Source of the DNA: Pseudomonas sp. AN-1
Lineage (GTDB): Bacteria > Pseudomonadota > Gammaproteobacteria > Pseudomonadales > Pseudomonadaceae
DNA: 64,000 bases
Reading direction: 5' to 3'
Assembly: GCF_034057115.1 (NCBI RefSeq)
Contig: NZ_CP139195.1
Span: 2,542,001-2,606,000, forward strand
Position 1 is the stretch's first letter. Each line of letters starts with the position of its first letter. Under the pieces are notes generated by a model. The model was not told where the DNA came from. It did not search any database and saw nothing but the letters and a program-made list of their open reading frames with translations. Below, piece by piece: positions 1 through 64,000 of this stretch. Position numbers and translations under genes: made by a program.

Positions 1-23
1 CCGGCTCCGCACGAGGAAAGGTC

Positions 24-200
24 ATGGCCAAGCCACGCAAAGCCGGCCCGAACAAGGCCAAATCCCTGGTCGCCCAGCCCCTGTTCCGCTGCCGCCAGGA
101 ACGACCCGCCAAGGGCAAGGGCAGCTACCGCCGCGAAGCCTTCCGGTTCACCGACCGGGAGGCTTCTTGCTATGCGGGCCCGGAAAAGCGCGCAGCCTGA
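24..200 (+). CDS. arfA: Alternative ribosome-rescue factor A
   Basis: 58-residue basic protein. In ArfA the N-terminal part recruits release factor RF2 to ribosomes stalled on non-stop mRNA, as a back-up to tmRNA. The core signature PLFRCRQ...KGKGSYRRE (residues about 18-38) matches the family, which is 50-70 residues long. ATG at 24 follows an AGGAAAGG-like ribosome binding site. The C-terminal third is encoded by a long perfect hairpin (135-166), the hallmark of arfA genes. In E. coli, RNase III cuts this hairpin so that the functional protein is made from a truncated mRNA. It converges with the permease gene ending at 204, leaving only 3 bp between the stops. Confidence 0.9.
   Translation: MAKPRKAGPNKAKSLVAQPLFRCRQERPAKGKGSYRREAFRFTDREASCYAGPEKRAA
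135..166 (+). promoter_or_regulatory. In-gene hairpin of arfA (RNase III target type)
   Basis: Bases 135-147 (GAAGCCTTCCGGT) pair with 154-166 (ACCGGGAGGCTTC) in a 13-bp stem with one G-U pair and a 6-base loop. It lies inside the arfA frame, about 30-60 bases before the stop. No U-run follows, so a cleavage site for RNase III is more likely than a simple terminator. Confidence 0.75.
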
Positions 201-203
201 GCC

Positions 204-914
204 TCAGCTCCCACCGTCCTCCTCCTTCCTGTCCTTGTCCTCCTCCTTCCACGGCGCCTGCAGGTAGCGGGTGCGGTTGAAGGTCTCCAGCCACTCCGGG
301 TAGTACACCACCAGCGCGGTGACCACCGTGCCGTTGATGAACGCCTCGGGGAACATGATCAGCCACAGGTAGCCGGCGAAGTCGTCCAGCCAGGGCGGCA
401 TCTGGTAGATGCCGTCCACCAGCAGCACGCCGAGGCCGGCCAGCAGCACCAGCACGGCCACCAGCGCCGCCGGGAAGAAGCCGCTGAAGAAGATGTAGAC
501 GAACAGGTTGCGCGGCTGCAGGCGCTCGACGCCGCGCGCGCAAGCCTCGGTGACCAGCACCGGGATGAGGATCAGCAGCACCGCGTTGACCCCCAGCGCC
601 GCGGCATCCTGGCGGCCCAGGCCGACCAGCGCCAGCTGCGCGACGAAGGCCGACAGCACCGCCAGCGGCCAGTCGAGCAGCAGGGTCACCGCGGTCATGC
701 CGATGAAGTGGAAGGACAGCCCGGAGGCGAAGTCGCGGCGCACCAGCCACAGCAGGAACAGCGCCAGCATGGTGCCGAACAGCAGGTGCTGGCGGCGGAA
801 GTCGCTGAACAGCTCGACCCAGGGCGCATGCCACAGCGCCGCCAGCAGCAGCGGCAGGAACAGCAGGGCGCCCAGCCACAGGCTGGATTCGCTGAGCAGC
901 GCGGCGGCGATCAC
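204..914 (-). CDS. CbiM-like energy-coupling factor permease
   Basis: 236-residue, very hydrophobic protein with about six membrane segments. It resembles the CbiM/NikM substrate-binding membrane subunit of ECF-type metal (cobalt/nickel) transporters. No ATPase (CbiO) or CbiQ partner is in the window. The C-terminus ends in a charged tail (KEEDKDRKEEDGG). The GTG start at 914 overlaps the stop of the preceding gene as GTGA, so translation is probably coupled. An upstream extension in the same frame has no membrane character and is the shadow of the neighbouring gene. Substrate is not predictable from sequence alone. Confidence 0.7.
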   Translation of the reverse strand: MIAAALLSESSLWLGALLFLPLLLAALWHAPWVELFSDFRRQHLLFGTMLALFLLWLVRRDFASGLSFHFIGMTAVTLLLDWPLAVLSAFVAQLALVGLGRQDAAALGVNAVLLILIPVLVTEACARGVERLQPRNLFVYIFFSGFFPAALVAVLVLLAGLGVLLVDGIYQMPPWLDDFAGYLWLIMFPEAFINGTVVTALVVYYPEWLETFNRTRYLQAPWKEEDKDRKEEDGGS

Positions 915-1378
915 GGCGCGACCTGCTCCAGCGCCGCGCGCAGCGCGAGCGCGTCGCTGAAGGTGCGCCGCTCGCGCAGCACGCCCTGCTCCAGCTGCAG
1001 CCAGAGCACGCCGCCCTCGGGCGCGGCGTACTGCGGCACCACCTGCGCCTCGCGGTCGAGCAGCACGCGGTAGCTGTAGTCGCGCATGGCCGGAATGGCG
1101 AACAGCTTGCCGATCAGCCCGGGCATGCGGCTGATGTCGGCGACGAACAGCGCCCGGCGCGCCTCCAGGTAGCCCTTGGGCCGCCCTTCCAGTGCGGCGT
1201 CGAGCAGCTTGGCGCCATCCATGCTGCGCGCCACCAGCAGGATGCGCAGGTCGTCGTTCAGGGTGTAGGGCGCGTCGAACTGATCGCTCAGGGTCCAGGG
1301 CGCCAGCCGCTCGCCGCTCTCCAGCGCCTGCGCGCTGCCGGCCAGCAGGGCCAGGCCCAGCCATATCCAGGGTTTCAT
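911..1378 (-). CDS. Exported thioredoxin-fold-like protein
   Basis: 155-residue protein with a clear signal peptide ([18 protein letters not shown]), so periplasmic. The mature part ([21 protein letters not shown]...) resembles the start of thioredoxin-like/YtfJ-type proteins but has no CxxC motif, so a redox role is not shown. Middle gene of a three-gene operon: its ATG overlaps the GNAT stop as ATGA, and its TGA overlaps the permease GTG. The coupling suggests it works with the metal-type permease. The specific function is unknown. Confidence 0.65.
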
Positions 1379-1800
1379 CGTGGTTGCTCCAGGGTGGAAA
1401 AGACGCGGATGTCGTGGCGCTCGCCCCAGCCGCGGCGGGCGCGCCAGAAGGCCAGCGCCGCGGGCTCGCCATCGAGGACGAACACGTGGCTCTTGGCGAT
1501 GCCCTGCGCCGCCAGGCGCGCCAGCACCGCGGCGATCAGCGCCGAGGCGATGCCGCGGCGCCGGTAGTACGGATCGACCGCCAGATGCTGCAGGTAGCCG
1601 CGCCGGCCGTCGTGGCCGGCCAGCAGGCTGCCGACGATGGCGCCATCCGCCTCGGCCACCAGGCTGAGGCCGGGATTGCGCGCCAGGTAGGCGCAGTAGG
1701 GTTCCAGGGCGTCCTCGGCGCGCAGCTGGATGCCCGGCGTGCGCGCCCACAGGGCGTGGAGGACGGCGTGATCGGCGGGGGTGGCTTCGCGCAGCTGCAT
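1375..1800 (-). CDS. GNAT family N-acetyltransferase
   Basis: 141-residue single-domain GNAT protein. The acetyl-CoA pyrophosphate-binding motif is visible as [12 protein letters not shown] (about residues 80-92), preceded by the beta-strand LQHLAVDP. C-terminal [21 protein letters not shown] is the usual end of the fold. The substrate is unknown. First gene of the operon with the exported protein and the CbiM-like permease (4-base overlaps). The start at 1800 gives [14 protein letters not shown], a normal GNAT N-terminus. Confidence 0.8.
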
Positions 1801-1899
1801 GGCTACTCCGGGGGTCGCTATGCCGAGTTTACACCGCAGCCGCAGCGGCCAGAGCGGCTGCGACAACCTGGCGGGGCCGCCGGCGACTACACTTGCGGC

Positions 1900-2529
1900 A
1901 TGGACGAACGCGACTACCTGCACCATCTGGTGCGCCAGGCCGAGGCGGCCACCGACTTTCTCTCCAACGGCCGCAAGTGGGAGCGCGAACGCTGGGTCTG
2001 CCAGCGCCTGCTGCAGGCGCTGAACATCGCCCACCGCACCGAGGACTTCGCCGCACCGGCCCAGCAGCCGCCGGACGTGCTGTACCGCGACGCCTGCTTC
2101 GAGGTGTTCTTCGTCATCGACGAGGGCCGGCGCCTCAACGACGAATGGCGCGAGGAGCTGGAGCGCCGCCGCGCCGCCCGCACCCTGGCCCAGCTGCAGC
2201 GCCACGAACCCCGGCCGCGGCGCATCCCACTGAGCGAGGTGCAGCAGCGTCTCGGCCCGACCCTGCGCAAGAAGGCGCACAACTACGACGAGCGCGGCAT
2301 CGACCTCGGCGAACTGGACCTCCTCGCCTACATCAGCTTCAAGCGCGAGATCCCCGACTTCAACAGCGCCTTCCCGCCCCCCAGCGAGTACCTGCGCCAG
2401 GGCTGGCGCTCGCTGTCGATCGTCGGTCCCAACTACGCCCGCGTGCTGTTCGCCCACGCCGACGCCCCGGCTTTCCTGCGCGACAACCAAGCGCGCACCC
2501 TGCTGTTCGACGTGGAGATGGGGCTGTGA
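1900..2529 (+). CDS. DUF1780 family protein
   Basis: 209-residue soluble, highly charged protein typical of pseudomonads (DUF1780), with no signal peptide or membrane segment. Conserved-looking stretches are [15 protein letters not shown] near the N-terminus and [39 protein letters not shown] near the end. I recall distant structural similarity of the family to endonuclease folds, but no catalytic motif can be assigned with confidence. Transcribed away from the GNAT operon with about 100 bp between them. Confidence 0.7.
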
Positions 2530-2623
2530 GCCTCTCCTCCCGGAGTCTTTCCTCCCAATGCGGCATTGAGCCGCACATGACGCAACGCCTAGAATGGTCG
2601 CATTGCCTTTTTTCGAGACTGCC

Positions 2624-2797
2624 ATGTCCAGCCGTCTGAACCCCGAGGACCAGCGCCGGGTCGAGCACTATCTCAGCTCCCCGCAGCATCAGGTCAAGCG
2701 CCAGCCGTTCCGGCCCTGGCGCCTGATGCTCGCCCTGCTGGCCGTGGTCGTCGGCCTGGGCCTGCTGAGCCGCCTGCTGAGCTCGCTGGTCACATGA
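2624..2797 (+). CDS. Small membrane protein, DUF3094 family
   Basis: 57 residues: a basic, charged N-terminal half ([24 protein letters not shown]) and one C-terminal membrane helix ([19 protein letters not shown]). This layout is the Pseudomonas DUF3094 family, which I recall lying immediately before ndh. An in-frame start at 2594 would add 10 residues, but 2624 matches the family start. Function unknown; a small single-pass inner-membrane protein. Confidence 0.75.
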
Positions 2798-2860
2798 CCC
2801 CTCGCCCCGCAGGCTGCCGCCAGTCGCTCCCGGTTTTTCCAAGCCTTGTGAGACATCCCC

Positions 2861-4159
2861 ATGACCCATCACATCGTGATCGTCGGCGGCGGCGCCGGCG
2901 GGATCGAACTCGCCACCCGCCTGGGCCGCAGCCTGGGCAAGCGCGGCCAGGCGCGCATCACCCTGGTTGACGCCAACCTCACCCACATCTGGAAACCGCT
3001 GCTGCACGAGGTGGCCGCCGGCTCGCTGAACTCCTCGGAGGACGAGCTGAACTACGTGGCCCAGGCCAAGTGGAACCACTTCAAGTTCCAGCCCGGGCGC
3101 ATGTGCGGCCTCGACCGCGCGCGCAAGACCATCCTGCTGGCCGCCAAGCATGACCAGAACGGCGTCGAGCAGGTGCCTGCGCGCGAGATCGCCTACGACA
3201 CCCTGGTGCTGGCGGTCGGCAGCAAGACCAACGACTTCGGCACCCAAGGCGCCGCCGAGCACTGCCTGTTCCTCGACTCGCGCGACCAGGCCGAACGCTT
3301 CCACGACCTGCTCCTCGACCAGTACCTGTGCGCCCACGCCCAGGCGCGCCAGCACGGCAGCGCGCAGATCAACCTGGCCATCGTCGGCGCCGGCGCCACC
3401 GGCGTGGAGCTGGCCGCCGAACTGCACCATGCCGCCCTGCTGCTGGCCGACTACGGCCTGGATGGCATCCGCCCGGAAAACCTCAGCCTGACCCTGATCG
3501 AGGCCGGCCCGCGGGTGGTGCCGGCGCTGCCCGAGCGGCTCAGCGGCATCGTCCACGGCACCCTGGAGAAGCTCGGCATCAAGGTGCTGGTCAACTCGCC
3601 GGTCCGGGAAGTCACCGCCGAGGGCCTGCATACCGCCGACGGCCAGTTCGTGCCGGCCAGCCTCAAGGTCTGGGCCGCCGGCATCCGCGCCCCGGGCTTC
3701 CTGCGCGAGCTGGACGGCCTGGAAAGCAACCGCATCGACCAGCTGGTGGTGCTCCCGACCCTGCAGACCAGCCGCGACGAGAACATCTTCGCCCTCGGCG
3801 ACTGCGCTGCCTGTCCGATGGCGGACGGCAAGAACGTGCCGCCGCGCGCCCAGGCGGCGCACCAGCAGGCCTCGCTGCTGGCCAAGTCGCTGGCGCGCCG
3901 CCTGCAGGGCGAACCGCTGCTGGAGTACCGCTACCGCGACTACGGCTCGCTGATCTCGCTGTCGAGCTTCAGCGCGGTGGGCAACCTGATGGGCAACCTG
4001 ACCGGCGACGTGATGCTGGAGGGACGTCTGGCCCGCTGGTTCTACATCTCGCTGTATCGCCTGCACCAGATGGCGCTGTACGGCCCGTTCCGCACCCTGC
4101 TGCTGATGCTCAGCGACCGCCTCGGCCGCAGCACCGAGCCGCGTCTCAAGCTGCACTGA
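2861..4159 (+). CDS. ndh: NADH dehydrogenase, type II (NDH-2)
   Basis: 432-residue non-proton-pumping NADH:quinone oxidoreductase, peripheral on the inner membrane. N-terminal FAD-binding motif IVGGGAGGIELATRLG (residues about 7-22). Second Rossmann motif for NADH at about residues 172-185 (IVGAGATGVELAAEL). The FAD-contact motif NIFALGDCAAC lies near residue 310. The C-terminal amphipathic region (FYISLYRLHQMALYGPF) is the usual membrane anchor. Length and order fit the family. A strong hairpin lies just after the stop. Confidence 0.93.
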   Translation: MTHHIVIVGGGAGGIELATRLGRSLGKRGQARITLVDANLTHIWKPLLHEVAAGSLNSSEDELNYVAQAKWNHFKFQPGRMCGLDRARKTILLAAKHDQNGVEQVPAREIAYDTLVLAVGSKTNDFGTQGAAEHCLFLDSRDQAERFHDLLLDQYLCAHAQARQHGSAQINLAIVGAGATGVELAAELHHAALLLADYGLDGIRPENLSLTLIEAGPRVVPALPERLSGIVHGTLEKLGIKVLVNSPVREVTAEGLHTADGQFVPASLKVWAAGIRAPGFLRELDGLESNRIDQLVVLPTLQTSRDENIFALGDCAACPMADGKNVPPRAQAAHQQASLLAKSLARRLQGEPLLEYRYRDYGSLISLSSFSAVGNLMGNLTGDVMLEGRLARWFYISLYRLHQMALYGPFRTLLLMLSDRLGRSTEPRLKLH

Positions 4160-4170
4160 CGGCAGTACCC

Positions 4171-4193
4171 GACCGGCGGCACAACCGCCGGTC
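4171..4193 (+). terminator. Hairpin after ndh
   Basis: GACCGGCGG / CCGCCGGTC, a 9-bp perfect stem with a 5-base loop, 11 bases after the ndh stop. No T-run follows on the + strand, so this is a weak or factor-dependent terminator or an mRNA-stabilising hairpin. Confidence 0.5.
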
Positions 4194-4226
4194 GACCCGC
4201 TCAGATCGGCAAAAAACGCGCGCAAA

Positions 4227-4263
4227 CAAAAAAGCCGGAAGGCCTCGCGGCGCTTCCAGCTTC
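4227..4263 (-). terminator. Terminator of the tRNA Asn-Pro-Lys transcript
   Basis: On the minus strand an imperfect stem (AAGCTGGAAGCGCC against GGCCTTCCGGCTT) is followed by a T-run, 24 bases after the tRNA-Lys CCA end. It is placed to end the three-tRNA transcript. Confidence 0.65.
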
Positions 4264-4286
4264 TTGTCCTTCCGAGGAAGGGAATG

Positions 4287-4361
4287 TGGTGGGTCGTGTA
4301 GGGGTCGAACCTACGACCAATTGGTTAAAAGCCAACTGCTCTACCACTGAGCTAACGACCC
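4287..4361 (-). tRNA. tRNA-Lys (anticodon TTT)
   Basis: 75 bases including an encoded CCA. The acceptor stem GGGTCGT/ACGACCC and the T-arm GTAGG-TTCGACC-CCTAC close correctly; anticodon loop CTTTTAA. Last of three minus-strand tRNA genes. Confidence 0.95.
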
Positions 4362-4366
4362 AAAAC

Positions 4367-4443
4367 TGGTCGGGGTAGAGAGATTCGAACTCCCGACATC
4401 CTGCTCCCAAAGCAGGCGCGCTACCGGACTGCGCTATACCCCG
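4367..4443 (-). tRNA. tRNA-Pro (anticodon TGG)
   Basis: 77 bases with encoded CCA. Acceptor stem CGGGGTA/TACCCCG, anticodon loop TTTGGGA with TGG, T-loop TTCGAAT. Separated from tRNA-Lys by 5 bases. Confidence 0.95.
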
Positions 4444-4452
4444 CCTGGAAGT

Positions 4453-4528
<76 letters not shown>

Positions 4529-4720
4529 ACGTCGAGACTTCCAACCCTCTACGGTGATCGGTGTTACCGATTTCCCGTGTCAGTGGCGCGGCATTCTACG
4601 GATTTATAATTCTCCGTCAACCCCCTGCGGCATTTTTTTTCCATGCTTGGCAGAGCCCCCGGCACTTGTTATATGTGCACTCCTTTCGAGAGTACAGGGC
4701 GCGGGCCCGCCAGATCCTCC

Positions 4721-6997
4721 ATGAGCCACACGCCACCGCCAGATTCTCCCGTTCCCCTCGCCCTTGCCGGGCGCAGCATCCGCCCACGCTTCGGCCAGCT
4801 GGAGCAGGGCTGCCGCCAACTGGTGATGAACCACCTCGACCAGCAGCTGGCATGCGCCTTCGAACAGGTCGACGACGCCCTGTTCGCCCAGGCCGAAAAG
4901 GCCGCCAACAACCTCGAGCAGGCGCTGTACTTCGACGGCATGCGCGCGGTGCGCCAGCAGCGCACGCAGATCGTGCGCCGCTTCCACCAGCAGCTCGCCG
5001 GCGGCTTCGCCGCCTACCTCGAGGGCCTCAATCCCAACAGCGCCACTCCGCCGCCCGAGGAGCGCCAGCCGCTGTCGCTGCTGGCCCACGAGGAGCTCGA
5101 GGAGAACGTGCTGCTGACCAACATGGTCAAGCGCTGCCGACACCACTGCCAGGCGCTGCTGCCCGCGCTGGAGGAGCGCCTGGCCCAGCTGTGCCCGGAC
5201 CCGCAGGCCGCCCTGCACGAGGACAGCCCCTTCTCTCCCGAGGCCGTCGCCGGGGCCTTCCGCCTGGCCCTGCCTGGCGAAGGCCTGCCGCTGGCGATCC
5301 GCCGCGTCCTCTATGCGCTGTTCGAGCAGCAGGTCATGGCCTCGCTGGACGAGCTGTACACGGCCCTCGACCGGCGCCTGCGCGAGGCCGGCATCCTGCC
5401 CCGCCAGGAAGAGCGGCCGACCCGGCCTCGCCACCCGGCGCCGCCCGTGCAGCGCAGCGAGCGCCCGGCCGCCCAGCTGGCGCCGGTCGCCACCGCGACG
5501 ACGGCGCAGCCCGCCAGCGAGAGCGCCCAGCTGTTCCAGGGCGTCACCCGCCTGCTCGGCCGGCGCCACCAGGGACCGCCGGCCGCCACAGCGGAGGCGC
5601 CGCCCCGCGCCGCGCTGCCGCTCCCCGAGCTGCCCCGGGCCGGCACCTACAGCGAGTCCGAACTGCTGGCGGCACTCAACCGCCTGCAGCAGATCAGCGC
5701 GCGCGACATCGATAGCCAGCTGCAGCAGCCTCAGGACGTGACGCAACTGCGGGCACGCCTGCAGGCCGAGCTGGAGGCGGCCTGCACCCTGCCCGGCCAG
5801 CAGCTGCGCGCCGACGATGCCGACATCATCGACCTGGTCGGCATGCTGTTCGCCTTCATCCTCGACGACCCCGGCCTGCCGGACCGCTGCAAGACGGTGC
5901 TGTCGCACCTGCACACGCCCTATCTGAAGCTGGCGCTGCGCGACCGCGAGCTGTTCACCCGCGACGACCATCCGGCGCGGCGCCTGCTCGACAGCATGGC
6001 CCGGGCCGGCGCCCGCTTCGTCGAGGACAGCGACGCCTCCGGGCTGCTGGCGAAGATGCAGGACATCGTCGAGCACATCATCCAGGACCTCGGCGGCGAG
6101 CGCGCCGGCTTCGAGCGCCTGCTCGAGGAGTTCGAGACGCACCTGCGCCGTCTGCAGCAGCGCGTCGAGCTGCGCGAGCACCGCACCCTGAGCGCCGCCC
6201 GCGGCCGCGATCGCCTGTACGCCGCCCGCCGCCGGGCCGGCGAGCAGATCCGCCAGACCCTGATCGGTCGCTCGCTGCCACCGCTGATCCAGGCACTGCT
6301 GGAGAACAGCTGGCACGACCTGCTGGCGCTGATCCACCTGCGTCAGGGCGAGCAGAGCGAGGAATGGCGGCGCGCCTGCCTGACCGGCGAACAGCTGGCC
6401 TGGAGCGTCACGCCGCTCGACCGCAGCGGTCGCGAGCGTCTGCAGCGCGAGCGCCTGGAACTGCTGGAAGCGCTGCGCGGCGGCCTGATGCAGCTGGGCT
6501 GCCTGAGCGACGAGGAGATCCGCCGCCTGCTGCAGGACGTGGTCACCTGCCAGCACGCCGTGCAGGCCCGCCAGCCCGAACTGGCCGCCCGCCTGCTGGC
6601 CCGGCTGCCCGACAGCCCGCTCGGCGCGCTGCTGCACGAGCAGGGCGAGAACGCCGAGGCCGCGGCCGGCGAGGGACAACTGTCGGCGGAGCTGGAAGCC
6701 CAGCTGGAGCAGCTGCGGGCCCTGCCGTTCGGCAGCCTGTTCGCCTTCCACGAGGACGGTCAGGTACACCGCCTGCGCCTGTCCTGGGTCAGCCCGGCGA
6801 CCCGCCACTATCTGTTCATCGACCCCTGCGGCGAGCACAGCCGCACCTGGCCGGCGGCGCGCCTGGCCCGCGCCCTGCAGGACGGCAGCGTGCGCCTGCT
6901 CGGCGAACCGAGCGACACCCCGCTGATGGAGCGCGCCCTGCAGGCGATCTACCGGGTGCTGCAGCGCCTGGAAGAGCCCCGGCCGGCCGGCGACTGA
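4721..6997 (+). CDS. DUF1631 family protein
   Basis: 758-residue, strongly charged, mostly helical cytoplasmic protein of the DUF1631 family common in gamma-proteobacteria. A proline/alanine-rich linker (about residues 225-305) separates an N-terminal helical region from the DUF1631 core. A C-terminal module from about residue 665 (FGSLFAFHEDGQVHRLRLSWVSP...YLFIDPCG) reads like a small beta-barrel of PilZ type, but the canonical RxxxR motif is not clear. In-frame ATG at 4643 is possible, but 4721 (MSHTPPPDSP) fits the family better. Function not established. Ends in a strong terminator. Confidence 0.7.
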   Translation: MSHTPPPDSPVPLALAGRSIRPRFGQLEQGCRQLVMNHLDQQLACAFEQVDDALFAQAEKAANNLEQALYFDGMRAVRQQRTQIVRRFHQQLAGGFAAYLEGLNPNSATPPPEERQPLSLLAHEELEENVLLTNMVKRCRHHCQALLPALEERLAQLCPDPQAALHEDSPFSPEAVAGAFRLALPGEGLPLAIRRVLYALFEQQVMASLDELYTALDRRLREAGILPRQEERPTRPRHPAPPVQRSERPAAQLAPVATATTAQPASESAQLFQGVTRLLGRRHQGPPAATAEAPPRAALPLPELPRAGTYSESELLAALNRLQQISARDIDSQLQQPQDVTQLRARLQAELEAACTLPGQQLRADDADIIDLVGMLFAFILDDPGLPDRCKTVLSHLHTPYLKLALRDRELFTRDDHPARRLLDSMARAGARFVEDSDASGLLAKMQDIVEHIIQDLGGERAGFERLLEEFETHLRRLQQRVELREHRTLSAARGRDRLYAARRRAGEQIRQTLIGRSLPPLIQALLENSWHDLLALIHLRQGEQSEEWRRACLTGEQLAWSVTPLDRSGRERLQRERLELLEALRGGLMQLGCLSDEEIRRLLQDVVTCQHAVQARQPELAARLLARLPDSPLGALLHEQGENAEAAAGEGQLSAELEAQLEQLRALPFGSLFAFHEDGQVHRLRLSWVSPATRHYLFIDPCGEHSRTWPAARLARALQDGSVRLLGEPSDTPLMERALQAIYRVLQRLEEPRPAGD

Positions 6998-7006
6998 GCC
7001 CTGCAG

Positions 7007-7042
7007 ACGACGACGGCGCCCTGCGGCGCCGTCGTCGTTTTC
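7007..7042 (+). terminator. Rho-independent terminator after the DUF1631 gene
   Basis: 14-bp perfect stem (7007-7020 with 7025-7038), CTGC loop, then TTTT. It starts 9 bases after the stop codon and may also serve the convergent clpB transcript. Confidence 0.85.
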
Positions 7043-7087
7043 CATGAACCCGCCGCGGGGCGGGGCGCCCCGCGACGCGGCGCATTC

Positions 7088-9652
7088 TCAGGCGAAGACG
7101 ATCTGCTCGCCCTCGACCCGCGCGTGGATGGTCGCCCCGGGGGCGAACTCGCCGGCGAGGATCTGCTGCGCCAGCGGGTTCTCGATCCAGCGCTGGATCG
7201 CACGCTTGAGCGGACGCGCGCCATACACCGGGTCGTAGCCGACGGCGATCAGCTTCTCCAGCGCCTCCGGGGTCAGCTCCAGGCTCAGCTCGCGCTCGGC
7301 CAGCCGGCTACGCAGGCGCGACAGCTGGATCTCGGCGATGCCGCCGATCTGCTCCTTGCCCAGCGGATCGAACACCACCACCTCGTCGATGCGGTTGATG
7401 AACTCCGGGCGGAAGTGGTGGCTGACCGCATCCATCACCGCGGCGCGCTGCGCCTCCGGATCGCCGACCAGCTCCTGGATCTGCGCCGAGCCGAGGTTGG
7501 AGGTCATCACCACCACGGTGTTCTTGAAGTCCACGGTGCGGCCCTGGCTGTCGGTCAGTCGGCCGTCTTCGAGCACCTGCAGCAGCACGTTGAACACGTC
7601 CGGGTGGGCCTTCTCCACCTCGTCCATGAGGATCACCGAGTACGGCTTGCGACGCACCGCCTCGGTCAGATAGCCGCCCTCCTCGTAGCCGACGTAGCCG
7701 GGCGGCGCGCCGATCAGACGGGCCACCGAGTGCTTCTCCATGAACTCGGACATGTCGATGCGCACCATCGCCTCCTCGGTGTCGAAGAGGAACTCGGCCA
7801 GCGCCTTGCACAGCTCGGTCTTGCCCACCCCGGTCGGGCCGAGGAACAGGAACGAGCCGCTGGGTCGATTCGGGTCGGCCAGGCCGGCGCGCGAGCGGCG
7901 CACCGCGTTGGACACCGCGACCACCGCCTCGTGCTGGCCGATCACCCGCCTGTGCAGCTCGGCCTCCATGCGCAGCAGCTTGTCGCGCTCGCCCTCCATC
8001 ATCTTGGCCACCGGGATGCCGGTCCACTTGGACACCACCTCGGCGATCTCCTCGTCGGTCACGCGGTTGCGCAGCAGCTGCTTCTCCCTCTGCTCGCCGC
8101 TGTCGACGCTGGCCAGCTTGCGCTCCAGCTCGGGAATCACGCCGTACTGCAGCTCGGCCATGCGCTGCAGATTGCCCTGGCGGCGGGCGGCCTCCATGTC
8201 TGCCTTGGCCTGCTCGAGCTGCTGCTGGACCTGCGCCGAGCCCTGTACCTCGGCCTTCTCCGACTTCCAGATTTCCTCGAGGTCGGCGTACTCGCGCTCC
8301 AGCTTGGCGATGTCCTCCTCGAGCTTGGCCAGACGCTTGCGGGTGGCCTCGTCGGTTTCCTTCTTCAGCGCCTCGCGCTCGATCTTCAGCTGGATCAGCC
8401 GGCGATCCAGGCGGTCCAGCTCCTCGGGCTTGGAGTCGATCTCCATGCGGATGCGGCTGGCCGCCTCGTCGATCAGGTCGATGGCCTTGTCCGGCAGTTG
8501 GCGGTCGGTGATGTAGCGGTGGCTCAGTTTCGCGGCGGCGATGATCGCGCCGTCGGTGATGGTCACCCCGTGGTGCACCTCGTAGCGCTCCTTGAGGCCA
8601 CGCAGGATGGCGATGGTGTCCTCCTCGCTCGGCTCGTCGACCAGCACCTTCTGGAAGCGGCGCTCCAGCGCGGCGTCCTTCTCCACGTACTGGCGGTACT
8701 CGTCGAGGGTGGTGGCGCCCACGCAGTGCAGCTCGCCGCGCGCCAGCGCCGGCTTGAGCATGTTGCCGGCGTCCATCGAGCCCTCGGCCTTGCCGGCCCC
8801 CACCATCGTATGCAGCTCGTCGATGAACAGGATCACCCGGCCTTCCTGCTTGCCCAGTTCGTTGAGCACCGCCTTGAGGCGCTCCTCGAACTCGCCGCGG
8901 AACTTGGCACCGGCGATCAGCGCGCCCATGTCCAGCGACAGCAGGCGCTTGTCCTTGAGGCCGTCGGGCACCTCGCCGTTGACGATGCGCTGGGCCAGCC
9001 CCTCGACGATGGCGGTCTTGCCGACGCCCGGCTCGCCGATCAGCACCGGGTTGTTCTTGGTCCGGCGCTGCAGGACCTGGATGGTGCGACGGATCTCGTC
9101 GTCGCGGCCGATCACCGGATCGAGCTTGCCGTCCTCGGCGCGCTTGGTCATGTCGATGGTGTACTTGTCCAGCGCCTGGCGCGACTCCTCGGCGTTGGGG
9201 TCGTTGACCGCCTCGCCGCCACGCAGGTTGGCGATGGCGTTCTCCAGCGCCTGCTTGCTCACCCCCTGGGCCAGCAGCAGCTTGCCGAGGCGGGTGGCGT
9301 TGTCCAGCGCGGCGAGCAGCACCAGCTCGCTGGAGATGTACTGGTCGCCTTTCTGCTGGGCCAGCTTGTCGGCCAGGTTGAGCAGGCGGGCGAGATCCTG
9401 CGACATGTTCACGTCGCCGGTGGGGTTCTGGATCTTCGGCAGGTCGTCGAGCGCCTTGGCCAGCGCCTGGCGCAGGGCGGCGATGTCGAAGCCGACCTGC
9501 ATCAGCAGCGGGCGGATCGAGCCGCCCTGCTGCTCGAGCAGGGCGGACATCAGGTGCAGCGGCTCGATGGCGCTGTGGTCGCGGCCCACGGCCAGCGACT
9601 GGGCATCGGACAAGGCCAGTTGCAGTTTGCTGGTCAAACGGTCGATACGCAT
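7088..9652 (-). CDS. clpB: ATP-dependent chaperone ClpB (disaggregase)
   Basis: 854-residue Hsp100 protein that, with DnaK, pulls proteins out of aggregates. Domains in order: N-terminal Clp repeat domain (1-145); AAA+ module 1 with Walker A GEPGVGKT near residue 205 and VILFIDELH; a long coiled-coil middle domain (about 400-525) that is diagnostic of ClpB; AAA+ module 2 with Walker A GPTGVGKT near residue 605 and [11 protein letters not shown]. Length is the family standard. Preceded by a good heat-shock (sigma-32) promoter. Monocistronic. Confidence 0.97.
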
Positions 9653-9736
9653 GGGGTCGTCCTTCGCAAGCAGCGGCGGAACGAGCGGCCGGCACCCGGC
9701 TACAACCCGATCCGCCAGGGGAATTGGGTTGCAGGA

Positions 9737-9768
9737 TAGATGAGGACGATTACAGGCGATTCAAGGGG
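9737..9768 (-). promoter_or_regulatory. Sigma-32 (RpoH) heat-shock promoter of clpB
   Basis: On the minus strand CCCCTTGAA (9768-9760), a 14-base spacer, then CCTCATCTA (9745-9737). This is close to the RpoH consensus CCCTTGAA-N13-17-CCCCATNTA. It lies about 85 bases before the clpB start, and clpB is a classic RpoH gene. Confidence 0.8.
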
Positions 9769-9817
9769 CGGGCATTTGACCGGGATCAAGCGGGGCGCAA
9801 CGCGTCCCGGCGGCGCA

Positions 9818-10561
9818 TCAGGCCGGCTCCAGCCAGATCAGGCTGGCCTGGCGCCCGGTGCGCGGCGCGCGGCGGTAGGAGTAGAAGCGTTCGGCGTCGG
9901 TGAAGGTGCACAGCCCGCCGCCGTACACCGTGGTGACGCCGACGGCGGCCAGGCGGAGGCGCGCCAGCCGGTAGAGGTCGGCCATGTAGCGCCCGGCGCT
10001 GGCGCTGGGCACAAAGGCCGCGGCGGCCTCGGCATGCTGCGCGACGAAGGCCTCGCGCACCTCGGCGCCGACCTCGAAGGCCTGCGGGCCGATGGCCGGG
10101 CCCAGCCAGGCCAGCACCTGATCGGCCGGGCAGCCCAGCGCGGCGACGGTGGCCTCCAGCACCCCGGCGGCCAGCCCGCGCCAGCCGGCATGGGCCGCGG
10201 CGACCCGCGTGCCGTCACGGTCGCAGAACAGCACCGGCAGGCAGTCGGCGGTCATGCTGGTGCAGGCCACCCCGGGGGTGGCGCTCCAGCAGGCGTCGGC
10301 CTCGGCCACCTGCGCCGGGTCGGCCTCGACCACGCTCACGCCATGCACCTGGCTGAGCCAGGCGGCGCGGCAGCCGAGCAGCGCCTGCAGGCGGCGACGG
10401 TTCTCGGCCACCGCGGCCGGCTCGTCGCCGACATGGTCGCCGAGGTTGAGCGCAGCGAACGGTGCCGGGCTGACGCCGCCGGCCCGCGTGGTCACGCAGG
10501 CGCGCACCCTGGCCGGTGCCGGCCAGTCGGGGATCAGCAGATCACCGAGGCTCAGGCTCAT
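9818..10561 (-). CDS. pgeF: PgeF/YfiH family peptidoglycan-editing or polyphenol-oxidase protein
   Basis: 247-residue protein of the YfiH/LACC1 family. E. coli YfiH/PgeF is implicated in removing mis-incorporated L-Ser at peptidoglycan position 2; others report purine nucleoside or polyphenol activities. Metal-site residues are visible: WLSQVHG (His), TADCLPV (Cys) and AAAHAGWRGL (His), followed by LGPAIGPQAFEVG. The start at 10561 overlaps the rluD stop as ATGA, the usual rluD-yfiH pair. Confidence 0.88.
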   Translation of the reverse strand: MSLSLGDLLIPDWPAPARVRACVTTRAGGVSPAPFAALNLGDHVGDEPAAVAENRRRLQALLGCRAAWLSQVHGVSVVEADPAQVAEADACWSATPGVACTSMTADCLPVLFCDRDGTRVAAAHAGWRGLAAGVLEATVAALGCPADQVLAWLGPAIGPQAFEVGAEVREAFVAQHAEAAAAFVPSASAGRYMADLYRLARLRLAAVGVTTVYGGGLCTFTDAERFYSYRRAPRTGRQASLIWLEPA

Positions 10562-11520
10562 CCGATGAAGGCCTCGCGGTCGCCGCGCAGCAGGTTGAGC
10601 AGCTCGACGAAGTCGTCCGGAAGCTCCGACTCCCAGCCCATGCGCTCGCCAGTGACCGGGTGATCCAGTTCGAGGAAGCGCGCATGCAGGGCCTGGCGCG
10701 GGTAGTCGCGCAACGACTGCACCAGCAGCGGGTTGGCCGCCGGCGGAATGCGGAAGCGACCGCCGTAGACCGGATCGCCGACCAGCGGGAAATGCACGTA
10801 GGCCATGTGCACGCGGATCTGGTGGGTACGCCCGGTCTCCAGCTTGACCCGCACGTGGGTGTGCGCGCGGAAGCGCTCGAGCACCCGGTAGTGGCTGACC
10901 GCCGGCTTGCCGGTGCTGGTCACCGCCATCTTCTGGCGCTGCTGCGGATGGCGTCCGATGGGGGCATCGACCTTGCCGCCGGAGGTGACCACGCCGACCA
11001 CGATGGCCTCGTAGATGCGGCTGACGCTGCGCGCCTGCAGCTGGGCGACCAGCTGGGTGTGCGCCTCGAGGGTCTTGGCCACCACCATCAGGCCGGTGGT
11101 GTCCTTGTCCAGGCGGTGGACGATGCCGGCGCGCGGCACGCTGGCCAGGCCCGGCACATGGTGCAGCAGGGCGTTGAGCAGGGTGCCGTCGGCATGCCCG
11201 GCGGCCGGATGCACCACCAGGCCGGCCGGCTTGTCGATCACCAGCAACTGCTCGTCCTCGTAGACGATGTTGAGGGCGATGTCCTGGGCCAGATGCTCGA
11301 CCTGGGCCTCGCGCTCGGCCTCGAGCTGCAGCACGGCACCGCCGTGGACGATGTCGCGCGGGCGCAGCACGGCGCCGTCGACGGTGAGGCGGCCGTCCTT
11401 GATCCACCCGGCCAGGCGCGAGCGCGAATGTTCGGGGAAGAGCTGGGCGGCGATCTGGTCGAGGCGTTGCCCGCCCAGCTCGGACGGCACCTCGGCACGC
11501 AATTGGATGAGTTCGGACAT
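10558..11520 (-). CDS. rluD: 23S rRNA pseudouridine(1911/1915/1917) synthase RluD
   Basis: 320-residue protein: N-terminal S4 RNA-binding domain (RLDQIAAQLFPEHSRSRLAGWIKDGRLTVDG) and the RluA-type catalytic domain with the motif HRLDKDTTGLMV, whose Asp (about residue 142) is the catalytic nucleophile. GRTHQIRVHM is the second family motif. It modifies helix 69 of 23S rRNA. Start chosen at 11520 (MSELIQLRAEVP); an ATG 9 bases upstream is an alternative. Divergent from bamD. Confidence 0.93.
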   Translation of the reverse strand: MSELIQLRAEVPSELGGQRLDQIAAQLFPEHSRSRLAGWIKDGRLTVDGAVLRPRDIVHGGAVLQLEAEREAQVEHLAQDIALNIVYEDEQLLVIDKPAGLVVHPAAGHADGTLLNALLHHVPGLASVPRAGIVHRLDKDTTGLMVVAKTLEAHTQLVAQLQARSVSRIYEAIVVGVVTSGGKVDAPIGRHPQQRQKMAVTSTGKPAVSHYRVLERFRAHTHVRVKLETGRTHQIRVHMAYVHFPLVGDPVYGGRFRIPPAANPLLVQSLRDYPRQALHARFLELDHPVTGERMGWESELPDDFVELLNLLRGDREAFIG

Positions 11521-11547
11521 GGCGGACATCGGGAGGGCCGTGCGGCT

Positions 11548-11576
11548 TTGGTTGGCCACAGGCTTGTGGTTAAATA
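11548..11576 (+). promoter_or_regulatory. Candidate sigma-70 promoter for bamD
   Basis: TTGGTT, a 17-base spacer and TAAATA, about 88 bases before the bamD start. It lies in the AT-richest part of the rluD-bamD divergent region. Predicted by eye only. Confidence 0.45.
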
Positions 11577-11663
11577 CGGCGTCTTTTGCCCAGAGGATTC
11601 TGGGCTGCCAATCATATCAGGCCGGTCCCCGTCACGCACCCGGCCCCAGGGAACCCAAGCGCC

Positions 11664-12671
11664 ATGCAAGTGAAACACCTGCTGCTGATCGCCACCCTCG
11701 CCCTCACCGCGGCCTGCTCCTCCAAGCAGGTGATCGACGAGAACCTCAGCGAGACCGAGCTGTACCAGCAGGCGCAGGAACACCTGGGCAACGATAGCTA
11801 CACCAGTGCCGTCGACACCCTCAAGGCCCTGGAATCGCGCTACCCGTTCGGCCGCTACGCCGAACAGGCCCAGCTCGAACTGATCTACGCCTACTACCAG
11901 AACCAGGAGCCGGAAGCCGCCAAGGCCGCCGCCGAGCGCTTCATCCGCCTGCATCCGCAGCACCCGGACGCCGACTACGCCTGGTACCTCAAGGGCCTGT
12001 CGTCGTTCGACAAGGACCGCGGCCTGCTGGCCCGCTTCCTGCCGCTGGACATGACCAAGCGCGACCCGGGCGCGGCGCGCGACTCGTTCAACGAGTTCGC
12101 CCAACTGGTCGCCCGCTACCCGAACAGCCGCTACGCCCCGGACGCCAAGGCGCGCATGATCTACCTGCGCAACCTGCTGGCCGCCTACGAGATGCACGTG
12201 GCGCACTACTACCTCAAGCGCCAGGCCTACGTCGCCGCCGCCAACCGCGGCCGCTACGTGGTGGAGAACTTCCAGGAAACCCCGGCGGTCGGCGACGGCC
12301 TGGCGGTGATGACCGAGTCCTACCAGCGCCTCGGCCTCGACGACCTGGCGGCCACCAGCCTGGCCACCCTCAAGCTCAACTATCCGGAGCACCCGACCCT
12401 GGAAAGCGGCGAGTTCGTGCCGACCGAGCAGGAAGCCGACACCCGCTCCTGGCTGAGCAAGGCGACCCTCGGCCTGATCGAGAGCGAGGCGCCGCTGCCG
12501 CCCGGCCAGACCCGCGCCAGCCAGGACATGGAGCGCCAGTACCAGGAAGCGCTGGACGCCCTGCCCGCGGAGCTGGAGCCGGAAGACGCCGCCGAGGCCC
12601 CCGCCGCCGAGGAAGCCGAAGCACCCAGGCGTTCCTGGCGCAGCCGCCTGACCTTCGGCCTGTTCGACTGA
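11664..12671 (+). CDS. bamD: Outer-membrane assembly lipoprotein BamD
   Basis: 335-residue BAM-complex lipoprotein (ComL/YfiO). Signal peptide [18 protein letters not shown] with lipobox TAAC and Cys18 as lipidation site. Five TPR-like repeats follow ([40 protein letters not shown] and so on). The C-terminal tail after about residue 250 is acidic and low-complexity, longer than in E. coli BamD but usual for Pseudomonas. Acts in the periplasm on beta-barrel insertion. Confidence 0.95.
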
Positions 12672-12688
12672 ACCCGAAGCGCGACCAC

Positions 12689-12721
12689 AAAAAAGGGAGA
12701 CTCGTTCGAGTCTCCCTTTTT
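12689..12721. terminator. Bidirectional terminator between bamD and nadE
   Basis: AAAAAGGGAGACTC-GTTC-GAGTCTCCCTTTTT. A 9-bp GC-containing stem is flanked by A-run and T-run, so it works on both strands for the two convergent genes. Confidence 0.9.
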
Positions 12722-12737
12722 CATTGGCGACTGCCTG

Positions 12738-14372
12738 TCACTCGCCGAGGCGCCAGCCCGAGGTGATCGGGTAGCGGCGGTCGCGACCGAAGCCGCGCTG
12801 GGTGATGCGCGGGCCGACCGCGGCCTGGCGGCGCTTGTACTCGTTGAGATCGACCAGGCGCAGGATCTTGCGCACGGTATCGGCGGCGAAGCCGCGGGCG
12901 ATGATGGCGTCGGCCGACAGGTCCTCCTCGACGTACAGACGCAGGATCTCGTCGAGCACCGGATAGGGCGCCAGCGAATCCTCGTCCTTCTGGTCCGGCG
13001 CCAGCTCGGCCGATGGCGGACGGTCGATCACCCGCTGCGGGATCACCTCGCCGGCCAGGCTGTTGCGGTACTGGCAGAGGCGGAACACCAGGGTCTTGGG
13101 CACGTCCTTGAGCACGTCGAAGCCGCCGGCCATGTCGCCGTACAGGGTGCAGTAGCCCACCGCCACCTCGCTCTTGTTGCCGGTGGTCAGCACCAGGTAG
13201 CCCTTCTTGTTGGAGATCGCCATCAGCAGGGTGCCGCGGCAGCGCGCCTGCAGGTTCTCCTCGGTGGTGTCGCGGCCGAGACCGGCGAACACCGGCGCCA
13301 GGGTGTCCATGAACGCCTCGACCATCGGCGCGATCGGCAGCACCTGGTAGCTCACGCCCAAGGTGCGCGCCTCGGCCTCGGCGTCCTCGAGGCTCATCTG
13401 CGCGGTGTAGCGGTAGGGCATCATCACCGCCTCCACCTTGTCGGCGCCGAGGGCATCCACGGCGATGGCCAGGGTCAGCGCCGAGTCGACGCCGCCGGAC
13501 AGGCCGAGCACCACGCCCTTGAAGCCGTTCTTGTGCACGTAGTCGCGCACGCCGAGCACCAGCGCGCCGTACACGCTGGCCTCCTCGCCGGCCAGCGCCG
13601 CGCAGGCGCCGGGCTGCGGCTGCACCAGCTCGTCGTCGACCCGCAGCTCGGCGAGGAACAGCCCCTCCTCGCAGGCCGGCGCACGCTGCAGCACGTGGCC
13701 GCCGGGGGCCACCACGCAGGAGCCGCCGTCGAACACCAGCTCGTCCTGGCCACCGACCTGATTGACGTAGACCACCGGCATGCCGCCTTCGGCAGCGCGT
13801 GCCGCCAGGGTCGCCTCGCGCTCGGCCTGCTTGCCGAGGTGGAACGGCGAGGCATTCATGTTCAGCATCAGCCGCGCACCGGCATCGCGCGCCGCGGCCA
13901 TCGGCTCGGGGTGCCAGATGTCCTCGCAGATGCTCAGCGCCACCGGCACGCCGGCGATGTCCACCACGCAGGGCGCCTCGCCGGCGTCGAAGTAGCGCTT
14001 CTCGTCGAACACCTGGTAGTTGGGCAGTTTCTGCTTGCAGTAGCGCGCCACCACGGCGCCGTCGTCGAGCAGGGCGCAGGCGTTGTAGCGCCGCTCGCCG
14101 TCGACCCACGGGAAGCCGACCAGCAGGCGGATGCCGCGCACTTCGCGGCACAGGCGCTCCAGCGCCGCCTCGATGCGCAGCTGCATGCTGGCGCGCAGCA
14201 GCAGGTCCTCCGGCGGATAGCCGCACAGCGACAGCTCGGGGAACACGATCACGTCGGCCTGCCACTGCGCCCGGGCGCGCCCGGCCGCCTCGATGATGCG
14301 CTCGACGTTGCCGTGGACATCGCCGACGCGCAGGTTGAGCTGGGCCATGGCGACCCGCAGGACTTGACTCAT
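12738..14372 (-). CDS. nadE: Glutamine-dependent NAD+ synthetase
   Basis: 544-residue two-domain enzyme making NAD+ from nicotinate adenine dinucleotide. The N-terminal nitrilase-type glutaminase (about 1-250) shows the Glu-Lys-Cys triad context: FPELSLCGY, KQKLPNY and SICEDIW. The C-terminal synthetase has the P-loop motif LGLSGGVDSALTLAIA near residue 290. Length matches the bacterial glutamine-using form, rather than the short ammonia-only NadE. Divergent from the following small gene. Confidence 0.93.
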   Translation of the reverse strand: MSQVLRVAMAQLNLRVGDVHGNVERIIEAAGRARAQWQADVIVFPELSLCGYPPEDLLLRASMQLRIEAALERLCREVRGIRLLVGFPWVDGERRYNACALLDDGAVVARYCKQKLPNYQVFDEKRYFDAGEAPCVVDIAGVPVALSICEDIWHPEPMAAARDAGARLMLNMNASPFHLGKQAEREATLAARAAEGGMPVVYVNQVGGQDELVFDGGSCVVAPGGHVLQRAPACEEGLFLAELRVDDELVQPQPGACAALAGEEASVYGALVLGVRDYVHKNGFKGVVLGLSGGVDSALTLAIAVDALGADKVEAVMMPYRYTAQMSLEDAEAEARTLGVSYQVLPIAPMVEAFMDTLAPVFAGLGRDTTEENLQARCRGTLLMAISNKKGYLVLTTGNKSEVAVGYCTLYGDMAGGFDVLKDVPKTLVFRLCQYRNSLAGEVIPQRVIDRPPSAELAPDQKDEDSLAPYPVLDEILRLYVEEDLSADAIIARGFAADTVRKILRLVDLNEYKRRQAAVGPRITQRGFGRDRRYPITSGWRLGE

Positions 14373-14555
14373 GCTGCTCTCCAGTTGATGGCGCGCGCCG
14401 GGGTCGTCTACCCCGCCCGCCGCGCCTGATGCGAGGGCAGCATTGTCCCGCAACGGCCACAGCCGACACAACGCACAGTCGCGGCGGACGGTGCTGGGCT
14501 CGCCCCGCCGGCGACGCTACACTGGCGCCCGTTTCCGTCCAGCCACGAGAGCACC

Positions 14556-14786
14556 ATGGCTCGCCTACTGTCCCTGATCGCCCTGCTGGCCATCGCCTGG
14601 TGGCTGTGGCGGCGCTTCACCCGGCCGCAGCGCCCGCAGCCGCCCGCCGCCCCCAAGGCCCAGCCGATGGTGCGCTGCGCCCAGTGCGGCGTGCACGTGC
14701 CCCGCGCCGAGGCCCTCGCCCACGACAACCGCTGGTACTGCAGCCGTGCCCACCTCGAACAGGACAATCCCCCTGAACAGCGCTGA
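14556..14786 (+). CDS. PP0621-family small membrane protein
   Basis: 76 residues: an N-terminal membrane helix (LLSLIALLAIAWWLW), a proline-rich linker, then a small zinc-ribbon-like domain with CAQC and YCSRAH. The four metal-ligand-type positions (Cys, Cys, Cys, His) fit a treble-clef or zinc ribbon. This architecture is the conserved PP0621 family found directly before pilS in Pseudomonas. It overlaps the pilS frame by about 41 bases if pilS starts at the upstream GTG. Function unknown. Confidence 0.75.
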   Translation: MARLLSLIALLAIAWWLWRRFTRPQRPQPPAAPKAQPMVRCAQCGVHVPRAEALAHDNRWYCSRAHLEQDNPPEQR

Positions 14787-16368
14787 ACTCTGGGCGCCGA
14801 GCGCCGAGCAGGGCCAGCGCATCCTGCGTCTGTACCACCTGTACCGGCTGAGCGTCGGCCTGGCCCTGGTGCTGCTGATCTCCAGCGACATGCACCGCGA
14901 GCTGCTGGAGATGGCCGATCCCCAGCTGTTCCGCTTCGGCAGTTGGGCCTACCTGGCGATCAACGTGGTGCTCGGCGTGCTGCTGCAGCAGACCTGCCGC
15001 TCGCTGGCGCTGTTCGCCCTGGCGCTGTTCGACGTGACCCTGCTCAGCACCCTGTTCTACGCCGGCGGCGGCCTGTCCAGCGGCCTGGCGCCGCTGCTGG
15101 TGATCTCGGTGGCGATCGCCAACAGCATGCTGCGCGGGCGCCTGGGCCTGGTGATCGCCGCGCTGGCCAGCAGCGGGCTGATCTACCTGACCTTCTACCT
15201 CAGCCTCAGCAAGTCGGCCGCCGCCAGCCAGTACGTGCAGGCCGGCGCCCTCGGCGCGCTGTGCTTCGCCGCCGCGCTGATCATCCAGGCCCTCGGCCGC
15301 CGCCTGCAGCAGAGCGAGAGCCTGGCCCGCCGCCACGCCGCCGACGTCGCCGACCTGCAGGCGCTCAACGCGCTGATCCTGCAGCGCATGCGCACCGGCA
15401 TCCTGGTCCTCGACCCGCAGCGCCGCGTGCTGCTGGCCAACCCCAGCAGCCTGACCCTGCTCGGCCAGCGCCAGCTGGTGACCCAGTCGCTCGACGAACA
15501 CTGCCCGGCCCTGCTCGAGTGCCTGCACCAGTGGCAGGAAAACCCCGCGCTGCGTCCGCAGACCCTGCAGGGCTTCGCCGAAGGCCCGGCGCTGCAGCCG
15601 AGCTTCGTCCCGCTGCAGCGCAAGGGCGAGCGCAACCTGCTGATCTTCCTCGAGGACGTCTCGCAGATCGCCCAGCAGGCGCAGCAGCTCAAGCTGGCCG
15701 CCCTCGGCCGCCTCAGCGCCGGCATCGCCCACGAGATCCGCAACCCGCTGGGCGCCATCAGCCACGCCGCCCAGCTGCTGCAGGAAGCCGAGGATCTCGG
15801 CCCGGCGGACCGCCGCCTGACCCAGATCATCCTCGACCACTCGCGGCGCATGAACCTGGTGATCGAGAACGTCCTGCAGCTGTCGCGCCGCCGCGAGGCC
15901 GAGCCGCAGCTGCTCGACCTGCGCTACTGGCTGCACCGCTTCGCCGGCGAGCTGCGCGAAAGCCGGCGCGGCGACGCGGTGCTGCACCTGGAGTGCGCGA
16001 CCGGCTCGATCCAGACGCGCATGGACCCGCAGCAGCTGACCCAGATCCTCACCAACCTGGTGCAGAACGGCCTGCGCCACAGCGCGCGCAAGCACGACAA
16101 GGGGCAGGTCTGGCTGCGCCTGTTCCGCGACGAGCAGACCCAGCTGCCGGTGCTCGAGGTGGTCGACGACGGCGACGGCATCCCGCCGGAGCAGCGCGGC
16201 AACCTGTTCGAACCCTTCTTCAGCACCGAGAGCAAGGGCACCGGCCTCGGCCTGTACATCTCCCGCGAGCTGTGCGAGAGCAACCGCGCCCGCCTCGACT
16301 ACGTGCCCCGCGAAGGCAGCGGCGCCTGCTTCCGCATCACCTTTGCCCATCCGAAGACCGCGAGCTGA
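14746..16368 (+). CDS. pilS: Type IV pilus sensor histidine kinase PilS
   Basis: 540-residue inner-membrane kinase that controls pilin (pilA) transcription through PilR. About six N-terminal membrane helices (residues 30-190) are followed by a PAS-like region (LNALILQRMRTGILVLDPQ). The H-box GIAHEIRNPLGAISHAAQLL near residue 325 contains the phospho-accepting His. The C-terminal ATPase motifs are NLVQNGLRHSA, VDDGDGIPPEQ and GTGLGLYI. The start is uncertain: GTG at 14746 overlaps the upstream gene, and no better ATG lies before the conserved EQGQRILRLYHLYRL. Confidence 0.92.
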   Translation: MPTSNRTIPLNSAELWAPSAEQGQRILRLYHLYRLSVGLALVLLISSDMHRELLEMADPQLFRFGSWAYLAINVVLGVLLQQTCRSLALFALALFDVTLLSTLFYAGGGLSSGLAPLLVISVAIANSMLRGRLGLVIAALASSGLIYLTFYLSLSKSAAASQYVQAGALGALCFAAALIIQALGRRLQQSESLARRHAADVADLQALNALILQRMRTGILVLDPQRRVLLANPSSLTLLGQRQLVTQSLDEHCPALLECLHQWQENPALRPQTLQGFAEGPALQPSFVPLQRKGERNLLIFLEDVSQIAQQAQQLKLAALGRLSAGIAHEIRNPLGAISHAAQLLQEAEDLGPADRRLTQIILDHSRRMNLVIENVLQLSRRREAEPQLLDLRYWLHRFAGELRESRRGDAVLHLECATGSIQTRMDPQQLTQILTNLVQNGLRHSARKHDKGQVWLRLFRDEQTQLPVLEVVDDGDGIPPEQRGNLFEPFFSTESKGTGLGLYISRELCESNRARLDYVPREGSGACFRITFAHPKTAS

Positions 16369-16370
16369 CC

Positions 16371-17720
<1,350 letters not shown>

Positions 17721-18087
17721 TCCCCGCCGCGCCCCTCGCCGGGGCGCCGGCTCCTCGCCCACGCCTCCGCAACCCCGCACGGGGCAGGCCCGCGCCTGCT
17801 CGCACCGCGAGCCGATGGCCGCGGCGCCCCGGCGCGAACCCGCCCGCGACCGCCTCCCAGCGGCCCATCGACGCACCATTTTCGAACCCTGAAAGCCCCA
17901 ATTCCGTGCACATAAGCAGCACGAACAACCCTTCAAAATCGGCATATGCAAGGCCGCATTTACATAAAAGCACCAAAAAGTTTCACTCAAGCGTCATTTT
18001 GCACTATCACAAAGCACGCTCGGCTGCTAAATTCCCGCCCATCCAACGACTACAGCCGATTTCGAAACAAACTATCGAGGCCTCCCC
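17721..18087. other. Intergenic region pilR-gdhA
   Basis: 367 bases without a gene. A 7-bp GCGCCCC/GGGGCGC hairpin at 17730-17748 follows pilR without a T-run. The GC-rich first half gives way, from about 17900, to an AT-rich stretch (CATAAGCAGCACGAACAA to ACAAACTATCGAGG) that must hold the gdhA promoter. No convincing -35/-10 or GG-N10-GC pair was found by eye. Confidence 0.5.
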
Positions 18088-19425
<1,338 letters not shown>

Positions 19426-19451
19426 GTTCCACCGCGCTCCCGCAGTACCCG

Positions 19452-19479
19452 AAAAGCCGGCCTAGCGCCGGCTTTTCCT
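19452..19479 (+). terminator. Terminator of gdhA
   Basis: AAAAGCCGGC-CTAGC-GCCGGCTTTT, a stem flanked by A/T runs, about 26 bases after the gdhA stop. Confidence 0.85.
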
Positions 19480-19602
19480 CGTCTGCCGGTTTATTCCGAA
19501 AGGCTGGCAGAAGGCCATCAACCTACTTCGATTGGGTCTCATGTCCCGCGCTCGACTGATCTTCACTTGCTAGCAAAGCAAGTCAGCCGAGTAGTCACGG
19601 GA

Positions 19603-20460
19603 ATGAGTACCAAGGCCGCGGGCAAGCCCCTTCTCCTCTGGATCGACCTGAGCTGCGACCAGGTCGCCGAGCAGTGCATCGAGCAGTTCGCCGCACAGTG
19701 CCGGATCGTCCGCGCCGACGGCCTCGACAGCCTGGCGGACGCCGCGGTGCAGACGCACGCGGACATGCTCTGCCTGCAGTTCGACCGCCCCGACGACCAC
19801 GGCCTGCACCTGCTGCTGGAGATCAAGCGGCGCTTTGCCGCCCTGCCGATCACCATGCTCACCCTGCAGCACTCCGAGGAGCTGGCGGTGTGGGCCTTCC
19901 GTGCCGGCGTCTGGGACTACCTGGTGCTGCCGCTGTCCAGCGCCGAACGCCTGCGCTACCTCAAGGCCCTGCATGCCCTGCACGAGCTGCGCCTGCAACC
20001 GGCCGGCCCCGCCCCGCGCCAGCGCCTCGCCCGCGTCGAGCGACTGCCCGAGTGCGTGCGCCTCAACCGCGGCGCCGAGGCCCGGCAGCCGCTGCATGCC
20101 GCCCTGGCCCACATCGACAGCCACTTCCGCGAGCGCATCGAGGAACGCGAGATGGCCGAACTGTGCCGCATGTCGGTGGTGCGCTTCAGCCGGCTGTTCA
20201 AGCAGAGCTGCGGCATCGGCTTCCAGGAATACGTGATGGGCAAGCGCATGCAGGCCGCCGAGGACCTGCTGCTCAACAGCGATACGCCGATCGCCGGCAT
20301 CGCCGGCAAGGTCGGCTTCAAGGATCCGTCCTACTTCGCCCGTGCCTTCCGCCAGCACTTCGGCCACAGCCCGAGCAGTTGCCGGCAGGCCCGCCAGCAG
20401 GCCGACCACCTCCCGCCCGCCATCGAGCGGGCCAGCGCCGCGGCCGCGCCGCCGGGCTAG
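19603..20460 (+). CDS. AraC-type regulator with a degenerate receiver domain
   Basis: 285 residues. N-terminal 1-125 has the pattern of a response-regulator receiver (…MLCLQFDRPDDHGLHLLLEIKRRFAALPITMLTLQ…). However, the phospho-acceptor Asp position is Gln (LQFD), the conserved Lys is Leu (LVLPLS) and the N-terminal acidic pair is incomplete. C-terminal residues 165-265 form an AraC/XylS double helix-turn-helix (MAELCRMSVVRFSRLFKQSCGIGFQEYV; AGIAGKVGFKDPSYFARAFRQHFGHSP). It is probably a phosphorylation-independent regulator; targets unknown. ATG at 19603 chosen over an upstream TTG. Its TAG stop overlaps that of copZ on the other strand in a shared CTAG. Confidence 0.75.
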   Translation: MSTKAAGKPLLLWIDLSCDQVAEQCIEQFAAQCRIVRADGLDSLADAAVQTHADMLCLQFDRPDDHGLHLLLEIKRRFAALPITMLTLQHSEELAVWAFRAGVWDYLVLPLSSAERLRYLKALHALHELRLQPAGPAPRQRLARVERLPECVRLNRGAEARQPLHAALAHIDSHFRERIEEREMAELCRMSVVRFSRLFKQSCGIGFQEYVMGKRMQAAEDLLLNSDTPIAGIAGKVGFKDPSYFARAFRQHFGHSPSSCRQARQQADHLPPAIERASAAAAPPG

Positions 20461-20657
20461 GCCGCCCGGCAGGCCTCGTAGCCTTCCTCGCGCAGCGCCG
20501 CCAGCACCTGCTCGGCGCTCAGGCCGCTGTCGACCCGCACCTCGGCGCTCGCCAGGTCGACCTCGACCCGTGCGCTGCCGTCGAGCGCCTGGAGAGCCTG
20601 GGTGATGGCGCGGACGCAGTGCGCACAGGACATGCCCTGGACCTTGAAAACCTGCAT
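20457..20657 (-). CDS. copZ: Copper chaperone (heavy-metal-associated domain)
   Basis: 66 residues, one HMA domain. The metal-binding motif GMSCAHCVRAI (Cys11, Cys14) binds Cu(I), and the rest matches the beta-alpha-beta fold. It carries copper in the cytoplasm to a P1B ATPase or to the sensor. Divergent from cueR with a CueR-type operator between the two genes, so copper-induced expression is likely. The copper-exporting ATPase copA is not in the window. Confidence 0.9.
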   Translation of the reverse strand: MQVFKVQGMSCAHCVRAITQALQALDGSARVEVDLASAEVRVDSGLSAEQVLAALREEGYEACRAA

Positions 20658-20751
20658 GATGCCTTCCTCGCTTAACAATGGAGGCGACCAGTTTTGACCG
20701 CTGCGCCCCGGCCAGGTCAAGCGCCTGCGGCGCTGCGCCGCGCGCGACCTT

Positions 20752-20774
20752 GACCTTGCCCCCATGGCAAGGTC
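20752..20774. promoter_or_regulatory. CueR-type operator
   Basis: Perfect inverted repeat GACCTTGCC-CCCAT-GGCAAGGTC between copZ and cueR. MerR-family copper sensors bind such CCTTGCC...GGCAAGG dyads inside promoters with long spacers. The location between chaperone and sensor genes supports the call. Confidence 0.75.
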
Positions 20775-20819
20775 GATCCTTGACCGCCATCGCCCTTCTC
20801 TACTCGCGGGGAGCCCGCC

Positions 20820-21227
20820 ATGAACATCGGCCAAGCCGCCAGCCGCTCCGGCCTCAGCGCCAAGATGATCCGCCACTACGAAAGCATCGGCCTGCTGCAG
20901 CCGGCCGGACGCGGCGACAACGGCTATCGCCGCTACGGAGAGCAGGACCTGCACCGTCTGACCTTCATCCGCCGCGCCCGCGACCTGGGCTTTTCTCTGG
21001 AGGAAATCGGGCGCCTGCTCGAGCTGTGGCAGGACCGCCAGCGCGCCAGCGCCGACGTCAAGGCGCTGGCCCTCGGCCATATCGCCGCCCTCGAGCGCAA
21101 GATCGCCGAACTGGCCAGCCTGCGCGACACCCTGAGCGATCTGGTCGAGCACTGCCAGGGCGACCAGCGCCCCGACTGCCCGATCCTGCACAGCCTGGAG
21201 TGCGGCACGCCGCCCGCCGGCGACTGA
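20820..21227 (+). CDS. cueR: Copper-responsive MerR-family regulator CueR
   Basis: 135 residues. N-terminal winged helix (MNIGQAASRSGLSAKMIRHYESIGLL…GYRRYGEQDL), a long dimerisation helix (residues 75-108) and a C-terminal metal loop CQGDQRPDCPIL with two Cys eight residues apart (Cys112, Cys120), as in Cu(I)-sensing CueR. It activates the copper-resistance promoter by DNA distortion. Divergent from copZ. Confidence 0.9.
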   Translation: MNIGQAASRSGLSAKMIRHYESIGLLQPAGRGDNGYRRYGEQDLHRLTFIRRARDLGFSLEEIGRLLELWQDRQRASADVKALALGHIAALERKIAELASLRDTLSDLVEHCQGDQRPDCPILHSLECGTPPAGD

Positions 21228-21344
21228 GGTGCGGCCGGCCCGGCGAACCGACGGGCGACCCGCCCTGCGACGACCCGGCGGAGTCAAACCGGGCGGGGGC
21301 ATGGTAAGGTTGCCGCCTGTTCAGCATTGCCGTGGAAGTCCTCC

Positions 21345-22670
21345 ATGTCCAACCCGACCGCCGGGCGAGCGTTGCGCCGCCGTCTGTTCAGCGGCAGCGC
21401 GTTGCTGCTGGCGCTGACCCAGCTCAGCGCCTGTGCCGAGCCTCCCGCCCAGGGCCCCGCCGCCAGCCTGCCGCTGGCCAGCGCAAGCGTGGTGGCGCCC
21501 GCCCTGTCCAGCGCCGCAGTGCCCGCCGCCGCGGCGCCGCAGCAGAGCTTTGCCGCCTGGCGCGACGCCTTCCGCCGCGAGGCGCTGGCCGCCGGCATCG
21601 CGCCGGCCACCTTCGCGCGCGCCTTCGCCGAGGTCACCGTCGACCCGGCGGTGATCCGCGCCGACCGCAGCCAGCCGGAGTTCAGCCGGCCGATCTGGGA
21701 ATACCTCGACAGTGCCGTGTCGCCGCAACGCGTGCACCGCGGCCAGCGCCTGCTCGCCGAGCACGCCTCCACCCTGCGCGCCATCGAGCAGCGCTACGGC
21801 GTCGAGCGCAACGTGCTGGTGGCGATCTGGGGCATGGAGAGCAACTTCGGCAGCAACACCGGCAACCTGAGCGTGATCCGCTCGCTGGCCACCCTCGCCT
21901 ACGAGGGCCGCCGGCCGCAGTTCGCCCACGACCAGCTGCTCGCCGCGCTGCAGATCCTCGAGCACGGCGACGTGCAGCCGCAGCGCATGCTGGGCTCCTG
22001 GGCCGGGGCCATGGGCCAGACCCAGTTCATCCCCACCACCTACCAGCGCCATGCGGTGGATTTCGACGGCGACGGCCGCCGCGACATCTGGGACTCCACC
22101 GCCGATGCGCTGGCCTCCACCGCCAACTACCTGAGCGCCTCGGGCTGGCAGAGCGGCAAGAGCTGGGGCATGGAAGTGCGCCTGCCGGCCGGCTTCGACT
22201 ACGCCCTGGCCGACCCGGAGCAGCGCAAGCCGCTGGGCGAATGGCTGCGCTTGGGCGTGCGCCCGCAGCATCCCTACAACGTAGTGCGCGACGACAGCCA
22301 GCTGGCCAGCCTGGTGCTGCCGGCAGGCTACCGCGGCCCGGCCTTCCTGGTGCAGGACAACTTCCGCGCCATCCTCAAGTACAACAACTCCACCGCCTAT
22401 GCCCTGGCCATCGGCCTGCTCGGCGAGCGCTTCGCCGGCGGCGGCCAGGTCGTCGCCGCCTGGCCGCGCGGCGAGCGCCCGCTGTCGCGCAGCGAGCGCA
22501 TCGAACTGCAGGAGCGCCTGGCGCGCAGCGGCTTCGATCCCGGCACGGCCGACGGCATCATCGGCGCCAACACCCGCCGCGCGGTGCGCGCCACCCAGCA
22601 GCAGCTCGGCTGGCCGGCCGACGGCCACCCGAACCACCAGTTGCTGGAGCGGCTGCGCCAGCTGCCGTGA
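21345..22670 (+). CDS. Lytic murein transglycosylase, MltB family
   Basis: 441-residue predicted lipoprotein or secreted enzyme cleaving peptidoglycan to 1,6-anhydromuropeptides. The signal region ends in LTQLSAC, a lipobox. The catalytic MltB-type domain spans about residues 70-360; catalytic Glu lies in VLVAIWGMESNFGSNTGN, with AMGQTQFIPTTY and GDGRRDIWDSTADALASTANYL as family motifs. A C-terminal peptidoglycan-binding domain (LQERLARSGFDPGTADGIIGANTRRAVRATQQQLG) follows. Start ATG 21345; an in-frame GTG 18 bases upstream is possible. Confidence 0.9.
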   Translation: MSNPTAGRALRRRLFSGSALLLALTQLSACAEPPAQGPAASLPLASASVVAPALSSAAVPAAAAPQQSFAAWRDAFRREALAAGIAPATFARAFAEVTVDPAVIRADRSQPEFSRPIWEYLDSAVSPQRVHRGQRLLAEHASTLRAIEQRYGVERNVLVAIWGMESNFGSNTGNLSVIRSLATLAYEGRRPQFAHDQLLAALQILEHGDVQPQRMLGSWAGAMGQTQFIPTTYQRHAVDFDGDGRRDIWDSTADALASTANYLSASGWQSGKSWGMEVRLPAGFDYALADPEQRKPLGEWLRLGVRPQHPYNVVRDDSQLASLVLPAGYRGPAFLVQDNFRAILKYNNSTAYALAIGLLGERFAGGGQVVAAWPRGERPLSRSERIELQERLARSGFDPGTADGIIGANTRRAVRATQQQLGWPADGHPNHQLLERLRQLP

Positions 22671-22680
22671 AGCGATCCCT

Positions 22681-22724
22681 GGCAACGCAAAAGGGCGACC
22701 CGTGGGTCGCCCTTTTGCGTTGCC
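22681..22724. terminator. Long perfect inverted repeat, bidirectional terminator
   Basis: 21-bp perfect palindromic arms (22681-22701 and 22704-22724) with a 2-base centre, containing AAAAGGGCGACCC/GGGTCGCCCTTTT. It lies between the convergent transglycosylase and hemH genes and ends both transcripts. Confidence 0.85.
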
Positions 22725-22730
22725 GGCGTC

Positions 22731-23756
22731 CTACAGCGCGACCGGCATGCGCTCGCACAAGCCGACCAGCGCCTCGACCCACTGCGGATGGTCGTTCAGG
22801 CAGGGCACCAGCACCAGGTCGTCGCCGCCGGCGGCGCGGAACGCGGTGCGACCCTCGTCGCCGATCTCCTCGAGGGTCTCGATGCAGTCGGCGACGAACG
22901 CCGGGCACATCACCAGCAGCTTCTTCACCCCCTCGCGGGCCAGCCTCTCGAGGGTCGCGTCGGTGTAGGGCTCGATCCACTTGGCGCGGCCCAGCCGCGA
23001 CTGGAAGGACATCGACCACTGCTCCTCGCCCAGGCCGAGCCGGGCGACCAGGCCTTCGCTGGTGCCCAGGCACTGCGCCCGGTAGCAGCTGGCCAGTACC
23101 GCGCCGCTGGCGCGCCGGCAGCAGTCGGCATCCTTCAGGCAGTGGCTGCCGGTGGGGTCGCTCTTGTGCAGGTGGCGCTCGGGCAGGCCGTGGTAGCTGA
23201 GCAGCAGGTGGTCGAAGCCCTGCTCCAGATGGGGGCGCACGCTCGCGGCCAGCGCCTCGAGGTATTCCGGCTGGTCGTAGAACGGCGGCAGCACGTCCAC
23301 GGCGAAGGCATGTCCGCGCGCCGCCATCGCCCGCCGCGTCTCCTCGACCACCGTGGTCACCGTGCTGTCGGCGAACTGCGGATACAGCGGCACCAGGGTC
23401 ACCCGCCGGACGCCCTGCGCAGCCAGGCGCTGCAGGCCACTGTCGATCGACGGCTCGCCGTAGCGCATCGCTAGCTCCACCGGGCCGTGCGCCCAGCGCT
23501 CGGCGACCTTCGCCTGCAGGCGGCGGCTGAGCACCATCAGCGGCGAGCCCTCCTCCCACCAGATCGAGCGGTAGGCCTCGGCCGAGGCCGCCGGCCGCCT
23601 AATCAGGATCATCGCCACGATCAGCCGGCGCAGCGGCCAGGGCAGGTCGATGACGTGGGGATCCATGAGGAACTGGTTGAGGTAGCGCCGCACGTCGGCC
23701 ACCTCGGTGGAGGCCGGCGAGCCCAGGTTGACCAGCAGCAGGGCGTGATCGGTCAT
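22731..23756 (-). CDS. hemH: Ferrochelatase
   Basis: 341-residue enzyme inserting Fe(II) into protoporphyrin IX, the last step of haem synthesis. Visible features: [34 protein letters not shown] at the N-terminus, the catalytic-His motif [11 protein letters not shown] near residue 195, and [36 protein letters not shown] carries the active-site Glu. Lies 12 bases after yfcH on the same strand, so co-transcription is likely. Confidence 0.95.
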
Positions 23757-23768
23757 GCAGTGTCCTTG

Positions 23769-24671
23769 TCAGTGTCGAGCGAGGAGGTCGGCCAGCGCCG
23801 CCTCGAGATCGGGAAAACGGAAGCGGTAGCCGGCGTCTAGGGTACGCTGCGGCTGCAGGTGCTGGCCGCCGAGCAGCAGGCCGGCCATCTCGCCCAGCGC
23901 CAGGCGCAGCACGCAGGCCGGCGCCGGCAGCAGCGCCGGGCGATGCAGCACGCGGCCGAGGGTGCGGGCGAACTCGGCGTTGCGCACCGGATTCGGCGCG
24001 CAGGCATTATAGGGACCGCGGCATTCCTCATGGTGGAGGAGAAAGTCGATCAGCCCCACCTCGTCCTCCAGGTGGATCCACGGCATCCACTGCCGGCCGC
24101 TGCCCATGCGTCCGCCGAGGCCGAGGCGGAACGGCGGCAGCAGGCGCGCCAGCATGCCGCCGCGCGCCGCCAGCACCGGCGCGGTGCGCACCAGCACCAC
24201 GCGGATGCCCAGCTCCTCGGCGCGCAGCGCCGCCGCCTCCCAGGCGAAGCACAGCTCGCTGGCGAAGTCCTCGCTGCCGGCCGGGCTGTCCTCGTTGAGC
24301 CGCCGCTCGCCGCCGTCGCCGTACCAGCCCACCGCCGAGCCGGACAGCAGCACCCCCGGCCTGAGCGGGCGCCGGGCCAGCCAGTCGACCAGTTGCCCGG
24401 TCAAGGCGATGCGGCTGTCCCACAGCTGCCGGCGGCGCGCGGCGGTCCACGGCCGGTCGGCGATCGGCGCCCCGGCCAGGTTGACCACCGCATCCAGCGG
24501 CAGGTCGGGGGCCAGCTCGTCGAGCCGGGCGATGCCGCGCGCGCCGCTGCACAGGCCGGCGACCTCCTGCGGGCGGCGGCTCCACACCACCAGTTCGTGC
24601 CCCTGCCCCGCCCACAGGCGACAGAGCGCCCGGCCGATCAGGCCGGTACCGCCGGTCAGCAGAATGCGCAT
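23769..24671 (-). CDS. yfcH: TIGR01777/YfcH family NAD(P)-dependent epimerase-like protein
   Basis: 300 residues, atypical short-chain dehydrogenase. N-terminal Rossmann motif LLTGGTGLIGRALCRL; VVNLAGAPIADRPWTAARRRQLWDSR and LLSGSAVGWYGD are family-specific stretches. The C-terminal DUF1731 segment (ALLPAPACVLRLALGEMAGLLLGGQHLQPQRTLDAGYRFRFPDLEAAL) confirms the family. Substrate unknown. Upstream of hemH and divergent from the FAD oxidoreductase. Confidence 0.9.
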   Translation of the reverse strand: MRILLTGGTGLIGRALCRLWAGQGHELVVWSRRPQEVAGLCSGARGIARLDELAPDLPLDAVVNLAGAPIADRPWTAARRRQLWDSRIALTGQLVDWLARRPLRPGVLLSGSAVGWYGDGGERRLNEDSPAGSEDFASELCFAWEAAALRAEELGIRVVLVRTAPVLAARGGMLARLLPPFRLGLGGRMGSGRQWMPWIHLEDEVGLIDFLLHHEECRGPYNACAPNPVRNAEFARTLGRVLHRPALLPAPACVLRLALGEMAGLLLGGQHLQPQRTLDAGYRFRFPDLEAALADLLARH

Positions 24672-24794
24672 CGCCGTATCTCCTCGTCTGCTCGCATGCG
24701 TCAGTCCTGAGTCTGGTCCACACTGAAAACACCGGCCAGGCCGCAACACGCTGGCGGCGGACCGGGTTCAAGGCTGGACCGCAGCATATCATTC

Positions 24795-24819
24795 TGTACA
24801 TGAATGAGCATATTGTATA
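24795..24819. promoter_or_regulatory. Candidate LitR/CarH-type sites before the FAD gene
   Basis: TGTACA at 24795 and TGTATA at 24814, starts 19 bases apart, in the AT-rich region between yfcH and the FAD oxidoreductase. They resemble the TGTACA array at 25977-26051, suggesting common control of both transcription units. Confidence 0.4.
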
Positions 24820-24863
24820 AGTAGAGTCCAAGGATTAGCCTGAATTCTCAGTGACAGAGGTGA

Positions 24864-25856
<993 letters not shown>

Positions 25857-25976
25857 ACCGGCCGCCGCCTGCGCCACGCCGGGCGCGGGCAGGCACCCGC
25901 CACTCCCCCTCGCTCAGCCTGCACCTGCCGAAAGGATGGCGGTGCAGCCGCTCGGCCGCAGGAGAACGCCAAAACC

Positions 25977-26051
25977 TGTACAATTGGCTTGACCTGTACA
26001 ACAAAATATCCGACCCTGTAGAAGAGCTGTACAAGTCCGTTTCCCTGTACA
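25977..26051. promoter_or_regulatory. Array of five TGTACA boxes before the YbgA/photolyase operon
   Basis: TGTACA at 25977, 25995, 26028 and 26046 and TGTAGA at 26017, mostly with CC before and A after, giving direct repeats of CCTGTACAA. Starts are 18, 22, 11 and 18 bases apart. B12-dependent MerR photoreceptors (CarH/LitR) bind 11-bp direct repeats with consensus nTnTACAn. Photolyase genes of Pseudomonas are known targets of LitR-type regulators. The sequence is AT-rich against a GC-rich background. No clean -35/-10 was resolved. Confidence 0.6.
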
Positions 26052-26099
26052 GGCCGCAGCCGCCGGTGCCGCCTGCACCCGACCGCCAAGGTACACGCC

Positions 26100-27065
26100 A
26101 TGATCCACGCACAGTCCCAATCCCCCCGCCTCAAGCTCGCCATCAGCGCCTGCCTGCTCGGCAACGAGGTGCGCTACAACGGCGGCCACAAGCAGTCGCT
26201 GCTGTGCCGCGAGGTGCTCGGCAAGCACTTCGACTTCCAGCCGCTGTGCCCGGAGATGGCCATCGGCCTGGGCGCCCCGCGCGAGCCGATCCGCCTGGTC
26301 GGCGACCCCGGCGCGCCGCGCGCGGTGGGCACGGTGACCCGCGAGCGCGACGTCACCGAGGCGCTGGCCGGCTACGCCGAAGGCGTCGCCGCGCGCCTGC
26401 ACGACGTCAGCGGCCTGATCGTCATGCAGAAGTCGCCCTCCTGCGGCATGGAGCGGGTCAAGGTCTATCAGGACGATGGCCGCCCCGCCGAGCAGGGCGC
26501 GGGCATATTCACCGCCACCCTGGCGCGCCTGCGCCCCGAGCTGCCGATCGAGGAGGACGGCCGTCTCCACGATCCGGTGCTGCGCGAGAACTTCATCGCC
26601 CGGGTGTTCGCCTACGGCGACTGGCAGCGCCTGTGCGCCGAGGGCCTGACCCGCAAGGGCATCATCGCCTTCCACTCCCGCCACAAGTACCTGCTGATGG
26701 CCCACCACCCGCTCAAGTACCGCGAGCTGGGCCGCCTGCTGGCCGGCATCGGCGCGCACGACCCGGCCGAGTTCGGCCCGCGCTACTTCGCCGAGCTGAT
26801 GGCCGCGCTGAAGCGCTGCGCCACCCGCGGCACCCACGCCAACGTCCTGCAGCACCTGTCCGGCTACCTGCGCCGCGCCCTGCCCGGCGAGGAGCGCCGC
26901 GAGATCCAGCAGCTGATCGAGCAGTACCGCGAAGGCATGGTGCCACTGGTGGTGCCGCTGACCCTGCTCAAGCACCACTTCCGCCGCCATCCGGACCGCT
27001 ACGTCGCCCTGCAGGCCTACCTGCAGCCCCACCCGCAGGAGCTCGGCCTGCGCAACGCCATCTGA
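26100..27065 (+). CDS. DUF523 and DUF1722 (YbgA) fusion protein
   Basis: 321 residues. N-terminal DUF523 (about 1-150): ISACLLGNEVRYNGGHK, FQPLCPEMAIGLGAPREPIRLV and LIVMQKSPSCGMERVKVY, with three Cys (CLLG, LCPE, SCG) that could hold metal or a cluster. C-terminal DUF1722/YbgA (about 185-310): KGIIAFHSRHKYLLMAHHPLKYRELGRLLA. Both domains are widely linked to photolyase operons. In KT2440 and P. aeruginosa a MerR gene sits between this gene and phrB, as I recall; here it is missing. Biochemical function unknown. Confidence 0.85.
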   Translation: MIHAQSQSPRLKLAISACLLGNEVRYNGGHKQSLLCREVLGKHFDFQPLCPEMAIGLGAPREPIRLVGDPGAPRAVGTVTRERDVTEALAGYAEGVAARLHDVSGLIVMQKSPSCGMERVKVYQDDGRPAEQGAGIFTATLARLRPELPIEEDGRLHDPVLRENFIARVFAYGDWQRLCAEGLTRKGIIAFHSRHKYLLMAHHPLKYRELGRLLAGIGAHDPAEFGPRYFAELMAALKRCATRGTHANVLQHLSGYLRRALPGEERREIQQLIEQYREGMVPLVVPLTLLKHHFRRHPDRYVALQAYLQPHPQELGLRNAI

Positions 27066-27153
27066 ACGGCAAGCGGTGCTGCGCGACTGGCCGACGGCCC
27101 CGGCCGGTGCCCGCCACGACGCGGCCTGCTCGCCGCCCCCTGAGGAGATCCCG

Positions 27154-28590
27154 ATGTCCCGTCTGGTCTGGCTGCGCAGCGACCTGCGCGTGCGCGACAA
27201 CACCGCCCTGGCCGCCGCGGCAGCCCGCGGCGACGGCCCGCTGCTGGCCGTCTGGCTGCTCAGCCCGGCGCAGTGGCGCGCGCACGACGACGCAGCCTGC
27301 AAGGTCGACTTCTGGCTGCGCAACCTCGCCGAGCTGTCGAAGAGCCTCGCCGCGCTGAACATCCCGCTGCTGCTGCGCACCGCCGAGCGCTGGGACGACG
27401 CCCCCGCCGTGCTGCTGGCGCTGTGCCGCGAGCACGGCGTGCGCAGCGTCCACGTCAACGCCGAGTACGGCGTCAACGAACAGCGTCGCGACCGCGCGGT
27501 GGCCGCGACCCTGCAGGACGCCGGCATCGCCTGGCACAGCCATACCGACCAGGTGCTGTTCGCTCCCGGCAGCCTGCTGACCCGCAGCGGCGGCTACTTC
27601 CAGGTGTTCAGCCAGTTCCGCAAGCTCTGCTACGCACGCCTCGACGAAGCCCTGCCGGCGCTGCAGCCGCTGCCGTGCATCCAGCCGCCGAGCGGAATCG
27701 CCGGCGATCCGCTGCCGGTGGCGATCGACGGTTTCGCCACGCCCGGCGACGAACTGCGCCGGCTGTGGCCGGCCGGCGAGGCGGCTGCGCACCGCCAGCT
27801 GGAAGACTTCGTCGACGGACACCTGGCCTGGTACGCCGCCGAGCGCGACTTCCCGGCCAGGCCCGGCACCAGCGCCCTGTCGCCCTGGCTGGCCGCCGGC
27901 GTGCTGTCGCCGCGCCAGTGCCTGCACGCCGCGCTGGCGGTCAACGCCGGCGAGTTCGCCGACGGCAATCCCGGGGTGGTGACCTGGATCAGCGAGCTGC
28001 TCTGGCGCGAGTTCTACAAGCACATCCTGGTCGGCTACCCGCGGGTATCCATGGGCCGCGCCTTCCGCGTCGAGACCGAGGCGCTGGCCTGGCGCGACGC
28101 ACCGGCAGACCTCGAAGCCTGGCAGCAGGGCCGCACCGGCATCCCCATAGTCGACGCCGCCATGCGCCAGCTGCTTGCCACCGGCTGGATGCACAACCGC
28201 CTGCGCATGATCGTCGCCATGTTCCTGACCAAGAACCTCTTGATCGACTGGCGCCACGGCGAGCGCTGGTTCATGCAGCAACTGATCGACGGCGACCTGG
28301 CCGCCAACAACGGCGGCTGGCAGTGGAGCGCCTCCACCGGCACCGACGCGGCGCCCTACTTCCGCATCTTCAACCCGCTGACCCAGTCGGAGAAGTTCGA
28401 TCCGGACGGCGCCTTCATCCGCCAGTGGGTGCCGGAACTGGCCGGCCTGAACAGGCGCGACATCCACGACCCGGCGGCGCTCGGCGGGCTGTTCGGCGCG
28501 CCCGACTATCCGCGCCCGATCGTCGACCTGGCGCGCTCGCGCGAGCGTGCGCTGGCGGCTTTCAAGGCGCTGGACAAGGCCAGCGCCTGA
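27154..28590 (+). CDS. phrB: Deoxyribodipyrimidine photolyase
   Basis: 478-residue class I CPD photolyase, repairing UV pyrimidine dimers with blue light. N-terminal antenna domain (LVWLRSDLRVRDNTALAAAA). The C-terminal FAD domain has SPWLAAGVLSPRQCLHA, ELLWREFYKHILVGYP, GRTGIPIVDAAMRQLLATGWMHNRLRMIVAMFL and NNGGWQWSASTGTDAAPYFRIFNP. The Trp electron-transfer residues and the Asn/Asp near FAD are in these stretches. Follows the YbgA gene after 88 bases, probably in one operon under the TGTACA sites. Confidence 0.95.
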   Translation: MSRLVWLRSDLRVRDNTALAAAAARGDGPLLAVWLLSPAQWRAHDDAACKVDFWLRNLAELSKSLAALNIPLLLRTAERWDDAPAVLLALCREHGVRSVHVNAEYGVNEQRRDRAVAATLQDAGIAWHSHTDQVLFAPGSLLTRSGGYFQVFSQFRKLCYARLDEALPALQPLPCIQPPSGIAGDPLPVAIDGFATPGDELRRLWPAGEAAAHRQLEDFVDGHLAWYAAERDFPARPGTSALSPWLAAGVLSPRQCLHAALAVNAGEFADGNPGVVTWISELLWREFYKHILVGYPRVSMGRAFRVETEALAWRDAPADLEAWQQGRTGIPIVDAAMRQLLATGWMHNRLRMIVAMFLTKNLLIDWRHGERWFMQQLIDGDLAANNGGWQWSASTGTDAAPYFRIFNPLTQSEKFDPDGAFIRQWVPELAGLNRRDIHDPAALGGLFGAPDYPRPIVDLARSRERALAAFKALDKASA

Positions 28591-28623
28591 GGCGAGTGGG
28601 CAGCCAGGGCGACCTCGCTTCGC

Positions 28624-29136
28624 TCAGAACGCGGTGCGATAGTGCAGCGTATAGGTCTCGGCGCCGTCGTTGGGCTGCTTGAGGCTGGCGTTGGAGTAGT
28701 GGATGGCGCGCACGCCGATCTCCTGGCCGGCGAAGCGCAGGCCGAAGCCGAGACGGTCCTCGAACTGGAACGCGGTGCTCAGATCGTGCTGCTCGAACTC
28801 GGTGCTGGAGAACAGCGCTACGCCTATGCCGGCCTCGACATAGGGGCGCACGCGCTCGCCGGCGAACTCGTAGACGAACACCGGGGCGAACGACAGGCTG
28901 TGGTTGCTGGCGGCCTTGTCGCCGAACCAGTAGGTGTAGCCGGCATCCCAGTAGCCGGTCAGGCGCCCGCTCGAGCTCTGCCACCAGCTGCGCTCGAAGT
29001 CGCGCTGCAGGGCCAGGCGCACCACCTGGGTGGACTCGCGGGTCACCCCGGCGGCCAGGGTCGCATCCCAGGCGCTGGCCGGGACGCTCGCGCCCAGGGC
29101 CGCCAGCACAGCACCGACAGTCAGCAATCGCTTCAT
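28624..29136 (-). CDS. pagL: Lipid A 3-O-deacylase PagL
   Basis: 170 residues with signal peptide MKRLLTVGAVLAALGASVPASA and an eight-stranded outer-membrane barrel. The catalytic motif AIHYSNASLKQPNDGAETY contains the His, Ser and Glu of the PagL triad in the usual spacing, and the protein ends in a C-terminal aromatic (HYRTAF). It removes the 3-position acyl chain from lipid A, lowering endotoxicity. Located between phrB and murI, as I recall for P. aeruginosa. Confidence 0.93.
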   Translation of the reverse strand: MKRLLTVGAVLAALGASVPASAWDATLAAGVTRESTQVVRLALQRDFERSWWQSSSGRLTGYWDAGYTYWFGDKAASNHSLSFAPVFVYEFAGERVRPYVEAGIGVALFSSTEFEQHDLSTAFQFEDRLGFGLRFAGQEIGVRAIHYSNASLKQPNDGAETYTLHYRTAF

Positions 29137-29270
29137 GATGACGATTCCTTGCAATGAGCTTCCGTGGATGTCGTGGACTGCACGGCAACGACCAGCGCAC
29201 CGGACACCGCCCCGCATGACGCCCTTGTTGCAAGTATAGGAGCCGCTCGTCGCCAGGAAAGCGCGCGGGC

Positions 29271-30065
29271 TCAGTCCTCCAGCCGCTCGACCGCCGCGGC
29301 CTCGCCCCACAGCACCGGCAGCACCCGCGCCAGAGCGGCCGGATCGCCGCTGGACCAGAAGCGCGCCGGCTGCGCCGGCCCGGCCGCCAGCAGCTCGCGC
29401 TCGCCGAGCAGGCGCCCGAGCTGGCGCGCCACCGCCGCGCCGGTGTCGATCAGCTGCACGTCCGCCGGTACCAGCTCGCGCAGCAGCGGCTTAAGGAAGG
29501 GATAGTGGGTGCAGCCGAGGATCAGGGTGTCGCAGCCGGCGTCGAGCAGCGGCTGCACGTAGGAGGCCAGCAGCGCGCGGGTCGCCGGCGCAGCCAGCGC
29601 GCCCTGCTCGACGCACTCCACCAGCCCCGGACAGGGCTGGGTGACCACGGTCACGTCGTGGGCGAAACGGTCGAGCAGCGCGGCGAAGCGTGCGCTCTTC
29701 AGCGTGCCGGTGGTGGCCAGCACGCCGACCGTGCCGCTGCGGGTGGCCGCCGCCGCCGGCTTGACCGCCGGCTCCATGCCGACGATAGGCAGGCCGGGAT
29801 GGCGCTCGCGCAGCTCGGCCACCGCCGCCACGGTGGCGGTGTTGCAGGCCACCACCAGCGCCTTGGCGCCCTGCTCCAGCAGGAAGTCGGCGATGCGCCG
29901 GCAGCGCTCGCGGATGTACTCGGGACTCTTCTCGCCGTAGGGCACGTGGCCGCTGTCGGCGACGTAGAGCAGCGACTCGTGGGGCAGCCGCGCGCGGATC
30001 TCGCCAAGCACCGACAGGCCGCCGACCCCGGAGTCGAACACGCCGACCGGCGCCTCACTGGCCAT
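29271..30065 (-). CDS. murI: Glutamate racemase
   Basis: 264 residues. Supplies D-Glu for peptidoglycan. The two catalytic Cys are in [12 protein letters not shown] (about residue 73) and [11 protein letters not shown] (about residue 184). N-terminal [14 protein letters not shown] and [13 protein letters not shown] are family signatures. Overlaps the moeB stop by 11 bases on the same strand, so it is the last gene of the hemA-prfA-prmC-moeB-murI run. Confidence 0.95.
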
Positions 30066-30813
30066 GGCTTTCCCCGCAGACAGCGCACTGCGGATCGCGC
30101 CTGACGCGCAGCTCGCGGAAGCGGCTGCCCAGTGCATCGACCAGCAGCAGGCGGCCGACCAGCGGCTCGCCGAAGCCGGCCAGCAGCTTGAGCGTCTCCA
30201 GCGCCTGCAGGCTGCCGACCAGGCCGACCAGCGGGCCGAGCACGCCGGCCTCGCTGCAGGTCAGCTCGTCCTCGCTGCCCGCGCCATACAGGCAGTGGTA
30301 GCAGGGGCTGGCGGCATTGCGCGGATCGAACACCGACAGCTGGCCCTCGAGGCGGATCGCCGCACCGGACACCAGCGGCCGGCCGGCGGCGACGCAGGCG
30401 GCGTTGACCGCGGCGCGGGTGGTGAAGTTGTCGCAGCAGTCGACCACCACGTCGACCGCCGCCACCGCGGCCGCCAGGCTGTCGGCGTCCAGCGCCTGGC
30501 GCAGCGGCAGCAGCCGCACATGCGGGTTGATGGCCGCCAGGCGCGCCATCGCCGAGTCGACCTTGGCCTGGCCGACGCTGGCCGTGTCGTGGATCACCTG
30601 GCGCTGCAGGTTGGTCAGGTCGACCGTGTCGAAGTCAGCCAGGTGCAGCTCGCCGACCCCGGCCGCGGCCAGGTACAGCGCCACCGGCGAGCCGAGGCCG
30701 CCGAGGCCGACCACCAGCACCCTGCCGGCCCGGATCTTCAGCTGGCCGTCTATGTCGACCTGCCTGAGCAGGATCTGCCGGCTGTAGCGCAGCAGCTCGT
30801 CGTCACTGAGCAT
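30055..30813 (-). CDS. moeB: MoeB/ThiF/HesA-type adenylyltransferase
   Basis: 252-residue E1-like enzyme that adenylates the C-terminal Gly of MoaD- or ThiS-type sulfur carriers. ATP-binding [23 protein letters not shown], then [16 protein letters not shown] (substrate loop). The metal site is CYHCLYG...CAVC (two CxxC pairs). Catalytic Cys in [13 protein letters not shown]. No rhodanese domain. Overlaps prmC by 11 bases. Could serve molybdopterin or thiamine synthesis; moeB is the customary name for this position. Confidence 0.88.
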
Positions 30814-31648
30814 GAGTCTCTCCGTTCCAGCGGCCGAGGGTGATGCGCTGGTGGCCGCCGAGGTCACGGCGGCTCTCGACGTCAGTGAAGCCGCGCGCGG
30901 CGAACAGCGCGCGCACCGCCTCGGCCTGGTCATAGCCGTGCTCGAGCAGCAGCCAGCCGCCGGCTTCGAGATGCTCCGGCGCCTCATGGACGATCAAGCG
31001 GATATCGTCGAGTCCGTCCTGACCGGCGACCAGCGCGCTGGCCGGCTCGAAGCGCACGTCGCCCTCGCTCAGATGGCGGTCGTCCGCGGCGATATACGGC
31101 GGATTACCGACGATCATCGCGAAGCGTTCGCCGGTCAGCGCGGAAAACCAGCGGCTTTCGACGAAGCGGGCGTTGGCCAGCCCGAGCCGCGCGCCGTTGC
31201 GCTCGGCCAGCAGCACCGCCTCGGCCACCCGGTCGACGCCGAGCACCTGCCAGGCCGGGCGCTCGCAGGCCAGGGCCAGGGCGATGGCGCCGGTGCCGGT
31301 GCCGAGATCGAGCACCCGCGCCGGTCCGCCCGGGCCCAGCGCCAGCGCGGTCTCCACCAGCAGCTCGGTGTCCGGACGGGGGATCAGGGTGTGCGGCGCC
31401 ACCTCCAGCTCCAGGCTCCAGAAGCCCTGGCGGCCGAGCAGGTAGGCCACCGGCTCGCCGGCACGGCGGCGTTCCAGCAGGGCGGCGAAGGCAGCGCACT
31501 GCGCGGCGTCGGGCTCGCGCTCCGGCCAGGTGCGCAGGTAGCTGCGCGGCTTGCCGAGCACATGGGCGAGCAGCAGCTCGGCGTCCAGGCGGGCGCTCGG
31601 CGAGTCGGGCAGCTCGGCGCCGTTCAGCAGGGATTCGATGGTGGGCAT
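30803..31648 (-). CDS. prmC: Release factor glutamine methyltransferase
   Basis: 281 residues. Methylates the GGQ glutamine of RF1/RF2. SAM-binding motif VLDLGTGTGAIALALACERP near residue 117 and the catalytic NPPYIAADDRHL near residue 187, which is diagnostic of Gln-methyltransferases. N-terminal helical domain (AELLLAHVLGKPRSYLRTWPE). Its substrate gene prfA is directly upstream, separated by a 77-bp repeat element. Confidence 0.95.
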   Translation of the reverse strand: MPTIESLLNGAELPDSPSARLDAELLLAHVLGKPRSYLRTWPEREPDAAQCAAFAALLERRRAGEPVAYLLGRQGFWSLELEVAPHTLIPRPDTELLVETALALGPGGPARVLDLGTGTGAIALALACERPAWQVLGVDRVAEAVLLAERNGARLGLANARFVESRWFSALTGERFAMIVGNPPYIAADDRHLSEGDVRFEPASALVAGQDGLDDIRLIVHEAPEHLEAGGWLLLEHGYDQAEAVRALFAARGFTDVESRRDLGGHQRITLGRWNGETHAQ

Positions 31649-31689
31649 CAGCAGCGTTCTCCGGGGGAGGCGCGTTCGCATGTGGGGAC

Positions 31690-31766
31690 GTAGGGTGGAA
31701 AACCCGCGCAGCGGTTTTCCACCATAGAGCCAGCGGTGGACAACGCTGCGCGGTTGTCCACCCTAC
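31690..31766. repeat. REP/BIME-like double hairpin between prfA and prmC
   Basis: Two adjacent hairpins: GGTGGAAAAC...GTTTTCCACC and GGTGGACAAC...GTTGTCCACC, each with a GCGCAGC-type loop. GTAGGGTGG at the left end is mirrored by CCACCCTAC at the right end. This is the pattern of the abundant GTAGGGTGGA...TCCACCCTAC intergenic repeats of Pseudomonas. Sits inside the hemA-prfA-prmC transcript. Confidence 0.8.
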
Positions 31767-31770
31767 GGAA

Positions 31771-32853
31771 TCAATCGCCCAGCGCCGCCAGCTGGTCGGC
31801 CTGGTATTCCTGCAGCAGCGGCTCGATCACCTGCTCCACCGAACCGCCCAGCACCTCGCCCAGCGAGTACAGGGTCAGGTTGATGCGGTGGTCGGTGACC
31901 CGGCCCTGCGGGAAGTTGTAGGTGCGGATGCGCTCGGAGCGGTCGCCGGAGCCGACCAGCAGCTTGCGCGTCTCGGACATCTCCCTGTGCGCGGCGGCGT
32001 CCTGCTGGTCCTGCAGCTTGGCCGCCAGCCAGGCCATGGCCCGCGCGCGGTTCTTGTGCTGCGAGCGCTCTTCCTGGCACTCGACCACCATCCCGGTCGG
32101 CAGGTGGGTGATGCGCACCGCCGAGTCGGTCTTGTTGATGTGCTGGCCGCCGGCGCCGGAAGCGCGGTAGGTGTCGATGCGCAGATCGGCCGGGTTGATC
32201 TCGATGGCCGCCTGCTCGTCCGGCTCCGGCAGCACCGCCACGGTGCAGGCCGAGGTGTGGATGCGGCCCTGGGATTCGGTTTCCGGCACGCGCTGCACGC
32301 GGTGGGCGCCGGACTCGAACTTGAGCTTGGCGTAGACGTTGTCGCCCTCGACGCGGGCGATCACCTCCTTGTAGCCGCCGTGCTCGCCCTCGCTCTCGGA
32401 GAGGATCTCGACGCGCCAGCCCTGCTTCTCGGCGTAGCGCGAGTACATGCGGAACAGGTCGCCGGAGAAGATCGCCGCCTCGTCGCCGCCGGTGCCGGCG
32501 CGGATCTCGAGGAACACGTTGCGGCCGTCGTTGGGGTCTTTCGGCAGCAGCATGCGCTGCAGGCTGGCCTCGAGCACCTCGAGCTGCGCGCGGGCCGCGG
32601 CGACCTCCTCCTCGGCCATCTCGCGCAGGTCCGGGTCGCTGTCCTTGAGCAGCGCCTGGGCACCCTCGAGGTCGCCCTGCACCTTGCGGAAGGCGCGGAA
32701 GGCTTCGATCACCGGCTCGATCTCGGCGTATTCGCGGGAGTAGGCGCGGAACTTGGTCTGGTCGCCGATCACCTCGGCGTCGCCGAGCAGCGCGGTCAGC
32801 TCCTCGAAGCGGTCCTGCAGGGTATCGAGCTTGTTCAGCAGCGAGGCTTTCAT
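31771..32853 (-). CDS. prfA: Peptide chain release factor 1
   Basis: 360 residues. Reads UAA/UAG stops. GGQ motif in [21 protein letters not shown] near residue 230; the stop-codon tripeptide region is [18 protein letters not shown]. Standard RF1 length. Followed 122 bases later by its methyltransferase prmC and preceded by hemA at 53 bases, the classical hemA-prfA-prmC order. Confidence 0.97.
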
Positions 32854-32906
32854 CGGGGCGTGTTCACCATGGCTGGCGCCGCGCCGCTCGGCGGGCGCGC
32901 AGGGCG

Positions 32907-34172
32907 TTAGCGATGCTGCTCGCCGGAAAGGTCGAGCAGTTCCTGGGCCACGGCCAGCGCATCGTGGCGGCCGGCGGCGGAAAACTTCTTCAGCTGCACG
33001 CTGGGCGCGTGCAGCAGCTTGTTGGTCAGGCCGCGCGCCAGCTGGGCCAGCACCTCCTCGGCCGGGCTGCCGTTGCCGAGCAGGCGCAGGGCCTTGGTCA
33101 GCTCCTCGTCGCGCAGCTGCTCGGCGCGGGTGCGGTAGGCGCGCAGCAGGTCGACGCTGTCGCGCTCGCGCAGGCGCTCAATGAAGGCGCCGACCCCGGC
33201 CACCACCAGCTCCTCGGCGGCGCGCGCGGCGTCCTGGCGGTTGCGCAGGTTCTCGGCGATCACCTCGTGCAGGTCGTCGACGGTGTACAGGTAGACGTCG
33301 TCCAGCTCGCCGACCTCCGGCTCGATGTCGCGCGGCACGGCGATGTCGACCATGAACACCGGGCGGTGCTTGCGCTTCTTCAGTGCGCGCTCGACGGCGC
33401 CCTTGCCGAGGATCGGCAGCGGGCTGGCGGTGGAGCTGATGACGATGTCGCTGCCCACCAGCTGCTCGGGAATGTCGGCGAGCAGCACGGCCTGGCCGCC
33501 GACCTCGCCGGCCAGCGCACTGGCGCGCTCGAGGGTGCGGTTGGCCACCACGATGCGCTTGACCCCCTGCTCGTGCAGGTGGCGGGCGACCAGGGCGATG
33601 GTCTCGCCGGCGCCGATCAGCAGCGCCTGGCTGCGGCCGAGGTCGCTGAAGATCTGCTTGGCCAGGCTCACCGCGGCGAAGGCCACCGACACCGGGTTCT
33701 CGCCGATGCGGGTATCGGTGCGCACCGTCTTGGCGGTGCTGAAGGTGGCCTGGAACAGCCGGCCGAGCAGCGGGCCGAGGGTGCCGGCCTGCTGCGCGCT
33801 GGCGTAGGCGTCCTTCATCTGGCCGAGGATCTGCGGCTCGCCGAGGATCATCGAGTCCAGGCCGCAGGCCACGCGCATCATGTGGCGCACCGCCTCGTTG
33901 CCCTGGTGGATGTAGGCGCAGGCACGCAGCTCGTCGAGGCTGAGGCCGTGGTAGCCGGCCAGCCAGGCGAGGATTTCCTCCGCACGCGCCTCGTCCAGCG
34001 CCAGGTACAGCTCGCTGCGGTTGCAGGTGGAGAGGATCGCCGCCTCGCGGCACGGCGTCACTCGGCACAGCTGCTGCAGGGCGTCGACCAGTTGCTCGGG
34101 GCCGAAGGCCACGCGCTCGCGGACCGCCACCGATGCGGTTTTGTGGTTGATGCCGAGGGCGAGAAAAGCCAT
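32907..34172 (-). CDS. hemA: Glutamyl-tRNA reductase
   Basis: 421 residues. First committed step of tetrapyrrole synthesis by the C5 route. The catalytic Cys is in [13 protein letters not shown] near residue 50; [13 protein letters not shown] and the NADPH motif [29 protein letters not shown] follow. C-terminal dimerisation helices end in [10 protein letters not shown]. First gene of the operon, divergent from the TPR lipoprotein with 166 bp between. Confidence 0.96.
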
Positions 34173-34338
34173 GCGGGGACGCTGAGGTGACCTGGAAAGC
34201 CGACAATTGTCCTACTTGGCGCGATACAGGACAACTGCCTAGCCGCCGCAGGCGACGATGGCCACCTGCAGCCATGGGATTGCCCCCCCGCTTGTGTCAT
34301 GATTGCCCGACCTGCCGGTGAGCCCGCGTATGCCTGCC

Positions 34339-36066
34339 ATGAACAAATCCCTCGCGCTGCTGACTGCCCTGGCGTTGCTGGGCGGTTGCCAGTTCCTGCC
34401 CTCCACTAGCCCCGACGGCAACCCGCCTGCGTCCGAGTCGACCGCGGCGCCGGCCAAGCCCGCCGCGCCCAGCGCCTCGTTCAGCCAGGACACCCTGTAC
34501 AGCCTGCTGGTGGCCGAGCTGGCCGGCCAGCGCGACCGCTTCGACATCGCCCTGGCCAACTACATGGAGCAGGCCCGCGCCACCGGCGATCCGGCGGTGG
34601 CCGAGCGCGCCTTCCGCATCGCCGAATACTTGGGCGCCGACGAGGCCGCCCTGGAGACCGCCCTGCTGTGGGCCGACAGCGCCCCGGACAACCTCGACGC
34701 CCAGCGCATCGCCGCCATCCAGCTGGCCCGCGCCGGCCGCCACGACGAGGCCATGGGCTACATGGAGCAGGTGCTCAAGGCCAAGGGCGACACCCACTTC
34801 GACTTCCTCGCCCTCAGCGCCGCCCAGCTCGACCCCGAGGCCCGCGCCGGCCTGCGGCAGAGCTTCGAGCGCCTGCTCGAGCGCCATCCGGACAACGCCC
34901 AGCTGCTGTTCGGCCGCGCCGTGCTGCTGCAGCAGGACGGCCGCAGCGAGGAGGCGCTTGCCAGCCTGGAGGCGCACCCGGCCGGCAGCCGCGAGGTCGC
35001 CCCGCTGCTGCTGCGCGCCCGCCTGCTGCGCTCGCTCGGCCGCGGCGACGAGGCCCTCAGGGTGCTCGAGGGCGGCATCCGCCTGCACCCCGACGACAAG
35101 CGCCTGCGCCTGACCTACGCCCGCCAGTTGCTCGAGGACGAGCGCCTGGAGGATGCCCACCAGCAGTTCCGCGAACTGCTCAGGCGCTTCCCCGAGGACG
35201 ACGACCTGCGCCTGTCGCTGGCCCTGGTCAGCCTCGAGGCCGAGGCCTGGGACGAGGCCCGCCCGCTGCTGCAGGAGCTGATCGAGCGCGACGCCCACGT
35301 CGACGCCGCCCACCTCAACCTCGGCCGCATCGCCGAGCAGGACGGCGATCGCGCCACCGCGCTGCGCGAATACGCCGCGGTCGGCCCGGGCAACGACTAC
35401 CTGGCGGCGCAGGTGCGCCGCACCGAGCTACTGGTCAAGAACGGGCGCGTCGCCGAGGCCCAGCGCCTGCTGGCCGGCGCCCGCGACAGCCAGCCGGACT
35501 ACGCCCTGCAGCTGTACCTGATCGAGATCGAGAGCCTGACCAACCAGGATCGCCTCGACGATGCCTGGCAGCGCACTGCCGAAGCGCTCGAGCAGTTCCC
35601 CGAGGATCTCAACCTGCTCTACACCCGCGCCATGCTGGCCGAGAAGCGCGGCGACCTGGCCGGGCTGGAGCGCGACCTGCGCTTCATCATCGGGCGCGAG
35701 CCGGAAAACGCCATGGCCCTCAACGCCCTCGGCTACACCCTGGCCGACCGCACCACCCGCTACGCCGAGGCCCACGCGCTGATCGAGAAGGCCTACGCGC
35801 TGAACCCGGACGACCCGGCGATCCTCGACAGCCTCGGCTGGGTCAACTACCGCCTGGGCAATCTGGCCGAAGCCGAGAAGCTGCTGCGCCAGGCCCTGGC
35901 GCGCATGCCCGACCATGAGGTCGCCGCCCACCTCGGCGAGGTGCTGTGGGCCAGCGGCAAGCAGGCCGAGGCCCGCGAAGTCTGGCGCAAGGCCCTGGCC
36001 GACACGCCGGACAGCGACATCCTGCGCGACACCCTCAAGCGCCTGACCGGCAAGGTGAAGCCGTGA
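34339..36066 (+). CDS. TPR-repeat lipoprotein
   Basis: 575 residues. Lipoprotein signal [17 protein letters not shown] with lipobox LGGC, then about ten tetratricopeptide repeats across the rest (for example [42 protein letters not shown] at the C-terminus). An ATG 9 bases upstream (MPAMNKS) is an alternative start. I recall it being conserved between hemA and lolB in Pseudomonas. Probably an outer-membrane-anchored scaffold; exact role unknown. The stop overlaps the lolB start as GTGA. Confidence 0.88.
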
Positions 36067-36677
36067 GACTGCACCACCTGCTGTTCGCCGGCCTGCTGCT
36101 GCTCGCCGGTTGCGCCGGCATCGGCCCGCGCGAGGATCTCGGCGGCCAGGGCAGCCCCGCCGCCTGGCGCCAGCACAAGACCCAGGTCGCCGCCATCGAC
36201 GGCTGGCAGATCAGCGGCAAGGTCGGCATCCGCGCGCCGCAGGACTCCGGCAGCGGCGTGCTGTTCTGGCTGCAGCGCCGCGACTACTACGACATCCGCC
36301 TGTCCGGCCCGCTCGGCCGCGGCGCCACCCGCCTGACCGGCCGCGAGGGCGACATCCTCCTCGAGGTGGCCAACCAGGGGCGCTACCAGGCCGCATCACC
36401 CGAGGCGCTGCTCGAGGAGCAGATCGGCTGGCGCCTGCCGGTCTCCCACCTGCTGTGGTGGATCCGCGGCCTGCCGGCGCCGGACAGCAAGAGCCGGCTG
36501 ACCCTCGACGCCGACAGCCGCCTGGCGCGCCTGGAGCAGGACGGCTGGCGGATCGAATACGCCGACTACCGCCAGCAGGCCGGCTTCTGGCTGCCGCAAC
36601 GCCTCAAGCTGCTGGGCGAGAACCTCGACATCACCCTGGTGATCAAGGACTGGCAGCCGCGCCGCCTCGGCCTGTGA
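36063..36677 (+). CDS. lolB: Outer-membrane lipoprotein receptor LolB
   Basis: 204 residues. GTG start overlaps the TPR gene stop. Lipoprotein signal [17 protein letters not shown]. The mature protein shows [46 protein letters not shown], the LolB beta-barrel core that takes lipoproteins from LolA and inserts them in the outer membrane. Next in order is ispE (13 bp gap), as in many gamma-proteobacteria. Confidence 0.95.
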
Positions 36678-36690
36678 CCGCCCACCGCCC

Positions 36691-37557
36691 ATGACCGACA
36701 TGCACGACGCCACCCTGATCCTGCCGGCCCCGGCCAAGCTCAACCTGTTCCTGCACATCCTCGGCCGCCGCGCCGACGGCTATCACGAGCTGCAGACGGT
36801 GTTCCAGTTCCTCGACCACGGCGACGAACTGGGTTTCCGCCGGCGCGAGGACGGCGAGATCCGCCTGCACAGCGAGATCGCCGGGGTGCCCCACGACAGC
36901 AACCTGATCGTGCGCGCCGCGCGCCTGCTCCAGCAGGCATCCGGCACGCCGCTGGGCGCCGACATCTGGCTGGACAAGCGCCTGCCGATGGGCGGCGGCA
37001 TCGGCGGCGGCAGCTCGGATGCCGCCACCACCCTGCTCGGCCTCGACCACCTGTGGCGGACCGAGCTCGGCCTCGACCGCCTGGCCGAACTCGGCCTGTC
37101 GCTGGGCGCCGACGTCCCGGTGTTCGTCCGCGGCCGCGCCGCCTTCGCCGGCGGCGTCGGCGAGCAGCTGGTGCCGGTCGAGCTGGAAGAGCCCTGGTTT
37201 CTCGTTGCAGTGCCGCAAGTGTCTGTCAGCACAGCAGAAATTTTCTCCGCGCCGGAGTTGACACGTGACACCCCTGCCATTAGAGTTTGCGGCCTTCCCG
37301 CAGGGGGCGGTCGTAACGACTGCCAGCCGGTGGTCGAGCAGCGTTACCCAGAAGTACGTAACGCCTTGAACTTGCTGAACAATTTTGTTCCCGCAAGAAT
37401 GACCGGCACCGGAGCTTGTGTGTTTGGGAGCTTCCCAAACCGCGACGATGCTGATAAAATCTCGCGCCAGCTTCCGGGCACTCTGCCAAGCTTCGTGGCA
37501 CGGGGTAGCAACATCTCGATGTTGCACCGCAGTCTCGAGGCAGTGCGCGGGAAGTGA
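36691..37557 (+). CDS. ispE: 4-diphosphocytidyl-2-C-methyl-D-erythritol kinase
   Basis: 288 residues of the GHMP kinase family; a step of the MEP isoprenoid pathway. Motif 1 [32 protein letters not shown] motif [21 protein letters not shown] near residue 92, and C-terminal [13 protein letters not shown]. Base use becomes less GC-rich in the last quarter (about 37200-37550), just before the tRNA genes. Confidence 0.95.
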
Positions 37558-37583
37558 ATGCCAGGCATTCGGTTATACGATAC

Positions 37584-37658
37584 AGGGGCGTCGCCAAGCG
37601 GTAAGGCAGCAGGTTTTGATCCTGCCATGCGTTGGTTCGAATCCAGCCGCCCCTGCCA
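37584..37658 (+). tRNA. tRNA-Gln (anticodon TTG)
   Basis: 75 bases with encoded CCA. Acceptor AGGGGCG/CGCCCCT, anticodon loop TTTTGAT, T-loop TTCGAAT. First of two identical copies; 26 bp after the ispE stop. Confidence 0.94.
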
Positions 37659-37707
37659 TAACCTCTCCGAGGGTCGTGTTTCCGGTTCCACATTCGATTT
37701 ACGCCAC

Positions 37708-37782
37708 AGGGGCGTCGCCAAGCGGTAAGGCAGCAGGTTTTGATCCTGCCATGCGTTGGTTCGAATCCAGCCGCCCCTGCCA
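37708..37782 (+). tRNA. tRNA-Gln (anticodon TTG), second copy
   Basis: Identical in sequence to the copy 124 bases upstream, also with encoded CCA. The two are separated by 49 bases and probably processed from one transcript ending at the terminator at 37791. Confidence 0.94.
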
Positions 37783-37790
37783 TATTCCTG

Positions 37791-37842
37791 AAAAACCTTT
37801 GTGGTTTTGCGGTCATGACCGCGAGGTCACAAAGGTTTTTTG
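37791..37842 (+). terminator. Terminator after the tRNA-Gln pair
   Basis: AAAACCTTTGTG and CACAAAGGTTTT arms enclose an inner GCGGTCATGACCGC palindrome, followed by a T-run. It is placed between the tRNAs and prs. Confidence 0.85.
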
Positions 37843-37879
37843 TTCATCCAGGCCCACCCTCAGCCGGCAGGTACTGCGC

Positions 37880-38821
37880 GTGTCCAAGATGATGGTCTTC
37901 ACGGGGAACGCCAACCCCGATCTCGCCCGCCGTGTCGTGCGTCAGCTGCACATCCCCCTCGGTGACGTTTCCGTAGGCAAGTTCTCCGACGGCGAAAGCA
38001 GTGTCGAAATCAACGAGAACGTGCGCGGCAAGGATGTGTTCCTGATCCAGCCGACCTGCGCGCCGACCAACGACAACCTGATGGAACTGATCGTGATGGC
38101 CGACGCCTTCCGTCGTTCCTCGGCCAGCCGCATCACCGCGGTCATCCCCTACTTCGGCTATGCCCGCCAGGACCGCCGCCCGCGCTCCGCCCGCGTGGCG
38201 ATCAGCGCCAAGGTGGTGGCCGACATGCTGACCGTGGTCGGCATCGACCGCGTGCTCACCGTCGACCTGCACGCCGACCAGATCCAGGGCTTCTTCGACG
38301 TGCCGGTGGACAACATCTACGGCTCGCCGACCCTGGTCGACGACATCCAGGCCCAGCGCTTCGAGAACCTGATGATCGTCTCCCCGGACATCGGCGGCGT
38401 GGTGCGTGCCCGCGCCGTGGCCAAGAGCCTGGGCGTCGACCTGGCGATCATCGACAAGCGCCGGCCGAAGGCCAACGTCTCCGAGGTGATGCACATCATC
38501 GGCGACGTCGAGGGGCGCACCTGCGTGCTGGTCGACGACATGGTCGACACCGCCGGCACCCTGTGCCATGCCGCCACCGCGCTGAAGAAGCACGGTGCCG
38601 CCAAGGTCTACGCCTACTGCACCCACCCGGTGCTGTCCGGCCGCGCCATCGAGAACATCGAGAATTCGACGCTGGACGAGCTGGTGGTGACCAACACCAT
38701 CCCGCTGTCCGCCGCTGCCCAGGCCTGCGAGCGCATCCGCCAGCTGGACATCGGTCCGGTGGTCGCCGAGGCCGTGCGCCGCATCAGCAACGAGGAATCC
38801 ATCAGCGCCATGTTCCGCTGA
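37880..38821 (+). CDS. prs: Ribose-phosphate pyrophosphokinase
   Basis: 313 residues. Makes PRPP from ribose 5-phosphate and ATP. GTG start gives the conserved [23 protein letters not shown] loop [14 protein letters not shown] near residue 96 and PRPP-binding [21 protein letters not shown] near residue 215. [18 protein letters not shown] is also conserved. Follows the tRNA-Gln terminator, so it needs its own promoter in the roughly 40 bases between, or read-through. Confidence 0.96.
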
Positions 38822-38870
38822 GGAACGGGCGCCGATATAACCGCCCCGCCTTGCGGGGCCTACAAGCAAC

Positions 38871-38902
38871 CGCCCGAACGCTGGTCGCAAGCGTTTCGGG
38901 CG
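38871..38902 (+). promoter_or_regulatory. Stem-loop between prs and rplY
   Basis: CGCCCGAACGCT pairs with AGCGTTTCGGGCG (one bulge) around a GGTCGCA loop, followed by TTGTTGTC. It could be the prs terminator or a leader structure for rplY, whose product binds 5S rRNA and can autoregulate in E. coli. A second CCCCGCC-TTGC-GGGGC hairpin precedes it at about 38843-38860. Confidence 0.5.
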
Positions 38903-38926
38903 TTGTTGTCATTCTGGAGAACTGCA

Positions 38927-39220
38927 ATGACCAACTTCACCCTGAATGCCCAAGCGCGTTCCGACCTGGGGAAAGGTGCGAGCCGCCGCCTGCGTCGTAA
39001 CGCCAACCTGGTTCCGGCCGTCGTCTACGGCGGCGAGCAGGCCCCGCAGTCCATCTGCATGGAAGCCCGCGAAGTCGTCAAGCTGCTGGAAGACCAGGCC
39101 GTGTTCGCCAACACCGTCGCCCTGAACATCGACGGCGTCGTGCAGAACGTGGTGATCAAGGCCATCCAGCGTCATCCGTCCAAGGGCTTCGCCCTGCACA
39201 TGGACTTCGTGCGCGCCTGA
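38927..39220 (+). CDS. rplY: 50S ribosomal protein L25, short single-domain form
   Basis: 97 residues binding 5S rRNA. The N-terminal domain [37 protein letters not shown] is conserved. The protein stops at [17 protein letters not shown], matching the end of the 94-residue E. coli L25 (…HIDFVRA). The C-terminal CTC domain of the roughly 200-residue L25 I recall for P. aeruginosa is absent. A second in-frame stop (TGA TAA) follows and no remnant of the CTC domain lies before pth. Good ribosome binding site TGGAGA. Confidence 0.92.
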
Positions 39221-39252
39221 TAATCGCCTGCACGTCTGAGAGAGCCCCTGTC

Positions 39253-39837
39253 GTGACTGCCATCCAACTGATCGTCGGCCTCGGTAACCCCGGTCCGGAA
39301 TACGAGCAGACCCGGCACAACGCAGGGGCTCTTTTCGTCGAGGAGCTGGCCCGCAAGCTGGGCGTCAACCTCGCCACCGACAAGAAGTACTTCGGCCTGG
39401 TCGGCAAGTTCAGCCATCAGGGCCGCGACGTTCGTCTGCTCATCCCCACCACCTACATGAACCGCAGCGGCCAGTCCGTGGCGGCGCTGGCGAACTTCTT
39501 CCGCATTCCGCCGGCGGCCATCCTGGTGGCCCACGACGAACTCGACATGCCCCCCGGCACCGCCAAGCTCAAGCAGGGCGGCGGCCACGGCGGCCACAAC
39601 GGGCTGCGCGACATCATCGCCCAGCTCGGCAACCAGAATTCCTTCTATCGCCTGCGGCTCGGCATCGGCCACCCCGGCGACAAGAACCTCGTCTCCGGCT
39701 TCGTCCTCGGCCGGGCTCCGCGCAGCGAACAGGAAAAGCTCGAGGCGAGCATCGACTTCGCCCTCGACGTGCTGCCGGAAATGCTCGCCGGCGACTGGAC
39801 CAAGGCCATGCAGCAGCTGCACAGCCAGAAAGCCTGA
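39253..39837 (+). CDS. pth: Peptidyl-tRNA hydrolase
   Basis: 194 residues. Releases tRNA from peptidyl-tRNA drop-off products. GTG start gives [25 protein letters not shown], with the conserved Asn and catalytic His (HN). [24 protein letters not shown] and [15 protein letters not shown] are family motifs. Starts 32 bases after rplY, the usual rplY-pth-ychF operon. Confidence 0.96.
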
Positions 39838-39883
39838 CGCCCCCCCCCTTTTCGACCGAATTCATCTCCGCGAGGGATACACC

Positions 39884-40984
39884 ATGGGATTCAACTGCGG
39901 CATCGTCGGCCTGCCCAACGTCGGCAAGTCCACCCTGTTCAACGCCCTGACCAAGTCCGGCATCGCCGCGGAGAACTTCCCGTTCTGCACCATCGAGCCG
40001 AACAGCGGCATCGTACCGATGCCCGACCCGCGCCTCGACGCGCTGGCCGAGATCGTCAAGCCCGAGCGCGTGCTGCCGACCACCATGGAGTTCGTCGACA
40101 TCGCCGGCCTGGTCGCCGGCGCCTCCAAGGGTGAGGGCCTGGGCAACAAGTTCCTCGCCAACATCCGCGAGACCGACGCCATCGCCCACGTGGTGCGCTG
40201 CTTCGAGGACGACAACGTGATCCACGTGTCCAACTCGGTCGATCCCCGGCGCGACATCGAGATCATCGACCTCGAGCTGATCTTCGCCGACCTCGACAGC
40301 TGCGAGAAGCAGCTGCAGAAGGTGCAGCGCAACGCCAAGGGCGGCGACAAGGAAGCCCTGGCGCAGAAGGCCATCCTCGAGCATCTGATCCCCCACTTCA
40401 GCGAAGGCAAGCCGGCACGCTCGCTGATGAAGCACATGGACGAGGAGCAGAAGCGCGTCATCCGCGGCTTCCACCTGCTGACCAGCAAGCCGGTGATGTA
40501 CATCGCCAACGTCGCCGAGGACGGCTTCGACGCCAACCCCCACCTCGACGTGGTGCGCGCCATCGCCGAGGAAGAAGGCGCCATCGTGGTGCCGGTGTGC
40601 AACAAGATCGAGGCGGAGATCGCCGAGCTCGACGACGACGAGGAGAAGCAGATGTTCCTCGAGTCGATGGGCATGGAGGAACCGGGCCTCAACCGGGTGA
40701 TCCGCGCCGGCTACCAGCTGCTCGGCCTGCAGACCTACTTCACCGCCGGGGTGAAGGAAGTGCGCGCCTGGACCGTGAAGATCGGCGCCACCGCCCCGCA
40801 GGCCGCCGCGGTGATCCACACCGACTTCGAGAAGGGCTTCATCCGCGCCGAGGTCATCGCCTACGACGACTTCATCCAGTACCGCGGCGAAGCCGGCGCC
40901 AAGGAAGCCGGCAAGTGGCGCCTGGAAGGCAAGGACTACATCGTCAAGGACGGCGACGTGATGCACTTCCGCTTCAACGTCTGA
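39884..40984 (+). CDS. ychF: Ribosome-binding GTPase/ATPase YchF (OLA1 family)
   Basis: 366 residues. G1 motif [15 protein letters not shown], switch [18 protein letters not shown]3 [20 protein letters not shown], and G4 replaced by the NVAEDG-type motif that favours ATP. Coiled-coil insertion about residues 130-200; C-terminal TGS domain ending in [11 protein letters not shown]. Implicated in translation and oxidative-stress responses. Last gene of the operon. Confidence 0.96.
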
Positions 40985-41002
40985 GCCTCTCCGCCTGCCG
41001 AC

Positions 41003-41025
41003 AAGCCCCGCCCCGTGCGGGGCTT
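41003..41025 (+). terminator. Terminator after ychF
   Basis: AAGCCCCG-CCCCGTG-CGGGGCTT with TGTGCTTTCT after it; an 8-bp stem 18 bases past the stop. The following 240 bases to ocd hold no gene and are the probable promoter region of the arginine/ornithine module. Confidence 0.65.
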
Positions 41026-41272
41026 GTGCTTTCTGCCCTTCCTCCTTCCGCCCCCTCCTCTTCCTCCAGGCGCTCGCCAGCACAGCCGAATCGGCTGTCG
41101 CGCCTTGCCTTTCAGCTTTCCAGGCTGGGCGGCGACAGCAGATCAGCCGGGATTGTCGGCCCTGCCGGCCGACAATAGCCCCATCGCCAGACGCGTACCG
41201 CGGACTGGCCGCAGCCAGGACCAGGCCCCGCGCCGCTGGCCGCCCGAGCCGATAGCCAAGAGGAACAACAAG

Positions 41273-42319
41273 ATGACCCGCTATATCGACGTCAACGACC
41301 TGAGCCGCCTGGTGGCCCGCCAGGGCCTGACCACCTGCCTGGCCGAGATGACCGAGTACCTGCGCCAGGACTACCTGCGCTGGCCGGAGTTCGAGAAGTG
41401 CGCCCGGGTGGCCAACCACTCGGCCGACGGCGTGATCGAGCTGATGCCGGTGTCCGACGCCGCTCTGTACGCGTTCAAGTACGTCAACGGCCATCCGAAG
41501 AACACCCGCGACGGCATGCTCACCGTGATGGCCTTCGGCGCCCTCGGCGACGTCGCCACCGGCAAGCCGGTGCTGCTCAGCGAGCTGACCCTGACCACCG
41601 CCCTGCGCACCGCCGCCACCTCGGTGCTGGCCGCCAGCGTGCTGGCACGCAAGAACGCGCGCAGCATGGCGCTGATCGGCAACGGCTCGCAGAGCGAGTT
41701 CCAGGCCATCGCCTTCCACCACATCCTCGGCATCGACGAGATCCGCCTGTACGACGTCGACCCGCAGGCCACCCGCAAGCTGGCACGCAACCTGGCCGGC
41801 TTCCCGGGCATCAAGGTGATCATCGCCGAGTCCACCGCTGCGGCGGTGCGCGGCGCCGACATCGTCACCACGGTGACCGCCGACAAGACCAACGCCACCA
41901 TCCTCACCCCGGAGATGATCGAGCCGGGCATGCACCTCAACGGCGTGGGCGGCGACTGCCCGGGCAAGACCGAGCTGCACCGCAGCATCGTCGAGGCGGC
42001 CAGCGTGTTCGTCGAGTACGAGCCGCAGAGCCGCATCGAGGGCGAGATCCAGCAGCTGCCGGCCGGCTCGCCTACCACCGAGCTGTGGCAGGTGCTGAGC
42101 GGCGCCGCCGCCGGCCGGCGCAGCGAGGCGGAAGTCACCCTGTTCGACTCGGTGGGCTTCGCCCTTGAGGACTACTCGGCCCTGCGCTACGTGCGCGACG
42201 TCGCCGAGCGCCTGGACATCGGCAGCCTGATCGAGCTGGTGCCCAGCCCGCGCGATCCGAAGAACCTGTTCGCCCTGCTCGGCGAGGGCGTCGAGCAGCC
42301 GCTGCTCAAGCGCGCCTGA
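41273..42319 (+). CDS. ocd: Ornithine cyclodeaminase
   Basis: 348 residues of the OCD/mu-crystallin family, converting L-ornithine to L-proline and ammonia with an internal NAD+ cycle. Substrate-site FKYVNGHPKNTRDGMLTVMAFGALGDVATGKPVLLSE with the Lys and Arg contacts. NAD-binding MALIGNGSQSEFQAIAFHHILGIDEIRLYDVDP. Catalytic region NGVGGDCPGKTELH with Asp. Next to arginase and an ABC transporter, giving arginine to ornithine to proline. Confidence 0.92.
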   Translation: MTRYIDVNDLSRLVARQGLTTCLAEMTEYLRQDYLRWPEFEKCARVANHSADGVIELMPVSDAALYAFKYVNGHPKNTRDGMLTVMAFGALGDVATGKPVLLSELTLTTALRTAATSVLAASVLARKNARSMALIGNGSQSEFQAIAFHHILGIDEIRLYDVDPQATRKLARNLAGFPGIKVIIAESTAAAVRGADIVTTVTADKTNATILTPEMIEPGMHLNGVGGDCPGKTELHRSIVEAASVFVEYEPQSRIEGEIQQLPAGSPTTELWQVLSGAAAGRRSEAEVTLFDSVGFALEDYSALRYVRDVAERLDIGSLIELVPSPRDPKNLFALLGEGVEQPLLKRA

Positions 42320-42340
42320 TCGGCCAACGCGCAACACCGA

Positions 42341-42371
42341 ACGCCCCGCGCCATCAGGCCCGGGGCGTTTT
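42341..42371 (+). terminator. Terminator between ocd and rocF
   Basis: ACGCCCCG...CGGGGCGTTTT, an 8-bp stem with T-run. It separates the convergent ocd and arginase genes. Confidence 0.8.
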
Positions 42372-42476
42372 GCCGTCTCCGTGGTCAGGGCGCTGGCCGC
42401 AGACCGAGACTGCAAAGCAAACGAGCGGGGCCGCCCTGCGGCGGCCCCGGTCGTCATGCCGTGGGGAAGGATCGCG

Positions 42477-43424
42477 TCAGCGCGCGGCGCGCATCAGCGT
42501 CGATTTGCCGAACAGGCTCTCGGTCAGCTCCACCGCCACCCGGGCGGTGCGGTTGCACTGGTCCAGCGCCGGATTCAGCTCGACGATGTCCAGCGAGCGC
42601 AGCAGGCCGGTGTCGGCGATCATCTCCATGCACAGCTGCGCCTCGCGGTAGCTCGGCCCGCCGGGCACCGTGGTGCCGACCCCGGGGGCGATCTCCGGGT
42701 CGAGGAAGTCGACGTCGAAGCTGACGTGCAGGTGGGTGTCGTCGTCGAGGTCGGCCAGCGCCTGCTGCATGGCGGCGCGCATGCCCACCTCGTCGAGGTA
42801 GCGCATGTCCATCACCTCGAGGCCGGCCTCGTGGACGCGCACGCGCTCGCCCTCGTCGACGCTGCGGATGCCGATCTGACGGATCCACTGCGGCTGGATC
42901 GCCGGAACCTGGCCGGCCATCTCGACCAGTTCGCGCGGGCCGTCGCCGCACAGGCAGGCCACCGGCATGCCGTGGAGGTTGCCCGACGGGGTGAGCTGCG
43001 AGGTGTTGAAGTCGGCGTGGGCGTCCAGCCAGATGATCCTCAGCTTCTTGCCGGTATCACGGCAGTGGCGGGCCACCGCACTGATCGAGCCGACGCCCAG
43101 GCAGTGGTCGCCGCCGAGCAGGATCGGCAGGCGTTCCTCGCGCAGCTCAGCGTAGATAGCATCGTGCACCGCCTGGTTCCAGGCGATCACTTCCGCCAGA
43201 TGGCGGTAGCCCTGCTGCGGCGGCAGCCAGGGATTTGCCGGGCCGCTCAGGTTACCGCGGTCGAGCACGTGGAAGCCGCGCTCGCGCAGCGCGCTCTCCA
43301 GGCCGGCGACGCGCAGGGCCTCCGGCCCCATGGAGGCACCGCGGGCGCCGGCGCCGACATCGGTGGGCGCCCCGACCAGGCTGACGGTCTTGGGCAGGGG
43401 GGACGGGGCATGAAAGGCAGACAC
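42477..43424 (-). CDS. rocF: Arginase
   Basis: 315 residues, Mn-dependent ureohydrolase splitting arginine to ornithine and urea. Metal motifs GGDHCLGVGSIS (Cys replaces the commoner Ser), DAHADFN, SGNLHGMP and SFDVDFLDPEIAPGVGTTVPGG are all present. Start is GTG at 43424 (MSAFHAPSP); no ATG fits the N-terminus. Divergent from an Lrp/AsnC regulator with a palindrome in the 160 bp between. Confidence 0.92.
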   Translation of the reverse strand: MSAFHAPSPLPKTVSLVGAPTDVGAGARGASMGPEALRVAGLESALRERGFHVLDRGNLSGPANPWLPPQQGYRHLAEVIAWNQAVHDAIYAELREERLPILLGGDHCLGVGSISAVARHCRDTGKKLRIIWLDAHADFNTSQLTPSGNLHGMPVACLCGDGPRELVEMAGQVPAIQPQWIRQIGIRSVDEGERVRVHEAGLEVMDMRYLDEVGMRAAMQQALADLDDDTHLHVSFDVDFLDPEIAPGVGTTVPGGPSYREAQLCMEMIADTGLLRSLDIVELNPALDQCNRTARVAVELTESLFGKSTLMRAAR

Positions 43425-43530
43425 GATGGCGGCTCCGGTTGAGTGAAATGGTGGGAAAATTCTAGGAAAGAGGCCGCCTAGCAGATAGATAGATAAATTA
43501 CATTTTTCGTACAATGACGAAGCAAAAAGA

Positions 43531-43542
43531 CAGACTAGTCTG
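43531..43542. promoter_or_regulatory. Palindrome, candidate AsnC/Lrp operator
   Basis: CAGACTAGTCTG, a perfect 12-bp palindrome in the AT-rich rocF-asnC divergent region. TTTTGTCAAAAA lies just after it and a GATA run (GATAGATAGATAA) on the rocF side. Lrp-family proteins bind such dyads and often regulate their divergent neighbour. Confidence 0.5.
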
Positions 43543-43584
43543 ACGTTTTGTCAAAAACCCTTCCCGCCCAGCCCGGTGACGCCC

Positions 43585-44016
43585 ATGCATGACCAACCCG
43601 ATGACCTCGACCGCCGCCTGCTCGCCCTGCTGCGCGAGGACGGTCGCGCCTCCACCGCCGCCCTGGCCGAACGCCTCAAGGTCTCGCGCGGCACGGTGCA
43701 GAACCGCATCGACCGCCTGCAGCGCTCCGGCCTGCTGGTCGGCTTCACCATCAAGCTGCGCAACGAGCTGGAAAGCAGCGGCGTGCGCGCCATCACCCTG
43801 ATCGAGCTGCGCGGCGGCGCCAGCGACGCGGTGATCGCCGCCCTGCGCCAGATCCCCGAGGTGGTGCAGGTGCATACCACCAATGGCCGCTGGGATCTGG
43901 TGGCGGAGATCCATACCGGCACCCTGGTCGAATTCGACCGGGTGCTGCGCGAGCTGCGCGCGATCAAGGGCGTCGCCAACTCGGAGAGCAACCTGCTGCT
44001 GGCGGCCTACAAGTGA
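43585..44016 (+). CDS. Lrp/AsnC-family regulator
   Basis: 143 residues. N-terminal HTH (LDRRLLALLREDGRASTAALAERLKVSRGTVQNRIDRLQRSGLL), then the RAM/ACT-type ligand domain (VRAITLIELRGGASDAVIAALRQIPEVVQVHTTNGRWDLVAEI). Divergent from rocF and upstream of the transporter, so it probably senses arginine or ornithine and controls rocF. ATG at 43585; a GTG 9 bases upstream is also open. Ends in a terminator-like hairpin. Confidence 0.85.
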   Translation: MHDQPDDLDRRLLALLREDGRASTAALAERLKVSRGTVQNRIDRLQRSGLLVGFTIKLRNELESSGVRAITLIELRGGASDAVIAALRQIPEVVQVHTTNGRWDLVAEIHTGTLVEFDRVLRELRAIKGVANSESNLLLAAYK

Positions 44017-44061
44017 GGGCGCTCGTACAGATTTGCGACACCGCCGGCGCCCCGGGAACAT

Positions 44062-44095
44062 AAAAGCAGCAGTCGACAGCCGATTCTGCTGTTTT
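44062..44095 (+). terminator. Terminator after the first Lrp-family gene
   Basis: AAAAGCAGCAG...CTGCTGTTTT with 13 bases between the arms and a downstream T6 run. The remaining bases to 44261 hold no gene and must contain the transporter promoter. Confidence 0.6.
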
Positions 44096-44261
44096 CGGTT
44101 TTTTAACAACGATTTCTTGCCCGGCGGACAGCCCTTTACGACACCAATGGCGGCACGCCACAGGTCATTCTCTGTGCCCAGCCGATGCCGGCCCGGCGGT
44201 CCACACCGCCCGGTCCAGGCCCGTGGCACAACAAAAACAAGACCTACAGTGGAACACCTCC

Positions 44262-45041
44262 ATGAAAAAATTCTGCACGCTGGTAGCCGCAGTCGTCCTC
44301 CCCCTGTCCGCCGGACTGGCCCAGGCCAAGGAGTGGAAGGAAATCCGCTTCGGGGTATTCCCCGACTATCCGCCCTTCGAGTCGGTGGCCGCCGACGGCA
44401 GCCTCAAGGGCTTCGACATCGAGCTGGGCAACGCCATCTGCGCCAAGCTGGAGGTCAAGTGCACCTGGGTGACCAATGACTTCGACGGCCTGATCCCCGC
44501 CCTGCGCGCCCGCAAGTTCGACGGCATCATGTCGTCGATGGCCGTCACCCCGGCCCGCGAGAAGCAGATCGACTTCTCCGACAAGCTGTTCCTCAGCCCC
44601 ACCTCGGTGGTCACCCGCAAGGACGCCGGCTTCGGCGAAACCCCGGAATCGCTGGCGGGCAAGCAGGTCGGCGTGCTGCAGGGCTCCATCCAGGAAGTCT
44701 ACGCCCGCGCCAAGCTGGCCCCGGCCGGCGCGCAGATCAAGGCCTACCAGTCGATGGACCAGAACTACGCCGACCTGGCCAACGGCCGCCTCGACGCCAT
44801 CGTCACCGACAAGCTGGAAGCCGAGCTGAACTTCCTCTCCCTGCCCAAGGGCCAGGCCTTCCACAGCGGCCCGGCGATCCTCGATCCGGGCCTGCCCTCG
44901 GTGATCGCCATCGGCCTGCGCAAGAACGACGCCGAGCTGAAGGCGCTGCTCAACAAGGGCATCGCCGCCCTGCACGCCGACGGCACCTACAAGGCAATCG
45001 AGCGCAAGTACTTCGGTCCGCAGGACATCTACCACGAGTAA
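44262..45041 (+). CDS. Polar amino-acid ABC transporter, periplasmic binding protein
   Basis: 259 residues of the HisJ/ArgT family. Signal peptide MKKFCTLVAAVVLPLSAGLAQA. IRFGVFPDYPPFESVAADGSLKGFDIELGNAICAKL is the classical N-lobe. IPALRARKFDGIMSSMAVTPAREKQIDFSDKL and the Cys pair CAKLEVKC are typical of lysine/arginine/ornithine or histidine binders. The gene context (arginase, ornithine cyclodeaminase) points to arginine or ornithine. First gene of a four-gene transporter operon. Confidence 0.92.
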   Translation: MKKFCTLVAAVVLPLSAGLAQAKEWKEIRFGVFPDYPPFESVAADGSLKGFDIELGNAICAKLEVKCTWVTNDFDGLIPALRARKFDGIMSSMAVTPAREKQIDFSDKLFLSPTSVVTRKDAGFGETPESLAGKQVGVLQGSIQEVYARAKLAPAGAQIKAYQSMDQNYADLANGRLDAIVTDKLEAELNFLSLPKGQAFHSGPAILDPGLPSVIAIGLRKNDAELKALLNKGIAALHADGTYKAIERKYFGPQDIYHE

Positions 45042-45113
45042 GCGCGCCACCGCCCGGCCCGCCTGACCCGGCGGCCGGGCCCCGCCCTCGCCATTCCGAA
45101 CAGGTATTCCATC

Positions 45114-45839
45114 GTGAATGACCTCCTGCTCTCCCTCGGCCTGCCGGTCCTCGACCTGCACGGCTTCGGCCCCCTGTTGCTGCAGGGCACCTGGATGACG
45201 CTGAAACTGGCGGCGCTGTCGCTGCTGCTCAGCGTGGCCCTCGGCCTGCTCGGCGCCAGCGCCAAGCTCGCCCCGCTGCGCTGGCTGCGCCTGCTGGCCA
45301 CCGGCTACACCACGCTGATCCGCGGCGTGCCCGACCTGGTGCTGATCCTGCTGATCTTCTACAGCCTGCAGACCTGGCTCAACGAGCTGACCGACGCGCT
45401 GGGCTGGGACTACATCGAGATCGACCCGTTCAGCGCCGGCGTGGCCACCCTCGGCTTCATCTACGGCGCCTACTTCACCGAGACCTTCCGCGGCGCCATC
45501 CTCAGCGTGCCGCGCGGCCAGCTGGAGGCGGCCACCGCCTACGGCCTCGGCGCGCTCAAGCGCTTCCGCCTGGTGCTGTTCCCGCAGATGATGCGCTTCG
45601 CCCTGCCGGGCCTGGGCAACAACTGGCTGGTGCTGCTCAAGGCCACCGCGCTGGTGTCGATCATCGGCCTCTCCGACCTGGTCAAGGCGGTGCAGAACGC
45701 CGGCAAGAGCAGCGGCGAGCCGTTCCAGTTCCTGATCATCGCCGGCCTGGTCTACCTGCTGATCACCAGCCTGTCCAACCTGGTGTTCCGCCGCCTGGAG
45801 CGCCACTACAACACCGGCATCAAGGAGCTGGCGCCATGA
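45114..45839 (+). CDS. Polar amino-acid ABC transporter permease (HisQ type)
   Basis: 241 residues with five or six membrane helices. GTG start at 45114. EAA-loop motif LEAATAYGLGALKRFRLVLFPQMMRFALPGLGNNW near residue 140 contacts the ATPase. LIRGVPDLVLILLIFY is the conserved HisQ stretch. Its end overlaps the next permease start by 4 bases (ATGA). Confidence 0.92.
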   Translation: MNDLLLSLGLPVLDLHGFGPLLLQGTWMTLKLAALSLLLSVALGLLGASAKLAPLRWLRLLATGYTTLIRGVPDLVLILLIFYSLQTWLNELTDALGWDYIEIDPFSAGVATLGFIYGAYFTETFRGAILSVPRGQLEAATAYGLGALKRFRLVLFPQMMRFALPGLGNNWLVLLKATALVSIIGLSDLVKAVQNAGKSSGEPFQFLIIAGLVYLLITSLSNLVFRRLERHYNTGIKELAP

Positions 45840-46554
45840 TCGAGCTGCTGCAACAGTACGGCCTGGCCTTCCTGTGGAACGACGGCTACAACCTCTCCGG
45901 CCTGGCCATGACCCTCTGGCTGCTGGTCGCCTCCATCGGCCTGGGCTTCGTCCTCGCCCTGCCGCTGGCCATCGCCCGCGTGTCGCGCAACCGCCTGCTG
46001 CGCTGGCCGGTGCAGTTCTACACCTGGCTGTTCCGCGGCACGCCGCTGTATATCCAGCTGCTGATCTGCTACACCGGCCTGTACAGCCTGGAGGCGGTGC
46101 GTTCCCAGCCGCTGCTGGACGCCTTCTTCCGCGAGGCGATCAACTGCACCATCCTGGCCTTCGCGCTGAACACCTGCGCCTACACGGTGGAGATCTTCGC
46201 CGGGGCGATCCGCAACATTCCCCACGGCGAGATCGAGGCCGCCCGCGCCTACGGCCTCACCGGCTGGCGCCTGTACCTGCACCTGATCATCCCCTCGGCG
46301 CTGCGCCGCGCCCTGCCCTACTACGGCAACGAGGTGATCCTCATGCTGCACGCCACCTCGCTGGCGTTCACCGCCACCGTGCCGGACATCCTCAAGGTCG
46401 CCCGCGACGCCAACGCCGCCACCTTCATGACCTTCCAGGCCTTCGGCATCGCCGCCCTGCTCTACATGCTGCTGTCCTTCCTGCTGGTCGGCCTGTTCCG
46501 TCTCGCCGAACGCCACTGGATGACCTTTCTCGGCCCAACCCGGGGTAACTCGTG

Positions 46555-46555
<1 letters not shown>
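45836..46555 (+). CDS. Polar amino-acid ABC transporter permease (HisM type)
   Basis: 239 residues, membrane permease partner of the HisQ-type subunit. LFRGTPLYIQLLICYTGLY is the conserved GTP motif and EIEAARAYGLTGWRLYLHLIIPSALRRALPYYGNEVI is the EAA loop. Start overlaps the upstream permease stop; stop overlaps the ATPase start as TGATG. Confidence 0.92.
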
Positions 46556-47409
<854 letters not shown>

Positions 47410-47413
47410 AGCC

Positions 47414-47905
47414 ATGCCCGACGCCAGCCCAGACCACAACCTGCCCCTCGACCGCATCGACCAGGCGATCATCGAGGTGCTGCGCCACAACGGGCGGATC
47501 ACCTACCAGAAGCTCTCCGAGCTGGTGCACCTGACCCCGCGGCCCTGCCTCGAGCGGGTGCGCAAGCTGGAGCGCATGGGGGTGATCCTCGGCTACGGCG
47601 CCATCGTCGACCTGCAGCAGGTCTCCCCCGGCCTGTCGCTGCTGGTGCTGGTGGCGCTGTCCAACCAGAGCGGGCGCGCCGCGCAGAAGGCCTTCGAGGC
47701 CTGCATGCGCGCCTGCCCGCAGGTGCTCGAGTGCCGCCTGATCAGCGGCACCTTCGACTACAGCCTGCGCATGCGCTGCCGCGACATGGAGCACTACCGG
47801 GTACTGACCGAGGCCTGGCTGGACAATCCCGAGCTGCACATCGACAAGCTGGTCGCCCACCCCGAGCTGGCCACGGTGAAGAACCCCGCGCCCATGCCGG
47901 GCTGA
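47414..47905 (+). CDS. Second Lrp/AsnC-family regulator
   Basis: 163 residues. HTH LDRIDQAIIEVLRHNGRITYQKLSELVHLTPRPCLERVRKLERMGVILGYGAIVD and C-terminal RAM domain. It differs clearly from the one at 43585 and starts 4 bases after the ATPase stop, so it is the last gene of the transporter operon. Two Lrp-type sensors thus bracket one transporter. Probably autoregulates or tunes uptake in response to the transported amino acid. Confidence 0.87.
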   Translation: MPDASPDHNLPLDRIDQAIIEVLRHNGRITYQKLSELVHLTPRPCLERVRKLERMGVILGYGAIVDLQQVSPGLSLLVLVALSNQSGRAAQKAFEACMRACPQVLECRLISGTFDYSLRMRCRDMEHYRVLTEAWLDNPELHIDKLVAHPELATVKNPAPMPG

Positions 47906-48044
47906 GGAGCGGCACTGCGGCCGCCATGCCGGACGGCTGCTCACCGGCAAGCATGGGACGGCGGCAAGCGTTTGATCGCACTGGAATTTTTTCTGCATCG
48001 AGGGGTTGACAGGCGCCCCGCCGGAGAGAATAATGCGCGCCGTT

Positions 48045-48121
48045 GGCTACGTAGCTCAGCTGGTTAGAGCACGGCATTCATAATGCTGGGGTCCGGGGTT
48101 CAAGTCCCTGCGTAGCCACCA
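48045..48121 (+). tRNA. tRNA-Met (elongator, anticodon CAT)
   Basis: 77 bases with encoded CCA: acceptor GGCTACG/CGTAGCC, anticodon loop TTCATAA, T-loop TTCAAGT. Paired first bases (G-C at position 1) indicate the elongator rather than initiator form. Its 3' end is the attachment site of the integrated element that follows; the gene remains intact. Confidence 0.95.
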
Positions 48122-48124
48122 AAT
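48097..48124 (+). other. Left attachment site (tRNA-Met 3' end)
   Basis: T-arm, acceptor and CCA of tRNA-Met plus AAAT. It shares GGTTCAA, CTGCGTA and CCACCAAAT with the right end, where one G is missing and three or four T-arm bases differ. Confidence 0.75.
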
Positions 48125-48167
48125 ACTAGTTTCAGGTTGTCTCATGATGTATCTGAAACGCCCCAAG

Positions 48168-48197
48168 AAGCCCGCCCCGTGCGGGCTTTCTTGTTTC
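48168..48197 (+). terminator. Terminator after tRNA-Met on the island side
   Basis: AAGCCCG-CCCCGTG-CGGGCTT followed by TCTTGTTTCT. It replaces the tRNA's own terminator, which appears to be displaced to 61931. An inverted repeat TTTCAG...CTGAAA (about 48130-48158) precedes it. Confidence 0.7.
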
Positions 48198-48236
48198 TGC
48201 TTGTCTCGTTTTGTCTCGCTATAGCACTGGGCGCGG

Positions 48237-48255
48237 TGTATGCCCCTGTGTATGC
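48237..48255. repeat. Left copy of a 19-bp terminal direct repeat
   Basis: TGTATGCCCCTGTGTATGC, matching 18 of 19 bases at 61829-61847 near the other end, same orientation. It contains TGTATGC twice. It is a likely arm-type binding site for the integrase and lies just before the integrase gene. Confidence 0.7.
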
Positions 48256-48287
48256 TTCGTGATTACTTGAACCCGAGGCGTACACGG

Positions 48288-49529
48288 ATGAAGCGAGCAG
48301 ACATCAAGCGCCGCCCGCTGGCGGATACCACCCTGGCCAGCCTCGAACCCGAGGCCAGCACCTACCGGGAGCTGGACGGCGCCGGCCTGTACTTCCGGGT
48401 AAAGCCCAACGGGCAAAAGTCCTGGGAACTCCGCTACAAGAAACCGGACGGCAAGTGGTCCTGGCTGGGGCTGGGCGGGTATCCCGAGGTTGGCGGCGCC
48501 CTCGCCCGCCAGAAGGCCGCAGAGCTGCGCGCCGATCAGGCTGCAGGCAAGAACCCCATGGCGAGCAGGCAGGCCCGCAAGGCCGCCGAGCTGGCTGCCA
48601 CCAACAGCACGTTCGAGGCCCTGGCGAGGGAGTGGCACAGCTCCCGCCTGGCCAGTTGGGACCCCGGCACGGCAAAGCGCATCCTCGGCGCACTGGAGCT
48701 GCACGTGTTCCCCACCTTCGGGAAGCGGGCCTTCGCCGAGATCACCACCATGGAATGGTTGGAACTGCTGCGCGGGATGGAGCGCAAAGGCATCCTCGAA
48801 CAACTGAGCAGGGTCCGAGCCTACTGCAAGGATGCCTACGACCTGGCCCGAGTGACCGGCCGCGCCAGCTACAACCCGCTGGAAGGGCTGCACAAGTTCA
48901 TCCAAGCCCCGACCGCCGACAACTACGCCCACGTCTCCCTCGATGAGCTGCCGGCCCTGCTGCGCGCCATCCGGGCCTATCCCCATGCCCATGATGTGCG
49001 CCTCGGGCTTCACCTGCTGTCCCTGCTGGCCGTCCGCCCGTCCGAGCTGCGCGAAGCCGAGTGGTCGGAATTCGACTTCGAGCGCCAGCTATGGACCATC
49101 CCCGAGCAGCGCAAGGGCCGCAAGGGTGGCCGCGAACACCTGGTGCCGCTCCCTCGCCAAGCCGTCGAGGCACTGGAGGAGCTGCGCACCATCACCGGAG
49201 CCTATCCCCTGCTGTTCCCTGGGCGCAGCGACCGCACCAAGCCCCGCAGCGACACCGTATTCCTGATGGCCTTGCGCCGCCTCGGCTACGAAGGCCGGCA
49301 GACCGGCCACGGCTTCCGCCACCTGGCCAGCACCATCCTCAACGAACACGGCTTCGACGCTGACCACATCGAGGCCCAGTTGAGTCACAAGGCCCCCGGC
49401 GTGCGCGGCATCTACAACAAGGCCAAGTACCTGGAGCAGCGCCGCACCATGGTGCAGTGGTACGCCGACCACCTGGACAAACTCGCCGCCGGCAACGTGG
49501 TGCAAGGCCAGTTCGGCAGGGTGGTTTGA
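48288..49529 (+). CDS. int: Tyrosine integrase, P4 type
   Basis: 413 residues. N-terminal DUF4102 arm-binding domain (DTTLASLEPEASTYRELDGAGLYFRVKPNGQKSWELRYKKPDGKWSWLGLGGYPEV), SAM-like core-binding domain in the middle and C-terminal catalytic domain. Catalytic residues: Arg in LAVRPSELREAEW (about residue 250), His-x-x-Arg in TGHGFRHLAS, His in LSHK and the Tyr in RGIYNKAKY. It catalyses integration into the tRNA-Met gene. ATG at 48288 chosen; an earlier in-frame start at 48240 would overlap the 19-bp repeat. Confidence 0.93.
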   Translation: MKRADIKRRPLADTTLASLEPEASTYRELDGAGLYFRVKPNGQKSWELRYKKPDGKWSWLGLGGYPEVGGALARQKAAELRADQAAGKNPMASRQARKAAELAATNSTFEALAREWHSSRLASWDPGTAKRILGALELHVFPTFGKRAFAEITTMEWLELLRGMERKGILEQLSRVRAYCKDAYDLARVTGRASYNPLEGLHKFIQAPTADNYAHVSLDELPALLRAIRAYPHAHDVRLGLHLLSLLAVRPSELREAEWSEFDFERQLWTIPEQRKGRKGGREHLVPLPRQAVEALEELRTITGAYPLLFPGRSDRTKPRSDTVFLMALRRLGYEGRQTGHGFRHLASTILNEHGFDADHIEAQLSHKAPGVRGIYNKAKYLEQRRTMVQWYADHLDKLAAGNVVQGQFGRVV

Positions 49530-49540
49530 GCATGCGTTTC

Positions 49541-49738
49541 CCGTACCCCCTGCTTTTTGCGTGTTCCACGTGTTCCGGTGTTCCGCTATTTCGCAAGCCA
49601 TTGATTTATAAGGGTTTATCTGACGCGCCCAGCTGGAACACCGATTCTGTTCCGGCGTGTTCCAAGGTGTTCCACGTGTTCCGCTTTCGGCGCATCCACC
49701 GGGCCGGCGAAATGGCCGCAAACCCGCGCCAGCCGTGG
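49541..49738 (+). repeat. Left iteron locus (198 bp), candidate ori/crr
   Basis: GTGTTCC at 49561, 49570, 49578, 49657, 49667 and 49676, CTGTTCC at 49647 and an inverted GGAACAC at 49635, arranged as two groups of three around an AT-rich core (ATTGATTTATAAGGG). The locus recurs inverted, with the same layout and length, at 61028-61225. It starts 11 bases after the integrase stop. Iterons flanking an AT-rich unwinding stretch is the usual form of a replication origin. Confidence 0.7.
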
Positions 49739-50616
49739 CCTGCAGCCGATTCGCGGTGCTCAACGTCGGCGCCAGCGGCTGGCGCCCGGCTCAACGCACC
49801 AGCCCGCCGAAAGGCACCACAGCCCCGGCCCGGCCGCGCTCGATTCGGCACGACAACGGGCAGCCCTTCGCCTGCTGGCCCATGGTCGCCACGGCGATCC
49901 GCCGCACCTGCGCCAGCCACCGAACAGGCCCGAGCAACTGGGGCTCGCCGCCGGGCACAGCCCGCCAGCATCGAGCGCCGCGCCGCCCTGGTGCTGCTCG
50001 GGCTGGCGCTGGAACCGGCGACGATCCGCACCACCTGCGCCAACAGCTGGGGGACCGCTGGCCTCGATGCCCGCCCGCACCTGGTGCAGCCGCTCGGCTG
50101 TCCTGCCGCCGGGGCAGACGCTCACCCCGAGCAGTTGGCGCCCAACGCCGCCCAGCCTGCGCCGAGCGAGCACCACGCGGTTAACCTAGCAGCACCGGCC
50201 AGCGGTTAACCGCCCTGCGCCGCTGGCGATCACCAGCACGACACCTGCACCCGGCACGACCGCCAGAAAACCGGCACCCGAGGCGGCAAGGCCCCTGCCC
50301 TTGCCTGCTGGCCAGCCGTTCGCCGACAAACACCAACGAATAAAGCCGGTGCGAGCGCGCGGGCAAGGCGAGCGATAACGGGGCGCGGGGTGCCGTTCGT
50401 CGGATTTATTCAGGCGGTTGCGTTCGTATACGTTCGTATACGTTCGCATAGGTTGGGGTGCGTCGAAGGCTCCCCAAATGAACGCGATACGGTGTACAGC
50501 TCGCTCGAAAAACACTGTAAATAGATAGCCCTCACCAACAACCGCGAGGGCTTGCCAAAGTGCGACTTTTGTCGTTTTCTACTATGCGCCCTCGTCTCAA
50601 CCCGAGGGCCTACCTG
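49739..50616. other. Gene-free island region with repeats
   Basis: About 880 bases without a convincing gene. Open frames on both strands are arginine/proline/alanine-rich and match no family I know. It holds a palindrome GGCGCCAGC-G-GCTGGCGCC (49768-49786), three tandem decamers (50421-50450), and two GCCCTC/GAGGGC hairpins (50528-50551 and 50588-50609) just before the next gene. A degraded gene between 49860 and 50200 cannot be excluded. Confidence 0.5.
50421..50450. repeat. Three tandem decamers CGTTCGTATA
   Basis: CGTTCGTATA, CGTTCGTATA and CGTTCGCATA head to tail, each pair creating a GTATAC palindrome. About 165 bases before the first DNA-binding gene of the island, so probably an operator for one of the AlpA/excisionase-type proteins. 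The 10-bp period places sites on one face of the helix. Confidence 0.6.
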
Positions 50617-50889
50617 ATGAACCCCACCCCTGCCGCCCACGCGGCGCCCGCCTTCCGCCCGGCTATGCCGGCCATTCTCGACCCTGCCGATCTGCTGACG
50701 CCCGAACAGGCCGCCCAACTGCTCGGGCTGTCTGACCGCACCTTGGCCACCTGGCGCAGCACCGGCCGCCATGGCCTCCCGTACATTCGCGTAGGGGGCC
50801 GCATCCGCTACAGCAAGGCCGCGTTGACTGCCTGGTTTCAGTCGCGCCAGCGCACCAGCACCGCCAGCCCGGCACAGGGGGCGGCCTGA
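50617..50889 (+). CDS. Excisionase-like HTH_17 DNA-binding protein
   Basis: 90 residues. LLTPEQAAQLLGLSDRTLATWRSTGRHGLPYIRVGGRIRYSKAALTAWFQSR (about 23-75) is the MerR-like winged helix of excisionase/HTH_17 proteins. It probably controls excision and/or early transcription. Start ATG 50617, after a conserved-looking leader hairpin; the longer frame from 50560 runs through that hairpin. The stop overlaps the next ATG as TGATG. Confidence 0.75.
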   Translation: MNPTPAAHAAPAFRPAMPAILDPADLLTPEQAAQLLGLSDRTLATWRSTGRHGLPYIRVGGRIRYSKAALTAWFQSRQRTSTASPAQGAA

Positions 50890-51251
50890 TGCACCAGACC
50901 AAGACCACCCCCACCAAAGCCCCCAGCGCGTCCCCTGCGGGCCTTCCTGCCGACCCGGCACCGATGGCCGCCAACGTCCACCCGCTGCGCGCTGCTGGCG
51001 CCAGCAAGGTCGCTGCCGGGGCGCTCCCGTTCGATCCGGCCACCACGCTTATCCGCATGCCCGAGCTGCTCGCCCTGACTGGCCTTGGTGGCCGGGCGAC
51101 TGTGTATCGCGTGCTCAAGGATGACCCGACATTCCCCCGGCCGGTGCCACTGAGCGCCAGCACCGCCCGAAGCGCCCCGGTGGCCTGGGTTCTGGGGGAG
51201 GTTCAAGAATGGATTCGGACGCGCATCGCCGCCCGTGGGAGTGCTGCATGA
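50889..51251 (+). CDS. AlpA-family phage-type transcriptional regulator
   Basis: 120 residues. After a proline/alanine-rich N-terminal tail, residues 52-115 (TLIRMPELLALTGLGGRATVYRVLKDDPTFPRPVPLSASTARSAPVAWVLGEVQEWIRTRIA) form the AlpA domain known from P4-like and other prophages, where it activates integrase or early genes. It is the second adjacent small DNA-binding protein. Stop overlaps the KilA-N gene start as ATGA. Confidence 0.75.
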   Translation: MHQTKTTPTKAPSASPAGLPADPAPMAANVHPLRAAGASKVAAGALPFDPATTLIRMPELLALTGLGGRATVYRVLKDDPTFPRPVPLSASTARSAPVAWVLGEVQEWIRTRIAARGSAA

Positions 51252-51961
51252 CAGCCAAGGCAATCATCCCCCGCGACTACCAAGGCCACCCGGTGCGCTT
51301 CAACGCCGATGGCTGGCTGCATGCAACCGAGATTGCAGAACGCTTCGGCAAGCGCCTGGACCACTGGCTGGAAAACGCCGAGACGCTGACCTATATCCGC
51401 GCCCTCGATGAAGTGCTGACTGGGCAGCAGACTGGGATTCTAGATACCCGGAAATCCGGGTATGTAAAAACCAGCCGCGCCCGTGCAGACCGTGGCGGCG
51501 GCACCTGGCTGCACCCGAAGCTGGCGGTCATGTTCGCCCGCTGGCTCGATGCGAAGTTCGCCGTCTGGTGCGACATGCAAATCGACACCCTGCTACGCGG
51601 CGACGGCAGCCACTGGGCCACGGCCCGGCACGAGGCCACCCTCGGGCACCGCGCCGTCTGCGATGCCGTGGCGCTCAACTGCGAGGCGCGCGGCAAGACC
51701 GCCCAGCGGCACCACTTCATCAACGAAAACCGCCTCATCAACGAGGTAGCTACCGGCGCCTTCGCCGGCCGCAGCCGCGACCAGCTGAACGCCGCCGAGC
51801 TGGAAATCGTCACCCTGGTCGAACTGCGCGCCGCCTCCCTGCTCGCTGCAGGCATGACCTACGCCGAGCGCAAGGCCAGCCTGCAGGACTACGCGAAGCG
51901 GCTGCAGGCCGGGCGCCTGACGCCACGGGCACGCATCGCCAACCATGGGAGCGCCGCATGA
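51248..51961 (+). CDS. KilA-N domain protein
   Basis: 237 residues. The N-terminal KilA-N DNA-binding domain (VRFNADGWLHATEIAERFGKRLDHWLENAETLTYIRALDEV … GGGTWLHPKLAVMFARWLDAKFAVWCDMQIDTLLRG, about 15-120) is common in phages and nucleocytoplasmic viruses. The C-terminal half (LGHRAVCDAVALNCEARGKTAQRHHFINENRLINEVATGAFAGRSRDQL) resembles the C-terminal part of phage antirepressor-like proteins. Probably regulates phage or element genes; overlaps both neighbours by 4 bases. Confidence 0.8.
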   Translation: MTAKAIIPRDYQGHPVRFNADGWLHATEIAERFGKRLDHWLENAETLTYIRALDEVLTGQQTGILDTRKSGYVKTSRARADRGGGTWLHPKLAVMFARWLDAKFAVWCDMQIDTLLRGDGSHWATARHEATLGHRAVCDAVALNCEARGKTAQRHHFINENRLINEVATGAFAGRSRDQLNAAELEIVTLVELRAASLLAAGMTYAERKASLQDYAKRLQAGRLTPRARIANHGSAA

Positions 51962-52626
51962 GCAGGAAGACCTATCAGCCCGTCACGCTGATCGACACCT
52001 ACAGCCTGGGATTTCGCTTCCCCTGGCCGGGCTCGCAAGGCCCGCTGCTGCGTAACGGCACCATCGTTGCCGTGTGCTGGGATGGCGACGAAGCGCAATT
52101 CGTCAATGCCGCCGGCCTGGCGGTGCCCTGCAGGCCGGGCGACCTGCTGCGCCGCCAACTGACCAGCGCCAGCCACCGGGAGTTCGGGGCGATCATCGGC
52201 GACGGTCAATTCGCCATGAAACCGCATGTGCTCAAGGCCAAGGAGGGCGCCGGCACGCTGTGCAAGTGGGTGCTGTACCGCTTCGGCCTGTGCGACTGCT
52301 GGTTCTATGATGATGCCGCCGCCTGGGCCGCCCATGAGCAGGCCGAAACCGCCGACCTGACCCCGGCGTACTTTCTGGAAATGGCCGAGCTTGAGCGTCG
52401 GCTGCAGAGGCGCCAACGGCTGGCCAGCGAGATTGCCGACAGCCCGCAGGCCCTGCCCGACCTGCCCACGCCTGCGGAACTGGAGGAGCGCCGCCAGAAG
52501 GCTATCGCCGAGCGCCTGGCCGACCTGCGGGAACATCGCCGCCAAGCCCTGGAGCAAGACCGCCAGCTTGGCGCCTGGCTGCGTGGCGAGCTGCCCGCGC
52601 CGCCCCTGCTGCGGAGTGTCGCGTGA
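51958..52626 (+). CDS. Hypothetical protein of the island
   Basis: 222 residues, unrecognised. The N-terminal half is compact with several Trp and Cys (FRFPWPGSQGPLLRNGTIVAVCWDGDE…CKWVLYRFGLCDCWFYDDAAAWAAHEQAE). The C-terminal half is a highly charged, probably coiled-coil helix (LERRLQRRQRLASEIADS…ERLADLREHRRQALEQDRQL). No signal peptide. Part of the overlapping operon 50617-52976. A structural role or a partner of the KilA-N protein is possible but unsupported. Confidence 0.65.
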   Translation: MSRKTYQPVTLIDTYSLGFRFPWPGSQGPLLRNGTIVAVCWDGDEAQFVNAAGLAVPCRPGDLLRRQLTSASHREFGAIIGDGQFAMKPHVLKAKEGAGTLCKWVLYRFGLCDCWFYDDAAAWAAHEQAETADLTPAYFLEMAELERRLQRRQRLASEIADSPQALPDLPTPAELEERRQKAIAERLADLREHRRQALEQDRQLGAWLRGELPAPPLLRSVA

Positions 52627-52976
52627 TGCTGCCGGTATTCCTGTCCCACGCCTGCCTCGACCTGCCGCACGGCAACGCACCCGGCCAGCTGCTGGCGCTG
52701 ACACCCGGTGAAGCCAAGGCACGCGCCCAGCTGCGCGTCCTACGTGACCGCGCGCTGGCCGATGGCGCACAGGTGTTGATTCTGCTGTGGCCCGGCGCGG
52801 CCTGGACGTTGCTCGCCGTTGAGCCGCCCGCCGATGTGGCCGTGGGCGACGCCCTGGAGCTGGTCCCTAACCTGCTGGCCAACCCCGAGGCCCTGGAGCA
52901 GATGCACCAGCGGGCAGCCGCTGGCGATCATCTGGTATGGCTGGCCCTGCAACGGCCTGCCGCCACCCTGCATTGA
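52626..52976 (+). CDS. Hypothetical protein of the island
   Basis: 116 residues, unrecognised, alpha/beta-looking (VLRDRALADGAQVLILLWPGAAWTLLAVEPPADVAVGDALELVPNLL). Last gene of the first island operon; its ATG overlaps the preceding TGA (TGATG) and a hairpin follows at once. Confidence 0.6.
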   Translation: MLPVFLSHACLDLPHGNAPGQLLALTPGEAKARAQLRVLRDRALADGAQVLILLWPGAAWTLLAVEPPADVAVGDALELVPNLLANPEALEQMHQRAAAGDHLVWLALQRPAATLH

Positions 52977-52983
52977 AACGAAA

Positions 52984-53010
52984 ACGCCCCCGGCTGCAAC
53001 CTGGGGGCGT
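52984..53010 (+). terminator. Hairpin ending the first island operon
   Basis: ACGCCCCC...GGGGGCGT, an 8-bp stem 7 bases past the stop, without a T-run. It separates the operon from the antisense-RNA control region. Confidence 0.55.
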
Positions 53011-53162
53011 GGAGGTACTTCTGCTGTGCAAACGCAACTTACCCCGTGCCCGGTGCTCACGCAAGCATCGATGGCGCCGCGCCGGCTTGCGCCGGCCATT
53101 CGTCCGCGCTATCGTTCGCCCGTCACGGTCAATCCCGTGGCCGGGTTTGACGGCCCGATCAA

Positions 53163-53209
53163 GCAAAAGGCGCACAAGCGCCCCAAGACCATTGCCGGCG
53201 CTATTTTTT
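53163..53209 (+). promoter_or_regulatory. Attenuator upstream of the C4-type RNA
   Basis: Two mutually exclusive hairpins. GGCGC-ACAA-GCGCC (53169-53182) uses the bases needed for AGCGCC...GGCGCT (53177-53202), and the second is followed by T6 (53204-53209), making it a terminator. The left arm lies within GCAAAAGGCGC (53163-53173), whose first eight bases are complementary to the C4-type RNA loop. Binding of the RNA here would favour the terminator. This matches the known seqA/CI-RNA logic of P4. Confidence 0.65.
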
Positions 53210-53229
53210 CGCCTGCAATGTCGCTCTAT

Positions 53230-53304
53230 GGCGGCTGTGCGTGGGGCACCTTCGGGTGCGCCGGGTTCCTTTTGCCCCGGTCCGTCAACCCGCGTACAGC
53301 TGCC
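53230..53304 (+). ncRNA. C4/CI-type antisense RNA of satellite-phage immunity
   Basis: A 16-bp uninterrupted outer stem (53230-53245 with 53289-53304, three G-U pairs) encloses a GCACC-TTCG-GGTGC hairpin (246-259) and a CCGGG...CCCGG hairpin (261-280). The loop GTTCCTTTTGC of the second hairpin is complementary over 11 bases (one G-U) to GCAAAAGGAGC at 53344-53354, the ribosome binding site of the next gene. It is also complementary over 8 bases to 53163-53170. Fold and target logic match the P1/P7 C4 and P4 CI antisense RNAs. The exact ends depend on processing and are not visible. Confidence 0.8.
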
Positions 53305-53362
53305 ACCCCAATTCGTTTGACGGCGAACTGTGGCAGCTCCTCAGCAAAAGGAGCACCACCCC

Positions 53363-53680
53363 ATGAAGCACGACCCCGCCCGCAATCCGTCCGCACTCTG
53401 CGCACGCGCCAGCGCCCACCGCGCCATGGCCGTCGCCGCCCTGCACTCCGACTCTTCCCTCTCCAACCGGCTGCGCCGCTACAACCACCACATGGGCATC
53501 GCCCGCGCCCTGGAAGGCGAGGCCGCGCAGCAGCAGACTACCAGCACCCGCGACCCGCGCGCCGCCCTGGCCTGGCTCAAGGCCGGCAAGGCGCTGCGTA
53601 TCGACTCGCTCAACCTGCGCGACCACCTGCGCCACGTGCGCGCCCTGGCCGCCCTGGAAGCCCGTGGGGGTGTGCAATGA
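53363..53680 (+). CDS. Island protein under C4-type RNA control
   Basis: 105 residues, basic and helical (SALCARASAHRAMAVAALHSDSSLSNRLRRYNHHMGIARALEGEAAQQQ…DPRAALAWLKAGKALRIDSLNLRDHLRHVRALAALEARGG). Not recognised. Its Shine-Dalgarno sequence (AAGGAG at 53348-53353) is the downstream target of the antisense RNA, the place held in P1 and P4 by early, growth-affecting genes. First gene of the long overlapping operon leading to the replication protein. Confidence 0.65.
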   Translation: MKHDPARNPSALCARASAHRAMAVAALHSDSSLSNRLRRYNHHMGIARALEGEAAQQQTTSTRDPRAALAWLKAGKALRIDSLNLRDHLRHVRALAALEARGGVQ

Positions 53681-53907
53681 GTCGCCCGGCCCTGACCCCT
53701 GCCCAGATCATCGAAGCCGCCCGCACGCGGCTGGCGAAGGCCAAGACTGCCGAGAGCATCCGTTTCGAGGAGTGCACCGCCGTCGGCATGCTCGGCGCCC
53801 TGGAAGACCTGCGCCTGATCGACATGGACACCTGGCGCACCCTGCGCAACGAGTTCGACGCCCTGGCCGACAGCCGCCGCGCGCTGCTGGAAGGGGGTGC
53901 GCAATGA
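53677..53907 (+). CDS. Small hypothetical protein
   Basis: 76 residues, mainly helical (TPAQIIEAARTRLAKAKTAESIRFEECTAVGMLGALEDLRLIDMDTWRTLRNEFDALADSRRALLEGG). Overlaps both neighbours by 4 bases (ATGA). No known domain. Confidence 0.6.
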   Translation: MSRPALTPAQIIEAARTRLAKAKTAESIRFEECTAVGMLGALEDLRLIDMDTWRTLRNEFDALADSRRALLEGGAQ

Positions 53908-54170
53908 ACCTCCCAGCCATTACCACCGCTCGTGTTCTGGAGGGCGCCGCCCGAGAGCATGCCGATAGCCTGGTGTGCGTCGGGCTGGGCTTGGAGGCCC
54001 TTGCTGAGCTGCTGATGGAGGGCGGCGAGGACCGGATGACCACCGATCAGGTCAACGGGCTGCATCACGCCATCATCGCCCTGGGCCGCCTGGCAAAAGC
54101 CGCTGGTCACGACTTGGCCAGCATCACGGAAAGGAGTGCCTTCGAGCGCAACGGGGAGTGCCACGCATGA
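53904..54170 (+). CDS. Small hypothetical protein
   Basis: 88 residues, helical and acidic (VLEGAAREHADSLVCVGLGLEALAELLMEGGEDRMTTDQVNGLHHAIIALGRLAKAAGHDLASI). Reads like a small phage regulatory or accessory protein; no motif recognised. Overlaps both neighbours by 4 bases. Confidence 0.6.
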   Translation: MNLPAITTARVLEGAAREHADSLVCVGLGLEALAELLMEGGEDRMTTDQVNGLHHAIIALGRLAKAAGHDLASITERSAFERNGECHA

Positions 54171-54505
54171 AACAGCCCGCCCCTTACCTGCTGGCCCAAC
54201 TGGGCGCCGAGCTGCCGGAGCTGTGCGCCGGCCTGCAGCGCATCGTGACCGTGACGAAGGAGCGCGACCCGGCCACCGGCCTGCGCCGCCCCGTCGATCC
54301 CTACACCCTGGACTATCTGGCGTCCGACCTGCTGCGCATCGCCTGCGCCAGCCGTGACCGGGTAGCCGCTGCCGCCGGGCGCCTGGAGCAGCACGGCGAG
54401 GCGCTGGCGCAACTGCGCGCCGCCCTGCCGCATGCCGAGCGCATCGGCGCCAGCTGTATCGACGCCGTACCCGTCCACCTGCTGCGCGACCTGCTGGGGG
54501 AATAA
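54167..54505 (+). CDS. Small hypothetical protein
   Basis: 112 residues, helical (LLAQLGAELPELCAGLQRIVTVTKERDPATGLRRPVDPYTLDYLASDLLRIACASRDRVAAAAGRLEQHGEALAQLRAAL). Unrecognised. Ends 3 bases before the next ATG. Confidence 0.6.
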   Translation: MKQPAPYLLAQLGAELPELCAGLQRIVTVTKERDPATGLRRPVDPYTLDYLASDLLRIACASRDRVAAAAGRLEQHGEALAQLRAALPHAERIGASCIDAVPVHLLRDLLGE

Positions 54506-54508
54506 CCC

Positions 54509-54754
54509 ATGACCGAACAACAACGCTGCCAGAAGGCGGCGACGGCCCCGGCTTGCCCGAAGAAAGCCACCGTCCTGCATCTGATCCCGTACCACCTGGA
54601 GCTGATCCGCGCCGCCAACGAAGCCCATCGCCGCGTGCTGAACACGCGCGCCATCGGCCCGGACTGGCAGGCCGCGCACAGCGCATGGCTCAACGCTGCC
54701 GAATCGCTGGCGGTCGCCATCATCCACCAAGCAGAGCGGGAGGCCCGCCAATGA
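54509..54754 (+). CDS. Small hypothetical protein
   Basis: 81 residues with two Cys near the N-terminus and a helical remainder (IPYHLELIRAANEAHRRVLNTRAIGPDWQAAHSAWLNAAESLAVAIIHQAERE). Unrecognised. Its start (MTEQQR) resembles the start of the replication protein (MTEQRK), with the same upstream context. The stop overlaps the next start. Confidence 0.6.
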   Translation: MTEQQRCQKAATAPACPKKATVLHLIPYHLELIRAANEAHRRVLNTRAIGPDWQAAHSAWLNAAESLAVAIIHQAEREARQ

Positions 54755-55170
54755 CTGCCCTTCATTCCTGCCGGCCCACCGCCACCGTCCACCACCTGCG
54801 CCAGCCCGGCGCCTTCGAGCGGCCCAAGGAGGAGCACGCCATGCCACAGGCCTACTACATCGCCGAGCTGCTGGGGGTGCTCCCCGAACCGCTGCCGCTT
54901 GAGCTGGCGCAACTGCTGGCCGTCACCCTGGCCGTGGGCGTGGATGCCATCGGCACCTCTCAGATGCTCGACAGCAGCGGCGCCAGCTGCTGGGGCGTGT
55001 TCCGCGTGCACATGATCGTGCGCAACAGGGCACGGGCGGAAGTCGCAGCCCTTGGCCTGGCTCATGAGCTGGGCGACGCCACCCGCGCCTGCATCCTCGG
55101 TGACTGGCAAGAGCCTATCGGTGGGCAGGCGTCGGCCGCTGGCGCCCGCTGTGCTGGGGGTGTCGCATGA
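54751..55170 (+). CDS. Small hypothetical protein
   Basis: 139 residues, unrecognised. An internal ATG at 54841 (MPQAYYIAELLGVLPEPLPLELAQLLAVTLAVGVDAIGTSQMLDSSGASCWGVFRVHMIVRNRARAEV) begins the better-folding part and has its own AGGAG sequence (54826-54830). A 110-residue product is therefore an alternative. Overlaps neighbours by 4 bases. Confidence 0.55.
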   Translation: MTALHSCRPTATVHHLRQPGAFERPKEEHAMPQAYYIAELLGVLPEPLPLELAQLLAVTLAVGVDAIGTSQMLDSSGASCWGVFRVHMIVRNRARAEVAALGLAHELGDATRACILGDWQEPIGGQASAAGARCAGGVA

Positions 55171-55412
55171 CCATCCACATTCCGCTCGAACGCATTCCAA
55201 GCAGCACCAGCGACTCGGACGCCTACGACACTGCAACCCTGCACCTGGAGAAAGCGGAAACGCTGGTCGCCCTGCTGGTGGCCCTCGATGGGACCGGGGC
55301 GCAGCAGAACCTTTCCGCCAAGGCACTGGGCTGCACCTTCGTCGCCCTCTCCGAAGAACTGGCCAGCGTGCGCGCTGCCCTGCGGCAGTACCACCAGCGA
55401 GGTGACGCATGA
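55167..55412 (+). CDS. Small hypothetical protein
   Basis: 81 residues, helical (TATLHLEKAETLVALLVALDGTGAQQNLSAKALGCTFVALSEELASVRAALRQYHQ). The pattern of a helix pair spanning a Cys suggests a small dimeric phage-type protein; not recognised. Overlaps the replication gene by 4 bases. Confidence 0.6.
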   Translation: MTIHIPLERIPSSTSDSDAYDTATLHLEKAETLVALLVALDGTGAQQNLSAKALGCTFVALSEELASVRAALRQYHQRGDA

Positions 55413-58372
55413 CCGAACAACGCAAATCAGAGTTCCCCAGCTTCGCCGAGGTGAAGGCCGCCGCCCTGCGCTCGATTGACCGCGTGCTGGCGCACTGGCT
55501 GCCCGGCGGCAAGCTGGTGGACGCCAACAAGGAGTACACCGCGCCCAACCCCACGCGGGCCGACAAGCACACCGGCTCGCTCAAGGTGAACATGCGCCGG
55601 GGCACCTGGTCCGACTTCGCCACCGGGGACAAGGGCGGCGACCTGATAGACCTGGTGCAGTACCTCAACCGCTGCAGCCACGTGGACGCCTGCAACAAGC
55701 TGGCCGACTTCCTGGGCGTGACCGCTGGCGCCAGCCCGGCGCCGGCCACCAGCAGCGCCAGCAAGCCCGCCGCGCCCGAGTGGGCACCTGTGCTGCCGAT
55801 CCCCGCCGAGGCCATGGCCAAGGTCCACAAGACCCACCGCCAGCACGGCAAGCCGTCCAAGGTGTGGGTCTACAAGGATGCGCAGGGACAGCCGCTGATG
55901 GTGCTCTACCGCTTCGACAAGGCCCCGGACGCTGACGGCAAGCGGGAAAAGGTCTTTGCCCCGCTGACCTGGTGCCGCAACGCCAGCGGCGCCGGGCAAT
56001 GGCGCTGGGCGAGCCTGCCCGAGCCGCGCCCGCTGCTGCGCCTCGATGAACTGGCGCAGCGCCTCGAGGCGCCCGTGGTGCTCTGCGAGGGCGAGAAGTC
56101 CGCCGACGCTGCCGCCCAGCTGCTGCCCGACCACGTGGCCACCTGCTGGCCCAATGGCGCGCAGTCCTGGCAGAAGGCCGACTTCGCCCCGCTGGCCGGG
56201 CGCGACGTGCTGCTGTGGCCGGATAACGACCGCAACGGCCTGGCCTGCATGCGCTCGATTGCCGATCACCTGCGCCAGCTGGGCGCCGCGTCCGTGCGTA
56301 CCGTGGCGCTCGACGTGTTCACCCGGCGCCCGGTAGTGGTGGACGCCGCCGCCACCTTCGAGGCCGGCGGCGAGTGGGCAGACGGCGACGATGCCGCCGA
56401 CGCGCTGGCCAAGGGCTGGACACCCGAGCACCTGGCCGCGCTGGCGCAGGCCGGCGAGCTGTACGCCGCCCCAGCGGCGCCGGCACAGGCCGCCGAAGCG
56501 GCACCCGAGGCTGGCGCCAGCGATGCCCCGACGAAGGCCGCCAGCAAGCCCAGCAGCCGCGCCAAGCGCCAGCCTGCACGCACCCATGCGGCGAGCGCCA
56601 ACAGCGACAGCAGCGAGCAGCTGTCGGGCTTCCGGGTGACGGATGCCGGGGTGGTCTACTACAGCGACGAAGGCGAACGCCCTGTGTGTTCGCGGCTCGA
56701 CATTCTGGCGCGCACCCGCGACGACAAGGGCCACAACTGGGGGCTGCTGGTGGAGTTCGACGACCCGGACGGGGCAAAGAAGCGCCTCAACATCCCCTCG
56801 CAAGCCATGGCCGGCGAGTTCGGCAAGGAAGTGGTCGGGCCGCTGGTGAGCATGGGCCTGCGCCTGGCCATCGGCCGCAACGCCCGCAACTGCCGCAACG
56901 ATCTGCAGAGCTACCTGCAGTCCTACGACAGCCACGAGCGTGCGCGCCTGGTCAACCGCCTGGGCTGGCACGATGACGCCTATCTGCTGCCCGGCGAGCA
57001 ACTGGGCAACAGCGCCGAACACCTGCACTTCTACGAAGGCGGCGCCGCCCTGCCGCCTATCGAGCAGGCCGGCACCCTGGAGGAGTGGCAACAGGGCGTC
57101 GCCCGCTACTGCGTCGGCAACAACCGCCTGGCCTTCGTGGTGAGCACGGCCTTTGCCGGCCCGCTGCTGCACCTGCTGGGCGCCGAGTCGGGCGGCTTCC
57201 ACCTCTACGGCGACAGCTCGGGCGGCAAGACCACCCACCTGAAGGCCGCCGCCTCGGTCTACGGCGGGCCGCGCATGCTGCGCACCTGGCGCAGCACGGA
57301 CAACGCCCTGGAAGGCACCGCCGCCGCCCACTCGGACGGGCTGCTGGTGCTCGATGAAATCCACCAGTGCGACGCCCGCGTGATTGGCGACACCGTGTAC
57401 ATGCTCGGCAACGGCACCGGCAAGACCCGAGCGAACGACCGGGGAGCCGTCGCCAAACAGGCCTACAGCTGGCGCCTGCTGTTCCTGTCCACCGGGGAAA
57501 AGACCCTCGCCCAGCACATGGCCGAAGGCGGCAAGGAGCTGAAAGCCGGGATGGAGGTGCGCATGGTCGGCATCCCAGCCGATGCCGGCAAAGGCCTGGG
57601 GCTGTTCGAGGAGCTGCACGGCTTCGCCGAGGCCGGCGAGCTGGCCGATACCCTGACCAGCAACGCCGGCAAGCACCACGGAACGGCCCTGGTCGCATAC
57701 CTGCGGGCCATGCTCGAATCCAAGCCACTGCCCAAGGTATCCGAGGAGCTGGCGCGGGTGACGGATCACTTCGCCGGCAAGCTGCTGCCTGCTGACGCTG
57801 CCGGGCAGGTTCGCCGGGTGGCTGCGCGCTTCGCCCTGGTCGCCACGGCCGGCGAGCTGGCCACCCGCCTGGGCGTCACCGGCTGGCCCGAACTCACGGC
57901 CTACAACGCCGCGCGCACCTGCTTCAGCGCCTGGCTCGACGCCCGAGGCGGCGCCGGCAACCTCGAAGAGCAGGCCATCGTCACCCACCTGCGGACGATC
58001 ATTGAACGCTTCGGGGAAGGCCGCTTCACCCGCTGGGATAACGTGGCAGTGCGTACCGACGAGCACGGGCCGCGCACTACCGACCGCCTGGGCTTCCGTC
58101 GCACCGTGGAGCACGGCGTGGGCGATGAGCTGTACACCACGACGGATTACTACGTGCTGTCCGCCGTGTGGGCCTCGGAAGTCTGGAAGGGCTACAACGT
58201 GGCCAACGTCAACAAGGTGCTGCTGGCGCGGGGCATCCTCACGCCCGGCACGGACGGCAAGGCCGCCCGCTCCGAACGCCTGCCGGGGATGGGCAAGACG
58301 CGCTGTTACCTGGTGAGTGCTGCCGCGCTGAACGCCGACAGCCCCGCCGAACAACTGGCCGAAGCGGCCTGA
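55409..58372 (+). CDS. TOPRIM primase/helicase-like replication protein (DUF927)
   Basis: 987 residues. The N-terminal region (WSDFATGDKGGDLIDLVQYLNR) resembles primase-associated segments. TOPRIM fold: VVLCEGEKSADAAAQLLP near residue 224 supplies the Glu, and VLLWPDNDRNGLACM near 270 supplies the Asp pair. A low-complexity Ala/Pro linker (about 345-400) leads to the DUF927 helicase-like domain with Walker A GDSSGGKTTHLKAA near residue 600 and Walker B LLVLDEIHQC near 644. It probably initiates or primes replication of the excised island, in the role of P4 alpha protein, acting at the iteron loci. Largest gene of the island. Confidence 0.85.
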   Translation: MTEQRKSEFPSFAEVKAAALRSIDRVLAHWLPGGKLVDANKEYTAPNPTRADKHTGSLKVNMRRGTWSDFATGDKGGDLIDLVQYLNRCSHVDACNKLADFLGVTAGASPAPATSSASKPAAPEWAPVLPIPAEAMAKVHKTHRQHGKPSKVWVYKDAQGQPLMVLYRFDKAPDADGKREKVFAPLTWCRNASGAGQWRWASLPEPRPLLRLDELAQRLEAPVVLCEGEKSADAAAQLLPDHVATCWPNGAQSWQKADFAPLAGRDVLLWPDNDRNGLACMRSIADHLRQLGAASVRTVALDVFTRRPVVVDAAATFEAGGEWADGDDAADALAKGWTPEHLAALAQAGELYAAPAAPAQAAEAAPEAGASDAPTKAASKPSSRAKRQPARTHAASANSDSSEQLSGFRVTDAGVVYYSDEGERPVCSRLDILARTRDDKGHNWGLLVEFDDPDGAKKRLNIPSQAMAGEFGKEVVGPLVSMGLRLAIGRNARNCRNDLQSYLQSYDSHERARLVNRLGWHDDAYLLPGEQLGNSAEHLHFYEGGAALPPIEQAGTLEEWQQGVARYCVGNNRLAFVVSTAFAGPLLHLLGAESGGFHLYGDSSGGKTTHLKAAASVYGGPRMLRTWRSTDNALEGTAAAHSDGLLVLDEIHQCDARVIGDTVYMLGNGTGKTRANDRGAVAKQAYSWRLLFLSTGEKTLAQHMAEGGKELKAGMEVRMVGIPADAGKGLGLFEELHGFAEAGELADTLTSNAGKHHGTALVAYLRAMLESKPLPKVSEELARVTDHFAGKLLPADAAGQVRRVAARFALVATAGELATRLGVTGWPELTAYNAARTCFSAWLDARGGAGNLEEQAIVTHLRTIIERFGEGRFTRWDNVAVRTDEHGPRTTDRLGFRRTVEHGVGDELYTTTDYYVLSAVWASEVWKGYNVANVNKVLLARGILTPGTDGKAARSERLPGMGKTRCYLVSAAALNADSPAEQLAEAA

Positions 58373-58446
58373 CACCCGACCGGCCACCGGCCTGGCCGGT
58401 GGCTGCTGCGCCAACTGCTGGCGCCGACACTGCGAGGAACCCCACC

Positions 58447-59115
58447 ATGACACCGGACATGCTCAGAGCCTTGAGCGCCATCGAGCAGAAGCCCACCACC
58501 ACAGCACGCACGCGGCTGCTGATAACCCGCCGCGTCTGCCGCCACCTCTGCACCCTGCTCCAGAGCATCCGCGCCGAACGCCGCGCCCTGCGCCGGCAAG
58601 CGGCCTGCCTGCGTGGCGGGCTGCCATTCACCAAGACCGCTATCGAGCGACTGGAGCAACTGGCCGCCGAACACCGTGCCGACCACCTAGCCACCGGCCG
58701 CCATGTGCTGACGATGTACGGCGTGTTGTTGCTCCGCGACCCGGCCGGCGACGCTGGCGCCCTGAGCTTCGACGAGCTGTGCGATCTGCTCAACGTCAAC
58801 ACCGTGGAGCGCGAACAGGCCCGCCGGGACGGGGCCACCAGCTTCCGCGACGTGGCATTCATCCATGCCCTGGAAGACAGCGCCAGCCGCCGGGGGGAAG
58901 ACTGCAAGGGCGGCCCGCTGTTCGAGGCGTACCGGGCCGCCATGATGGAGTTCATCCGTACCGCACCAGCCGAACAGCTGCCCGATCCGTTCGCACCTGG
59001 TGGCCCGCTGTACAGTTGCCCGGTGCAGGTGCTCAACTCTGACGGCTCCGTGACCGTCAAGCGCCCAGACCTGACGGTACACGACAGCAACGGCGCCAGA
59101 GTGGTGAAGCGGTAG
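58447..59115 (+). CDS. Hypothetical protein after the replication gene
   Basis: 222 residues. The N-terminal half is a basic coiled-coil-like helix (RLLITRRVCRHLCTLLQSIRAERRALRRQAACLRGGLPFTKTAIERLEQLAAEHRADHL). The C-terminal half is acidic/mixed (FDELCDLLNVNTVEREQARRDGATSFRDVAFIHALEDSASRRGEDCKGGPLFEAYRAAMMEFI). Not recognised. It lies 74 bases after the replication gene and just before the 11-bp array, so a plasmid-maintenance or copy-control role is possible but unproven. Confidence 0.6.
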   Translation: MTPDMLRALSAIEQKPTTTARTRLLITRRVCRHLCTLLQSIRAERRALRRQAACLRGGLPFTKTAIERLEQLAAEHRADHLATGRHVLTMYGVLLLRDPAGDAGALSFDELCDLLNVNTVEREQARRDGATSFRDVAFIHALEDSASRRGEDCKGGPLFEAYRAAMMEFIRTAPAEQLPDPFAPGGPLYSCPVQVLNSDGSVTVKRPDLTVHDSNGARVVKR

Positions 59116-59174
59116 CCCTCCCAGCCTACCGCTGGCCCTGGCCGGCGGCGCCCCTTCACCTTCCCTCATCCACT

Positions 59175-59284
59175 GGCAACAACGCGGCAACAGCCCGGCA
59201 ACGGGAAAGCGACAGGCGGGCAACAGTCGGGCAACGGGAGAAGGACAGGCAGGCAACAGAAGGGCAACAACCTGGCAACAGTCC
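59175..59284. repeat. Ten tandem 11-bp units (GGCAACAGNCN)
   Basis: GGCAAC occurs at 59175, 59186, 59197, 59219, 59230, 59252, 59263 and 59274. Every start is a multiple of 11 from the first, with degenerate units filling the two gaps (59208, 59241). The 11-bp period is not a multiple of three, so it is not coding. Regular phased sites next to replication and recombination genes suggest an iteron or partition-type binding array. Confidence 0.75.
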
Positions 59285-59357
59285 TGCCGCGCTGCGCTTG
59301 CCTCCCAGCCATCGCCAGCGCAACAAGTTGCCCTGTCGCCGGCCGGGTCTGTTGACT

Positions 59358-59443
59358 AGTGCAGGATAGGTTTCGTGGCGCCACTTGTGGCACAACGCCG
59401 AGTGCAGGATAGGTCTGGTGGTGCCATTTGTAATACAACGCCG
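59358..59443. repeat. Two tandem 43-bp direct repeats
   Basis: AGTGCAGGATAGGT starts at 59358 and again at 59401. The remaining bases of each unit (…GTGGCGCCACTTGTGG… / …GTGGTGCCATTTGTAA…, both ending CACAACGCCG or TACAACGCCG) are about three-quarters identical. The first copy contains a GTGGCGCCAC palindrome. Non-coding, between the 11-bp array and the GGTATCAA sites. Confidence 0.65.
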
Positions 59444-59539
59444 CGCCTTCCAGCCCCAACCGTTCACCTGCCGGCCATCCCGTGCCCGCCGATCCCACGC
59501 CCACCCTGACGACCTGGCACCGCCTCTGCCGCTGGCGCC

Positions 59540-59657
59540 GGTATCAACAAACGACCGTTTTTCGATACCGAAAAAATCAGGCCCGAAAAGGTATCAACAA
59601 ATATGGGTTTACAGGCTGTTGATACCAATGCACAATGATCCCACCTTAGTTGATACC
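59540..59657. promoter_or_regulatory. Five GGTATCAA half-sites (res/operator) before the recombinase
   Basis: GGTATCAACAAA at 59540 and 59590, and inverted TCGATACC or TTGATACC ending at 59579, 59626 and 59657. They form two inverted pairs spanning 40 and 37 bp plus one extra half-site, ending 14 bases before the recombinase ATG. Resolvase/invertase genes are typically preceded by such multi-subsite res regions, which also autoregulate the gene. Confidence 0.7.
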
Positions 59658-59671
59658 AGCAGGCGGCAACC

Positions 59672-60229
59672 ATGAATCGAGTCTTCGCATACGGGCGCGT
59701 TTCCACCCTGGAGCAGTCCACGGACAACCAGCTGGTTGCCCTGCAACAGAAGGGCTTCGATATTCAGCCGCACCGCTGGTTCGCCGAGCAGGTGTCTGGC
59801 GGGGTTCCGGCTCTGCAGCGCCCGGAGTTCTCCCGCATGGCCGACCGGATGGAAGCCGGCGACGTGCTCGTGGTGCTCAAGCTCGACCGCCTGGGCCGCG
59901 ACGTGCAAGACGTGCTGGCCACCATCGAGGAACTGGCCGCGCGCAAGATCCACGTCCGCAGCCTCGACCTCGATGGCGTGGACCTGACCAGCGCCGCCGG
60001 CAAGCTGCAGCTCACAGTGCTGGCTGCCGTGGCCGCCTTCGAGCGTGACCGGATCAGGGAGCGCACCAAAGAAGGCTTGGCCCGCACCTCGAAGAAAGGC
60101 GGACGCCCCGAGGCGCTGGAAACCACCAAGGCGGTGCAGGCCTGCAGGGCCAAGGGCCTGACCCAGAGCCAAGCCGCCGCCGAGCTGGGCATGAGCCTGC
60201 CCACCATCAAGCGCCACTGGAACAAGTAG
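59672..60229 (+). CDS. Serine recombinase (resolvase/invertase family)
   Basis: 185 residues. The catalytic Ser is in AYGRVSTLEQSTDNQ (Ser11), the conserved Arg region in VVLKLDRLGRDVQDVL, and the helix E region in LQLTVLAAVAAFERDRIRERTKEGLA. C-terminal HTH (GLTQSQAAAELGMSLPTIKRHWNK). Small, resolvase-size, so a multimer resolvase or invertase for the island rather than a large integrase. Adjacent GGTATCAA sites are its likely substrate. Confidence 0.9.
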   Translation: MNRVFAYGRVSTLEQSTDNQLVALQQKGFDIQPHRWFAEQVSGGVPALQRPEFSRMADRMEAGDVLVVLKLDRLGRDVQDVLATIEELAARKIHVRSLDLDGVDLTSAAGKLQLTVLAAVAAFERDRIRERTKEGLARTSKKGGRPEALETTKAVQACRAKGLTQSQAAAELGMSLPTIKRHWNK

Positions 60230-60361
60230 GCGACCAGCGCCAGCCCCGCCGCCGGGCTGGCGCCTGACCAGACCAGCAGCCGCCCGCCGTCACACTCCCC
60301 GCCGCCCCTCGGCTCAACACAGCAGCGCCCCGCCTTTCGCCTGCTGGCCTGGGGTTGTCGT

Positions 60362-60948
60362 GGGCGTTCCTGCTGCTGGCGCCAGCCCGACCAGCTGGCG
60401 CGCGCCCCGAGGCTAGCCCGCGCACCGGTTGCCCGGCCTGGCGATCTGCTGAGCCTGGCCAGCAGGCGGACCAGCTGGCACCCGGCCTGCTCGATGCCGG
60501 CCAGCACCTGGAGCGCCAGCCCCGAGCAACGGCACCAGCGGGCCAGCGCCTGCCCTTGCCTGATGGCCTGGGGCTGCCTGGGCGTTCCTGCTGCTGGCGC
60601 CAGCCCGACCAGCTGGCGCGCGCCCCGAGGCCAGCCCGCGCACCGGTTGCCCGGCCTGGGCGCCCTGCGCCTGCTCCCCGTTGCCGCCCTGGCGATCTGC
60701 TGAGCCTGGCCAGCAGGCGGACCAGCTGGCGCCCGGCCTGCTCGATGCCGGCCAGCACCTGGAGCGCCAGCCCCGAGCAACGGCACCAGCGGGCCAGCGC
60801 CTGCCCTTGCCTGATGGCCTGGGGCTGCCTGGGCGCTCCTGCTGCTGGCGCCAGCCCGACCAGCTGGCGCGCGCCCCGAGGCCAGGCCGCGCACCGGTTG
60901 CCCGGCCTGGGCGCCCTGCGCCTGGCCAGCAGGCGGAACAGCTGGCGC
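60362..60948. repeat. Long tandem repeat, about 2.4 copies of 218/251 bp
   Basis: Units start at 60362, 60580 and 60831 with GGGCG(T/C)TCCTGCTGCTGG. The first is 218 bp, the second 251 bp with a 33-bp insertion (about 60659-60691), the third partial. Identity between units is above 95% apart from that insertion. The sequence is dense in CCAGCTGGCGC-type palindromes. Open frames cross it on both strands but shift between units. Non-coding or decayed, between the recombinase and the right iteron locus. Confidence 0.8.
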
Positions 60949-61027
60949 CGCTACTCGATACCTGCCGCCAGTGCTGGGCATCATGCCTGCCGCCTGCGAG
61001 CACGCGCACAGCCAAACACGCTGTATC

Positions 61028-61225
61028 CCACGGCTGGCGCGGGTTTGCGGCCTGTTCGCCGATCCGTTGAGCCCCCCGAAAGCGGAACACCTGGAACACC
61101 TTGGAACACGCAGGAACAGAATCGGTGTTCCGGCTGGCGCCTGCCGTGAAACCATTATAAATCAATGACTTACGTAAAGGCGGAACACCGGAACACGTGG
61201 AACATGCAAAAACCAGCCGGTACGG
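61028..61225 (-). repeat. Right iteron locus (198 bp), inverted copy
   Basis: Same layout as 49541-49738 on the opposite strand: GGAACAC at 61084, 61093, 61103, 61182 and 61190, GGAACAG at 61113, GGAACAT at 61199 and one inverted GTGTTCC at 61125, around the same ATTGATTTATAA core. The copies have diverged outside the iterons while iteron positions are kept, a sign of functional constraint. Confidence 0.7.
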
Positions 61226-61828
61226 ATAAGGACACCCCAGCACCCCGGCAGGGGGCAGGCCGACAGCGAACTGATTCCATTCCGTGCGATGCCGCGCCCA
61301 AGCCATGAGCAGCGGCCTGTGATTGGCTGCCAGCAGGTAGGGGGGTGTAAAACCTCGGGCCGTTGGAGGTCCCGAACGACGTAGGGAGCCATGCGCCCCC
61401 ACGCGACGAAATTTCATATAGGGGGGGGTCGAAAGTGCACCGGGGACCCTGGGAACTTGGCACCTGCACGGGTAATTCGAGCCCCGCCCGCGCGGCAGCG
61501 GCTGAACCTGGAAGTTAGTGAACTGGTGAAGTCGGTTAACTGGTGAAATCCAGACGCCTGTCATGAACCCAGCTCATGCACCAAGGCGGGTCCTCCCGGC
61601 TACCCCCACCCCTACACGGGTAATTCGAGCCTCGTTTTTCCTCTAGCTGTGGTGGCGCCTGGCATGTCCGTCTTTCCATCCGGCCAGCAGCCCGCCCAGT
61701 TGCCCACCTGCCGGCCCCCTGGTGCGGGTCCTTCCCGGCTTGGCCAGCACCTACGGCGACGTGGACCGCAAAATTTTTGCAGACGCGCCAGCACATAGGG
61801 GGTTCCGCTTCCGGCCTGCCCTCGGCTA
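61226..61828. other. Gene-free right end of the island
   Basis: About 600 bases with no convincing gene. Contains a G8 run in an AT-rich context (AAATTTCATATAGGGG…, about 61409-61428), the 20-bp direct repeat CACGGGTAATTCGAGCCNCG at 61467-61486 and 61615-61634, and AACTGGTGAA twice (61521, 61538). The mixture resembles DNA-packaging (cos) or other cis-acting phage regions, but this is only a resemblance. Confidence 0.45.
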
Positions 61829-61847
61829 TGTATGCCTCTGTGTATGC
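61829..61847. repeat. Right copy of the 19-bp terminal direct repeat
   Basis: TGTATGCCTCTGTGTATGC, one mismatch to 48237-48255. It lies 52 bases inside the right attachment site; probable integrase arm site. Confidence 0.7.
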
Positions 61848-61899
61848 CTGCGACACATGACCAAGCCGAACCCCTTGCAACAGCTGGCCAACAGGGGCA

Positions 61900-61926
61900 G
61901 GTTCAAACGACTGCGTACCACCAAAT
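61900..61926 (+). other. Right attachment site
   Basis: GGTTCAAACGACTGCGTACC followed by ACCAAAT aligns with the tRNA-Met T-arm to CCA-AAAT, with one deleted G and a few substitutions. It is directly followed by a tRNA-type terminator, consistent with the host side of the original insertion site. Confidence 0.7.
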
Positions 61927-61930
61927 TCCG

Positions 61931-61962
61931 AAAAGGGCCTGCAGCGATGCAGGCCCTTTTTT
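61931..61962 (+). terminator. Probable original terminator of tRNA-Met
   Basis: AAAAGGGCCTGCA-GCGA-TGCAGGCCCTTTT, a 13-bp perfect stem with a GNRA-type loop and T6. With the island removed it would lie a few bases after the tRNA-Met CCA end. Confidence 0.85.
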
Positions 61963-62043
61963 CGTTTGTCTGCGCCATGCCCTGCCGGCTACGCTGGGCG
62001 GACCCCGAAGGACCCGGGGGTACCGTACAGGCCAGGAGGCCGC

Positions 62044-62523
62044 ATGCACACTGACCGCACCCCACCGTTCACCGTCCCCTGCAGGTACAGCCTGGGACCT
62101 CTGCTCGCCCTGCTCCTCATCGCCGGACCGGCGGCCGCTGGAGCCACGACGCCCGCCGGCGAAGTGCCGGCGCGCCAGACCGAGTTCAACGAGAACAACT
62201 ACCGCCCGCGGGAAATCGTCAACCGCCTGCCTCCACCGCCGTCCATCGCGAAGCCCAAGCGCAGCCCGGCACCGGCCAAGGCGGTCACCCGCTCGGCCAA
62301 GTGGACGTGGAAGAGCCGGCAGACCGTCGAGCGTGGCACCTTCAAGTGGCGCGAGCGCAACGGGCGCATCGACAACGCCAGCGTGTGCATGAACGAGAAG
62401 CCCGGCTCGCTGCGCTACCGCGACTGCCGGCGCGGGGCCAAGGTGGCCTTCGCCAGACTGTGCCGGGAGCGCCGCGATCCGGCCGCCTGCCACGCGCAGA
62501 ACAACTACTCGCCGCTGCGCTGA
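62044..62523 (+). CDS. Small secreted hypothetical protein
   Basis: 159 residues. N-terminal signal or anchor (CRYSLGPLLALLLIAGPAAAGA), then a proline/lysine-rich basic region and a compact C-terminal part with four Cys (ASVCMNEKPGSLRYRDCRRGAKVAFARLCRERRDPAACHAQNNYSPLR) likely forming two disulfides. Not recognised. First host gene right of the island. Its 3' end overlaps the convergent EamA gene by 19 bases. Confidence 0.65.
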   Translation: MHTDRTPPFTVPCRYSLGPLLALLLIAGPAAAGATTPAGEVPARQTEFNENNYRPREIVNRLPPPPSIAKPKRSPAPAKAVTRSAKWTWKSRQTVERGTFKWRERNGRIDNASVCMNEKPGSLRYRDCRRGAKVAFARLCRERRDPAACHAQNNYSPLR

Positions 62524-63422
62524 ACGCTCGGCGCCGGACGGGTGGCCAGCAGCAGGCCGGCGAAGATCAGCGCCCCGCCCAGCCAGTGGTAGAAGGCCAG
62601 CCGCTCGTCGAGCAGCAGCCAGGCCAGCAGTGCGGCGAACACCGGCATCAGGTAGCTGAACAGCGAGGCGCGCGCCGCACCGAGCACCTTGAGGCCGTGG
62701 TTCCAGGTCAGGTAGGCGAGCAGCGAGGCGAACAACGCGGTATAGCCGATGGCGCCGAGGGTCGCCGGCGTCGGCGCGAAGCCGCCGACACGGACCAGCT
62801 CGGCCAGGTAGAACGGCAGCATCAGCACCAAACCGAACAGGATCATCACCCCGAGCAGCGGCAGCGGCGCCAGCCCCAGGCGTGCGCCCCACAGGCGCAT
62901 CAGCAGCGAATACAGCGCCCAGGCGGCCACCGCCAGCAGCATGATCAGGTCGCCGCGGTAGAAGTCGAGGGCGCGGAAGGTCGCCAGCTCGCCGCGGCCG
63001 ATCAGCAGCAGCAGGCCGCCGGCGGCCACCGCCATGCCGAACCAAGCGCGCCGCGCCGGCCATTCGCCGAGCAGCAGGCCGGCGCCGAGGAAGGTGGCCA
63101 GCGGCAGGCAGGTGTTGAGCAGGGTGATGTTGATCGCCGAGGTGCTGTGCGCGGCGTGGTAGAGCAGCGAGTTGTAGCTGGCGATGCCCAGCCCGGCGAC
63201 CAGCCACAGCCGCCAGCCAGCCGCGCGCACCACGGCCCGCTGCCGCCACAGGGCGGGGGCGACGAAGGGCAGCAGGATGGCCAGCGCCAGCGACCAGCGC
63301 CAGAACGCCAGCGCCATCGGCGGGATGCTGTCGGCCACCGCACGCGCCACCAGCGCATTGCCGGCCCAGCACAGGCAGGACAGCACCAGCCCGCCGGCCG
63401 CCCAGCCGTGACGCAGATTCAT
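62505..63422 (-). CDS. EamA-family transporter (DMT superfamily)
   Basis: 305 residues with ten predicted membrane helices in two EamA repeats (CLCWAGNALVARAVADSIPPMALAFWRW…; LLAVAAWALYSLLMRLWGARLG…). Inner-membrane exporter or permease of unknown substrate. ALLAWLLLDERLAFYHWLGGALIFAGLLL is the typical EamA end. Confidence 0.88.
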   Translation of the reverse strand: MNLRHGWAAGGLVLSCLCWAGNALVARAVADSIPPMALAFWRWSLALAILLPFVAPALWRQRAVVRAAGWRLWLVAGLGIASYNSLLYHAAHSTSAINITLLNTCLPLATFLGAGLLLGEWPARRAWFGMAVAAGGLLLLIGRGELATFRALDFYRGDLIMLLAVAAWALYSLLMRLWGARLGLAPLPLLGVMILFGLVLMLPFYLAELVRVGGFAPTPATLGAIGYTALFASLLAYLTWNHGLKVLGAARASLFSYLMPVFAALLAWLLLDERLAFYHWLGGALIFAGLLLATRPAPSVQRSGE

Positions 63423-63581
63423 CGCCGGCCCTTCCCGCAGGAAAACGGCGACGCGATGGGCGAACGGGCGATGGACATGGGCAACTCCTTGCAGGCCAGC
63501 GCGGCACCATACGTAGCCCCGGCCCCGCTTGGCAAGCCTGTGCCAGAGCCGCTGCCAGGCGCCGGACCATCGCCGGCGAGA

Positions 63582-64000
63582 TCAGCCTAGGGCGAGGACC
63601 TCCTCGGCCGCCCGTTCGCCGGCTTCCACCGCCCCCTCGAGACTGCCGGGCCAGCGCGCGGCAAGATCGGCACCGGCGAAGTGCACCCGCCCCAGCGGAC
63701 GCCGCAGCAGGGCGGCCTGCAGGCTCCAGCCGCCGGCGGGCCAGTTCGCTGCGGCGCTGCGCAGGAAAGGCTCCTCGCCCCAGTCCTGCAGCAGGCACTC
63801 CAGAGGCGTGCGGGCCGCCTCGCCAAGCAGCCCGGCCAGGCCCTCCAGCAGGCGTACGCCGCGCGCCGGCTCTGTCAGGGCGGCCAGTCGCCGCGCCCAC
63901 TCGCCGCTCAGGTGCACCCGCAGGGCGCCCTCGCCTGCGCGCACGGGCGGCATCTCGACGATCAGCCATCCGGCGTGACGGGCAGGCAACTCGATCCGCG
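63582..64000 (-). CDS. Flavin amine oxidase, C-terminal part (runs off the window)
   Basis: About 139 residues of the C-terminus; the start lies beyond base 64000. Ends in LGRVHFAGADLAARWPGSLEGAVEAGERAAEEVLALG, the FAD-contact segment of monoamine-oxidase-like proteins, where HFAGAD replaces the usual F-A-G-T/D-E. LLQDWGEEPFLRSAAANWPAGG is also typical (WxxxP…G). Substrate cannot be judged from this part. Confidence 0.8.
   Translation of the reverse strand, partial: RIELPARHAGWLIVEMPPVRAGEGALRVHLSGEWARRLAALTEPARGVRLLEGLAGLLGEAARTPLECLLQDWGEEPFLRSAAANWPAGGWSLQAALLRRPLGRVHFAGADLAARWPGSLEGAVEAGERAAEEVLALG

Follow-up and report, generated by a model that had tools for sequence, protein, structure and literature searches.

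Antisense RNAs of phages and satellites

In phages P1 and P7, the antisense RNA C4 covers its targets, the first gene is untranslated and the operon is silent, as outlined in passages of a review (PMC12197685). In the relevant part of another paper (PMC4825925), P4 CI RNA is described as terminating transcription via seqA and seqC, the same is suggested for the Gifsy-1 RNA with one co-expression result that did not fit, and IsrK is described as activating orf45/anrP translation in trans in Gifsy-1. Both c4 and c4-a1b1 appear among the motifs listed in sections of a 2010 paper (PMC2864571).

We analysed a stretch of 64,000 nucleotides from Pseudomonas sp. AN-1, and ‘the window’ refers to this whole stretch. 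One locus in it reads, with a probability of roughly 0.8, as a C4 antisense RNA carried by a satellite-like island of the P4 type, together with the silencing mechanism proposed below. Judged by its elements, the window carries the parts for both P1/P7-type and P4-type control.

Structure of the C4 RNA

53224–53310, + strand: C4 antisense RNA (RF01695), from a match of 88.7 bits (gathering score 45), its fold and covariation

The Rfam C4 covariance match spans model positions 1–87 of 87. A preliminary description of the locus had called the RNA C4/CI-type and had named a search with the Rfam C4 model, with a strong match expected, as a check. At 88.7 bits against a cut-off of 45, the search supports the call, and the same model matches P1 (68.8 bits) and P4 (74.9 bits).

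In the predicted fold of 53221–53312, an outer stem of 17 pairs including G-U (53229–53245 with 53289–53305) encloses two hairpins, one at 53246–53259 with a UUCG loop and the other at 53260–53281 with a loop at 53266–53275. The stem and the two inner hairpins had been described before, the stem as 16 bp, which is now corrected. The fold energy is −51.9 kcal/mol versus a shuffle mean of −35.1 (z = −4.8), none of 200 shuffles being as stable. When 33 C4 sequences including those of P1, P4, phiAH14b and U10 were aligned, 18 of the 28 consensus pairs had at least one compensatory change.

The window RNA is a standard phage-type C4, a further member of a well-known family. First, its long outer stem and two hairpins are maintained by compensatory changes. 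Second, its unpaired segments a′ and b′ are complementary to a2 and b2, and b2 overlaps the next gene's ribosome-binding site. Third, a1/b1 targets are found upstream (RF03163 at 54.2 versus 46.7 bits; pattern search). C4 occurs at or above the cut-off in 199 of the 298 genomes of the family, own genome included.

Targets on both flanks of C4

The pairing segments, targets and hairpins are as follows, with a1, b1, a2 and b2 named by order, following the annotated P1 record.

53109–53161, + strand: leader element with the targets, matching Rfam c4-a1b1 (RF03163) at 54.2 bits against a gathering score of 46.7
53146–53153, + strand: a1, TTTGACGG, partner of a′ (pattern search; comparison with the annotated P1 record)
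53163–53170, + strand: b1, GCAAAAGG, partner of the b′ loop (pattern search; changes together with the b′ loop among relatives)
53177–53209, + strand: predicted terminator-like hairpin, stem 53177–53182 with 53197–53202, T run 53204–53209
53266–53275, + strand: b′ loop of C4, the loop of the preliminary description (predicted fold)
53282–53288, + strand: a′, single-stranded segment CCGTCAA of C4, unpaired in the fold, with complements at a1 and a2
53316–53323, + strand: a2 target (pattern search)
53336–53354, + strand: predicted 6-bp hairpin GCTCCT-CAGCAAA-AGGAGC, in which the first gene's ribosome-binding site lies
53344–53354, + strand: b2 target, which takes in the ribosome-binding site (GGAG at 53350–53353) (sequence reading; pattern search)

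Between the loop (53265–53275) and 53344–53354, 10 Watson–Crick pairs and one G-U can form. An 11-base match had been claimed at this position. The b′/b2 pairing is one of four; a′ (53282–53288) and the upstream targets at 53146–53170 had been missed, as had the terminator-like hairpin (53177–53209) and the ribosome-binding-site hairpin (53336–53354).

Target pairs lie on both flanks of C4, at 53146–53170 and 53316–53351, and each is matched by both C4 segments. Across the 4,609,694 bases of the own genome, the double target TTTGACGG-N(5-35)-GCAAAAGG was found at two places only, one on each side of this C4, and a reversed-pattern control gave no occurrence.

The ribosome-binding-site hairpin, with exact arms of at least 5, is found at 21 of the 32 C4 loci compared below, the window's own included, and at 9 of 44 loci of a C4-rich Pseudomonas genome (G277). 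With RNAcofold, the gain for C4 was 0.0 kcal/mol with a2/b2, 1.1 with the leader and 0.0 with a control stretch, a neutral result because loop–loop contacts are not representable in RNAcofold.

Loop and target variation in relatives

C4 loci numbering 32 were compared, from the own genome and relatives in the family. The C4 loops vary among most of them, and the flanking targets vary in step; at L006, for example, the loop reads ..CCTATATC.. and GATATAGG stands on both flanks. The earlier claim that the loop targets the ribosome-binding site of gene 53363 is supported by this co-variation across relatives.

Own and swapped pairings were compared at the 29 loci that were parsed (L003, L019 and L024 left out). 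On average, own pairing is stronger than swapped pairing for all four combinations, with 0 of 2000 permutations each (kinship ignored). For b′ with the downstream target, the own value is −15.1 versus −8.5 swapped, and the own loop is best at 23 of the 29 loci; for a′ downstream the values are −9.7 and −6.1 (own best at 20). Upstream, own is best less often, at only 8 loci for b′ (−11.9 versus −7.9) and only 13 for a′ (−9.8 versus −6.8). Among the 29 loci, 27 different combinations of b′ and a′ occur. The complementarity of loops and targets is more than chance.

Two further C4s are present in the own genome. One (L002, C1:978257-978343) is located on a second island of like type, with a homologue of gene 53363 and a KilA-N protein; its b′ is the same as in the window C4 and its a′ is different. 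If the two islands are heteroimmune, b′ alone cannot set specificity. The other (L003, 53.5 bits) precedes an ORF with a P22_AR_N antirepressor domain.

The first gene and the replication operon

53363–53680, + strand: first gene of the putatively controlled operon, 105 aa, ATG at 53363
53677–59115, + strand: downstream chain of mostly overlapping ORFs, starting at 53677, 53901, 54158, 54509, 54751, 55167 and 55409, the last ORF ending at 59115
55409–58372, + strand: DUF927/primase-type protein, 987 aa (DUF927 match with E = 2e-76; a CHC2 zinc finger match stays below the cut-off)

The 53363 protein has no match in Pfam, PHROG or NCBIfam, and no relative in viral_contigs by a peptide-pattern search. 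Against the homologue at L002, dN is 0.12 and dS is 0.27, a dN/dS of about 0.4; against a 52-aa stretch of phiAH14b it is 0.3. From these values the ORF looks like a real gene, and the substitutions are consistent with purifying selection. Because the chain of mostly overlapping ORFs leads to the DUF927/primase-type protein, a block at the first gene would plausibly silence the replication operon.

The carrier island

48045–48121: tRNA-Met, adjoining the integrase
48125–61927: island, approximate extent about 13.8 kb (BLAST of L188–L191 and L193 against the window)
48240–49529, + strand: tyrosine integrase with arm-binding domain, adjoining tRNA-Met
50889–51251, + strand: AlpA-type regulator (domain search)
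51209–51961, + strand: KilA-N protein, upstream of the C4 leader (domain search)

The gene order is tRNA-Met, integrase, HTH protein, AlpA-type regulator, KilA-N protein, C4 leader, ORF chain, DUF927 protein and resolvase. Seven other genomes of the genus were compared. In five of them (L188–L191 and L193), the end of tRNA-Met (48121–48124) runs straight into window position 61900, and this empty site places the island ends at about 48,125 and 61,927. The genome L187, of the same species, has the start of the island, and L192 differs. No exact repeat of at least 12 bases is shared between 48001–48300 and 49501–64000.

Judged by its genes, the carrier is a P4-type satellite-like island. It is integrated at a tRNA gene, its size falls in the range of about 10–17 kb (based on P4 with 11.6 kb and phiAH14b with 16.8 kb), and it has an arm-binding integrase, an AlpA-type regulator and a primase/helicase-type replication gene. 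Among the proteins scanned, which are part of the island ORFs, no convincing capsid, tail or terminase gene was found; a weak match to phrog_57 (terminase small subunit, E = 0.0017) came from the HTH protein at 50560, where it ranks below several HTH/excisionase families.

Several repeats are also located in the island. Near its two ends (49541–49746 and 61020–61225) lie copies of about 207 bases in inverted orientation, which are 84.5% alike. Near the right end, tandem direct repeats (60361–60949) contain two 241-base copies, 98% alike at a spacing of 251, as well as three 81-base copies. Stretches of TGTATGCC-CTGTGTATGC type, seen by eye at about 48239 (the integrase start) and about 61829 (near the right end), are perhaps integrase arm sites.

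Proposed silencing and its alternatives

Computed here were the RNA fold, the four complementarities, the genome-unique target pairs and how they co-vary, the order of the genes, and the empty site in relatives. On the proposed mechanism, a single transcript would run through the leader, C4 and the operon, and C4 would be cut out of it. The b′ loop and a′ would then bind their targets b2 and a2 on the operon mRNA, covering the ribosome-binding site of gene 53363, and translation of this gene would stop. Because the following ORFs mostly overlap, the entire replication operon would be silenced. The silenced operon would keep the island quiescent, and the cell would be immune to any island sharing both segments. 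Pairing of a1/b1 with the same C4 segments could favour termination before C4, or a short leader RNA could titrate C4. By analogy with P1/P7 and P4, we infer that the window C4 is the immunity determinant of the island. A promoter scan of 52800–54000 gave no σ70-like promoter.

Alternatively, C4 could act mainly as in P4, by terminating transcription through the leader a1/b1 and the terminator-like hairpin, with Rho acting in the untranslated first gene, rather than by occluding the ribosome-binding site. The layout allows this, since the hairpin stands between a1/b1 and C4 as in isrK, and P4 itself has an isrK match (60.8 bits) besides the termination via seqA and seqC described for its CI RNA. 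The 5′ arm of the hairpin has an alternative pairing with 53169–53173, overlapping b1. When b1 was blocked in a short leader, the predicted terminator pairing rose from 0.62 to 1.00. On the other hand, when the leader was lengthened and the measure slightly altered, it was 0.00 in both states, so the folding support varies with leader length. Across 25 loci, the b1 block raised terminator pairing in 9 and lowered it in 1, versus a rise in 1 with a control block. A terminator switch triggered by C4 is therefore not robust, and we retain it as a rival only. The hairpin 53177–53209 is absent from the output of a simple terminator scan. Other points also speak against termination as the main mode: there is no T run at the hairpin in 6 of 31 parsed loci (L003 unparsed), and b2 lies on the ribosome-binding site as in P1. 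We regard this alternative as rather unlikely.

A less probable possibility, which we doubt considerably, is that the short terminated leader (53109–53209) would be the active regulator, freeing the ribosome-binding site in trans as IsrK does in Gifsy-1, while C4 would mainly keep the long mRNA inactive by its fold. The leader does resemble IsrK in layout, and here too the ribosome-binding site is sequestered by a predicted hairpin. However, the isrK match at 53122–53208, which takes in most of the terminator-like hairpin, scores 42.5 bits (E = 1.6e-7), below the gathering score of 50; by this score the leader is isrK-like in layout only, outside RF01394. Such a regulator would moreover supplement the pairing of C4 with its targets, not replace it.

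That the locus is a decayed remnant without function is scarcely credible: the empty site in relatives makes the island dispensable, but the fold, the four pairings and the long ORFs are all intact and the substitution pattern of gene 53363 fits purifying selection.

C4 and DUF6124 cassettes on Pseudomonas chromosomes

The window C4 led, through its relatives, to a wider set of loci. C4 seems, on the genomes scanned, to have become a repeated chromosomal gene switch in part of Pseudomonas. Seven genomes of genus g14, which we take to be Pseudomonas, were picked for their many matches and have 15–48 C4 matches each. The richest case is G277 (loci L061–L106) with 48, of which 47 are above the cut-off. 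A DUF6124 match follows within 700 bases downstream of 36 of the 48 C4s, two such ORFs having also been scanned directly. Conversely, 37 of 39 DUF6124 matches in G277 have a C4 on the same strand within 700 bases upstream, mostly 197–228 bases off; 39 of the 40 matches were used (one fragment left out), and two of them share one C4. Among the C4s listed, a C4 lies upstream of at least 10 of 18 DUF6124 matches in G219 (18 of 19 matches, one fragment out, and 18 of 20 C4s) and of at least 11 of 16 in G239 (17 of 20 C4s).

At named Pseudomonas loci (L107–L185), C4 ends about 50 bases before the DUF6124 gene in 77 of 79. The C4 model for these loci was built here, and the sample comes from the best 80 of 567 DUF6124 relatives, which biases it to close kin and makes the loci non-independent. 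The two exceptions are L163, with two upstream bases only, and L181, with 130 and no C4. Among the 68 of these loci that were parsed, 24 distinct b′ segments occur. C4 thus precedes most of the DUF6124 genes sampled, with many per genome in the richest case.

DUF6124 is found in 64 of the 298 family genomes and in 2 of 19 genera (g14 and g9). It was detected in 0 of 145 genomes drawn from the order, where the control genomes were negative too. Among 50,697 phage records, one has it (61–405 of a 22.7-kb record), and among 72,556 plasmids none. The rarity in phage records and plasmids suggests that the cassettes are mainly chromosomal. The median dN/dS of DUF6124 is 0.31 (78 pairs), and its structure model is weak (pLDDT 71.8, pTM 0.43).

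The swap test was repeated with the 44 C4s of G277 that were parsed among the 47 above the cut-off. The a′ and b′ segments pair with their own downstream targets at a mean of −22.9 kcal/mol versus −15.0 kcal/mol when swapped (0 of 5000 permutations). The own a′ and b′ together rank first in 22 of 44 loci and third or better in 33. This count, and that for b′ downstream (best in only 6 of 44), led us to reject the stricter statement that every G277 RNA fits its own target best. By this pairing-energy measure, the specificity of the switches is real but incomplete. Two G277 loci, 1928154 and 3385423, have identical pairing segments.

Other genes are also seen behind C4. In G277, C4 precedes a DUF3077 protein at L071 and L077 (E = 1.7e-28 and 3.1e-10) and a small protein without a Pfam match at L074. 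Genomes G003 and G020 (genus g4) and G012 (g12) have at least 14 C4 matches, yet DUF6124 occurs only in g14 and g9; from these matches, some gene other than DUF6124 may stand behind C4 in g4 and g12.

The products of P1 icd and P4 kil are toxic. By analogy with these genes behind C4/CI, DUF6124 may be growth-inhibiting. The chances are about even, in our estimate, that the dispersed a1b1-C4-a2b2 cassettes before small DUF6124 genes have pairing segments that diverged each towards its own targets and are dozens of largely private antisense switches per cell, and that they would be pairs of an RNA antitoxin and a protein should DUF6124 inhibit growth. If they act as switches, they would amount to a naturally occurring set of parallel antisense pairs, and would give a first handle on the uncharacterised DUF6124 gene family. 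Our literature search found no paper naming DUF6124, one for DUF3077, and none on Pseudomonas C4 cassettes as judged by titles and abstract openings.

Comparison with P1, P4, Gifsy-1 and phiAH14b

P1 has the same a1-b1-C4-a2-b2 order as the window, and b2 likewise stands directly ahead of a small gene, icd in P1, as annotated in NC_005856, and its record also scores for c4-a1b1 (51.0 bits beside the 68.8 for C4). P1 C4 controls icd-ant, ant being the antirepressor, whereas the window chain leads to a primase/helicase-type protein.

P4 shares the arm-binding integrase, the small regulator and a replication gene, alpha in P4, with its C4 (74.9 bits) and isrK (60.8 bits) matches on the alpha gene strand. 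The replication protein of the window is of the DUF927 type, unlike that of P4, and no counterpart of P4 kil/eta was identified in the window island.

In Gifsy-1, IsrK, STnc1160, orf45 and anrP (RF01394) follow each other as leader element, terminator, processed RNA and small ORF, according to the relevant part of PMC4825925, and the window layout is alike. The two differ in that the window match is below the isrK gathering score, and in their downstream genes.

A further likeness is to phiAH14b, a satellite of Pseudomonas sp. ANT_H14, whose C4 (89 bits) is placed in the same way. A passage of PMC4936722 reports that phiAH14b is encapsidated in helper phage particles; this concerns phiAH14b, not the window island. 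The leader, C4 and first-gene start match at 76.5% identity across 63% of a 651-base query, and the DUF927-type helicase is 30% identical to the window protein over 57% of the query. The first gene of phiAH14b reads 52 aa versus 105 aa in the window, and it has an annotated Rha-like gene at roughly the place taken by KilA-N in the window. The a′ and b′ segments of phiAH14b are identical to those of the window, and we therefore predict that the window island and phiAH14b belong to one immunity group. The window locus presents the full C4 anatomy on a satellite-like island, linked to a reported satellite, with an immunity group predicted from two short segments.
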